Notes under the pieces: model-generated
What the model saw: the letters and a program-made list of their open reading frames with translations, nothing else
Told to the model about the DNA's origin: nothing
Database searches by the model: none
Part shown: positions 1 through 38,071 of the stretch, one piece after another
Position numbering within the stretch: position 1 is the first letter of the stretch
Layout of the letters: each line of letters opens with the position of its first letter
From: a virus
DNA length: 38,071 nt
Direction: 5' to 3' (one strand)
Virus record (IMG/VR): IMGVR_UViG_3300047445_000048
Location: 1-38,071 of that record
Program-made: the position numbers and the translations under genes

Positions 1-340
1 TTGACCATGTGGATGGCCTGGGCCCATTGGGTCCAAGGGGTCATGACTGGACCAACCTACGCAGCATGACGAAGGCGCATCACGCTCGCGAGACAGCTAG
101 GTCTCAGCCTGGTGGATGGAACGATCGCGGCTGATCTCCTCACTCTGAGGCATAACCGCAGGTCAGAGGCTTGCAAGCATACAAAAGCGCAGGTCACAGC
201 CTTGCCCTACCCCGGGGGGTGACCCTTTGCCGGTAGGGGACGCGGAACGCGGGGGAGGGCGCCGTCAGGTCCGCCCGGTTCAAAGACCCCGATCTGACCC
301 CTTCAATCACGCACTGTGACGACTCCCGGGAGGTGATCCC
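1..340. other. Non-coding left region upstream of terS, possible cos/terminase-binding region
   Basis: No convincing gene is visible in these 340 bases. The region holds two near-identical direct repeats, GCAGGTCAGAG at 158-168 and GCAGGTCACAG at 189-199, about three helical turns apart. They flank the 10-bp palindrome GCTTGCAAGC at 169-178. A 7-bp inverted repeat (CCCTACC at 205-211, GGTAGGG at 232-238) follows. Direct repeats just before the small terminase gene are what a terminase recognition site or cos region would look like, but no overhang sequence can be recognised. The late promoter may also lie here; no clear -35/-10 pair was found. Confidence 0.4.
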
Positions 341-808
341 ATGGCACGCGGCGGCGCCCGCTCCAGGTCCGGCCCTGCGCCGACCAGCACGGAGCGAAGC
401 CATAAGGCGAAGGCCAACGCAGAGGGCTGGACCACGCTCCCCGCTGACGGCCGTGACGGGCCTCTCCCGGCCTTCCCGCTGGTCACCCCGTCCGATCGTG
501 AGATGGACCTCTGGGAACGCCTCTGGGAGTCCCCCCAGGCCGTCATGTGGGAGACCCTGAACCTGGACTTCGAAGTGGCGACCTACGTGCGCTTGATCGC
601 GCGCGCGGAACGCCCCAACTCCAGTGCCATCATCTGGGGTCAGGTCAAGATGGTTGCCGAGTCGCTCGGCCTCTCGGCCTCCGGCATGGCCCGCAACCGC
701 TGGACCGTTGCCAGCATCGAGCCTGACGCCGACGACGACGCGCCCCAGGCCGCTGTCTCGGCAGTCGCGGACCTGTCCGCCCGCCTGAAGGCGGTCAGCG
801 GTGAGTGA
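341..808 (+). CDS. terS: Terminase small subunit (putative)
   Basis: This 155-residue protein probably recognises phage DNA and recruits the large terminase. The call rests mainly on position: it ends 8 bases inside terL, a standard terS-terL overlap. The start is supported by GGAGGTGAT six bases upstream. The N-terminal 50 residues are basic and Gly/Ala/Arg-rich. The middle (residues about 85-125) contains a plausible helix-turn-helix, with VAESLGLSASGMARNRW resembling a recognition unit. The C-terminus is acidic and then helical, as expected for an oligomerisation or terL-contact segment. Length fits the family. Small terminases are poorly conserved, so identity at sequence level is not claimed. 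Confidence 0.75.
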   Translation: MARGGARSRSGPAPTSTERSHKAKANAEGWTTLPADGRDGPLPAFPLVTPSDREMDLWERLWESPQAVMWETLNLDFEVATYVRLIARAERPNSSAIIWGQVKMVAESLGLSASGMARNRWTVASIEPDADDDAPQAAVSAVADLSARLKAVSGE

Positions 809-2414
809 TGCGAAGGTCCTGATAGTCACCCTGGCGTGGATCGAACACCACGCTGTGATCCCGGACGGCTTCAGCCAGGGCCAGCGGTTCACGATGCTGC
901 CGTGGCAACTGAAGGTTGCCTCCAACATGTACGCCGTGAAGGCGTCTGCGGAGGTCGGCCAGAAGTCCACCGCCTTCGTGTACCGCCGTGCCCAGGTGAT
1001 CATGCCCCAGAAGTCGGGCAAGGGCCCGTTCGCCGCTGCGGTCGTCCTGGCCGAAGCTGCCGGACCCACTGTCTTCGCTGGCTTCGCCCAGGGCGGGGAG
1101 CGTTACCGCTGCCGTGACTGGGGCTGCTCGTGCGGCTGGGAGTTCGTTTACGACCAGGGCGACCCGATGGCCGTCCCCCAGCCGACTCCCCTGATTCAGC
1201 TTCTGGCGACCTCTGAAGACCAGGTTGCCAACGTGTACCGGCCGCTGACGGCCATGATCAAGCACGGTCATCTGTCCGCCTTCATGAAGCCGCTGGAAGG
1301 CTTCGTGCGCGTGGGCGAAGAGGGCCGCATTGACGTCGTCACTTCGTCGGCTCAGAGCCGTCTCGGTAACCCGATCACGTTCGCGATCCAGGACGAGACA
1401 GGCACGTACACGGCCACGAACAAGATGATCAAAGTGGCGGAGACGATGCGTCGCGGCCTGGCTGGCATGTCCGGCCGGTCCATGGAGACGACGAACGCCT
1501 ACGACCCGTCGGAGTACAGCACGGCCCAGAAGACCCACGAGGGTCACGCAGAGGACGTGTACAGGTACTTCCCGCAGGCCCTCCCCACGCTGTCCTACCG
1601 GAACAAGCAGGAACGGCGCCGGATCCACAAAGCCGTCTACGCGGACTGTCCTCACATCGACCTGGACGCGATCGAAGCGGAGGCGTCGGAGCTACTGGAG
1701 TCTGACCCTGGTCAGGCTGAACGCTTCTTCGGCAACAGGATCATGGCCGGTCACGGCTCCTGGCTGGAGGCAGCGCACTGGCTGTCTCGCGCTACGCCGG
1801 ACCGGGAGATCCCGAAGCCGTCGGCCTACAAGTTGATGAAGGTCCCGATCGTGCTCGGGTTCGATGGTTCGGACTCCGATGACTGGACGGGCATCCGCGC
1901 GGAGACCCTGGACGGCTTTCAGTTCACGCCGACCTACGGCCCCAGCAACCGACCCACGGTGTGGGATCCGGCGGAGTGGGGCGGCCAGGTTCCCCGCCTG
2001 GAGGTTGACGCAGCGGTGGACCAGCTCTTCCGCACGTATGACGTGAAGCTCATGTACTGCGACCCCCCGTACTGGGAGACGGAAGTGGACAAGTGGGCGG
2101 AGCGCTACGGGGACCGGAAGGTGATCCGCTGGCTGACTCGTCGCCCGGTCCAGATGCATGCCGCCGCTGAGCGCATGAAGACGGACTGCATGAAGCGTGA
2201 CAGCACGTTCACGCATGACGGGTGCGAGATCACTGAACGCCACGTGTTCAACGCACGCATGGCGGCCCGTCCGGCGGACCGGTACGTCCTGGCGAAGCCG
2301 GAGCACAAACGAAAGATCGACCTAGCCGTGGTGTCTGTCCTGACCCACGAAGCCGCGTCAGACGCCATCGCGGCGGGGCTGTTGAAGCGAAAGCCGCTGT
2401 TCATGTCGGCGTGA
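801..2414 (+). CDS. terL: Terminase large subunit (ATPase and nuclease)
   Basis: The DNA-packaging motor: its N-terminal ATPase translocates DNA into the procapsid and its C-terminal RNase H-like nuclease cuts it. Visible motifs are an adenine-binding Q-motif around LPWQ (33-36), a Walker A-like PQKSGKGP (69-76), a Walker B ending in the acidic pair D198-E199, and nuclease acidic residues at D355 (FDGSDSDD) and D421 (CDPP). Length of 537 residues is normal. The GTG start overlaps the terS stop, suggesting translational coupling. Three cysteines close together (C104, C109, C111) lie in a short insertion after the Walker A strand; this is unusual and could bind metal. The assignment is secure. 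Confidence 0.95.
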   Translation: MSDAKVLIVTLAWIEHHAVIPDGFSQGQRFTMLPWQLKVASNMYAVKASAEVGQKSTAFVYRRAQVIMPQKSGKGPFAAAVVLAEAAGPTVFAGFAQGGERYRCRDWGCSCGWEFVYDQGDPMAVPQPTPLIQLLATSEDQVANVYRPLTAMIKHGHLSAFMKPLEGFVRVGEEGRIDVVTSSAQSRLGNPITFAIQDETGTYTATNKMIKVAETMRRGLAGMSGRSMETTNAYDPSEYSTAQKTHEGHAEDVYRYFPQALPTLSYRNKQERRRIHKAVYADCPHIDLDAIEAEASELLESDPGQAERFFGNRIMAGHGSWLEAAHWLSRATPDREIPKPSAYKLMKVPIVLGFDGSDSDDWTGIRAETLDGFQFTPTYGPSNRPTVWDPAEWGGQVPRLEVDAAVDQLFRTYDVKLMYCDPPYWETEVDKWAERYGDRKVIRWLTRRPVQMHAAAERMKTDCMKRDSTFTHDGCEITERHVFNARMAARPADRYVLAKPEHKRKIDLAVVSVLTHEAASDAIAAGLLKRKPLFMSA

Positions 2415-2431
2415 CCGAAGGAGGTGGGGGG

Positions 2432-3883
2432 ATGGCGACCCTGGAGCAAGCCCTGTCCCTGGTTCAGAAGCTGGAAGACGAACTTCTGGCCCGCCGTCCC
2501 CTCATCCAACGGAACTCCGACTACTACCGAGGCATTCAGTCCCTGACGTTCGCGTCTGAGCAGTTCCAGAAGTTCCACGGAGGCCGGTATAAGGACTTCG
2601 CGGACAACTGGGTCCAGGTGGTGTCTGACGCCCCTGTGGAGCGGCTGACCGTGAACGGCTTCAAGCCGTCTGGGTCGACGGAGGCTGACAAGGATCTGTG
2701 GCGCGTGTGGCAGGCGAACGGCCTGGACGCGGACAGCCAGTTGGGGTTCCTGGGTGCGGTCAACTCGGGCCGTTCGTTCGTCCTGGTGTGGGGCGATCCT
2801 GACGACCCGGAGACTCCGGAGGTGACCTTCGAGGATGCCTCGCAGTGCATCGTGGCGTACGTGCCTGGTTCGCGCCGGAAGCGCAGGGCCGCACTGAAGC
2901 GCTGGGATGACGGCCAGGTGTCCTTCGCGACCCTGTATCTCCCGGACGAAGTCTGGAAGTTCGAGCGTCCGACCCTGGGCGCCAGCTCGAAGTCCACTGG
3001 CGAACAGGCCATTGACGAAGAGCTGAACAAGTGGGAGATCCGGGACACGGGCGGGGAGATGAACCCCCAGCCGAACCCCATGGGCGTGGTGCCGATGGTG
3101 GAACTCCCCAACAGGCCGACGCTGACGGAAGACCCTGTCTCCGACATCACGGGTGTGGTGTCCATGCAGGACGCCGTAAACCTGTTGTGGGCCCAGCTCT
3201 TCACGGCCGCTGACTATGCCTCCTTCCCCCAGCGAATCGTCCTGGGTGCGGAGATCCCGGAGATTCCGATCCTGGGTGATGACGGCCAGATCGTGGGCTC
3301 ACGCCCGGTCGACCTGGAGCGTTTCGCGGTTGACCGCGTGATGTTCTTCGAGGGCGACAACGTGAAGGTGACTGAGTGGACCGCCGCGAACCTGGAGTCC
3401 TACACGAAGGTCATGGAAGTGGCCGTTGGACACATCGCCGCGCAGACGCGTACGCCTGCCCACTACCTCATCGGCAAGATGGCAAACCTGTCCGGTGACG
3501 CCCTCCTGGCCGCTGAGACTGGCCTGGTCAAGCGCGTTGACGAGAAGACGATCTGGTTCGGTCAGGCACTCCGGGAGATGTTCCGGCTGATCGCGCTGGC
3601 GACGGGCCGGGACGCTTCGCCCATCTCTGCGGGACAGGTCATCTGGGCGGACGCTGAGTCTCGCTCGCACGCCCAACTCGCTGACGCCCTCACGAAGTTG
3701 AAGGACATCGGCTTCCCCTTCGAGTGGCTTGCCCTCCGGTACGGCCTGACGCCGACCGAAGTGGCTGACCTTCTGACCATGAAGGAGCGGGAGCTGGACC
3801 TGGACCCGCTGGGTGCGGCCACGGCCCTGATGTCTCGCTCGCCAGACGCCCCGACTGAGGCGGCTGGACCCATCGCCGCGTAG
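2432..3883 (+). CDS. Portal protein (SPP1 gp6-like family)
   Basis: This protein of 483 residues should form the dodecameric portal at the head vertex, docking terminase and later the connectors. Evidence is its position directly after terL, its size, and an N-terminus typical of the SPP1 gp6-like family: a helical start, then a segment around DNWVQVVSDAPVERL that is characteristic of actinophage portals. Late helical stretches follow (about 300-450). A GTG in the same frame at 2411 overlaps the terL stop, but the ATG at 2432 has a perfect AAGGAGG Shine-Dalgarno about seven bases upstream, so 2432 was chosen. The protein ends Ala/Pro-rich, common in portals. Confidence 0.92.
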   Translation: MATLEQALSLVQKLEDELLARRPLIQRNSDYYRGIQSLTFASEQFQKFHGGRYKDFADNWVQVVSDAPVERLTVNGFKPSGSTEADKDLWRVWQANGLDADSQLGFLGAVNSGRSFVLVWGDPDDPETPEVTFEDASQCIVAYVPGSRRKRRAALKRWDDGQVSFATLYLPDEVWKFERPTLGASSKSTGEQAIDEELNKWEIRDTGGEMNPQPNPMGVVPMVELPNRPTLTEDPVSDITGVVSMQDAVNLLWAQLFTAADYASFPQRIVLGAEIPEIPILGDDGQIVGSRPVDLERFAVDRVMFFEGDNVKVTEWTAANLESYTKVMEVAVGHIAAQTRTPAHYLIGKMANLSGDALLAAETGLVKRVDEKTIWFGQALREMFRLIALATGRDASPISAGQVIWADAESRSHAQLADALTKLKDIGFPFEWLALRYGLTPTEVADLLTMKERELDLDPLGAATALMSRSPDAPTEAAGPIAA

Positions 3884-3891
3884 GGGGTCTG

Positions 3892-5577
3892 ATGGCAAGC
3901 AAGTCCCCGAAGAACATGACGGACCCGGAGCTGTTCAAAGCCCTGGGCGAGTTTGACCAGAAGGCTGGCGCCGCCGCAGAGGCGAACAACTGGGACTTCG
4001 ATCACCCGGACGTCCAGGCCGTGGAGACGGCGAAGGCTCCATTCCTGGCGGAGCTGAACCGGCGCCAGGGTGAGCGTGACGCCGCCGCGAAGGCGAAGAA
4101 GGATGCGGCCCAGGCGAAGAAGGCTGAAGCCGCCCTCACGAAGCGCCGGAACGCTGCGGCTGGCCGGAAGTACAACCCGGACCCGGAGGACCTGGAGAAG
4201 GTTCTCCTGGAGGCCCTGGAGGGTGTCCACCGGGCCATCCGGGACGGCGAAGACGAAGGCCACTACTGGCCGATCTGGCTTCGCGACCGGACCCGCAAGT
4301 CACAACAGGCCATCCGTGACCTGACTGCCGAAGGCTTCCTGCAAAACGTCGGGCGTGGCGCCAGGTCGATGATGACCATGCGCAACGTGGAGGCGTTCGG
4401 CGGCCAGACGTTCACGATCACGCCGGAGGGCGAAGAGCACCTTCGGAAGATCCTGTCCGACCAGGGCAGGCCGTACCCGAAGACTCCGCCTCGCGGCAAG
4501 AAGAAGCCTGAAGAGCCCCGCCGGGTAACTCCGCCGCTTCGCACTCCGTCGCCGGTGGAGCCGGACAGGCCCTCCACGGCTCGTGTGGCGCCCGCCCAGG
4601 GGACGACCCTGACGCGTACGCCTGACACGCCCAAGACGGCCGCAGGCGCCCGCGTGAAGCGCTCCCAGCTCCCCCAGGCCCACCAGGTCCAACGGGAGAA
4701 GCTGGCGGCTTCTACGGCCCGCCTGGCCGTTCGGGAGTGGCGGCAAGTCGACGTCCACAACCTGGCAGCGGACTGGAACCGTCGCGTGCATCGCGTGGCG
4801 GCCCTGGTGTCTGCCGGGCAACTGGCCGCCGCAAGGCAGGCTGACCCGTACCTGTCCGCCCTCCTGGAGGACATGGAGACCCTGGGCAGTCTGGTCCCGG
4901 AGTCCCTGGTGGGTATCGCGTCTGACGGCCGTGACCTCACGGACCTTCTGATGGGCCCTGTCTGGAACGCCCTCTCCGCGCTGGCGAAGGGCGCGAACAT
5001 GGTGACTGCCATCGCGTCAGGTGCCGCCCTCCTGGACCTCCTGTCCCGGACGATGGTTGCCGACGCTGGCCGTGCCGCTGACCTGGTGGCGATGGCCGCC
5101 CGGCCTGGCATCACGTCGTACGTGCGCGTGGTGGAGCTGCCCGCGTGCGCGCGGTGCCTGATCCTCGCGGGCCAGGAGTACGGCATTTCCGAAGCCTTCC
5201 AACGGCATCCCCGCTGCGACTGCGGCATGGAGCCGGTCACGAAGAACTACAAGCCGACGCCGACGTCTCCGAAGGACGTCTTCGACGCCATGACGGACGC
5301 CCAGAAGCGCAAGGCTTTCGGGGAGAAGGCCGTGGAGGCGATCGAAGCCGGTTCCGACATTGCCCAGGTCGTGAACGCTCGACGCGGCATGACCACGGCT
5401 ACGCGCTACCGCAAGACGGTGAAGGCGACCACGGAGGGCCAGACGAAGCGCGGGTTCTCCCGCAAGCGGCGCCGCAATGGCGCTATCCGTCTGATGCCTG
5501 AAGAGATCATGCGCATCGCTGGCGACGACCGTGAAAAGGCCGCGTATCTGCTGAAGCGGAACGGCTACCTGATCTGA
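3892..5577 (+). CDS. MuF-like minor head protein
   Basis: A minor head or morphogenesis protein that in related phages binds the portal and enters the capsid. It starts eight bases after the portal gene with GGGGGT upstream. The N-terminal 100 residues are Lys/Ala-rich and probably coiled coil; residues about 100-165 look like a small winged-helix-like domain; a Pro/Arg/Thr-rich linker follows to about 260. The C-terminal half is alpha-helical and contains a metal-site-like cluster, C419-x2-C422 and C442-x-C444 with H439, matching the cysteine pattern seen in actinophage MuF-type proteins (for example the ARCLILAG segment). The basic tail is consistent with DNA contact. No protease signature was identified. 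Confidence 0.75.
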   Translation: MASKSPKNMTDPELFKALGEFDQKAGAAAEANNWDFDHPDVQAVETAKAPFLAELNRRQGERDAAAKAKKDAAQAKKAEAALTKRRNAAAGRKYNPDPEDLEKVLLEALEGVHRAIRDGEDEGHYWPIWLRDRTRKSQQAIRDLTAEGFLQNVGRGARSMMTMRNVEAFGGQTFTITPEGEEHLRKILSDQGRPYPKTPPRGKKKPEEPRRVTPPLRTPSPVEPDRPSTARVAPAQGTTLTRTPDTPKTAAGARVKRSQLPQAHQVQREKLAASTARLAVREWRQVDVHNLAADWNRRVHRVAALVSAGQLAAARQADPYLSALLEDMETLGSLVPESLVGIASDGRDLTDLLMGPVWNALSALAKGANMVTAIASGAALLDLLSRTMVADAGRAADLVAMAARPGITSYVRVVELPACARCLILAGQEYGISEAFQRHPRCDCGMEPVTKNYKPTPTSPKDVFDAMTDAQKRKAFGEKAVEAIEAGSDIAQVVNARRGMTTATRYRKTVKATTEGQTKRGFSRKRRRNGAIRLMPEEIMRIAGDDREKAAYLLKRNGYLI

Positions 5578-5622
5578 CCCCGCCGCAATGGCGAACACCC
5601 TGACCCCGCAATGGAGTTGACG

Positions 5623-6297
5623 ATGCCTGACGCCCCGAACACTGACCCCAGCACCGACCCGAAGGACGCCGACACTGGCGCCCCGACTGTCGACCCGAGC
5701 GACGCAGCGGCCGGTACCGACGCTGACGACGCTGGCGATGGCACGGGTACGGACGCTGGCACGGACGCCCTGGGTGACGCCGGTAAGAAGGCCCTGGACG
5801 CCATGAAGGCCCGCTGGAAGTCGGAGCGGGACTCACGCCGGAAGCTGGAAGAGGAGCTGGAGGGCCTGAAGGTCCCGAAGCCGACCGGCGACAACGACCA
5901 GGCCGACGCCGCAGAGATCAAGCGGCAGGCCACCCGCGACGCGAACGCGAAGGCGAACGCTCGCATCCTTCGATCGGAGATCAAGGCCGCTGCCGCTGGA
6001 AAGCTGGCCGACCCGTCGGACGCCCTGGCGTACCTGGACCCCGCTGCCTTCGAGGTGGACGCGAACGGGGACGTGGACGCGGAGGAGCTGGCCGACGCGA
6101 TCGAAGACCTTCTCACTCGGAAGCCGTACCTGGGCGCAACGTCCAGGCCGCGCTTCCAGGGCACCGGAGACGGTGGAGCCGCGCGCAAGGCGTCGGGCCC
6201 CTCTCAGTTGACCCGACAGGACCTGAAGTCCATGTCCCCCGAAGCGATCGTCAAGGCGAAGCGCGAAGGCCGACTGAAGACGGTCCTGGGCGGCTGA
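5623..6297 (+). CDS. Capsid scaffold protein
   Basis: Likely the internal scaffold that guides capsid assembly. The 224-residue protein begins with about 45 residues extremely rich in Asp, Thr, Ala and Gly, followed by a Lys/Arg/Glu helix (about 50-115) and a charged C-terminus ending in basic residues (about 185-224), the usual layout of scaffolds, whose basic tail binds the coat protein. It sits directly before the major capsid gene, the normal place. An in-frame ATG at 5611 exists, but 5623 has GGAG six bases upstream and is preferred. Sequence conservation in scaffolds is low, so the call rests on composition and position. Confidence 0.8.
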   Translation: MPDAPNTDPSTDPKDADTGAPTVDPSDAAAGTDADDAGDGTGTDAGTDALGDAGKKALDAMKARWKSERDSRRKLEEELEGLKVPKPTGDNDQADAAEIKRQATRDANAKANARILRSEIKAAAAGKLADPSDALAYLDPAAFEVDANGDVDAEELADAIEDLLTRKPYLGATSRPRFQGTGDGGAARKASGPSQLTRQDLKSMSPEAIVKAKREGRLKTVLGG

Positions 6298-6356
6298 CGC
6301 CGACCCTTCCCCCTCCCCCGCCGGTTCCCCGGCACCCCTCCTGAAAGGACGCCACC

Positions 6357-7181
6357 ATGGCGATCACGTCGTTCATTCCCGAGGTCTGGAACGCCCAGCT
6401 CCTGACCGACTTCCGTGAGCAGTCCATCGCGGTCTCGCTCGCCAACCGTGAGTACGAAGGCAACGCGACTTCCGGCAACGTCGTGAAGATCAACACCGCG
6501 TCCGCCGTGGCCGTGAAGGACTACAAGGCCGCGAACCGTACGACCGCCCCGGACACCGTGGCGACCACGTCCGAGGATCTCCTGATCGACAAGGAGAAGT
6601 CCTTCGACTTCTACGTGGACGACATCGACCGCGCCCAGGCGGCTGGCTCGATGGACGTCTTCACCCGGTCGGCCGGTGAGGGCCTGGCGGAGGACACCGA
6701 CAAGTTCCTTCTCTCGCTCGCCGTCGCTGGCGCGGGCACTGCGCTCCCGTCCGCGAACCTGACCCCGGCGACCGCGCTGAACGTCATCCGCGACATGCGC
6801 AAGGCGATGAACAAGGCGAAGGTGCCGCAGACCCAGCGCGTTCTCATCGTCAACGCTGAGTTCGAAGCGCTCCTCCTGGACGCGGACGCGAAGCTCATGA
6901 ACGTGGACCAGTCGGGCGCGTCGGAGACCCTCCGGAACGCCACCCTGGGCCGGTACCTGAACTTCACCATCGTCACGTCGGAGAACCTCCCGACCGTGGC
7001 CGCTCCGCAGGCCGTTGGCCTCTACACGCCTACCCTGGCGTACGTCTCCCAGGTGGAGAAGACGGAGGCCATGCGCGCCCAGGACAAGTTCAGCGACCGA
7101 CTCCGTGGCCTCCACGTCTACGGCGGAAAGGTCCTCCGTAACGGCGTCGGCATCGTCACCTTCACCGACATCACGACCTGA
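6357..7181 (+). CDS. Major capsid protein
   Basis: The main shell protein, 274 residues, expected HK97 fold. The N-terminus (FIPEVWNAQLLTDF, then NREYEG and a GNVVKI strand) is characteristic of the P22-coat-like capsid group common in actinophages. It follows the scaffold gene and has AAAGGA upstream of the ATG. The 59-base gap before it is pyrimidine-rich with a small GCCGG-TTCC-CCGGC hairpin, which may help separate capsid expression from the scaffold. No cleavable delta domain is apparent, consistent with a separate scaffold gene. Confidence 0.92.
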   Translation: MAITSFIPEVWNAQLLTDFREQSIAVSLANREYEGNATSGNVVKINTASAVAVKDYKAANRTTAPDTVATTSEDLLIDKEKSFDFYVDDIDRAQAAGSMDVFTRSAGEGLAEDTDKFLLSLAVAGAGTALPSANLTPATALNVIRDMRKAMNKAKVPQTQRVLIVNAEFEALLLDADAKLMNVDQSGASETLRNATLGRYLNFTIVTSENLPTVAAPQAVGLYTPTLAYVSQVEKTEAMRAQDKFSDRLRGLHVYGGKVLRNGVGIVTFTDITT

Positions 7182-7183
7182 TC

Positions 7184-7357
7184 GTGGCGAACGTGATCGG
7201 CCCGCGCGGGCGAACCGTGTACATCCCTGACGACGTCGCCGCCTCCCTGGTTGGCGACGGGTCTGGGGAATTCCAGTACGCGCCGGAGGCGAAGCCGGAG
7301 CCGGTCAAGGCTCCCGCCCCGAAGCGTGCGACTACCCGGCGGAAGACGACCGCCTAG
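7184..7357 (+). CDS. Small conserved head-region protein
   Basis: A 57-residue reading frame fills the gap between the capsid and connector genes. It starts with GTG two bases after the capsid stop, without a clear ribosome site, so translation is probably coupled to the capsid gene. The N-terminal half has a GRTVYIPDDVAASLVG segment that recurs in small proteins at this position in actinophages. The C-terminal third is Pro/Lys/Arg-rich and strongly basic (KRATTRRKTTA). GC-rich third positions support coding. The function is unknown; a head accessory or DNA-contacting role is only a guess. Confidence 0.7.
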   Translation: MANVIGPRGRTVYIPDDVAASLVGDGSGEFQYAPEAKPEPVKAPAPKRATTRRKTTA

Positions 7358-7370
7358 GAGGTGACGTCCC

Positions 7371-7952
7371 ATGGCCCTGGCCCCTCTTGCCACCGTGGCA
7401 GACCTGGAGGCCCGGGGCGTCACCATCACCCCCGACGAAGCGCCGACCGTGAACGTCTTCCTGGACGTTGCGTCGGCCCTGGTCCGGGACGCGGCAGGCT
7501 CCCCCATCTCTGAGACGACCTCCACGGTCGCCCTGGAAGGGGTGCCTGACCCGCGCCTGTTCCTGCCTGGCCCTCCGATCCGGTCCGTGTCTGCGGTCCT
7601 GGTCGACGGCCAGGCGGTCACGGGCTGGAAGCTGGCTTCAGGCGCCCTGTTTGGGGCGGCTGGCTGGCTGTCTGGCCCGGACCCGTCGGAGGTCACGGTG
7701 ACGTACGTTCACGGCCTCCCCACGGTGCCCGCTGACATCGTCGACCTGGTGTGCCGTCTGGTCGGTCAGGAGCTGGTCTCCTTCCGGTCGGGCGAAGGCG
7801 CCACGTCTCGCGCTGTCCAGTCGGAGCGCATCGGCGATTACCAGGTGACGTACGCGGACACGGAGTCCGGGACGATGTCCCTGACCTCCTTCCAGCGTGC
7901 TCGCCTGGCGGCCCGCTTCGGCGGCGGCGTCGGGACGGTGAGGCTCCGGTGA
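7371..7952 (+). CDS. Head-tail connector (gp6-like adaptor)
   Basis: This 193-residue protein probably forms the first adaptor ring below the portal. It starts with TADL-like text (ATVADLEARG, residues 6-15), then an alpha-helical region (about 20-40), and beta-rich middle with VTVTYVHGLP (about 105-115), a hallmark of actinophage head-tail adaptors, followed by helices that end in a positively charged tail. AGGAGGTG precedes the ATG at ideal spacing. Its stop overlaps the GTG of the next gene by three bases. The position between capsid and tail terminator is standard for this protein. Confidence 0.85.
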   Translation: MALAPLATVADLEARGVTITPDEAPTVNVFLDVASALVRDAAGSPISETTSTVALEGVPDPRLFLPGPPIRSVSAVLVDGQAVTGWKLASGALFGAAGWLSGPDPSEVTVTYVHGLPTVPADIVDLVCRLVGQELVSFRSGEGATSRAVQSERIGDYQVTYADTESGTMSLTSFQRARLAARFGGGVGTVRLR

Positions 7953-8281
7953 GCCGCGTGTCCCGCCTCCTCAATGCGTCTGCCGCTGTCTGGCGCTCCG
8001 TGCGTACCTCCGACGGCATGGGCGGCTGGACTGAAGCCTGGTCCCAGACCTCCACGGTCCGGGCCAGGTTCTCCCAGCCGACTGCCACGGAGCGCACGGT
8101 GGCCGACCAGTCGGGCGTCCTGCTGACGCACGTGGCCTACCTGGAGCCTGACGCCCCTGTCCGGCGTGGTGACGAACTGCGCCAGCCTGGCCGGACCTTT
8201 GAGGTCCTGGCCGTCTTCGAACCTTCCGAGCCTGGCACCTACCTCCGTGCGAACTGTGAGGTACGCCAGGCCGCCACATAG
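7949..8281 (+). CDS. Head closure / head-tail stopper protein
   Basis: A 110-residue protein likely to be the stopper that seals the connector after packaging. The GTG start overlaps the previous stop (GTGA). Residues 20-60 contain the DGMGGWTEAW and TVRARFSQPT segments typical of the SPP1 gp16/HK97 gp7-like beta-barrel family, and the C-terminus has GRTFEVLAVFEP, another common strand of that fold. The reading frame extends upstream without a stop, but those codons lie inside the adaptor gene in another frame and were excluded. Confidence 0.82.
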   Translation: MSRVSRLLNASAAVWRSVRTSDGMGGWTEAWSQTSTVRARFSQPTATERTVADQSGVLLTHVAYLEPDAPVRRGDELRQPGRTFEVLAVFEPSEPGTYLRANCEVRQAAT

Positions 8282-8290
8282 GAGGCCCGC

Positions 8291-8653
8291 ATGTCTGCTG
8301 AAGTTGTGGGCCTCCGCCGGGCCCTGGTCCGTATCGGAACGCTCCCCGCCCGCATCCGTGACGCTCGGGAGGAGGTCCTGACCGACTGGGCCGACGAGAC
8401 CCGGAACGCTGCGAAGAACCGCGCCCCGGTCCGCTCCGGTGAACTGAGTAACTCGATCGAGGACCGGAAGTTCCAGGACGCTGCGTACGTCGGCGTCTAC
8501 AAGCCGGAGCAACTGGAGTACGCGGAGTACGTGGAGAAGGGAACGTCCTCCATGGAGGACCAGCCGTACCTCGTTCCGGCCTTCGAGTGGACCACGAACC
8601 GGGAGAACATCGCCCGCAAGTTGCGTGCCGCCATTCAGCGGCGGGTGCTCTGA
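8291..8653 (+). CDS. HK97 gp10-like head-tail junction protein
   Basis: This 120-residue protein matches the HK97 gp10-like family of tail or connector proteins. The diagnostic features are NAAKNRAPVRSGELSNSI (about 42-60), where the 'A-P-x-x-S-G-x-L' pattern is the family signature, and a VEKGT-x-PYLVPAF-type C-terminus (about 82-100). TAGGAGG gives a good ribosome site. The stop overlaps the next gene as TGATG, indicating coupled translation. The family is thought to contribute to tail completion at the head-proximal end. Confidence 0.88.
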   Translation: MSAEVVGLRRALVRIGTLPARIRDAREEVLTDWADETRNAAKNRAPVRSGELSNSIEDRKFQDAAYVGVYKPEQLEYAEYVEKGTSSMEDQPYLVPAFEWTTNRENIARKLRAAIQRRVL

Positions 8654-9054
8654 TGGCTACCGCGCTGCGTCCGCTCCAGACGGCCATCTTCGGGAAGCTG
8701 TCGGCGTCTGCTGACCTCACGTCCCGTGCGGGCGTGTACGACGAAGTCCCGGAGCCTGCCCCCTTCCCGTATGTCTCCTTCGGCTCCATCACGGAGACCC
8801 CTTCCGACGCGCACGACCGCCAGGGCCTGGACGTCCTGGTGGTGCTCCATGTCTGGTCGAAGGCTCCTGGCATGGGTGAGGCGTACGACGTCTTCGCCGC
8901 CCTGGACGCCGCCCTGGACCGTGTCCCCCTGACTGTCCCTGGCTTCACGGATGTCTCCATCCGGCACGAGCAACACCAGGCCCTGAAGGACCCGGACCCT
9001 GACGTCCGGCACATCAATGCCCAGTACCGGGTCTGGCTGACCCGCAACACGTAG
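8653..9054 (+). CDS. Tail terminator protein (DUF3168-like)
   Basis: A 133-residue protein expected to cap the tail tube and join it to the connector. The N-terminal helix with ALRPLQTAIFGKL, followed by VYDEVPEPAPFPYVSFG (about 27-44) and a LDVLVVLHVWSK strand (about 60-70), is the recognised pattern of DUF3168 tail terminators. The start overlaps the previous stop by one base (TGATG). Position between the gp10-like protein and the tail tube is the standard one. Confidence 0.88.
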   Translation: MATALRPLQTAIFGKLSASADLTSRAGVYDEVPEPAPFPYVSFGSITETPSDAHDRQGLDVLVVLHVWSKAPGMGEAYDVFAALDAALDRVPLTVPGFTDVSIRHEQHQALKDPDPDVRHINAQYRVWLTRNT

Positions 9055-9065
9055 GAGGTACCGGC

Positions 9066-9491
9066 ATGGCCGGAATCGACGCCTTCGGAATCGCCTTCCA
9101 GCGGTCCGACATGGCTACCCCTGGACCCGCTGTCTTCACCGCGATTGGCAACGTCACCAGCGTGTCCGGTCCGGAGATTGAGCGGGAGACGTACGACGTC
9201 ACCGCGCACGACAGTGAGGACGGCTGGCGGGAGTTCATCGGCGGTCTGAAGGACGCCGGAGAGGTCTCCGTGGAGCTGAACTACGACCCCGTCAAGCACG
9301 ACGAACTAGTGGCCGACTTCGACGACGCGAAGGCCCGGGACTACAAGCTGGTGTTCCCCCAGGGGAAGGGCTCCTGGGCGTTCCAGGCGTTCCTCACCGG
9401 CTTCTCCCAGGAGGCCCCCGTGGACGACAAGCTCTCTGGCGAACTGACTTTCAAGGTCACCGGTAAGCCGACTATCACCCCTGGAGTGTGA
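9066..9491 (+). CDS. Major tail tube protein
   Basis: This 141-residue protein should form the stacked hexameric rings of the tail tube. The sequence shows the tail-tube family signature: an N-terminal DAFGIAFQRSD segment, then VTSVSGPEIERETYDVTAH (about 35-53), DGWREFIGGLKDAGEVSVEL (about 57-76) and a terminal ELTFKVTGKPTI strand. Ribosome site TAGGAGGT lies seven bases upstream. The size is at the small end but normal for a siphovirus without an added immunoglobulin-like domain; none is visible here. A strong independent transcript is not evident. Confidence 0.9.
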   Translation: MAGIDAFGIAFQRSDMATPGPAVFTAIGNVTSVSGPEIERETYDVTAHDSEDGWREFIGGLKDAGEVSVELNYDPVKHDELVADFDDAKARDYKLVFPQGKGSWAFQAFLTGFSQEAPVDDKLSGELTFKVTGKPTITPGV

Positions 9492-9496
9492 CCCTG

Positions 9497-9859
9497 ATGT
9501 ACCTGTCCGCTGACGACATCCTGAACGCTGACGACCTCCCGAAGGAGCCGGTATCGGTCCCTGAGTGGGGCGGCACTGTCCTGGTCCAGGGCATGTCCGG
9601 CACCGACCGCGACCGCTTCGAGTCGGCCATGCTGAATGACAGCATGGACGGGATCGCGAAGGACCGCGCCATGGAGATGTACCGCGCCCGCCTGGCCGCC
9701 GCGTGCATCGTGGACGAGTCCGGTAAGCGGCTCTTCCAGGGCGCTGCGATCAAGCGTCTGGGCGAGAAGTCGGCCCAGGCCCTGTCCCGTGTCGTGGAGG
9801 TCGCCTCCCGCCTGTCGGGTCTGACGGACTCCGACGTCCAGGAGCTGACGGGAAACTGA
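9497..9859 (+). CDS. Tail assembly chaperone, zero-frame product (gpG-like)
   Basis: This 120-residue product is the shorter tail assembly chaperone, which in lambda-like phages helps fold the tape measure around which the tube polymerises. The N-terminus (SADDILNADDLPKEPVSVPEWG) is typical of actinophage gpG-like proteins. It ends at a UGA immediately after the heptamer GGGAAAC (9850-9856). A GTG at 9488 overlaps the previous stop, but its only GGAG is one base away; the ATG at 9497 has that GGAG ten bases upstream and is preferred with some doubt. Confidence 0.88.
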   Translation: MYLSADDILNADDLPKEPVSVPEWGGTVLVQGMSGTDRDRFESAMLNDSMDGIAKDRAMEMYRARLAAACIVDESGKRLFQGAAIKRLGEKSAQALSRVVEVASRLSGLTDSDVQELTGN

Positions 9860-10191
9860 CGTCCCGCCCTGAGCGGCTCTTCTACTTCCGGCTGGCCGGG
9901 CATCTTGGCATGACGGTCCGGGAACTCCTCGCGCGCACCACGTCCCGTGAACTCACGGAGTGGCAGGCGTACGAGAGGGTCTCGGGCCCGCTGGATGCCC
10001 GGCTTCGGACCGACATTGCGGCTTCGATCCTCGCTGCGACGGTGGCGAACTCCGCTGGCGGTAAGAAGCGGGCGAAGCCTGCCGACTTCATGCCTGTCTG
10101 GTTCAAACGGAAGAGGACGCCTGAAGAGATCTGGCAACAGGTCATGAAGGCGAACGCTGCCCTGGGCGGGGCCATCGCTTCCCCCGAGTAG
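9497..10191 (+). CDS. Tail assembly chaperone fusion made by -1 frameshift (gpGT-like)
   Basis: Slippage by -1 on GGGAAAC (9850-9856, zero frame G-GGA-AAC) joins 9497-9856 to 9856-10191 and gives a 231-residue fusion. The second frame is open from upstream of the slip site: after the slip it reads LTSRPERLFYFRLAGHLGMTVRELL and continues to 10191. That downstream part is typical of gpT: helical, with 'SRELTEWQAYER' and basic AKPADFMPVWF. A separate ATG at 9910 lacks a ribosome site, supporting frameshift expression. Fusion through a slip site between tail tube and tape measure genes is well established in siphoviruses. Confidence 0.87.
9850..9856 (+). promoter_or_regulatory. -1 ribosomal slip heptamer GGGAAAC
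   Basis: The heptamer fits X-XXY-YYZ in the zero frame and is followed at once by a UGA stop. A small stem (CCGC/GCGG) begins about six bases after the stop, and CCGGCTGGCCGG lies further on; either could stimulate slippage. Frame and position between the tail tube and tape measure genes fit the conserved tail chaperone mechanism. Confidence 0.87.
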
Positions 10192-10205
10192 GAAGGGGGT
10201 GTCCA

Positions 10206-11978
10206 GTGGCCACGCTGGCATCTCTAACGGTGCGGCTGGGCATCGACACAAACCCCCTGGCTACGGGCGCCCGCCGCGCCATGGCCTCCGTCCGTTCGCT
10301 GGCGTCCACCATGGGAACGACGCTGGCCAACGGTGCCCGTGCGGGTGCGGCTGGCGCAGGCAAGGCACTGGGCCTGTTGCCCGGCATGATGAAGGCGGTG
10401 TCCATCGGGGCCGTGGGTGCCGCTGGCGCCCTGGCTGCGGTGCCCCTGGCCATCGTCGGCCTGGGTGTGATGGCAGCGGCCCAGACGGACCAGGTGAAGA
10501 CGGCGTTCACCGGCCTGAAGGAACACGTCACGACTCAGATGCAGTCGCTTGCCCAGCCCATGGTCAAGCCGCTGGCTGACGCTGCGGGCCAGATGAAGGG
10601 CATCTTCGACAGCATCGCGCCCCAGCTCGGGAAGATGTTCCAGGCCGCCGCACCCATGATTCAGCCCCTGGTGGCTGGCATCGGGGACCTGGTCAAGGGC
10701 CTGGTATCCGGCATGGTCCCGATCATGGAGAAGGCCCAGCCTCTGGTAGAGACCCTGGCCCAGGGTTTCGGTCAGGTCGGTGACGCCCTGGGCGGCTTCC
10801 TGGAGGGCCTGTCCGGCGGCATGGGCGGCGCGTCGGATCTCTTCGCTGGCCTGTTTGATGCGGTCGGCGCGCTCCTCCCCACGCTGGGCCAACTGATGGG
10901 CGAATGCCTGAAGATCGCTGGCCCTGTCCTGGGCAAGTTGATGTCCGGCCTGGGTCCCGTCATCGAGCAACTGGGCGCCGCCCTGATGCCCGTGATTGAA
11001 GCGCTGGGCCCGGTCATGGATGCCCTGGTTGACGCCGTCCTGGCGCTCCTCCAGGCGTTCCTCCCGATCCTGCCCGTCATCTCCTCCCTGGTGGTGGCGC
11101 TCCTCCCCGCCCTGGTCCCGATCATCCAGGCCCTGGTCCCCGTCTTCGGCGCCCTGGGCGAGATCATCGCGGCCCTGATGCCGATCCTGATTCCTCTGAT
11201 CGCGATCGTGGCGAAGCTGGCGGCCATCCTGGGCCAGTACCTGGTGATGCTCATCAACACCGTGGTACTCCCGGCGATCAAGGCCATTGCGGCGATCCTG
11301 CGGGGCGACTTCGGCCAGGCATGGGAGTACGCGAAGCAGGCCCTGTCCGGCGCGATCAAGTTCATCATCTCCCTGGTGACGAAGCTGCCCCAGCAGATCT
11401 GGGCGGCGATCAAGCCGCTGGTTCAGAAGGTCTGGTCCGTCATGAAGGAGGCTGGCTCGAAGGCCGTCTCCGCCGTCACGGAGTGGATTGGCAACGTCGT
11501 GAAGTGGGTCAAGTCCCTTCCGGGCAAGGCGAAGTCAGCCCTGGGGAACATCGGCTCCACGCTCCTGGACGCCGGTAAGAAGCTGATCATGGGCTTCATC
11601 AACGGCATCAAGAACATGTTCGGCAACGTGAAGTCCACCCTGGGCTCCCTGACGTCCAAGCTGACGTCCTGGAAGGGCCCGGAGCGGCTGGATAAGAAGA
11701 TCCTGACGCCCGCTGGCCGCATGGTCATCCAGGGCTTTCAGAAGGGCATCGGCGCCCAGGCTCCGTACTTGCGCAAGCAACTGAACGGCCTGACGTCGGA
11801 CCTTCCCGGGATGACTGCGGACATCACGCCGAAGGGCGTCATCAACGCGTCCACGCGCAACGAACAGAAGGTTGTCTTCGACGTCACTGGGGCGGACGAA
11901 GACATGAAGCGGCTCATCCGCCGCATCGTCAAGACCCAGGGTCGCGGCAACGTCCAGACGGCCTTCGGGACCTACTGA
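10206..11978 (+). CDS. Tape measure protein
   Basis: This 590-residue protein sets tail length. The start is GTG with GGAAGGGGG upstream. Residues 1-110 are Ala/Gly-rich with hydrophobic stretches; 120-360 is a long helical region with repeated Leu/Pro/Met blocks such as PVIEALGPVMDALVDAVLALL and several segments hydrophobic enough to insert in membranes; residues about 400-520 include IWAAIKPLVQKVWSVMKEAG and MGFINGIKNMFG, the repeated 'GF-NGI' type segment of siphovirus tape measures. At about 1.5 angstrom per residue the protein would suit a fairly short tail near 90 nm (rule-of-thumb estimate). No peptidoglycan hydrolase domain is seen. Confidence 0.93.
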   Translation: MATLASLTVRLGIDTNPLATGARRAMASVRSLASTMGTTLANGARAGAAGAGKALGLLPGMMKAVSIGAVGAAGALAAVPLAIVGLGVMAAAQTDQVKTAFTGLKEHVTTQMQSLAQPMVKPLADAAGQMKGIFDSIAPQLGKMFQAAAPMIQPLVAGIGDLVKGLVSGMVPIMEKAQPLVETLAQGFGQVGDALGGFLEGLSGGMGGASDLFAGLFDAVGALLPTLGQLMGECLKIAGPVLGKLMSGLGPVIEQLGAALMPVIEALGPVMDALVDAVLALLQAFLPILPVISSLVVALLPALVPIIQALVPVFGALGEIIAALMPILIPLIAIVAKLAAILGQYLVMLINTVVLPAIKAIAAILRGDFGQAWEYAKQALSGAIKFIISLVTKLPQQIWAAIKPLVQKVWSVMKEAGSKAVSAVTEWIGNVVKWVKSLPGKAKSALGNIGSTLLDAGKKLIMGFINGIKNMFGNVKSTLGSLTSKLTSWKGPERLDKKILTPAGRMVIQGFQKGIGAQAPYLRKQLNGLTSDLPGMTADITPKGVINASTRNEQKVVFDVTGADEDMKRLIRRIVKTQGRGNVQTAFGTY

Positions 11979-11992
11979 GAAAGGAGGGGGCC

Positions 11993-14900
11993 GTGGCCTT
12001 CCCTCTCGACATCCGCACGGAGCTTCACCTGGCTGGAGCCTGGACCGACATCTCCCCTGACGTCTACGTCCGGGACCAGAAGGTCATCTCTCGCGGACGC
12101 CGGGACCAGGGCGCCGCCACGGACCCCTCCTCCCTCTCCCTGACTCTGAACAACCGGGGAGGCAAGTACGCCCCGCGCAATGCCATGTCGCCGCTGTACG
12201 GCCTGATAGGGCGTAACACGCGCGTGCGTGTGAGCGTGCCTGGCCTCTCCTCTTCGTACCTCCAGATGGAGGCTGACGGCGCCCAGACGGTGTCCACGCC
12301 GGACGCTGCCCCTCTCGACATCACGGGGGACCTGGACGTCCGGGCGGAGCTGGCCGCCAACTGGTACGGGCCTGACAACCAGACCGTCATCGGCAAGTGG
12401 GACGCTGCGACGAACCAGCGGTCCTACCTCCTCCGCATTGAGAACGGCGCCCTGTACTTCCATGTGTCCGGCGACGGCGGGGCGGCTAACGCGTGGTGGT
12501 TTGGTCGGACGCTCCCGCGCCTGCCCCAGCGTGCCGCCCTGCGGGCCACGTACAGGGCCGCCTCCAGGACGATGGAACTCTTCTGGGCGGAGTCCCTGGC
12601 CGGTCCCTGGACGTCCATCCGTGGCCCGTACGTCCTGGGCGCCACGGCCCCTACGGTCCTCTTCAACTCTTCGGCGCCGCTGGCTGTCGGCCTGGTGGAC
12701 GCGTCGGCCAACCCGAAGTTCCCGCGCATGCCGTTCTCCGGCCGTGGCTACCGCTTCGAAGTGCGCTCCGGCATTGACGGCACGATCGTGGCGGCCCCTG
12801 ACTTCACGGCCCTGGCGCCTGGCACGAAGGCGTTCACGGACTCCGCTGGTCGGCCCTGGACGCTGGCTGGCGGGACGGAGGTCCGGGACCGGGAGGACCG
12901 CTTCCTGGGTGAGATCTCCTCCTGGCCCACGGAGTGGTCCCTGGACGGCTCCGACGTGTGGACCCCCATTCAGGCGTCCGGCATCCTGCGCCGCCTGGGC
13001 CAGGGACAGAAGCCGCTCGATTCGACGCTCCGGCGCCGCATCCCGTCCGGCAACCCGGTGGCCTACTGGCCGATGGAGGACGACGGTACGACCACGCGCG
13101 CGTACTCCCCGCTGCCTGGCGTGGAGCCTGCCTCTGTGACCGGCCTGGAGTTCGCCTCCGCGTCGGACCTGGTGTCATCGGCCCCGCTCCCGAAGCTGAC
13201 GGCTGACGCGTCGCTGGCGGCCCCCATTCCGTCCACGATGCCGTCCGGCGCCTACCAGGTGGAATTCCTGTACAACGCTGACGACAAGCCGCCCACGGAC
13301 GACTACCCGGAGGTCATGTCTTTCTCTTCCCCGAACGGCACGGTTCGCCGCTGGTCCCTGGCGCTGAAGAAGGGCGTTGCGTGGATACGTGGCTACGGCT
13401 CCGGCACGGACTACGTGGTGAACCAGGCCGTGGGTATCGGGGACGACGTCTTCCATGGCTGGGTGCGGTTCCGCCTCTGGGTCCGTGACTCGGAGACGAC
13501 GCCGGGCACGGTGGAGTGGCGCGCGAACTGGCAGGACGTCGGTGGCGACGCTGGCGGCTACGGCTCCTCCTACACGGGCACGGCTGGCCGTCTGTCGTAT
13601 CTCACTGCGAAGTGGGGGCCACTGACGGAGGGCTGGGGCATCGGCCATCTGATGGTTCTGGCGACGGCGAGTGACACGCTCCTGAACGGGTCTGACGACG
13701 CGTTCCATGGCGAAACGGCCTGGGAGCGTCTGCGCCGCCTGGCCTACGAAGAGAAGATTCCCCTTGCCCGCATCCCGGGTGAGCTGGAGCCGGAGCGTGT
13801 CGGCTACCAGCGTCAGGACACGATCCTGAATCTCCTGGACGACGCCGCCACGGCTGACGGCGGCATGTTGCTGGAGGACCCGCGCAGGGTCGGCCTGGTC
13901 TACCGGGACCGCTCCTCCCTGTACACCCAGGAGCCGAAGCTGGTCCTGTCGTACACGGCGCCTGGCCTGGGTCCGGAGCTGAAGCCTGTCGACGATGACA
14001 GCTCAGTGCGGAACGACATCACGGTTACGCGTGACGGAGGCACGTCCGGGCGGGCGTTCCTGGAGGACGGCCCCCTGTCCATCCAGCCTCCGCCGTACGG
14101 CATCGGCAAGTACGACGAAGCGGTAACGCTGTCGCTCGCACACGACACCCAGCCGGAGCCTGTCGCGAACTGGCGGCTTCACCTGGGCACGCACGACGGC
14201 GCCCGGTACCCCACGGTGTCCGTGACGTTCCACAAGCCTGGCGCAGAGGTCCACATTCCTGCCGCGCTGGGCCTCCACGAAGGGGACCTGATCCGGCTTA
14301 CCGACCTCCCGCCCTGGGTGGCTCACGGGGACGTGGACCTGATCGTGGAGGGCTGGACGGAGACCCTGGACCTGTACACGTGGTCCATTGACTTCAACTG
14401 TTCCCCGGGCGGCCCCTGGAACCTGGCCGTAGTGGAACACCCGACGTACGCGAAGGTGGACACGGACGGCTCCACGCTAGGCGCCCCAATCGGGGCGTCT
14501 GACACGGCCCTGGTAGTCCGTTCCGACCCTGGCCCCCAGTGGACGGCGGATCCGCAGGACGCACCCATCCCCGTCCAGTTTGGTGGGGAGGTCGCCCGTG
14601 TGGACGCTGTCGGCCAGCTCCTGTCCGCGAACCCGTGGCTGGACTCCGGCCTGTCTGGCTGGGTCGGCCAGGCGACTGGAGCCGTGGCGCTGGACACGAA
14701 CGTGGTTCACCCGCAGGGCGGCGCGTCTGCCCGCGTGACGCCGACTGGTACGGGAGGGTCCAACTCCTTCGCCATGTCGACTCGCGCCCCCGGCACGGCT
14801 GGGCTGTCATACACGGGCTGCTACTGGGTGTACTCCCCTGCGGGTTGGGTGGACTTCCGCGTCTCCTTCGACTGGTACAACGCGTCTGGGACGCTCATCT

Positions 14901-15796
14901 CCACCACGTCCCAGCCTGCCCAGGCTGTCCCGGCGGGCCAGTGGACGTTCATGACGTTCACTGCTACGGCCCCAGCGCTGACGACCAGCATCGTGGCCCG
15001 CGTGCGCCAGGGAACTACGCCCCCAGCTTCGTCGGTCTACCACGTGTGGGGCCTGCGCCTCCTGGGGCCTGGCTCCGGCGCCGCCCTGTCCGACACGTTC
15101 AGCCGTACCAATAGTGGCGGCTGGGGGTCGGCTGACACGGGCCAGACCTGGTCCACCACGGGTGGCGCGGCGGCTGACTACGCCGTGAACGGCACCGTGG
15201 GCCAGCACGTCATGAACACCCGGAACATCCTGCGCTACACGTACACGCCTGCCTCTTCGGCTGACGTGGATGTCCGTACGGACTGGGCCATGGACAAGAC
15301 GGCGGTGACTGACTCGAACTACGTGTTCCTGATGGCCCGCTACACGGACACCACACACCTGTACTTCGCACGCGTCCAGGTGTCTGGTACCGGCCAGGCC
15401 ATGACGTTGACGATCCGCAAGCGCAACGGCGCGGAGGTCCAGGTGGGCGGTTCGGTCGGCCTGGGCACGTACACGCCGGGCACGTTCTACACGCTGCGTC
15501 TCCAGGTGACTGGGTCGACGCTTCAGGCGAAGTGCTGGCAGCGCGGCACGCTGGAGCCTGACGCCTGGCAGATCACCACAACTGACACTGACCTGACCGC
15601 AGTTGGGTCGGTCGGTTGCCGGTCGCTGGTGGGTTCGACGTCCACGCAGACGCTGCCTGTGACGGCCAGCTTCGACAACTTCCAGATCTTGGACGCCCAG
15701 ACGTTCACGGTGACTCGTTCCGTGAATGGCGTCGTCAAGTCTCACGCGGCGGGGACCCCGGTCAGCCTGGCGTTCCCCGCTGTCGCTTCCCTCTGA
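11993..15796 (+). CDS. Large modular minor tail protein with carbohydrate-binding-like domains
   Basis: This 1267-residue protein is a baseplate or tail-tip component. The N-terminus (SRGRRDQGAATDPSSLSLTL and NNRGGKYAPRNAMSPLYGLI, about 35-75) is the hallmark of actinophage minor tail proteins. Residues about 100-270 look like a LamG/concanavalin-type jelly roll; the middle to about 800 resembles a tail-associated scaffold; about 880-1030 looks like a CBM4/9-type module (NPWLDSGLSGWVG); about 1030-1245 is a second jelly-roll-like domain. Start GTG has AAAGGAGG upstream. No separate distal tail protein gene lies between it and the tape measure, so this protein may cover both roles. Domain boundaries are approximate. 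Confidence 0.85.
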   Translation: MAFPLDIRTELHLAGAWTDISPDVYVRDQKVISRGRRDQGAATDPSSLSLTLNNRGGKYAPRNAMSPLYGLIGRNTRVRVSVPGLSSSYLQMEADGAQTVSTPDAAPLDITGDLDVRAELAANWYGPDNQTVIGKWDAATNQRSYLLRIENGALYFHVSGDGGAANAWWFGRTLPRLPQRAALRATYRAASRTMELFWAESLAGPWTSIRGPYVLGATAPTVLFNSSAPLAVGLVDASANPKFPRMPFSGRGYRFEVRSGIDGTIVAAPDFTALAPGTKAFTDSAGRPWTLAGGTEVRDREDRFLGEISSWPTEWSLDGSDVWTPIQASGILRRLGQGQKPLDSTLRRRIPSGNPVAYWPMEDDGTTTRAYSPLPGVEPASVTGLEFASASDLVSSAPLPKLTADASLAAPIPSTMPSGAYQVEFLYNADDKPPTDDYPEVMSFSSPNGTVRRWSLALKKGVAWIRGYGSGTDYVVNQAVGIGDDVFHGWVRFRLWVRDSETTPGTVEWRANWQDVGGDAGGYGSSYTGTAGRLSYLTAKWGPLTEGWGIGHLMVLATASDTLLNGSDDAFHGETAWERLRRLAYEEKIPLARIPGELEPERVGYQRQDTILNLLDDAATADGGMLLEDPRRVGLVYRDRSSLYTQEPKLVLSYTAPGLGPELKPVDDDSSVRNDITVTRDGGTSGRAFLEDGPLSIQPPPYGIGKYDEAVTLSLAHDTQPEPVANWRLHLGTHDGARYPTVSVTFHKPGAEVHIPAALGLHEGDLIRLTDLPPWVAHGDVDLIVEGWTETLDLYTWSIDFNCSPGGPWNLAVVEHPTYAKVDTDGSTLGAPIGASDTALVVRSDPGPQWTADPQDAPIPVQFGGEVARVDAVGQLLSANPWLDSGLSGWVGQATGAVALDTNVVHPQGGASARVTPTGTGGSNSFAMSTRAPGTAGLSYTGCYWVYSPAGWVDFRVSFDWYNASGTLISTTSQPAQAVPAGQWTFMTFTATAPALTTSIVARVRQGTTPPASSVYHVWGLRLLGPGSGAALSDTFSRTNSGGWGSADTGQTWSTTGGAAADYAVNGTVGQHVMNTRNILRYTYTPASSADVDVRTDWAMDKTAVTDSNYVFLMARYTDTTHLYFARVQVSGTGQAMTLTIRKRNGAEVQVGGSVGLGTYTPGTFYTLRLQVTGSTLQAKCWQRGTLEPDAWQITTTDTDLTAVGSVGCRSLVGSTSTQTLPVTASFDNFQILDAQTFTVTRSVNGVVKSHAAGTPVSLAFPAVASL

Positions 15797-15809
15797 AGGA
15801 GGACCCCTC

Positions 15810-17447
15810 TTGTCTACTCCCGTTCAGCAGTGGCTCCCGGGCATGAACATCACTGCGACGCGCCTGGAGGCCATGAACCAGCGTGCGTTCTTCATGGTGA
15901 CGAACTACGGCGCCGACTCGTCCGGCACGGTGGACGCCGCCCCGTCCATTCAGCTCGCGCTCAATGACGCGCGGGACCGTGGGGGCGCCCAGGTCCTGGT
16001 CCCTCCGGGGATCTACCTCCTGGGCGCCACGCTGCGGATCTACACGAACACCCGCCTGACCCTGATGGCTGGCGCGGAGTTCCGGCGCAACCACGGCGGC
16101 ACCATGCTCCTGAACGGTGACGCTGGCCAGTCGTTCGGCGGCTACACGGGTAACTCCCGCATCACGATCGAGGGCGGTCTGTGGAACATGCGCGGGACGA
16201 CCCCGGGCATGACCTCCAGCGCCATGTGTATGTCCATCGGCCACGCCACGGACATCACGATCCAGGACCTGGAGATCCGGGACCTTCCCGGGTACCACGG
16301 CATTGAGCTGAACTCCACGTCCCACGGCACGATCCAGAACTGTAAGTTCCGTGGCTACGTCGACCCGGGCGCGCGTGACTTCAGCGAGGCGATCCAAATC
16401 GACCTGGCGAAGTCCGTGGGGGTCTTCGGCGGCTTCGGCCCGTACGACCACACCCCGTGTGAGGACATCCTGGTGACCGGGTGCCACTTCGGCGCGTCCG
16501 GCACCGCTGGGACCACGTCCTGGCCGCGTGGCGTCGGGTCGCACTCGGCGACGATCGGCCGCTGGCACCGCCGGATTCGGATCTCTGACAACTCCTTTGA
16601 GGGCCTCCTCCAGTACGCCGTCAGTGCCTACAACTACGAGGACCTGACGATCACCGGTAACACCTTCGTGGGGTGTGGTTCCGGCGTGCGCGTGCGTGCG
16701 GTCATCCTGTCCGACGCGGAGGACACGAAGGACGTCAACGGCAACCCCACCGGCGCGTCCCAGAACATGCGGAACATCGCCATCACCGGCAACTCCTTCC
16801 GCGACATGGGCACCTACGCCGACGTGATCGAAGTCCGGGGCGAGACGTCGGGGACGGTGTTCAACCTGACCGTCTCCGGCAACGTCCTGGACACGTCCGG
16901 CGCGTCGGCCAACGGCGTCAGCCTGAACTACGTGGAGCGCGCCTCCGTCACGGGTAACACCATCGCGAACATCGGCAACACCGCCGTCTCCATGGGCAAC
17001 AGTTCCGCCCGCCTGGTCGTGTCGGACAACCAGATCACCTGGGGCCACGGCTACGGCATCACCGCTGTCGGCGTCACGAACACCACGATCGCGAACAACC
17101 AGATCCACTTCCCCGGCTTCGGCGGGATCCTGGTGGATTCCAGCGCGAGTGACGTCCAGCTTCTGGGCAACTTCATCAAGGGCCCGTCTCGGGACACGAT
17201 CGCGACCAACTACCACGGGATCAACGTCACGGGTAGCTCCTCCTCCGTGGAGGTCATCGGCAACAAGTGCCGCCCGTACGGCTCCGGGAACGAAGCGCAG
17301 TACGGCTTCAGGGCCGGATCTGGCGTGACCCTCCTCCGCCGCTACGGCAACGACTTCCGTGGGTCGACCTGGCGCAGTGCTGCCAGCGCTGGCGTGTTCA
17401 TCACTGCGGGTGTGACCGAAGACAACGGCACCGCAGACCTGGGCTGA
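15810..17447 (+). CDS. Tail spike with right-handed beta-helix (pectate lyase superfamily)
   Basis: A 545-residue receptor-binding or depolymerase-like tail protein. The reading frame runs upstream into the previous gene, but AAGGAGG at 15796-15802 places the start at the rare TTG 15810; an ATG at 15843 has no ribosome site. Residues about 30-110 have the Pectate_lyase_3 pattern: VTNYGADSSGTVDAAPSIQL, then ALNDARDRGGAQVLVPPGIY. Residues 110-500 contain many short beta-helix coils with repeated 'ITITGN-F' and 'N-I' turns (RISDNSFEG, DLTITGNTF, NIAITGNSF). This suggests a trimeric spike acting on surface polysaccharide; whether it is enzymatic cannot be read from the sequence. Confidence 0.87.
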   Translation: MSTPVQQWLPGMNITATRLEAMNQRAFFMVTNYGADSSGTVDAAPSIQLALNDARDRGGAQVLVPPGIYLLGATLRIYTNTRLTLMAGAEFRRNHGGTMLLNGDAGQSFGGYTGNSRITIEGGLWNMRGTTPGMTSSAMCMSIGHATDITIQDLEIRDLPGYHGIELNSTSHGTIQNCKFRGYVDPGARDFSEAIQIDLAKSVGVFGGFGPYDHTPCEDILVTGCHFGASGTAGTTSWPRGVGSHSATIGRWHRRIRISDNSFEGLLQYAVSAYNYEDLTITGNTFVGCGSGVRVRAVILSDAEDTKDVNGNPTGASQNMRNIAITGNSFRDMGTYADVIEVRGETSGTVFNLTVSGNVLDTSGASANGVSLNYVERASVTGNTIANIGNTAVSMGNSSARLVVSDNQITWGHGYGITAVGVTNTTIANNQIHFPGFGGILVDSSASDVQLLGNFIKGPSRDTIATNYHGINVTGSSSSVEVIGNKCRPYGSGNEAQYGFRAGSGVTLLRRYGNDFRGSTWRSAASAGVFITAGVTEDNGTADLG

Positions 17448-17468
17448 CCCTCCCCCCTCTCCGTAAAC

Positions 17469-17505
17469 GGCCCCCGGTTCCTGGCAGCGCGCCAGCCCGG
17501 GGGCC
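17469..17505 (+). terminator. Hairpin terminator after the tail genes
   Basis: A perfect 9-bp stem (GGCCCCCGG at 17469-17477, CCGGGGGCC at 17497-17505) encloses a second stem CTGGC/GCCAG. It lies between the spike and lysis genes. There is no U-run, as is common in actinobacterial terminators. Confidence 0.7.
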
Positions 17506-17528
17506 CCCTATGCCTCTTGGAGGACTTC

Positions 17529-18503
17529 ATGGCTCGCATGTCTGGCGCTACCTGGCGCCCCATCCCGACCAACTACACGAAGGGCGGCCAGGACGCTGTT
17601 TACGGCGTCGTCGTCCACATCATGGCGGGGACCCTGCCTGGGTCTGACGCCTGGTTCCGCAACCCGAAGGCGCAGGCTTCGAGCCACTTCGGTACCGGCA
17701 AGGCTGGCGCCCTGTACCAGTGGGTGGACACGAAGGACCGGGCCTGGGCGCAGGCTGGCGGTAACCGGACGTGGATCTCTGTGGAGAACGAGGGCCAGGG
17801 CGGCGACACCCTGACCACGGCCCAGCTTCAGCGCAACGCGGAGGTACTGGCCTGGGCCCACAAGGTCCACGGCGTCCCCCTCCAGTTGGCCAGTGGCACG
17901 TCTGGCCGTGGCCTGGGCTGGCATGGCATGGGCGGGTCGGCCTGGGGCGGACACACGTCCTGTCCGGGCTCCAAGATCGTGGCCCAGCTTCCGGAGATTG
18001 TCCGCCGGGCGAAGGCCATCGTCGGCCAGCCTGCGGACACCACGCCGGACAAGCCGTCCACTGCGGACACGTACACGGTGAAGGCTGGGGACACCCTGTC
18101 CGGCATCGGCACGAAGCTGGGTGTCGCCTGGCGGACCCTGGCCACGCTGAACGGACTGAAGGAGCCGTACACCCTGGCCGTCGGCCAGAAGCTGAAGGTC
18201 AGGGCGGCGGACACGCGTCCGGTCGTTGACCTCTCGAAGCTGGTTGCTGCGGCCAAGAGCAACCCGGCGGCCAAGGGGACCCCGGTCACATACGCGGGTG
18301 TCCGGACAGTCGAAGACGCCCTTGTCCGCGCTGGCCTCCTGTCCGCGTCCGCTGCGGACGGCCATTACGGCACGGCCACGGTCACGGCCTACGCCGGGTG
18401 GCAGCGGAAGTGTGGCCACACCGGACAGGCAGCGGACGGCATCCCCGGCCTGTCCACCCTGTCCGCCCTGGCCGCGAAGTACGGCTTCCGTGTGACCGCG
18501 TGA
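17529..18503 (+). CDS. Endolysin: N-acetylmuramoyl-L-alanine amidase with LysM
   Basis: This 324-residue protein cleaves the amide bond between muramic acid and the peptide stem at the end of infection. Residues about 10-165 form an Amidase_2-type catalytic domain: H30 in VVVHIMAG, and H142 and C145 in GGHTSCPG are the expected zinc ligands. Residues 182-225 form a LysM motif (YTVKAGDTLSGIGTKLG...LAVGQKLKV). The C-terminal 85 residues resemble a peptidoglycan-binding helical module (GHYGTATVTAYAGWQ, GIPGLSTLSALA). The start is the ATG at 17529 behind GGAGG; an in-frame TTG at 17517 has no such site. No signal peptide is visible, so a holin is needed for export. Confidence 0.93.
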   Translation: MARMSGATWRPIPTNYTKGGQDAVYGVVVHIMAGTLPGSDAWFRNPKAQASSHFGTGKAGALYQWVDTKDRAWAQAGGNRTWISVENEGQGGDTLTTAQLQRNAEVLAWAHKVHGVPLQLASGTSGRGLGWHGMGGSAWGGHTSCPGSKIVAQLPEIVRRAKAIVGQPADTTPDKPSTADTYTVKAGDTLSGIGTKLGVAWRTLATLNGLKEPYTLAVGQKLKVRAADTRPVVDLSKLVAAAKSNPAAKGTPVTYAGVRTVEDALVRAGLLSASAADGHYGTATVTAYAGWQRKCGHTGQAADGIPGLSTLSALAAKYGFRVTA

Positions 18504-18522
18504 TGGGACAGGAGCGGACACG

Positions 18523-18765
18523 GTGAGCGACGGCCAGGACCTGGGCCACGTGACGATCGGCGCCCGGGAGATCTACGACGAACTAGTGGCCATGCGTGAG
18601 GAGTCCCGCAACTCCGCCCAGTCCCTCCAGGGAGTGGTGAACACGCTGGCCGACCACGAGACACGTATCCGGGGGGTGGAGCGCTGGAAGTACAGCGTTC
18701 CCACTGCCCTGGTGACTGCGGTCATCTCAGCAGGGGTGACTATCGCGACGAAGTTGGGAGCTTGA
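18523..18765 (+). CDS. Holin-like protein with coiled coil and C-terminal membrane segment
   Basis: This 80-residue protein starts with GTG behind AGGAGCGGA. Residues about 12-50 form an amphipathic helix (IYDELVAMREESRNSAQSLQ), and residues 59-78 form one membrane segment (VPTALVTAVISAGVTIA). This XhlA/BhlA-like layout and its position just after the endolysin point to a holin or holin partner. The next gene is a second small membrane protein, so the two may work together. Confidence 0.75.
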   Translation: MSDGQDLGHVTIGAREIYDELVAMREESRNSAQSLQGVVNTLADHETRIRGVERWKYSVPTALVTAVISAGVTIATKLGA

Positions 18766-18769
18766 CCCC

Positions 18770-18925
18770 ATGGAGAACCTGAAGACGATCCGCGCCTGGG
18801 TGGCCGGTCACAAGCGCATCACGCTGGCCGTGGGCGCCCTGGCCGCGTCCCTCCTGGCGGAGTACCTGCCCGGCGTCCCCGTGGCGCCCCTGACGGCCCT
18901 GGCTCACGCACTCCTGGGCATCTGA
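18770..18925 (+). CDS. Second small membrane protein, putative holin
   Basis: A 51-residue protein beginning five bases after the previous stop, with GGGAG nine bases upstream. The N-terminus is basic (ENLKTIRAWVAGHKR), followed by a hydrophobic segment ITLAVGALAASLLAEYL and a second weaker hydrophobic stretch to the end, so one or two membrane passes are possible. Its location in the lysis cassette suggests a holin or pinholin. It is too short for confident family assignment. Its stop is followed after one base by the first copy of element B. Confidence 0.75.
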   Translation: MENLKTIRAWVAGHKRITLAVGALAASLLAEYLPGVPVAPLTALAHALLGI

Positions 18926-18926
18926 T

Positions 18927-18944
18927 GGGGGAGGTCCTCTCCGG
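18927..18944 (+). repeat. Element B copy 1
   Basis: GGGGGAGGTCCTCTCCGG, G-type variant in which the third stem pair would be G:U in RNA. It begins two bases after the holin stop and lies 38 bases before the dNMP kinase start. Confidence 0.8.
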
Positions 18945-18981
18945 CCTGGTGGTGACAGCACTGCCGACCGGGGAGGACCCC

Positions 18982-19557
18982 ATGAACTACATCGCACTGA
19001 CCGGCCTGGCCCGCAGCGGGAAGGACACGGTCGCCGCCCGCCTGGTGGAGCGCCACGGTTACGTCCGTGTGGCCTTCGCTGACGCCCTGAAGGTTGCGGC
19101 CCTGCGTACGGACCCGTACATCCCGCTTCCGGCGGCCAGGGTCACGGTCAGGCTGTCGGCCTTGATCGAGCGCATCGGCTGGGAGCTGGCGAAGGACCGG
19201 TACCCGGAGGTCCGGCGCTACCTCCAGGAGTACGGCCAGACGGTCCGTGAACTGGACCCGGAGTTTTGGATGCGGGCCGCCTGGCGCGCCGCCGGTGACG
19301 CCCGGAACGCGGGCCACCCGGTCGTGTTCACGGACGTCCGGTACACGAACGAGGCTGACATGTTGCGGCGGAACGGCTTCGACATCGTCCGCGTGACGCG
19401 CCCTGGCCAGACGCCTGGGGCGCATGTCAGCGAGCGCCAGATGCTCGCCTACCACGCGTCCCGCACGATCGTGAACGATGGGTCCCTGGAGGACCTGGCC
19501 GCGCTGGCTGACTTGCTGGCGTTCCCCCAGCGGTTCGCCCTGGGGATGGATGCGTGA
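18982..19557 (+). CDS. Deoxynucleoside monophosphate kinase (putative)
   Basis: This 191-residue P-loop kinase probably phosphorylates dNMPs to supply replication. The Walker A motif is GLARSGKDT (residues 8-16), following strand NYIAL; residues 30-36 (VAFADAL) match the substrate-binding 'SFADPLK' segment of the dNMP kinase family (T4 gp1-like), and VVFTDVRYTNEAD (about 114-126) fits the family's DxR region. The start chosen, ATG 18982, has GGGAGG five bases upstream; the frame is open back to 18925 through element B, but that part has no useful ribosome site. A strong terminator follows. Confidence 0.85.
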   Translation: MNYIALTGLARSGKDTVAARLVERHGYVRVAFADALKVAALRTDPYIPLPAARVTVRLSALIERIGWELAKDRYPEVRRYLQEYGQTVRELDPEFWMRAAWRAAGDARNAGHPVVFTDVRYTNEADMLRRNGFDIVRVTRPGQTPGAHVSERQMLAYHASRTIVNDGSLEDLAALADLLAFPQRFALGMDA

Positions 19558-19562
19558 CTGAG

Positions 19563-19587
19563 AGGGGTCCCTTCGGGGGCCCCTTTC
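19563..19587 (+). terminator. Rho-independent terminator with TTCG loop
   Basis: Nine-pair stem AGGGGTCCC / GGGGCCCCT around a TTCG loop, then TTTC. It follows the dNMP kinase stop by five bases and ends that transcription unit. Confidence 0.88.
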
Positions 19588-19660
19588 TGCGTTCCAGGCG
19601 CCCCTAGGTGGGCGGCTGCGCTATGGTGACGGCTCATCACCGACGATCACGGGAGCGACC

Positions 19661-20596
19661 ATGACGAAGAAGTCCGACGCCCAGGACCTGATCACCCGCA
19701 TCACGACCCTGCGCCTGGAGGGCAAGGCGGAGAGTGCGGAGGCCATGCGCAATGAGGCGGAGGCAGCGGTGAAGGCGTGCGCCCCGAAGGACCGCAAAGC
19801 CCTGACGGCGGAGCTGGAGACTGCGTTCACGCTGGAGCCAACGACGGAGGCGGAGCTGTCGGCCGAACTGACCCTCTCCTCGTACCACGAAGTGGAGGGC
19901 GTGGACGGCCTGGTCCAGGAGGCCGTCGGCCACGTCGTGAACGCCGTTGACGAAGGGCTGAAGGCGGCAGATATGGCCCGGTCCATCGCGGAGACCCTCC
20001 TGGAGGCCCGCCTGTTGATGCCCAACAAGCATGGCCTTGCGGACATCGTCGCCGACTCGAAGTACACGAAGAACATCGCCCATGACACGTTCGTGAAGGC
20101 CCGGGAGGGTGTCTCGGAGGAGGACGTGGACCGCTGGGCCACTCACCAGTCCCTGGCGAAGGCCGTCCGCAACCGCATGTCTGACGTCATGGTGGAGCGG
20201 CTCCGTTCCCTGGACGCGAAGCCGGAGAACTTCCCGGCGGACACCATGGCGAAGGCCAGGGCGGAGTTCCCGAAGCTGTCCCCCACGGAGGCCGTTTACG
20301 CCCTCTACGAGAAGCACGACATCAAGCTGCCTCGCAAGGGCCGCACGGAGCTGGCGCGAGAGGACGCACGGGCGCGTGCTGCCCTCCTGAAGGCGGCCCA
20401 GGCCGGGGAACTCCCCGCCGGTGATGACTCGGCGGCTGACGCGGCGGCTGACATCGAAGCCGTCGAGCGCCTGGAGAACTCCTTCGTGCGCCTGGCGCAC
20501 CGTGCCGAGAAGCGGTCGCCGGAGGATCGGGCGAAGGTGAAGGCGCGCATCAACGCTGCGATTGCGTCGCTGGCGGCGGAGGCGGCGCGGCTGTAG
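19661..20596 (+). CDS. Hypothetical helical protein
   Basis: A 311-residue protein of unknown function. It is almost entirely predicted helix, rich in Ala, Glu, Lys and Arg, with no cysteine and no recognisable catalytic motif. Segments such as ALTAELETAF (about 47-56), ARAEFPKLSPTEAVYALYEK (about 195-214) and a C-terminal coiled coil (about 260-311) suggest a structural or nucleic-acid-associated role, which is inference only. GGGAGCGACC precedes the ATG. Terminators on both sides (19563-19587 and 20614-20643) make it a single-gene unit; a TATGGT at 19622-19627 could be its -10, but no good -35 was found. It has no element B. Confidence 0.85.
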   Translation: MTKKSDAQDLITRITTLRLEGKAESAEAMRNEAEAAVKACAPKDRKALTAELETAFTLEPTTEAELSAELTLSSYHEVEGVDGLVQEAVGHVVNAVDEGLKAADMARSIAETLLEARLLMPNKHGLADIVADSKYTKNIAHDTFVKAREGVSEEDVDRWATHQSLAKAVRNRMSDVMVERLRSLDAKPENFPADTMAKARAEFPKLSPTEAVYALYEKHDIKLPRKGRTELAREDARARAALLKAAQAGELPAGDDSAADAAADIEAVERLENSFVRLAHRAEKRSPEDRAKVKARINAAIASLAAEAARL

Positions 20597-20613
20597 TTCA
20601 GCGCTGAGTACGA

Positions 20614-20643
20614 GGGGTCGGCCCGCCTGGGTCGGCCCCTTTT
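20614..20643 (+). terminator. Rho-independent terminator
   Basis: An 11-pair stem (GGGGTCGGCCC at 20614-20624, GGGTCGGCCCC at 20629-20639, two G:U pairs) with loop GCCT, followed by TTTT. Confidence 0.88.
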
Positions 20644-20820
20644 GCTGTGTCTGGGGGTCAAGACGACAGCGAAGAGGACTAGGCAAGATGAGTCTTTATT
20701 TTGAATTGTTTGATCTTCCAATCCACTAATACATAACTCTGCCTCTCTTCAATGGCCTCTCCGGGTAAGTCAAACAATTCCCCCTTTCGACTCCCCGGGC
20801 GGCGCCCTCCGCTCTTCGCT
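20644..20820. other. AT-rich non-coding island with long-range inverted repeat
   Basis: No gene is visible. About 20690-20785 is conspicuously AT-rich against a GC-rich genome. It holds an 11-bp perfect inverted repeat, GAATTGTTTGA (20703-20713) and TCAAACAATTC (20770-20780), 56 bases apart. Candidates are a replication origin, a phage promoter region or a non-coding RNA. Element B copy 2 follows directly. Confidence 0.5.
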
Positions 20821-20838
20821 GGGAGAGGTTCTCTCCGG
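20821..20838 (+). repeat. Element B copy 2
   Basis: GGGAGAGGTTCTCTCCGG, A-type with perfect 6-bp stem GGAGAG/CTCTCC. It lies 53 bases before the start of the RecB-like nuclease gene. Confidence 0.85.
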
Positions 20839-20842
20839 ATCA

Positions 20843-20873
20843 GTAGTGAAGGAAAACCTTCCGAATTCACTAC
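20843..20873 (+). promoter_or_regulatory. Leader hairpin upstream of the RecB-like nuclease
   Basis: Perfect 8-bp inverted repeat GTAGTGAA (20843-20850) / TTCACTAC (20866-20873), with an inner GGAA-AACC-TTCC stem separated by a three-base bulge. It starts four bases after element B and ends 18 bases before the start codon, so it could be an operator or a structured leader. Confidence 0.6.
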
Positions 20874-20891
20874 GGCCCCGGAGGTCCCCGC

Positions 20892-21743
20892 ATGTCTGCC
20901 ATCAACACCCAGAAGAGCAAGGGCGCCCGTTTCTACGTGAACGACGCCCGCCCCGGCGTCAGCGTCCCCGGCGTGACCAGCGTCATCTCCATGTTGCCGA
21001 AGCAAGACTTTCTGGGCCCCTGGCAGGCTGGTATGGCCGCAGACCTGGCCATCGACTCGTTCGGCTACCTGAAGGACATGGCCGACCGGGACCGCGCCGG
21101 AGCGCGCCGGTACATCGCCGGAGCGGCCCGCCGGTACACGGAGGTCCGTTCGAAGCTGGGCTCCCGCGCACACGACGTCTTTGAGCGCCTGATGAACGGT
21201 GAGGACGTCTCGTACGTCCACCCGGACATCACGAACCACGTCCAGCACTTCCGGGACTTCCTGGCCGCCGTAAACCCGGAGCTGGTCCGCGCGGAGGACG
21301 TCGCCTGGTCGTACGAGCACGAGTACGCCGGATCCTTCGACGCGATCCTTCGCATCTGGGTGGAGGTCACCCCGAAGGGCCTGGTCATCACCCCGGACCG
21401 CTCCGGCACGCCGATCCTGGTCATGGTCGACTACAAGACGTCCAAGTCGACGTACAGCGACGTGGCCCTTCAGCTCGCTGCCTACCGCTACGCCGATGTG
21501 GTCATCGACCCGGACGGGAACGAAGAGCCCATGCCGGAGCTGGACGCCGCTGCGGTCCTCCACATCACTGACGACCAGTGGGCCTTCAAGGGCGTTCGCG
21601 CCGACCGGGACGTCTTCGACGCGTTCCTCACCCTGCGGAAGGTGTTCGGCTGGGTCCGCGAAGACTCGAAGGACGTCATCGGCAAGCCCCTGGCGAAGTC
21701 GGCTGGCGGGATGGTGACCGGCACGCAGCGACGCGGCAAGTAG
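20892..21743 (+). CDS. RecB/Cas4-type PD-(D/E)XK nuclease
   Basis: A 283-residue probable DNA exonuclease for phage recombination or replication. Family motifs are D150 in YAGSFDAIL, D180 and K182 in MVDYKTSK, and Q194 with Y198 in QLAAYRYAD. These match the RecB-like nuclease core shared by Cas4 and phage exonucleases. Unlike Cas4 it has no cysteines, so no iron-sulphur cluster is expected. The ATG is preceded by GGAGG. The unit has its own element B, a leader hairpin and a downstream terminator. No helicase or single-strand annealing partner was recognised nearby. Confidence 0.83.
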   Translation: MSAINTQKSKGARFYVNDARPGVSVPGVTSVISMLPKQDFLGPWQAGMAADLAIDSFGYLKDMADRDRAGARRYIAGAARRYTEVRSKLGSRAHDVFERLMNGEDVSYVHPDITNHVQHFRDFLAAVNPELVRAEDVAWSYEHEYAGSFDAILRIWVEVTPKGLVITPDRSGTPILVMVDYKTSKSTYSDVALQLAAYRYADVVIDPDGNEEPMPELDAAAVLHITDDQWAFKGVRADRDVFDAFLTLRKVFGWVREDSKDVIGKPLAKSAGGMVTGTQRRGK

Positions 21744-21752
21744 TTCCACCCA

Positions 21753-21793
21753 GGCCCCTGGTCTGGCCCTCACGGGCTGGGCTGGGGGCCTTT
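21753..21793 (+). terminator. Rho-independent terminator
   Basis: A 17-pair stem with several G:U pairs (left arm from 21753 GGCCCC, right arm to 21790 GGGGCC), loop TCAC, then TTTC. It follows the nuclease gene. Confidence 0.85.
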
Positions 21794-21802
21794 CGTGCGT
21801 CT

Positions 21803-21820
21803 GGGGGAGGTCCTCTCCGG
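21803..21820 (+). repeat. Element B copy 3
   Basis: GGGGGAGGTCCTCTCCGG, G-type. It starts ten bases after the upstream terminator and lies 41 bases before the next start. Confidence 0.85.
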
Positions 21821-21823
21821 CAT

Positions 21824-21861
21824 GGGGGCGACACAGCTTCGCCACTGAGAGGAGCGCCCCC
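21824..21861 (+). promoter_or_regulatory. Hairpin placing the ribosome site in its loop
   Basis: Perfect 7-bp repeat GGGGGCG (21824-21830) / CGCCCCC (21855-21861). The ribosome site GAGAGGAG (21847-21854) lies in the loop and the GTG start follows directly. This could control translation of the next gene. Confidence 0.5.
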
Positions 21862-22287
21862 GTGCGCGTCTACCGAGTCGGTCACGAAGAGAAGACCCGT
21901 TCCATCGCTGGCACCCGGTTCCCGGTCGGCCCGTACAACGGCCTGGACTACGAGGAGTCGACGGAGGACCTGGACCAGATGATCTGGGCCCACTCCGGCT
22001 ACGGCTCCGACAGGCACCACCCCAGCCCGTTCGCAGACCCGGCCCTGGCCGGTATCCGGGACGTGGAGGTCTGCGGCTTCGGGTCGCTGGACGCCCTCCT
22101 GGACTGGTTCGACTCGTGGCTGTCGGCCCTGGAGGACAACGGCTTCCGCGTCTGGGTTTACGACGTGCCTGACGCCTCTGTCCGCGTGGGTGCCGCCTTC
22201 GGCCAGGTGGTGTTTACGGCCGCTGACGCCGTGCCCGTGGAGGACCTTCCGGTCCCGCTGGGCCCGCTGCAAATCGCCCTCTTCTGA
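21862..22287 (+). CDS. Hypothetical protein
   Basis: A 141-residue protein of unknown function. It begins MRVYRVGHEEKTRSIAGTRFPVGPY, has H/D/W-rich text (IWAHSGYGSDRHHPSPFADP, about 42-61) that could bind metal or nucleotide, and ends with a DVPDASVRVG / QVVFTAADAVPVEDLPVPLG beta-rich part. The GTG start has GAGAGGAG upstream inside a hairpin loop. Element B precedes and follows it. The first half resembles small proteins seen in other actinophages between nuclease and replication genes, but no function is assigned. Confidence 0.82.
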   Translation: MRVYRVGHEEKTRSIAGTRFPVGPYNGLDYEESTEDLDQMIWAHSGYGSDRHHPSPFADPALAGIRDVEVCGFGSLDALLDWFDSWLSALEDNGFRVWVYDVPDASVRVGAAFGQVVFTAADAVPVEDLPVPLGPLQIALF

Positions 22288-22290
22288 TCT

Positions 22291-22308
22291 GGGGGAGGTC
22301 CTCTCCGG
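22291..22308 (+). repeat. Element B copy 4
   Basis: GGGGGAGGTCCTCTCCGG, G-type, four bases after a stop codon. Its last G opens a 22-codon GTG reading frame to 22376. Confidence 0.85.
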
Positions 22309-22347
22309 TGAGTACCAGAGGGCCACAACGGCCCGCCCTGGTCGACC

Positions 22348-22365
22348 GGGAGAGGTTCTCTCCGG
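22348..22365 (+). repeat. Element B copy 5
   Basis: GGGAGAGGTTCTCTCCGG, A-type. It is only 40 bases after copy 4, the sole tandem pair in the window, 57 bases before the candidate RDF start. Confidence 0.85.
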
Positions 22366-22421
22366 TCAAGGGGTGAGGCGAGAGAACGCCACTTCGTCAG
22401 TCATCTTCAGGAGGTACCCCC

Positions 22422-23132
22422 ATGCTCGACATCTTCGCCACTGACCCCGAAGCGAAGGCCCAGCGCGAGGAGCGCGAGGCGGCCAGCCAGCGCGTGTCCC
22501 GTCCGGAGTTCGCCTTCCAGTTCCGGTCCGGCAAGATGAACGGCCGTCAGCCCATGTCCCTCCGCCAGTGGCGCATCACCACTCCGAAGCTGGAGGTCGC
22601 GGAGGCCCTGAAGGAGTTGTACGGCGGGACGATCGGTGAGGCCCCGAACGGGGACTACGCGGTGGACACGGCCACGAACCAGATCGAGGTCATCGTGGAC
22701 GGCTCCAAGATTGAGTCCAAGCTGATCCAGTGGGCCGACGGCCTCCCGATCCACGAGTGTGACGGCTCCGTCTTCCTGTCGCCCGACGCCGACAAGGGCA
22801 ACCCGTGCGGGTGCCCGCGCATCCTGGCGGAGCGCAAGGAGAAGGCGACCCAGCGGCGCGGCCCGAAGCCGAACATCGTGATCCCGATCCGCCTGCCGCA
22901 GGACGAAGACCTGGGCATCGGCAAGTACACGGCCACGGCCTGGTCCTTCTGTGAGGACCTCCCGTACACCATGCGTGCGCTGGAGCGCATCAAGGGTGAG
23001 GCCCTCTGCGTCCTCCGCCTGGAGCACGTGGAGTTCACGACGAAGTCCGGTGAGGCCCGGGAGTTCACGAAGCCGGTCCTGGACGTCGTCAGCTCCTACC
23101 AGGAGGCCATCTCCGAGGACCCGGTGTTCTGA
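22422..23132 (+). CDS. Candidate recombination directionality factor (phiC31 gp3-like)
   Basis: This 236-residue protein resembles phiC31/phiBT1 gp3, which binds the serine integrase and switches it from integration to excision. The layout matches what is known of that family: FAFQFRSGKMNGRQP then MSLRQWRITTPKLEVAEAL (about 31-62), a conserved HECDG with GNPCGCP cysteine cluster (about 112-131), a GPKPNIVIPIRLPQDEDLG segment and a C-terminal VEFTTKSGEAREFTKPVLDV. The size is close to gp3 (about 244 residues). CAGGAGGT gives a strong ribosome site. It is encoded over 13 kb from the integrase, as in phiC31, where gp3 is also in the replication region. The call is from remembered motifs, not an alignment. 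Confidence 0.7.
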   Translation: MLDIFATDPEAKAQREEREAASQRVSRPEFAFQFRSGKMNGRQPMSLRQWRITTPKLEVAEALKELYGGTIGEAPNGDYAVDTATNQIEVIVDGSKIESKLIQWADGLPIHECDGSVFLSPDADKGNPCGCPRILAERKEKATQRRGPKPNIVIPIRLPQDEDLGIGKYTATAWSFCEDLPYTMRALERIKGEALCVLRLEHVEFTTKSGEAREFTKPVLDVVSSYQEAISEDPVF

Positions 23133-23305
23133 TGGACGACTCCGCCCGCCTGGCCGCCGCTGAGGCTCCGGACGACATGATCCGGGGCCCCCTGTGGGCC
23201 TGGAAGCCAGGAGCCGTGAAGGCCGTCCTTCACGAACGCCGTCGCCGCTTCGGTATCGAAGATGAGCGCATTGACCCCAGCACCCTCACGGAGGAGGACG
23301 AGTAA
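23132..23305 (+). CDS. Small hypothetical protein coupled to the candidate RDF
   Basis: A 57-residue frame beginning at the TGATG overlap with the previous stop. It reads MDDSARLAAAEAPDDMIRG, then a basic helix VKAVLHERRRRFGIEDERID, and ends acidic (TEEDE). Almost every third position is G or C, supporting translation. A terminator follows, so it completes the RDF unit. The function is unknown; co-translation suggests a helper or accessory role. Confidence 0.65.
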   Translation: MDDSARLAAAEAPDDMIRGPLWAWKPGAVKAVLHERRRRFGIEDERIDPSTLTEEDE

Positions 23306-23312
23306 CGCCCCT

Positions 23313-23340
23313 GGCCTGACCCTGCGGGGTTGGGCCTTAC
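23313..23340 (+). terminator. Terminator-like hairpin
   Basis: Ten-pair stem GGCCTGACCC (23313-23322) / GGGTTGGGCC (23327-23336) with two G:U pairs and loop TGCG, followed by TT. Confidence 0.75.
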
Positions 23341-23373
23341 GGCGTGAACAGACACCTACGTGAGGAGTGCCCG

Positions 23374-23727
23374 ATGCGGACCTTCACCGCTGACCCCCGT
23401 GAACCCAGGCTCCCGAAGTGGGCCCAGGAGGACCTCTCCACGCTCCGCCGGGAGGTCGACACGCTGACTCGCCTGATCACGGACATGCGCGCCGAGATCC
23501 CCAAGACGGACACGTTCGTCTCCGACTACCTCCGGGGCGACACTCCCCTACCGCCTGGCGCCCGAATTGACTTCGTGATGACCCGCGACCCCGGGGCCAC
23601 GGACACGTCCCAGCGCATCCAGGTGTACATCGGCCAGGAGGGCGGCCTGGAGATCCAGGGCGGGCGCGGCATCTGCCTGGAGCCCCGCGCGTCCAACTCG
23701 CTGCGGATCCGCCTGGAGCGCCGGTGA
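23374..23727 (+). CDS. Hypothetical protein with N-terminal coiled coil
   Basis: A 117-residue protein. Residues about 15-45 form a coiled coil (WAQEDLSTLRREVDTLTRL), followed by a beta-rich domain with LPPGARIDFVM and IQVYIGQEGGLEIQGG. Similar small proteins of unknown function occur in many actinophages. The ATG at 23374 has AGGAG six bases upstream; a GTG at 23344 in the same frame has none. It overlaps the next gene by GTGA. Confidence 0.75.
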   Translation: MRTFTADPREPRLPKWAQEDLSTLRREVDTLTRLITDMRAEIPKTDTFVSDYLRGDTPLPPGARIDFVMTRDPGATDTSQRIQVYIGQEGGLEIQGGRGICLEPRASNSLRIRLERR

Positions 23728-24371
23728 CCTTCAACTTCGACATCTTCATCCGCGACGACGAGACCCCCAGCCGCCCCAAGAGGGGCGCCTACGAGAGGAC
23801 TGCCCCCATGACTGCGACGTTCACCGTTGGCGAAGAGGTCCGCGTGACGACCCAGGGCCACAACGCCCGCGTGGAGTTCGGCCCGTACACGCCGGTGGCT
23901 GGCTCCCGGTCGGACGTCTACCTGGTGACGATGACGACCGGTCCGGAGAAGGGCAACGCCGTCTCTGCGCTGTCGTCCGCGATGCGCGCACTGCCGAAGT
24001 TCACGCGGGGCGACACGGTCCAGGTGGGCCTCCTCCGCACTCCGGCCACGGTGGCGGCTGGCCCGTTCCAGGACCGGGACCGGAAGGTCTTCTACGTCCT
24101 GGAGCACGCGAACGGCACGCACGAGACCCGCCCGGAGTCGAACCTGGAGAAGGTCGCGGCGACCCAGACCCGCTACTACGCCCTGGCCGGTACGCGCTGG
24201 GACCTGGAAGCGAAGTACATCGACACCGACGGGGATGTCTGGACGTTCAACGGCAAGCGGGTTGACGGCGTCCCGTTGCTGGACTCCCCGGACGCTGGCT
24301 ATGGGTACCGGGACTACTCCCTGACCCGCGTCATCTCCTCCTTCGGCCCGCTCGTGAAGCGCACCGACTGA
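23724..24371 (+). CDS. Hypothetical protein
   Basis: A 215-residue protein of unknown function. Two starts compete. GTG 23724 overlaps the previous stop, has GGAG five bases upstream, and the codons between it and 23808 nearly all end in G or C, which favours translation. ATG 23808 is preceded by GAGAGGACTGCCCCC, the same leader shape as at several other genes here; it would give 187 residues. The protein is beta-rich, with VYLVTMTTG, VFYVLEHANGTHETRPESNL and YIDTDGDVWTFNG strands, and no catalytic motif. A terminator follows. Confidence 0.7.
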   Translation: MTFNFDIFIRDDETPSRPKRGAYERTAPMTATFTVGEEVRVTTQGHNARVEFGPYTPVAGSRSDVYLVTMTTGPEKGNAVSALSSAMRALPKFTRGDTVQVGLLRTPATVAAGPFQDRDRKVFYVLEHANGTHETRPESNLEKVAATQTRYYALAGTRWDLEAKYIDTDGDVWTFNGKRVDGVPLLDSPDAGYGYRDYSLTRVISSFGPLVKRTD

Positions 24372-24377
24372 CCGCCT

Positions 24378-24405
24378 GGTCCATCCCTTCGGGGGTGGGC
24401 CTTTC
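24378..24405 (+). terminator. Rho-independent terminator with TTCG loop
   Basis: Ten-pair stem GGTCCATCCC / GGGGTGGGCC around TTCG, then TTTC. Confidence 0.85.
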
Positions 24406-24435
24406 GGCGTGCCTACACCTACGAAGGAGGCACGC

Positions 24436-24624
24436 ATGATCCGCACCATCCGGAAGGACCAGGCTCCCGCCCTGGGCGACATCCGAGACCTGGGCCGTGG
24501 GGACACGATCGTGGTCACTCACGACGCGAACCAGCGGAAGGACTGGGGCCGCTTCGCCTCCGCCATTGCTGACGCTGTGACCCAGGGCGCCGACGTCCGC
24601 CAGCTCCTGGGGGCATCCCAGTGA
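24436..24624 (+). CDS. Small hypothetical protein
   Basis: A 62-residue protein with AAGGAGG upstream of the ATG. It begins MIRTIRKDQAPALGDI, contains a beta strand GDTIVVTHD and a helical end (FASAIADAVTQGADVRQLL). The stop overlaps the next gene by GTGA, so it is probably co-translated with the resolvase-like nuclease. The function is unknown. Confidence 0.75.
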   Translation: MIRTIRKDQAPALGDIRDLGRGDTIVVTHDANQRKDWGRFASAIADAVTQGADVRQLLGASQ

Positions 24625-25091
24625 GCAACCCTGCGAAGGCCCGTGGGACCCGCTGGGAGTCCACGATCCGGGACTTCCTGAACGGCGTCCTGGAGTACAG
24701 CCACCCCACGGACTGGCGACTCATCAAGCGCCAGGCCCAGGAGGGCGCGAAGGACGTGGGAGACCTCCACGCCTGGCCCTTCGTCCTGGAGGCGAAGGAC
24801 GTCAAGTCCCCTGCGGTGCCGACGTGGCTTCGTCAGGCCGACACGGAGGCCGTGAACGCTGGCTTCCCGTACGGCGTGGTGGTCCACAAGGTTCGCGGTA
24901 AGGGCCCTGGTGTGTCCCGGGTCCACATCACGCAGGCCACGTACGACCGCCTGACGCGTGACTGTCCCGACGTCGTGTCTGGCTCCTGTGTGCCCGTCTT
25001 CAATGCCCGCTCCGGCTACTGGACGTGGCCCCTGGCGGAGTTCGCCCAGGTCCTCCGAACGGTTCGGGAGAGGTTCTCTCCGGACCAGTGA
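24621..25091 (+). CDS. Holliday-junction-resolvase-like nuclease
   Basis: A 156-residue PD-(D/E)XK nuclease, probably resolving branched replication or recombination DNA before packaging. Candidate catalytic residues are E13 in RGTRWESTI, D48 in KDVGDLHAW, and E57/K59 in FVLEAKDVK, with a basic RLIKRQAQEGAKD stretch just before. This spacing is that of archaeal Hjc-like and phage resolvases. The GTG start overlaps the previous stop, with GGGGG upstream. The end of the gene contains element B copy 6 (25066-25083), so that element is also coding here. Confidence 0.8.
   Translation: MSNPAKARGTRWESTIRDFLNGVLEYSHPTDWRLIKRQAQEGAKDVGDLHAWPFVLEAKDVKSPAVPTWLRQADTEAVNAGFPYGVVVHKVRGKGPGVSRVHITQATYDRLTRDCPDVVSGSCVPVFNARSGYWTWPLAEFAQVLRTVRERFSPDQ
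25066..25083 (+). repeat. Element B copy 6, inside the end of a gene
   Basis: GGGAGAGGTTCTCTCCGG, A-type. It ends eight bases before the resolvase stop and 36 bases before the primase start, so here the sequence also encodes the protein terminus. Confidence 0.85.
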
Positions 25092-25119
25092 CGAAAGGCC
25101 CCGACGAGAGGAGACCCCC

Positions 25120-27585
25120 GTGGAGATGTCCGCGATTCTGGACCGTTTCACCGACGTTCACGACCAGCCTGACGGCGGCTACCTGGCGTGCTGCCCTGGG
25201 CACGGAGACAGCCGCCCTTCCCTGCGCATCTGGTTCGGGGAGGACGGCCGGGTCCGCATGACGTGCCGCGCCGGTTGCCCCACGGGTGACGTCATCAAGT
25301 CCGCTGGCCTCCGCTGGGCCGACATGTTCAACGCGACGGGTACGGCCTCCGTGGTCAGCTCGAAGCGGCCGGACATGGTCGGCACGGCGGAGGTCGCCCG
25401 CCTCCGGGTCTACCTGGACGCGGCCACGTCGCAACTGATGGCCCAGGCCGACGGTGTGGCGAGCGCTGCGGCGGCCTACGCATCCCGTCGTTTCGGCGTG
25501 ACGGAGGACGACGCGGCCCGCCTGGGCCTGGGTGTCGACTCCGGCGAACTGGGCGGCCTGCCGGACCGCTCGAAGGGATACCGGTCCTTCCCGCGCCTGG
25601 TGGTGCCGCTGGTCGGCTTCGACGGTGTGGCCCGTGGCCTCCAGGGTCGCGACCTTTCCGGCGACTGCCCGGCACGGTGGATGTCCCTGTCCAACCCGGA
25701 GGGCCTCCGCTGGGCCCCGTACGGCGTTCTGTGGGCCTCCCAGCCTTCGGACACGTTCCTGGTCACCGAAGGGCCTGGCGATGGCCTGACGGCCGTCTCA
25801 GCCGGATACAACGCCGTCATCATCCGTGGCGCCTCCCTGGCTAACTCCCCCGAACTGATTGCGGAGTTGGCGGCTGGCCTGAAGGGCAAGCGCGTCCTAG
25901 TCGCTGGCGACAACGACGACGCAGGCAACGGCTTCACGAAGCGTCTGACGGACGGCCTGGCCGCCAACGGCGTACCGACTCACTCCCTGACCCTCCCCCA
26001 CGCCGGGGACGACCTGACTGACTGGAGGGCCCGTTCCGTGAACGACTTCAAGCCTGCCCTTGACGCTGCCGTGGCCGCCGCTGACCGCACCCAGACGGAG
26101 GCCCCGTCCCTGGTGGACATCTCCACTGGCACGCTGACGCCGGATTCCGCCCAGGTGGACCGGATCGTGGACCTGTACTACGGCATGTTGAAGCGCTACG
26201 GGGCGTCTGACGTCCTGAACGCTCACCTCCTGGTGGCCTTCGCTGACGGCGCGATCAAGTACGCGCCCGGCCTGGGGTTCTTCACCTGGACGGGCCGTGT
26301 CTGGGAGCGGTCGGACACCCGCGTCCGCCAGACGGTCCACTTCATCGGAGCCGCCCTGATGGCCGCCGCAGATGAGAAGTCCCAGGAGAAGACCAGCGAC
26401 GACAAGACGGACCCGGGCGACGGCCTCCGCAAGGCTGCGAAGGGGTTCACGACCCGCCGCAAGATTGACGACATGTTGGCGGAGCTGGAGTCCGTCCCTG
26501 CGGTTCACGTCCGGCCGTCTGAGTTCGACCGTCAGCCTGACCTCCTGTCGTTCCGCAACGGCACCGTGAACATGCGCACGGGCCAGATCCGGGAGCACCG
26601 TAAGGAGGACCTCCTGACGTACTGCCTGGACATCGACTACAAGCCGGACGCCGAGTGCCCGCGCTTTGAGCGCTTCCTGGAGGAGATCTTCCCGGGAATG
26701 CCGGAGATGCCGTCCTACATTCAGCGGCTCCTCGGTTACGGGGCGTCCGGCCACACGTCGGAGCAGTGCTTCGCGGTCATGTGGGGCAAGGGCGCGAACG
26801 GTAAGTCCGTCCTGATGGACGCGATGACCAACGTGTTCCGCCCGATCACGACGACCACGCCCTTCGCAACCTTCGAGGAGCGTTCCAGCGGCGGCATCCC
26901 GAACGACATTGCGGCCCTGCGTGGCGCCCGCTACGTCATGGCCTCCGAAGGTGAGGCAGGCAAGTCCATGTCCGAAGCGATCCTGAAGCGGATCACCGGT
27001 AAGGACGAGATCACCGCCAGGTTTTTGCGTCAGGAGTTCTTCACCTTCAAGCCCTCTTTCCTCCTGATGCTGGCGACCAACTTCAAGCCGAAGTTTCGCG
27101 GCCAGGATGAGGGTCTGTGGCGCCGCGTCAAGCTGATTCCGTTTACGCGGTTCTTCAAGCCGGAAGAGCAGGACCACACCCTGGACCGCACCCTGGCCGC
27201 AGAGGCGGAGGGCATTGCCGCGTGGGTCGTGCGGGGCGCCATGGAGTGGTTCCGCGACGGCCTCCAGGACCCGGAGCGCATCAAGGATGCGACGAAGGAG
27301 TATCGGAAGACGTCGGACGCCCTGGCTGGGTTCTTCCCCGGCGTCCTGGAGACGTGCGAGGACTGCGGAGAGATGTCCGCCGGAGCCGTCTACCAGGCGT
27401 ACCGGTCGTGGTGCGAGGCGGAGGGCCTCCCCTCCCGTGAGCAATGGACCCGCCGGACCTTCCTGGGGGCCATGGAGGAGCGCGGCATCCAGCGCCGTGA
27501 CACCGCTAAGGGCGTCGCCCTGGTCGGCGTGCGCCTGGTCTCCACTCACGAAGACGTCCCCGCCGGTCCCGGCATCTTCGCCTGA
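25120..27585 (+). CDS. Primase-helicase (TOPRIM primase fused to SF3/D5-like helicase)
   Basis: The replication primase and helicase on one chain (821 residues). The N-terminus has a zinc-finger-like CCPGH (24-28) and CRAGC cluster; TOPRIM residues are E217 (EGPGDG) and D264-D267 (DNDDAG). The C-terminal half is a D5-type helicase: FRNGTVNMRTG, Walker A GKGANGKS (556-563), a downstream ASEGEAG acidic motif, and LATNFKPKFRGQDEGLWRR with the arginine-finger-like end. GTG 25120 has GAGGAG upstream; ATG 25126 is an alternative. The frame is open upstream to 24958 but this lies inside the previous gene and is excluded. Element B copy 6 precedes it. Confidence 0.93.
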   Translation: MEMSAILDRFTDVHDQPDGGYLACCPGHGDSRPSLRIWFGEDGRVRMTCRAGCPTGDVIKSAGLRWADMFNATGTASVVSSKRPDMVGTAEVARLRVYLDAATSQLMAQADGVASAAAAYASRRFGVTEDDAARLGLGVDSGELGGLPDRSKGYRSFPRLVVPLVGFDGVARGLQGRDLSGDCPARWMSLSNPEGLRWAPYGVLWASQPSDTFLVTEGPGDGLTAVSAGYNAVIIRGASLANSPELIAELAAGLKGKRVLVAGDNDDAGNGFTKRLTDGLAANGVPTHSLTLPHAGDDLTDWRARSVNDFKPALDAAVAAADRTQTEAPSLVDISTGTLTPDSAQVDRIVDLYYGMLKRYGASDVLNAHLLVAFADGAIKYAPGLGFFTWTGRVWERSDTRVRQTVHFIGAALMAAADEKSQEKTSDDKTDPGDGLRKAAKGFTTRRKIDDMLAELESVPAVHVRPSEFDRQPDLLSFRNGTVNMRTGQIREHRKEDLLTYCLDIDYKPDAECPRFERFLEEIFPGMPEMPSYIQRLLGYGASGHTSEQCFAVMWGKGANGKSVLMDAMTNVFRPITTTTPFATFEERSSGGIPNDIAALRGARYVMASEGEAGKSMSEAILKRITGKDEITARFLRQEFFTFKPSFLLMLATNFKPKFRGQDEGLWRRVKLIPFTRFFKPEEQDHTLDRTLAAEAEGIAAWVVRGAMEWFRDGLQDPERIKDATKEYRKTSDALAGFFPGVLETCEDCGEMSAGAVYQAYRSWCEAEGLPSREQWTRRTFLGAMEERGIQRRDTAKGVALVGVRLVSTHEDVPAGPGIFA

Positions 27586-27586
27586 T

Positions 27587-27604
27587 GGGAGAGGTCCTCT
27601 CCGG
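27587..27604 (+). repeat. Element B copy 7
   Basis: GGGAGAGGTCCTCTCCGG, A-type stem with the GTC centre, intermediate between the two common versions. It starts two bases after the primase stop; a hairpin terminator follows 17 bases later. Confidence 0.85.
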
Positions 27605-27621
27605 TCGGTAGTGGCCGCCCT

Positions 27622-27647
27622 GGTCGGGCCCTTCGGGGTCCGGCCTT
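27622..27647 (+). terminator. Hairpin terminator with TTCG loop between primase and polymerase
   Basis: Ten-pair stem GGTCGGGCCC / GGGTCCGGCC around TTCG, then TTCG. It sits downstream of element B and 37 bases before the polymerase start, so it must be read through or bypassed by a new promoter. Confidence 0.75.
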
Positions 27648-27683
27648 CGGTCGTGACTACCCCCGATCGAGAGGAGCCCTTCC

Positions 27684-29549
27684 GTGCGTCACTTCAGCGG
27701 ATCCCTGAACGGCCAGCCCTGGGACGGATACGTGGTGGAGCGTCCCCAGGACCTCCGCCCCTTCGAAGCCTGGGTTCGCCGCATGGCCGAAGCCGGTACG
27801 CCGGTGGCCGTCGACTCGGAGACGACCGGGCTCAAGATCTTCGCCTACGGGCCCGGCTTCCTACGCCTGGTCCAGTTCGGCACGGAGGACGAAGCCTGGG
27901 CACTCCCCATCGAGCATGGCCGGGTGTTCGCGGAGTCCGCTGCCTGGGCCCTGCGCACGCTGCCGGACCTGTCGGCCCACAACTTCGCTGGCTTTGATGC
28001 CCTGGTCTTTGATGAGCACCTGGGCGTGCCGCTGGAGGAGACCCTGGCGAAGGGGACGGATACCCAGATCCTGGCGAAGCTGGTGGACCCGCGTCAGCAG
28101 ATGGAAGGCGGGATTGGGTCCGGCCTGAAGGCGAACTCCGCCCACTACATCGACGCGTCCGCGCCGGACACCCAGGACGGCTTGAAGGCCGTCTTCAAGG
28201 AACTGAAGCTGAAGATCGCGGAGGGCTTCGAGAAGGTCCCCTTGGACCACCCCACGTACCTGGAGTACGGCCTCCTGGACGTGATCCTGTGCTCCCGCCT
28301 TCGGCCCCGCCTGGAGGCCACCCTGGCGCGTCTGGGCGTCCCCCAGCGGCTGTCCCAGTACGAGCACCGCGTAGCGCGCATCTGCGCCCAGATGGTTCGT
28401 GCGGGCATGGAGCTGGACGTGGCGTACGCGACGGCCCTCCAGTCGGACCTCTCCCAGGATGCCGACACTCACGCGGCCATCGCTGCCCGGTACGGGGTCG
28501 ACTCCGTGAACTCCGGCCGGAAGGTCGCCGACGCCCTTATGGGTATGGGCGAGACCCTCACGGAGAAGACGGCGTCCGGCGCCTGGAAGGTCGATAAGGC
28601 CGTCCTGATGGCCCTGGCCGACCTGGACCGTGACTGGAAGCCGATCGGCTCCCGCACGCCCAATCCGCTGGCCGACGCGGTCCTTCGCTCGAAGCGGTCC
28701 GGCAAGTGGCGTTCCGCCTACGCGGACAACTTCCTGACCAACGTGTCCGCCGCCGGTCGCATCCACCCCAACATCCAGTCCATGCAGGCCCGGACGTTCC
28801 GCATGTCTGTGACCCAGCCTGCGGTCCAGACGCTCCCCAGCTCGGACAAGATGATCCGCCGCGCGCTCCTGGCCGACGAAGGCCACGTCCCCGGCTCGGT
28901 CGACTTCCAGGCCGTGGAACTGCGCGTCCTGGCGGCCCTGGCCGACGTGAAGAAGATGAAGGCGGCCATCGCTGCCGGAGAGGACCTCCACTCCTACACG
29001 CGAAGCCTGGTGTTCCCCAACCAGCCGGACCCTGACGACAAGCTCCGCAAGATCTGCAAGGGGATCGCCTTCGGGAAGGTGTACGGCGGTGGCGCTGCGA
29101 CCGTGTCCCGCCAGACAGGCGCCCCTCTTGAGGCGGTTCAGCGCGCCATGGCCACGTACGACCGGGTGTACCCGGAGGTGGGCCGCGCCGCGAAGGACTG
29201 GCGGATCGAAGCCTTCAACAACGGCATGGTGGCGGAGTCCATCACCGGCCACCGGCTCCCCCTGGACCGGGACCGCACCTACGCCGTGACGAACTACCTG
29301 GTTCAGTCCACGGCCCGTGACTGCCTGGGCCAGGCCCTGATCCACATGGATGAGAAGGGCCTGGTTCCGTTCCTCCGCCTCCCCGTGCATGACGAAGTGA
29401 TCCTGTCCATGCCGAAGGCCGACGCGAAGGAGATCTCCCGCGCCGTGGCCGACTGCATGACCTTCGACCTGATGGGCGTCCCGATCGCTGCCGGTAAGCC
29501 GGACATCGGCATCCGCTCCTGGGGATCGCTGTACGGCGCCGACTTCTGA
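27684..29549 (+). CDS. DNA polymerase I-like (family A) replicative polymerase
   Basis: A 621-residue family A polymerase. Residues about 30-210 form a 3'-5' proofreading exonuclease: D44/E46 in AVDSETTGL and a later HNFAGFDALVFD segment. The polymerase domain has motif A at D407 (SVDFQAVELRVLAALAD), motif B (KLRKICKGIAFGKVYGGG, where the Lys and Gly-rich turn contact dNTP), and motif C H569-D570 (LPVHDEVILSMP). There is no 5'-3' exonuclease domain. GTG 27684 has GAGAGGAG upstream. It is the last gene of the replication block and is followed by a hairpin and a 525-base non-coding region. Confidence 0.95.
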   Translation: MRHFSGSLNGQPWDGYVVERPQDLRPFEAWVRRMAEAGTPVAVDSETTGLKIFAYGPGFLRLVQFGTEDEAWALPIEHGRVFAESAAWALRTLPDLSAHNFAGFDALVFDEHLGVPLEETLAKGTDTQILAKLVDPRQQMEGGIGSGLKANSAHYIDASAPDTQDGLKAVFKELKLKIAEGFEKVPLDHPTYLEYGLLDVILCSRLRPRLEATLARLGVPQRLSQYEHRVARICAQMVRAGMELDVAYATALQSDLSQDADTHAAIAARYGVDSVNSGRKVADALMGMGETLTEKTASGAWKVDKAVLMALADLDRDWKPIGSRTPNPLADAVLRSKRSGKWRSAYADNFLTNVSAAGRIHPNIQSMQARTFRMSVTQPAVQTLPSSDKMIRRALLADEGHVPGSVDFQAVELRVLAALADVKKMKAAIAAGEDLHSYTRSLVFPNQPDPDDKLRKICKGIAFGKVYGGGAATVSRQTGAPLEAVQRAMATYDRVYPEVGRAAKDWRIEAFNNGMVAESITGHRLPLDRDRTYAVTNYLVQSTARDCLGQALIHMDEKGLVPFLRLPVHDEVILSMPKADAKEISRAVADCMTFDLMGVPIAAGKPDIGIRSWGSLYGADF

Positions 29550-29563
29550 CCGTCGGCCATACC

Positions 29564-29599
29564 GGGAAGCCCTTGCGCTCCAGGGCGTGAGGGCCTCCC
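29564..29599 (+). terminator. Terminator-like hairpin after DNA polymerase
   Basis: Left arm GGGAAGCCCT and right arm AGGGCCTCCC pair with one mismatch; an inner CGCT/GGCG stem sits in the loop. There is no U-run. Confidence 0.65.
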
Positions 29600-29730
29600 G
29601 CGCTTCGCCTCCGCTGACCAGGCGTTCCACTCCCTGGAGGACTTCGAAGGCGGTAACCCACCCGCGTTCGACTCCACAGAGGTAACCGGCGCGCTGGAGG
29701 GCTCCGGAAGGTGATCCGCGACACGTCAGG

Positions 29731-29749
29731 CGCCCCAAATGAGTCGGCT
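29731..29749 (+). promoter_or_regulatory. Degenerate element A half-site
   Basis: CGCCCCAAATGAGTCGGCT keeps the right half of the element A palindrome (ATGAGTCGGCT) but has lost the left half and the TTGAC box, so it could bind regulator but not drive transcription. Confidence 0.45.
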
Positions 29750-29907
29750 GGCATATGCCGCTTTCCATGGTCATCTTCGAGTTGTGAAGGTCGGTAACGA
29801 ACGGAACACGCCCCTCCACCCTGTCATCCCTGGGTAGGACCTGGCGTTTCGCCTTCGATTCATCGCTAGTAACCGCACGACTACCCGTGCGATCGTTGGT
29901 CTTGAAG

Positions 29908-29937
29908 TTGACCCGACTCAATTGAGTCGCCTAACGT
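29908..29937 (+). promoter_or_regulatory. Element A promoter-operator 1 (sigma-like gene)
   Basis: -35 TTGACC (29908-29913), an 18-base spacer holding the palindrome CGACTCAATTGAGTCG (29914-29929), and -10 TAACGT (29932-29937). Transcription would start near 29944 and leave a leader of about 130 bases before the sigma-like gene. A protein bound to the palindrome would block polymerase. Confidence 0.8.
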
Positions 29938-30007
29938 TCACATCCTCGCCACAAACGAAGCGGATCGATCACCCGCCGTCTGTCTGGCGCGAATTTCCCA
30001 CACCCAC

Positions 30008-30054
30008 GCCCAGGGCACCGCCATGCCTTTTTGCAGGTCAGCCATGCCCTGGGC
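30008..30054 (+). promoter_or_regulatory. Leader hairpin upstream of the sigma-like gene
   Basis: Perfect 10-bp inverted repeat GCCCAGGGCA (30008-30017) / TGCCCTGGGC (30045-30054) with a 27-base loop containing TTTTT and a second GCCATGCC copy. It ends just before AGAGGAG (30061-30067), so it could be an attenuator or a translation control structure. Confidence 0.55.
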
Positions 30055-30074
30055 CCCCGTAGAGGAGCCCTTCA

Positions 30075-31442
30075 GTGACTGTCACCACCCGCCGCAACGT
30101 CATCGGTTCCATCGCTTCCGACGTCGTCACTGACGCCACCCTGGCCGCCGCGAAGGCCGGAGACCGGGACGCCGCCTACACGCTCCTGGCCGACAAGGTT
30201 GAAGCCTTCGAAGCGCTGGCCCGCCGTGCCGCGAACCTGTCCGACATCAACACCAAGGAAGGCATCCGCGCCGCCTACGTGGAGGACCTCTACCAGGAGG
30301 CGTGGGCCATCTCCTTGGAGCGCCTGGCCGGGTACGAGGGGGACGCCGCTGACGACTTCCGGGCCTACGCCTACCGCAGCGTGGAGCGGGAGCTGGGCAA
30401 CCGTGCCCGCGCCCTTCTGTCGGAGGTCACGGAGGACCCGACCGGGAAGAAGCTCTTCGCCGTCCTGGTGAAGCACTTCCGGGAGCTGGACGTGGACCAC
30501 ACCTTCACGTACGCCGACTACCTGACCATGGCGGAGTCGGCCATCCAGGACCGGACCTTCCTGGGCACCTTCAAGGATGGTTCGTACGAGAAGCGCGGCC
30601 AGACCATGTCCTCTGAGCGCGCCTACGCCGCCCGCCTGGAGTACATGGGCACGATCTCCATCTTCACGCCCACGGCAGCGGGTATCGACGGCGAAGAGTC
30701 CACGATCGCGGAGACCCTGGCCGCCCGGACCGACGGTTCCACCGTGGAGGACGCTGCGGACGTGGCCGTGGTCGGCTACCGCCCGATCATGTGGACCCAG
30801 GCCGTCCGCACCCTGGAGGACACGGTGACGGTCCCGAAGGACGCCGACGACCGGGAGGCCCTCTTCCTGGCCCTGGACCGCTTCCGCGCTGGCACCGTGA
30901 CGGCGGAGGACCTGGACCTGGTGGAGTCGCTCCCGTGCCGCAATGCTGACTTCGGTACTGCCGTGGCCATGCTCCGCGCCGTCTACACCCAGCGCGAGGA
31001 GGGCCCCGTCGAGTCGACCGCCCAGAAGACGGCTGACGCTGCCCTGGGCCGTGGCTCCATCGCCCTGTCTGCGGCCCGCGCTGGCCTGGAGAAGGCCACG
31101 AAGGACGCCGCCCGTCGCGCCCTGGTCCGCCGCCTGGTGGGGGGCCTGTCGGACAACCAGGCGTACATCCTGGCCGCCACGTTCGGCATGGGCGGCATCG
31201 GCAAGTTCCGGGATGACAAGGCCATTGCCCGCGCCATGAACAAGGCCGGATTCGAGGACATGGACGCGGACAAGGTCGCCCGCACCCGGAACAAGGCCAT
31301 CACGACGTACCGCGCCCGCTGGGCCGCCCTGGAGGGCAAGCCGGAGGAGGTCGCCCTGGAGGAGTCCGCCACGAAGGCAGCGCGCCAGGCCGCGAAGTCG
31401 GAGAAGGAGGGTCGCACCTTCCGCGCCGACATGGACGCGTAA
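30075..31442 (+). CDS. Sigma-70-like RNA polymerase factor (putative)
   Basis: A 455-residue protein with divergent sigma-70-like ends. Residues about 69-113 (DLYQEAWAISLERLAGYEG, FRAYAYRSVERELGNRARA) match region 2, which binds core polymerase and the -10. Residues about 350-425 (LSDNQAYILAATFGMGG, then DDKAIARAMNKAG and KVARTRNKAITTYRARW) look like region 4, with a helix-turn-helix for the -35. A long middle part of mixed helices is unlike known group 3 or ECF factors. GTG start with AGAGGAG. It is driven by an element A promoter with a long structured leader. It may redirect polymerase to phage middle or late genes. Another helical regulator is possible. Confidence 0.55.
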   Translation: MTVTTRRNVIGSIASDVVTDATLAAAKAGDRDAAYTLLADKVEAFEALARRAANLSDINTKEGIRAAYVEDLYQEAWAISLERLAGYEGDAADDFRAYAYRSVERELGNRARALLSEVTEDPTGKKLFAVLVKHFRELDVDHTFTYADYLTMAESAIQDRTFLGTFKDGSYEKRGQTMSSERAYAARLEYMGTISIFTPTAAGIDGEESTIAETLAARTDGSTVEDAADVAVVGYRPIMWTQAVRTLEDTVTVPKDADDREALFLALDRFRAGTVTAEDLDLVESLPCRNADFGTAVAMLRAVYTQREEGPVESTAQKTADAALGRGSIALSAARAGLEKATKDAARRALVRRLVGGLSDNQAYILAATFGMGGIGKFRDDKAIARAMNKAGFEDMDADKVARTRNKAITTYRARWAALEGKPEEVALEESATKAARQAAKSEKEGRTFRADMDA

Positions 31443-31445
31443 CCG

Positions 31446-31463
31446 GGAGAGGTTCTCTCCGGC
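31446..31463 (+). repeat. Element B copy 8
   Basis: GGGAGAGGTTCTCTCCGG, A-type, starting four bases after the sigma-like stop. A terminator hairpin begins 13 bases downstream, and the acidic-protein gene starts at 31548. Confidence 0.85.
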
Positions 31464-31475
31464 GAGTGAGTGAAG

Positions 31476-31502
31476 GGGGTCCCAACCCGGGGCCCCCTCT
31501 TC
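31476..31502 (+). terminator. Rho-independent terminator
   Basis: Nine-pair stem GGGGGTCCC / GGGGCCCCC with loop AACCC, then TCTTC. It sits between element B copy 8 and the next gene. Confidence 0.8.
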
Positions 31503-31547
31503 GGTACCAGCCGCCCCACTGTGGGCGCCTGACGAGAGGAGCACACA

Positions 31548-31964
31548 GTGTCTGACCTTGAAGCCCTGGGCGAGCACGAGTGTGGCGACGGTTGCCTTCC
31601 GTACATCCCGATGGAGTTCCAGGAGCTGGAGCGGCTCGACGAGTCCGAGCACATCGACGCCCTGTACGCGCTCCTGGAGCGCACCCGCGAACACGCGGCC
31701 CTCCTGACGCTGGCCCTGGCCCGCGAAGAGACCCCGGTCCGGATTCCGGCCCGTACGGCGGCCCTCCTCCTGGACCTGGACGAGATGGAACTGGACTGCG
31801 AGCTGGGCCACGAACCCAACTACGCGCCGGAGGAGGTCGTGGCCTACGCGATCGAAGCGCACGGCGGGGACGGCTACGTGGGCAAGGCAATGGAGGCCCT
31901 CTTCCGCCTGGAGCTGGGCGCCGACGAAGAGCCCGACGACGAAGACGACGACACGGAGGAGTGA
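31548..31964 (+). CDS. Acidic hypothetical protein
   Basis: A 138-residue protein, strongly acidic (LDLDEMELDCELGHE, and a C-terminus of DEEPDDEDDDTEE). It has two early cysteines (HECGDGC, residues about 10-15) and helices that could dimerise. The GTG start has GAGAGGAG upstream. It is flanked by terminators, so it is a single-gene unit. Small acidic phage proteins expressed early sometimes mimic DNA to block host enzymes; that is only a guess here. Confidence 0.78.
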   Translation: MSDLEALGEHECGDGCLPYIPMEFQELERLDESEHIDALYALLERTREHAALLTLALAREETPVRIPARTAALLLDLDEMELDCELGHEPNYAPEEVVAYAIEAHGGDGYVGKAMEALFRLELGADEEPDDEDDDTEE

Positions 31965-31970
31965 CCCGCT

Positions 31971-32000
31971 GGCCCCTGACCCTGACCGGTCGGGGGCCTT
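31971..32000 (+). terminator. Rho-independent terminator
   Basis: Eleven-pair stem GGCCCCTGACC / GGTCGGGGGCC with one G:U pair, followed by TTC. It isolates the acidic gene from the following element A promoter. Confidence 0.8.
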
Positions 32001-32005
32001 CGGGG

Positions 32006-32035
32006 TTGACCCCACTCAATTGAGTCGGCTACCTT
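32006..32035 (+). promoter_or_regulatory. Element A promoter-operator 2 (DUF2637 gene)
   Basis: -35 TTGACC (32006-32011), spacer of 18 with ACTCAATTGAGT (32014-32025) as the preserved palindrome core, and -10 TACCTT (32030-32035). The outer palindrome base on the left is changed (CACTC), so this copy is slightly weaker. The DUF2637 start is 53 bases downstream. Confidence 0.78.
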
Positions 32036-32050
32036 CAGCACTCCACCCCA

Positions 32051-32073
32051 GTCGCCCCAAATGAGGCGGCTAC
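32051..32073 (+). promoter_or_regulatory. Degenerate element A-like site in the DUF2637 leader
   Basis: GTCGCCCCAAATGAGGCGGC followed by TAC keeps an imperfect dyad (GTCGCC / GGCGGC around CAAATG). It lies between the element A promoter and the gene start and could be a second operator. Confidence 0.4.
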
Positions 32074-32088
32074 CGAGAGGAGCACTTC

Positions 32089-32871
32089 GTGAACACGATC
32101 AAAACGCGCCTGACCGTTGCGGCTGGCGTGGTGATCATCGCCCTTACGGCGGCTGCGTTCTGGCTGTCGTACGCGCACCTTCACGACGTGGCAGCGACGT
32201 ACGGCCTGGGCGGTTCGATGGAACGCGCCTGGGCCTGGCCCGCAACCCTGGACCTCTTCATCGTGGCCGGAGAGATCCTCATGTTGGTCGCTGCCCTGAA
32301 CGGCAAGCGTGACCCCTGGGCCATCGGCCTGACCGTGGCTGGCTCCGTCGGCTCCATCCTCCTGAACGTGCTGGGCGTCGGCCAGGGCGCCCCGGTCCTG
32401 ACCTACGTCGTCGCCGCTGTCCCGCCGTCTGCCGCGCTCCTGGCCTTCGGCGCCCTGATGCGCCAGCTCCACACGGCGGTTGCGGCGCCTGCCGTGGAGC
32501 CGCTGACGGTCGACACGAACGTGTCCCTGGAGGACCTGGACGGCGCGGCGTACGCCCGCAAGGAAGCCGCCCTGGAGGCCCCTGTGGCGTCTGCCGGGAC
32601 CCCGGTGACCCTGGAGGACCTCCTGGAGGAGCTGGACGCAGAGCTGGCCACGGAGGCCCCCGAAGAGGACGACCAGGAGGAGCCCGTGGAGGTCCCCGTG
32701 GTCACCCAGGTTCACCGCATCACGTCGAAGCCGACCGTCGCTGAGATCGCCGCTGCCGTGGAGGACATCCAGCGCGACGGCGAAGAGCTGAACGGCTACG
32801 CCCTGGCTACCTACTTCGGCGTGTCCGACCGGTCCGGACGCCGCTACCTGGCCGCCTACCAGGCCGCCTGA
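32089..32871 (+). CDS. DUF2637 membrane protein with C-terminal HTH-like domain
   Basis: A 260-residue protein. Four membrane segments lie at about 8-27, 49-69, 78-98 and 102-125; together they form the DUF2637 domain common in Streptomyces plasmids, phages and integrative elements (LGGSMERAWAWPATLDLFI is diagnostic). Residues 130-205 are an acidic linker (LLEELDAELATEAPEEDDQ). The end (TVAEIAAAVEDIQRDGEELNG, ALATYFGVSDRSGRRYLAAY) looks like a winged-helix or HTH domain, possibly DNA-binding. The GTG has GAGAGGAG upstream, and transcription is from element A 2. Its role is unknown; proteins of this family have been linked to transfer and regulation. Confidence 0.87.
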   Translation: MNTIKTRLTVAAGVVIIALTAAAFWLSYAHLHDVAATYGLGGSMERAWAWPATLDLFIVAGEILMLVAALNGKRDPWAIGLTVAGSVGSILLNVLGVGQGAPVLTYVVAAVPPSAALLAFGALMRQLHTAVAAPAVEPLTVDTNVSLEDLDGAAYARKEAALEAPVASAGTPVTLEDLLEELDAELATEAPEEDDQEEPVEVPVVTQVHRITSKPTVAEIAAAVEDIQRDGEELNGYALATYFGVSDRSGRRYLAAYQAA

Positions 32872-32908
32872 TTACCCCCAACTTCCGTACCACCAAGAGG
32901 AGTTCACG

Positions 32909-33217
32909 ATGACCAACACCATCTCCGTCCAGGAGTTCCGCCACTCGTCGACCCAGGGTTTCTACCTGGTGGCCGGTACGGAGCGCGTCGCGACGGCCAA
33001 CCAGTCCCGTGGCGGCTGGCGCCTGGTCTGGAACGTGGGCTCCGGCTCCCCCATCGTCGGCCTGACTCCGCTGTCCGTGATGCGCCAGGCCCTGGACGCC
33101 TGGCCGACCGTGCGGGCGACCGTGAAGGCGGAGCCTGCCAACGTGGTTCACGCCTCCACGAGCGTCCCGACGGTCGGCGTCCCGATGGGCGGCCAGCCTG
33201 GGTACCGGCGCCGGTGA
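32909..33217 (+). CDS. Hypothetical protein
   Basis: A 102-residue protein of unknown function, starting behind AAGAGGAGTTCACG. Residues about 17-60 are beta-rich (GFYLVAGTERVATANQSRGG, then WRLVWNVGSG), followed by a helix LSVMRQALDAWPTVRATVK; the C-terminus is Gly/Pro-rich and ends with basic residues. It follows the DUF2637 gene by 37 bases and is probably in the same element A 2 transcript. A terminator lies about 90 bases downstream. Confidence 0.78.
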   Translation: MTNTISVQEFRHSSTQGFYLVAGTERVATANQSRGGWRLVWNVGSGSPIVGLTPLSVMRQALDAWPTVRATVKAEPANVVHASTSVPTVGVPMGGQPGYRRR

Positions 33218-33438
33218 CGCCATTGGGGCCTCTGGGGTTGCTGTGATGCGCGACACAACCGCTAAGTAATTTGCGTTCGAGACTGGTCCCCTGACCAGCA
33301 ACGATGGGCCCCTGGCTTCGGCTGGGGGCCTTCTGTTCATTGTGGTCTACACACATTCTTCACGCGGAGCACAACCTTCCGCTTCGATTTGATGTCTTTG
33401 AACATGCAAGTACCTGAACGCTTAGATGGGGGAAAGAC
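33218..33438. other. Non-coding region with lower GC and one terminator
   Basis: About 220 bases with no gene. It contains GGTTGCTGTG...CACAACC hairpin-like text near 33237-33261, the terminator 33307-33337, and a more AT-rich stretch 33340-33430. TTGAAC (33398-33403) and TTAGAT (33422-33427) are 18 bases apart and could be a weak promoter for the next gene. No element A or B is present. Confidence 0.5.
33307..33337 (+). terminator. TTCG-loop terminator, family copy 1
   Basis: Ten-pair stem GGCCCCTGGC / GCTGGGGGCC around TTCG, then TTCTGTT. Very similar hairpins occur at 35804 and 36709. Confidence 0.87.
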
Positions 33439-33858
33439 ATGGTTCACCACCTGGTCATGTCGCTTTGCGTGTTTGTGCCCATGCCGATCGCTCACGGCTG
33501 GGCCTGGGGCGCCGCATCGGAGGAACTGTTCCCTCCGGCGGAGGAGACCCTCCAAGACCTGGCCGAACTCCCGCGCGCCCTGCGCTCGTACGGCAAAGCC
33601 GTGGCCCAGATCATTCGCCCCCGCAACGGGGACCGGTTCAACGTGACCGCCTTCAACACCACGACCGGTCAGGCCGAAGGCCGGGACCAATGGGTCTGGG
33701 ACACGGAGTTCCGCGCCTTCCGGCCGGAGGGGACACCCTTGGTCCCCGGGCTCCTCCGGAGTCGGCTCCTGACGGTCCAGCGGAGGCCGGTCAAGCTGGC
33801 CCCCGTGCCCCAGCCCAGCGAAGCCGCCCGCCGTCGTGTGATGCGTACCGCCGCCTGA
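33439..33858 (+). CDS. Hypothetical protein with hydrophobic N-terminus
   Basis: A 139-residue protein. The first 20 residues (MVHHLVMSLCVFVPMPIAHG) are hydrophobic and signal-peptide or membrane-anchor-like, although the positive start typical of signal peptides is missing. The rest has ELPRALRSYGKAVAQI, FNVTAFNTTTGQ and QWVWDTEFRAF, and a basic Arg-rich end (SEAARRRVMRTAA). The ribosome site is weak (GGGGGAAAG). Its location beside the switch genes would suit an exclusion or lysogeny-expressed function, but nothing in the sequence shows this. It ends at a bidirectional terminator. Confidence 0.68.
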   Translation: MVHHLVMSLCVFVPMPIAHGWAWGAASEELFPPAEETLQDLAELPRALRSYGKAVAQIIRPRNGDRFNVTAFNTTTGQAEGRDQWVWDTEFRAFRPEGTPLVPGLLRSRLLTVQRRPVKLAPVPQPSEAARRRVMRTAA

Positions 33859-33867
33859 CACACCAAA

Positions 33868-33899
33868 GGGCCCCCACCAGCCGCCGCCAGTGAGGGCCC
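33868..33899. terminator. Bidirectional terminator between converging genes
   Basis: Ten-base arms GGGCCCCCAC (33868-33877) and GTGAGGGCCC (33890-33899) pair with one mismatch. Genes converge on it from both sides. Confidence 0.75.
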
Positions 33900-33914
33900 C
33901 GCATGCGCCTCCCG

Positions 33915-34271
33915 TTAGTGGAGGTCGTTCTGACGAACCAGGAGCGGAACCCCGGCCATCGGGCCGTCATCCTCTTCGCTGTCCGTCAGGACGCTAAGCC
34001 TCTCGCCCCGGAGGTCGGCCACAAGCACGGCTTCCCCCACCGCCCGCGCCAGGTACCCCACCACGATCCGGAGTTCGGCGCGGGACACCTTGTCGTCCTG
34101 GCACAGATCTGCCGCCCGAATGGTGTCCTCCTTCGCCGTCAACAACATCTGATCCTCCATGCGGTCGGCCAGGCGGCTGATCACTCCGCCGTCCGAAGCC
34201 GCATAGGCCGCCTTGCCTTCCGGGCCGTCCCAGGGCAGACGCCGCAGGGGGGTCGCGTTACTGTCGTCCAT
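33915..34271 (-). CDS. Hypothetical protein, only minus-strand gene
   Basis: This 118-residue protein is the only gene read leftward. TAGGAGTC ends six bases before the start codon on this strand, third positions are GC-rich, and the terminator after it is bidirectional, so it is accepted over the overlapping + strand frame. It is mainly helical: VISRLADRMEDQMLLTAKED, IRAADLCQDDKVSRAELRIV and ARAVGEAVLVADL. It has no clear DNA-binding motif. It is divergent from the GntR-type gene with a 139-base control region, as in a lysis-lysogeny switch. It might encode an immunity partner or be expressed in lysogens; the role is unknown. Confidence 0.78.
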   Translation of the reverse strand: MDDSNATPLRRLPWDGPEGKAAYAASDGGVISRLADRMEDQMLLTAKEDTIRAADLCQDDKVSRAELRIVVGYLARAVGEAVLVADLRGERLSVLTDSEEDDGPMAGVPLLVRQNDLH

Positions 34272-34351
34272 GTCGACTCCTAGTCAGTCGGCCAGCCCCG
34301 GGACCGTTCACGCGGTTGCCGGGGCGCCTTGCGTCTATCGAGCCTCTGACC

Positions 34352-34375
34352 TTACGCGCTTACGCGGTTACGCGG
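34352..34375. repeat. Three tandem octamers in the divergent control region
   Basis: TTACGCGC, TTACGCGG and TTACGCGG follow each other without gaps between the divergent genes at 34271 and 34411. A related TTCACGCGG lies near 34307. Tandem sites in a divergent promoter region suggest binding of a regulator, most simply the adjacent GntR-type protein. Confidence 0.6.
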
Positions 34376-34410
34376 TAGCACGCTGGCGCGTTCCCGCAGA
34401 CCCTGACCGT

Positions 34411-34644
34411 ATGAACCTTGATCGCTCCGTCCCCGTGTGGCCCCAGGTCCGGGACGACCTACGCCGCCGCCTGGCCGCCCACGAGTGGGAGCCAGGCTCC
34501 CGCTTTCCCGGGACAGTCACGCTTGCCGCTGAATACGGTGTCACCCAGTCCACGGTTCAAAAGGCCGTGGTCTCGCTACGGGAGGAGGGCCTGGTGTTCA
34601 CGGTCCTGGGCTCCGGTAGCTACGTGTCCCGCCCATCGACTTGA
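34411..34644 (+). CDS. Small GntR-type winged-helix regulator
   Basis: A 77-residue protein that is nearly all GntR-family DNA-binding domain: VWPQVRDDLRRRLAAHEWEP, then TLAAEYGVTQSTVQKAV as the recognition helix region, and LVFTVLGSGSYVSR, the family's typical wing. There is no effector-binding domain, unlike most GntR proteins; similar short forms occur in plasmids and phages. No ribosome site precedes the ATG, so a leaderless or weakly translated message is likely; the frame is open upstream but would enter the control region. Its stop overlaps the -35 of element A 3. It is the best repressor candidate in the window. Confidence 0.8.
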   Translation: MNLDRSVPVWPQVRDDLRRRLAAHEWEPGSRFPGTVTLAAEYGVTQSTVQKAVVSLREEGLVFTVLGSGSYVSRPST

Positions 34645-34670
34645 CGCGACTCAATTGAGTCGCCTAGGTT
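34641..34670 (+). promoter_or_regulatory. Element A promoter-operator 3
   Basis: -35 TTGACG (34641-34646), palindrome GCGACTCAATTGAGTCGC (34646-34663), and -10 TAGGTT (34665-34670), spacing 18. The -35 overlaps the gntR-type stop. The downstream gene starts 30 bases later. Confidence 0.82.
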
Positions 34671-34700
34671 GGGGTCATACCCACTACGAAGGAGCCCAAG

Positions 34701-35795
34701 ATGACCGCCAGCCGCCCCACTCACTTCGCCCACACCGACGGAACCGTCTCCACCCGCAACTCCAAGACCCGCGTGTACGCCTGGGCCGTCGAAGAGCGTC
34801 GGGACCGCCACGCGGAGGCCCGCGACCTGGAGGCCCGCGCGGTGGAGCTGGAGGAGGAGCTGGCGACCTTCGAGCGACTCGTAGAGCTGAACCAGGTCAC
34901 GCGCAAGACGTCGCCGTGGTCCTACCCGAAGGGCTCCAGCTACCAGGAGTTCTACCTGGACGACCAGGCGGGTGCGCGCGTCTGGCTCGGCTCCCAGGTG
35001 GTGGACGCCGACGGCCAGCCGGTCAACGAAGCCTTCAGCCACGCCGTGGAGATCGTGAAGCACCGTGAGCGGCTCCTGGAGCACATCGCCAGCACCCTCA
35101 CGAAGTCCCAGGAGCTGGCCGACGGTCCCCGCTACACGTACCAGATCGTCCGCTGGTCGGAGCGTCGCGACTCGGCTTTCAAGGCCCTGTCCGCCTTCGA
35201 CCGCAAGCACGCCGTCTACAACGTCGTGGAGGCCCAGGAGGGCAAGGCCCCGGCGAAGGTGGAGGCTCCGGCCCCCGCCCCGGTCGCGGAGCCTGTCGCC
35301 CCGATTGAGGCGCCTGCCGTGGACCTGGCCGACGTCCCGGCGGAGGTCGTGGCCGCTGTCCGCCTCCAGGCCGCGAAGGAACTTCTGGACATGGTCGAGA
35401 CGGCCAGCCGCGCCAACGGTGCGGGCCTGATCACTGCGGCCCACCACCTGGCGCCGGAGCTGGACACCTGGGCCGCTGACGAAGAGCCGGAGGAGGAGCC
35501 GGAGCCGGAGCTGATCCGCGCGAAGGGCGTGCGCCTGACCCTGGGCCGCGCTGGACACGGGGGCGCCCTGGTCCGCCGTGGGGTCGGGTTCGGCGGCTAC
35601 AGCATCCCCGGGGCGGCCCACGAGCCTGTCCGGTCCCTGAAGGTCTTCTGGCGCTCCCCTGACGGCATGGCAGACGAGAACATCCCGCAGGCCCGCAGGG
35701 ACACGCTGGCGGAGTACACGGAGGCCCTGGAGGCACGCGGCTACACGGTGGAGAACGACGGCAAGAGCCTGACCGTGACGAAGCGGAAGCGCTGA
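34701..35795 (+). CDS. Large hypothetical early protein
   Basis: A 364-residue protein directly behind element A 3, with AAGGAG upstream of the ATG. Residues about 25-60 form a coiled coil (EERRDRHAEARDLEARAVEL); about 60-175 is mixed with VWLGSQVVDADGQPVNEAF; about 185-215 is a Pro/Ala linker (APAPAPVAEPVAPIEAP); helices follow, then a C-terminal domain (VRSLKVFWRSPDGMADENIP, and a basic end KSLTVTKRKR). No catalytic motif is recognised. Early expression and strong repressible promoter suggest a host takeover or regulatory protein, which is inference only. Confidence 0.85.
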   Translation: MTASRPTHFAHTDGTVSTRNSKTRVYAWAVEERRDRHAEARDLEARAVELEEELATFERLVELNQVTRKTSPWSYPKGSSYQEFYLDDQAGARVWLGSQVVDADGQPVNEAFSHAVEIVKHRERLLEHIASTLTKSQELADGPRYTYQIVRWSERRDSAFKALSAFDRKHAVYNVVEAQEGKAPAKVEAPAPAPVAEPVAPIEAPAVDLADVPAEVVAAVRLQAAKELLDMVETASRANGAGLITAAHHLAPELDTWAADEEPEEEPEPELIRAKGVRLTLGRAGHGGALVRRGVGFGGYSIPGAAHEPVRSLKVFWRSPDGMADENIPQARRDTLAEYTEALEARGYTVENDGKSLTVTKRKR

Positions 35796-35803
35796 CCGAG
35801 ACT

Positions 35804-35831
35804 GGCCCCCGGCTTCGGCTGGGGGCCCTCT
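35804..35831 (+). terminator. TTCG-loop terminator, family copy 2
   Basis: Ten-pair stem GGCCCCCGGC / GCTGGGGGCC around TTCG, then CTCTT. Confidence 0.87.
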
Positions 35832-35844
35832 TCGTGTGCCCGAC

Positions 35845-35874
35845 TTGACGCGACTCAATTGAGTCGCCTAAGTT
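35845..35874 (+). promoter_or_regulatory. Element A promoter-operator 4
   Basis: -35 TTGACG (35845-35850), palindrome GCGACTCAATTGAGTCGC (35850-35867), and -10 TAAGTT (35869-35874), spacing 18. It differs from copy 3 at one -10 base (TAAGTT against TAGGTT). The gene start is 30 bases downstream. Confidence 0.82.
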
Positions 35875-35904
35875 GGCCCTACAACCACAACGAAGGAGCG
35901 CAAA

Positions 35905-36693
35905 ATGATCACGCTGAGCATCGCGGGCCAGGCGGCGGACCACATCGACGGCACGGGCATGGCGCAGGGCTCGGAGGACGCCGAAGAGATCCTGATCCGC
36001 CGCTACTGGGACGGCGCCACCATCCGCCGGTACGGCAAGGGCTACCGCCTGACGATGACGGCCCCGGCATGGGTGTGGGCCTGGATCCTGGACAGCCTGG
36101 ACGCCCTCATGTGGTCGGACGACCTCACGGACGCTGAGCACAAGGCATACACGGCCACCATCAAGGCCATCCGCGACGCTGGCGCCGACAGTGCGGGTGC
36201 GGTCACCCGCCAGGAGCTGGAGGAGGCGGGCCTGGTCGAGCCGGAGGCGGCCCCGGTCGCGGAGGCGTCCCCGGTCGTGGAGGAGGCGCCCCAGGCTCCC
36301 GCCCACGTGTGCGACGAAGAGGCCGAGCGCGCCGCGTACACCCGCTACGTGTCGGACGGCATCGGGGACACGGACGGCTGGTTCGTGCCGGAGTCCTTCG
36401 ACGCCTGGCGGGCCCACTACCACCGGGGCATCGGCCACCAGGAGCCGCGCCTGGAGGAGTGCGACGCGGACGGCGTCGAGTGCCGAGCCCCGAAGCACGA
36501 GCGGACGCGGATGTGGGAGGAGGGCCCCCGCCGCAAGCGGACCCGGGAAAGCATCTGTGACGGGTGCTACGGCCACCGCAACGCGCGCCGCCGGGCCTTG
36601 ATCAAGTGCAAGTGCGGCGGGTACACCCGGGACGAACACCTGGCGATGGTGGAGGGCGGCTACCCGGGCCACATGTACACGGGCCTGATCTGA
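35905..36693 (+). CDS. Hypothetical early protein with Cys-rich C-terminus
   Basis: A 262-residue protein behind element A 4, with AAGGAGC upstream of the ATG. Residues 1-95 are mixed with an Arg/Tyr-rich stretch (IRRYGKGYRLTMTAPAWVW); about 100-135 is an Ala/Glu/Pro linker; the C-terminal half has AERAAYTRYVSDGIGDTDG and about seven cysteines, including CDGC (about 217-220) and CKCGG, which suggest a zinc-binding domain, near basic RRKRTRES. The layout is that of a nucleic-acid or protein-binding early factor. Function unknown. Between it and element A 3 the two genes share the promoter architecture but not obvious sequence. Confidence 0.84.
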   Translation: MITLSIAGQAADHIDGTGMAQGSEDAEEILIRRYWDGATIRRYGKGYRLTMTAPAWVWAWILDSLDALMWSDDLTDAEHKAYTATIKAIRDAGADSAGAVTRQELEEAGLVEPEAAPVAEASPVVEEAPQAPAHVCDEEAERAAYTRYVSDGIGDTDGWFVPESFDAWRAHYHRGIGHQEPRLEECDADGVECRAPKHERTRMWEEGPRRKRTRESICDGCYGHRNARRRALIKCKCGGYTRDEHLAMVEGGYPGHMYTGLI

Positions 36694-36708
36694 CCGGCAC
36701 GACGGTAC

Positions 36709-36732
36709 GGCCCCTGGCTTCGGCTGGGGGCC
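36709..36732 (+). terminator. TTCG-loop terminator, family copy 3
   Basis: GGCCCCTGGC / GCTGGGGGCC around TTCG, identical in its stem to copy 1. No U-run follows. Confidence 0.8.
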
Positions 36733-36740
36733 ACAGTGCT

Positions 36741-36788
36741 ATGTGCGTACCTTGACAACATCCAATGAGTTTGTTCCCCTAGGCACAT
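36741..36788. other. Candidate attP site upstream of the integrase
   Basis: An imperfect 48-base inverted repeat centred near 36764-36765: outer arms ATGTGC / GCACAT are perfect and 14 of 24 symmetric positions match. The size and place, immediately upstream of a serine integrase, fit attP of phiC31-type phages. The right arm overlaps the probable start codon. Confidence 0.5.
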
Positions 36789-38071
36789 GACACCACCACC
36801 CATGAACCAGGCCGCCCGTACGCTGGACGACGTGAGAGCAGTTGTGTACGTCCGCCAGTCGAAGCGCAGGGACGACGGAAGTGAGGCCAGCCCGGAGGCC
36901 CAACGGGAGAAGTCGGAGGCCCTGATCAAGGCGAAGGGATGGAACCTGGCCGGGCACTTCGCCGACGTCGGCCGCTCCGGCTGGGACCCCAACGCGGAAC
37001 GCCCGGAGTTCGACGAACTGATGGCCGCCGTCCGCGCCGGACACGTTGACGCTGTCGTCGTCTTCGCCCTGGCCCGCCTGACCCGGCAAGGCGCCTTCGA
37101 AGCGATGAAGATCGAAGAGGAGCTCCGGGCCCACGGCGTCCTCCTGGTCTCCGTGGAGGAGCCCTACCTGGACACGTCCTCCCCCATGGGCGTCGCGATC
37201 TTCGGCCTGATCGCCGCCCTGGCGAAGCAAGAGTCCGACATGAAGTCGGCGTACATCACTGCCACGAAGGAGAGCATCCGGAAGGTCGGTGGCCACACGT
37301 CCGGCATGGCCCCGTTCGGGTTCACGAGCGAGCGTGTCCAGCGCGGGAAGCTGAACGTCGTCCGCCTGGTCCCGCACCCGGAGGAGGCCGACCACGTCCG
37401 CCAGATGGTGACCTGGGCGACGGAGGGAGTGTCCGCCGCCAGCATCGCCCGCCGCCTGAACGAAGCGAAGGTCCCCACGAAGAACGCGAGCGACGAAGCG
37501 CGTCTGACCGCCCGCCGCAAGCGCTCCGTCTCGGAGACACCGACGGTCCCCGTGTGGACGTCCACAACCGTCCTGCGGATCCTCCGTGACCCGCGCCTGG
37601 CCGGGTATGCCATCACCTGGGAGGGCCGGACCCAGAAGACGAAGGACGCCCCCGGCACCATGGGCAAGCGGGCCATCCTCCGGGACGAAGAGGGCCGCCC
37701 CCTGGCCGCCCACGAAGCCGCCGTCAACCCTGACGAGTGGTGGCGCCTCCAAGACATCCTGGACGGCCGTACGCCGATCGTGCGCCAGACCCGTCGGTCC
37801 GTCCCCACGCTCCTGGCAGGGATGGGCGTCCTCTTCTGTGACGTGTGCGGCTCCGTCATGGTCTCGGACGAACGTAAGGGCGTGCGCCTGTACCGCTGTA
37901 ACCGTGCCAGCGCGGGCCTGGTCCCCGGACACGGTGGCCTGGCCATCAACATGGCCGTGGCTGACGACGTCGTGACCCGGGATGTCTGGTCACGCCTGGA
38001 GGCCATGGACCCCTCCGACCCGGACGACCTGGAGTTCCTGTCCGAAGCGGCCCGCCGTCACGCCGCCCAGG
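36787..38071 (+). CDS. int: Large serine integrase, 3' end cut by the window
   Basis: The site-specific recombinase for lysogeny; 428 residues are visible. The resolvase domain starts at VVYVRQSKR with catalytic S25, then ASPEAQREKSEALI, DVGRSGWDPNAERPEFDEL and VFALARLTRQG. Helix E (GLIAALAKQESDMKSAYI) leads to the recombinase domain (GGHTSGMAPFGF; STTVLRILRDPRLAGYAI). A zinc ribbon begins with C351 and C354 (FCDVCG) and continues YRCNR. The coiled coil and end lie beyond the window. Starts at ATG 36787, ATG 36802 and GTG 36832 are all in frame without a ribosome site; the first is used. The sequence does not look like R4's own integrase as I remember it. Confidence 0.92.
   Translation, partial: MTPPPMNQAARTLDDVRAVVYVRQSKRRDDGSEASPEAQREKSEALIKAKGWNLAGHFADVGRSGWDPNAERPEFDELMAAVRAGHVDAVVVFALARLTRQGAFEAMKIEEELRAHGVLLVSVEEPYLDTSSPMGVAIFGLIAALAKQESDMKSAYITATKESIRKVGGHTSGMAPFGFTSERVQRGKLNVVRLVPHPEEADHVRQMVTWATEGVSAASIARRLNEAKVPTKNASDEARLTARRKRSVSETPTVPVWTSTTVLRILRDPRLAGYAITWEGRTQKTKDAPGTMGKRAILRDEEGRPLAAHEAAVNPDEWWRLQDILDGRTPIVRQTRRSVPTLLAGMGVLFCDVCGSVMVSDERKGVRLYRCNRASAGLVPGHGGLAINMAVADDVVTRDVWSRLEAMDPSDPDDLEFLSEAARRHAAQ

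Follow-up and report, generated by a model that had tools for sequence, protein, structure and literature searches.

The window, by which we mean the whole 38,071-nt stretch of DNA analysed, belongs to a Streptomyces phage of the phiC31 family whose close relatives include Dubu and phiSASD1. Among its early genes are those for a dNMP kinase, an exonuclease, a primase, and a DNA polymerase, together with homologues of the phiC31 repressor c and of the phage sigma factor gp12, and the region is punctuated by a short near-palindromic element, GGRGAGGTYCTCTCCGG (Table 1). A search of the whole window found eight exact copies of this element, all on the plus strand and all preceding early genes, and no reverse-strand copy. 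When up to three mismatches were allowed, the window contained 10 sites, compared to a mean of 0.81 and a maximum of 4 in 100 dinucleotide shuffles; the two beyond the exact copies (8368 and 28975) are weak matches. Thus, the repeat array described in an earlier note on this DNA is real and is indeed missing from the structural genes. Seven of the eight positions given there were exact, the last being one base off (31445, not 31446), and its two repeat strings describe most copies but not the one at 27587, which has a third form.

The first G of GGRGAG lies 53 to 102 bases before a start codon at every window copy except that at 22291, the first of a tandem pair, which is 130 bases from its gene. 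Most copies start at or close to the stop codon of the gene before them. The arms of the element are 6 bp long, and within the window the stem varies only between A and G at one position, whereas more positions vary across relatives, so the earlier claim of a sole variable stem position applies inside the window only. None of the copies is followed by a U run, and an intrinsic-terminator scan also placed no site there. A pattern scan of IMG/VR with the exact string matched 23 contigs, with single-copy matches only.

Table 1. Coordinates of the repeated element and associated features in the window
Feature	Position	Strand	Context
Element copy 1 (GGGGGAGGTCCTCTCCGG)	18927..18944	+	5' of dNMP kinase; -10-like GGTGGTGAC at 18948-18956
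Operator of CIR type	19596..19617		Directly 5' of repressor c; one of 16 AGSCGMCYCAATTGRGKCGSCT-family sites
phiC31-type repressor c homologue	19661..20596	+	Pfam PF25746, E 2.7e-72
Element copy 2 (GGGAGAGGTTCTCTCCGG)	20821..20838	+	5' of exonuclease; -10-like AGTAGTGAA at 20842-20850
Element copy 3	21803..21820	+	5' of Dubu gp25 homologue; -10-like GGGGGCGAC at 21824-21832
Element copy 4	22291..22308	+	Leading member of tandem pair 5' of RDF/gp3-like gene
Element copy 5	22348..22365	+	Trailing member of tandem pair; -10-like AGGGGTGAG at 22369-22377
Element copy 6	25066..25083	+	Overlaps RusA-like gene end, 5' of primase; -10-like AGTGACGAA at 25087-25095
Element copy 7 (third form, GGGAGAGGTCCTCTCCGG)	27587..27604	+	5' of DNA polymerase; -10-like GGTAGTGGC at 27607-27615
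Host-like promoter TTGACC-N18-TAACGT	29908..29937	+	5' of gp12; CIR-type operator in spacer, 29911-29932
gp12-like phage sigma factor, proposed element reader	30075..31442	+	PHROG 15865 'RNA polymerase sigma factor', E 7.1e-70
Element copy 8	31445..31462	+	Between sigma gene and next gene; -10-like GTGAGTGAA at 31466-31474

The trailing text RGTRGTGA, which the earlier note had seen after several copies, proved to be a genuine second box. An expectation-maximization motif search over 29 sites from three phages returned the consensus aGTGGTGAM with a log-likelihood of 63 (21 to 28 for shuffles), and in 20 of the 29 sites the box begins 4 to 5 bases after CTCTCC. At the polymerase gene and at the gene after gp12, where the element is about 100 bp from the start codon, strong hairpins lie directly 3' of this -10-like box, which speaks against the promoter reading. 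A promoter scan found no E. coli-type sigma-70 promoters between 18500 and 33000.

The arrangement is conserved in position. In a synteny set of 15 phiC31-family phages (window included), most members examined carry their own forward-only element ahead of the dNMP kinase, exonuclease, RDF, primase, and polymerase genes, and no reverse-strand element occurs in any genome counted. The element precedes DNMK in 15/15 phages (at 54 to 64 bp), primase in 15/15 (48 to 61 bp), exonuclease in 14/15 (48 to 71 bp), RDF in 15/15, and pol in 11/15. The window elements lie about 40 to 100 bp upstream of orthologous early genes and, like those of the 14 relatives, are near-identical repeats that share a single strand and the direction of these genes. 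The sequence itself varies by lineage, with GGTTGCCGACTYCCTT in phiC31, GGAATCCCCTYCGCTC in the Heather type, and GGCATTCGAC in Rowa. The lytic/early promoters of phiC31 were reportedly mapped by Ingham et al. in 1993, and we take the phiC31 repeat at the matching positions to be these mapped promoters. Because GGRGAGGTYCTCTCCGG does not match the phiC31 consensus, we regard the window elements as probable positional equivalents, rather than sequence members, of the phiC31 lytic promoters: the kind of promoter would be known and the sequence variant new.

The gp12 protein is assigned to the sigma factors by its family and by the predicted fold of its region 2. Five of six gp12 homologues have a Sigma70_r2 domain (best 4.1e-7), and residues 18 to 118 of the structural model match region 2 of an ECF sigma factor (Z 11.2, rmsd 2.6, 89 residues). 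Whole-model confidence is low (pLDDT 65, pTM 0.30), and a Foldseek search with the model gave no match at E 0.001 or better. We propose that residues of about 345 to 420 are region 4; several structural matches reach residues 418 to 426, with an rmsd of about 20 and low confidence in the model.

The contig of phage L088 is a mosaic. The window is the closest relative of this phage for both exonuclease (95% identity) and polymerase (91%), yet the L088 gp12 is only 60% identical to that of the window and 74% identical to that of L089. Among the genes compared (those with homologues in both phages), only gp12 is clearly nearer to L089 than to the window. The six recognised elements of L088 are all GGATAGNTCCTCACCTG, and CTCACCTG is common to L088 and L089. 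More generally, the nearest neighbour by gp12 is the nearest neighbour by element in 7/7 phages. The predicted recognition segment of gp12 likewise has one type per element type: KVARTRN in the window and Dubu, TVYVNRG in L088, KVYKTRS in L089, and RVRKDRD in SASD1, L090, and L100. Element distance and gp12 identity are correlated (rho -0.45, Mantel p about 0.04; 7 phages, 21 pairs), but in this rank correlation gp12 does no better than primase or g37 and is not singled out. With seven phages, the link therefore rests on the nearest neighbours and the L088 mosaic. We tentatively suggest, at a little under even odds, that gp12 and the genome-wide promoter array co-evolve as a single specificity unit, in which exchange of the DNA-binding part of gp12 (as in L088) is followed by concerted change of all promoter copies, and a few residues of the region 4 recognition helix set the -35 sequence.

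The conserved inverted repeats (CIR) of phiC31 are repressor operators, and the window has its own palindrome family that resembles them. The AGSCGMCYCAATTGRGKCGSCT palindrome occurs at 16 sites across the window (at least 17 of 22 matches), compared to 1 in a reversed control; the 22-bp family was defined by merging a first guess, AGSCGCCC-N6-GGGCGSCT, with ACTCAATTGAGT palindromes. In phiC31 and BT1, the palindrome takes the form AGCCTACTCACGTGAGTAGGCT. A CIR lies at the corresponding place upstream of gp12 in 7/7 clade members. The reported element departs from the CIR pattern, in which a symmetric palindrome with an ACTCA..TGAGT-type core occurs in the early as well as the structural region.

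We conclude, with a probability of about three in four, that the eight repeats supply the -35-like upstream half of promoters that are specific to the phage and serve the early replication genes, with the gp12-type sigma factor as their likely reader and an apparent repressor-controlled host-type promoter for gp12 itself. We favour promoters, and the phage sigma as the probable reader, because it is gp12, rather than the remainder of the genome, that the element follows in its changes. Of the roles offered in the earlier note, that of a middle promoter part agrees best with the shared strand, the similar distance to orthologs, the second box, and the co-change with a phage sigma factor. The element array, second box, synteny, separate operator family, region 2 fold, and co-change are seen in the sequence; the transcription start sites, gp12 binding, and order of the cascade we infer as follows. 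The repressor-controlled host promoter would yield gp12, which would activate the element promoters and, through them, the replication genes. gp12 would contact the -35-like element through region 4 and the -10-like aGTGGTGA box through region 2, with transcription starting just 3' of this box, about 20 bases ahead of most start codons. In a lysogen, the repressor would silence gp12 and therefore the entire promoter set. In this reading, the near-palindrome is a trait of the window's lineage that function does not require. This wiring, with a repressor operator within the sigma-gene promoter, would explain how a single repressor controls an operator-free promoter array. For the phiC31 family, whose phages are in wide use, our reading would answer from sequence the question of what factor recognises the unusual lytic promoters. 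It also yields a set of natural sigma/promoter pairs that differ in sequence, and these could be used as orthogonal promoters in Streptomyces.

It is improbable that the reader of these promoters is instead the host RNA polymerase, helped by some phage activator, distinct from gp12, that binds the near-palindrome. At 17 bp, the -35-like element is long, and in the window's lineage it is palindromic, as an activator dimer site can be, and the -10-like box by itself could be bound by a host sigma factor; however, of the genes compared, gp12 alone clearly follows the element type in L088, and the symmetry is lost in sister-phage elements.

We consider it highly unlikely that the element acts as RNA, with a GUY-triloop hairpin of the 5' leader governing translation, processing, stability, or antitermination. 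The stem is strong in the window and Dubu (mean MFE -8.3, z -2.5), its sole within-genome change (A-U to G-U) preserves pairing, the confinement of the element to one strand fits an RNA, and at pol and g37 the element is followed by terminator-like hairpins, which would suit an antitermination site. The earlier statement that the hairpin survives all changes is correct inside the window, but sister phages lose stem pairs 6-10, 3-13, and 4-12 (unpaired in 9, 5, and 3 of 18 distinct elements, respectively). The hairpin reading fails because these breaks are one-sided and covariation is absent: the covariation check that the earlier note had called for found no compensatory stem changes, with 84.3% of cells paired versus 82.9% after shuffling. 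Moreover, the L088 and L089 elements fold weakly, C31-, Heather-, and Rowa-type counterparts at the same genes show weak folding or none, and nothing in Rfam matched near the window copies. Translation control, another role offered earlier, found no significant support, as base pairing between element and ribosome site was neither locus-specific nor stronger than at other genes in Dubu or SASD1. Occlusion of the ribosome site by element-SD pairing was rejected, as in no group was the element by itself locus-specific. With downstream sequence included, the signal was modest in the Heather group (p 0.012) and borderline in window/Dubu/SASD1 (p 0.054); SD complementarity did not differ significantly between element genes and other genes in Dubu or SASD1, and in phiC31 the difference was marginal.

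Least credible is an operator or stoperator, the remaining role from the earlier note, at which a phage repressor bound to many scattered sites would silence early genes in the lysogen: the copies are many and near-palindromic, the temperate-type phage carries repressor c, and scattered palindromes do occur in phiC31-family phages, but this reading fails because the separate AGSCGMCYCAATTGRGKCGSCT family resembles phiC31 repressor sites and fills that role, whereas the reported element is one-stranded and early-only, has its symmetry broken in sisters, and is retained at 11 sites by phiSASD1, a phage in which no repressor c was detected.

The window elements share with the phiC31 lytic/early promoters their multiple copies on one strand, 45 to 65 bp before DNMK, RDF, primase, and polymerase orthologues, in a genome that also encodes a gp12 sigma factor and repressor c. 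They differ in their near-palindromic sequence and clearer -10-like box, and the window gp12 lies under a CIR-bearing host-type promoter and has no element, whereas phiC31 gp12 has its own, which counts against our reading. The window element and the phiC31 CIRs are alike in being short palindromic repeats of phiC31-family phages; unlike the element, CIRs are symmetric, occur genome-wide, including in structural genes, and are separately present in the window. A further parallel is the ESAS of Cluster K mycobacteriophages, imperfect inverted repeats proposed to contain promoters. The arms of an ESAS are 17 bp long and separated by several bases; SigA-like hexamers are present, and each start codon has a paired 13-bp SAS, GGGATAGGAGCCC (Pope et al. 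2011, PMC3203893; PMC11373665). Neither SigA-like hexamers at the window elements nor the SAS in the window leaders was found, which sets the elements apart from ESAS proper. Both kinds of repeat precede only some of the non-structural genes, nearly always in the same orientation and with a lineage-specific sequence, and in both an mRNA hairpin has little support; the window elements, in contrast, have 6-bp arms and a phage sigma factor as their candidate reader.

The Streptomyces phages closest to the 38,071-base virus record are Dubu, matching 82.7% over 66% of the query, and phiSASD1, and the genes are arranged as in phiC31: dNMP kinase, repressor c, exonuclease, RDF/gp3, RusA-like gene, primase, polymerase, gp12 sigma and finally the lysogeny genes. 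The earlier note's same-strand repeat before replication-type genes is borne out: the window holds eight exact copies of GGRRGAGGTYCTCTCCGG on the + strand and none on the - strand, against 0.81 sites in shuffles even with three mismatches allowed. Copies are restricted to the early region, and the structural genes are free of them, as had been claimed. The flanks carry a second box, RGTRGTGA, also noticed earlier; EM recovered it as aGTGGTGAM, 4 to 5 bases 3' of CTCTCC (log-likelihood 63 versus 21 to 28 in shuffles). Directly 3' of this -10-like box, two copies are followed by strong GC hairpins lacking U tails (table), possibly terminators of the upstream gene.

Positions, distances and sequences of the element and associated features
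Feature	Genome	Position or distance	Sequence or context
Element, exact matches, + strand	window	18927, 20821, 21803, 22291, 22348, 25066, 27587, 31445
gp12	window	30075-31442
Serine integrase gene	window	36835-38071	cut by record end
TTGAC...TAnnnT host-like promoters, CIR-type palindrome exactly in spacer	window	29908-29937	~140 bases before gp12
	window	32009-32030	before homologue of Dubu gp38
	window	34644-34665, 35848-35869	nearer integrase
GC hairpin	window	27611-27660	precedes polymerase
GC hairpin	window	31470-31500	precedes gene after gp12
Additional element copies	Dubu	37362, 38498	no counterpart in window
Element before dNMP kinase (orthologue mapping)	15/15 phages	54-64 bp
before primase	15/15 phages	48-61 bp
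before exonuclease	14/15 phages	48-71 bp
before RDF	15/15 phages
before polymerase	11/15 phages
Element variant	L089		GGRGAGRTCCTCACCTG
	L088		GGATAGNTCCTCACCTG
	L090, L100		GGGGACNYCCTCYCCGG
Forward-only repeat	phiC31		GGTTGCCGACTYCCTT
	BT1/Vash/Samora/Lilbooboo/Euratis/Shawty		GTCACCGACTCCCTT
	TG1		GTCGCCGACTCCCTT
	Heather/RemusLoopin/Sebastisaurus		GGAATCCCCTYCGCTC
	Rowa		GGCATTCGAC
Predicted gp12 recognition segment	window, Dubu		KVARTRN
	L088		TVYVNRG
	L089		KVYKTRS
	phiSASD1, L090, L100		RVRKDRD

At matching places, Dubu carries this element in 10 copies and phiSASD1 has 11 copies of GGGGACNYCCTMYCCGG; that two of the Dubu copies lack a counterpart in the window can be explained by the incomplete contig ending inside the integrase gene. 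More distant phiC31-family phages each have their own, different repeat on the forward strand only, and across 15 phages, the window included, the lineage-specific elements precede the same genes at similar distances. We take the phiC31 repeat to represent the novel lytic-growth promoters that Ingham and colleagues reportedly mapped in 1993. Two further copies lie outside the early cluster in phiC31 (12978 and 40568) and at equivalent places in several C31-type phages, with TATAGGTAG or GTGTAGGTAG instead of the usual box. Simple k-mer counting recognised no forward element in Samy, Sycamore, Shaeky or AbbeyMikolon, and a search of window positions 18500 to 33000 found no E. coli-type sigma-70 promoters.

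Searched against PHROG, the gp12 protein hits the sigma factor family (E 7.1e-70), and Pfam Sigma70_r2 is found in five of six homologues (best 4.1e-7). In an AlphaFold2 model, residues 18 to 118 can be superposed on region 2 of the ECF sigma factor AlgU (Z 11.2, rmsd 2.6, 89 residues); confidence in the whole model is low (pLDDT 65, pTM 0.30), and Foldseek alone gave no match to it below E 0.001. Searches using gp12, primase and polymerase retrieved the sister contigs. Among seven phages, nearest neighbours by gp12 are in all cases nearest neighbours by element, with one type of predicted recognition segment for each element type. The sharpest case is L088 (IMGVR_UViG_3300046515_000078), whose exonuclease (95%) and polymerase (91%) are closer to the window's than Dubu's are. 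Its gp12 is 60% identical to that of the window versus 74% to that of L089, and all six of its recognised elements are of its own type, differing from the window in concert and having CTCACCTG in common with L089. The DNA around its gp12 is mosaic: the leader, including the operator-bearing promoter, is ~93% identical to the window over 100 bases starting at 29901, and a portion of the gp12 middle is 88 to 90% identical, with diverged predicted DNA-binding ends (protein identity 47% in region 2, 53% in the proposed region 4). Rank correlation across all phage pairs did not single out gp12, and the link therefore rests on few independent lineages.

A near-palindromic element could also be a repressor operator. 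We reject this reading because the window has a separate counterpart, AGSCGMCYCAATTGRGKCGSCT, of the perfect phiC31 palindrome CCTACTCACGTGAGTAGG (15 to 16 copies across that genome), which is the repressor's conserved inverted repeat (CIR), and because phiSASD1 retains its 11 elements and tblastn with the Dubu repressor found no repressor c there. The window's CIR-type sites (16 at >=17/22 matches versus 1 in reversed sequence) are scattered through both the structural and the early genes, with one shortly before repressor c and four inside promoter spacers; a CIR occupies the position of the gp12 promoter in 7/7 clade members. Samy (OR263580, 8373-52420) carries a palindrome family, CGCGTAAAACGACTCACGCG, in both orientations, likely that prophage's operator set, and CIR-like palindromes occur in Sycamore, Shaeky and AbbeyMikolon (e.g., CACCACCTCACGTGAGGTGGTG in the last).

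The RNA-hairpin reading is rejected as well. The hairpin said to survive all changes does not: among 18 distinct elements, pairs 6-10, 3-13 and 4-12 are broken in 9, 5 and 3, the stem is paired in 84.3% of cells versus 82.9% in shuffles, and covariation amounts to a two-sided change at pair 3-13 only. Strong folding is limited to the window/Dubu and phiSASD1 forms; pairing with ribosome sites had no locus specificity and, in Dubu and phiSASD1, was no stronger than at other genes.

For a promoter array, the sequences themselves show the anatomy and the co-change, and we infer the transcription starts, gp12 binding and order of the cascade as follows. The sigma factor would be made from the host-type promoter before gp12, which the repressor would control by way of the spacer operator, and would guide RNA polymerase to promoters composed of the element plus aGTGGTGA, driving dNMP kinase, exonuclease, gp25-like, RDF, primase, polymerase and the gene after gp12. 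Weak points are the hairpins just 3' of the box at two loci, polymerase and the gene that follows gp12, and the lack of an element upstream of gp12 itself, which phiC31 gp12 does have.

The element is a real, functional-looking repeat, and the array is probably of an ordinary kind, a phage promoter array, new in its sequence variant; the natural co-change of sigma factor and promoter is its unusual and testable aspect. It would work like the phiC31 lytic promoters, as their positional equivalent, although its sequence differs from theirs and is near-palindromic. Similarly, the ESAS of Cluster K mycobacteriophages (PMC3203893, PMC11373665) is a lineage-specific inverted repeat that precedes some of the early genes and has been proposed as a promoter; arm length, spacer, hexamers and the associated start sequence set the two apart.
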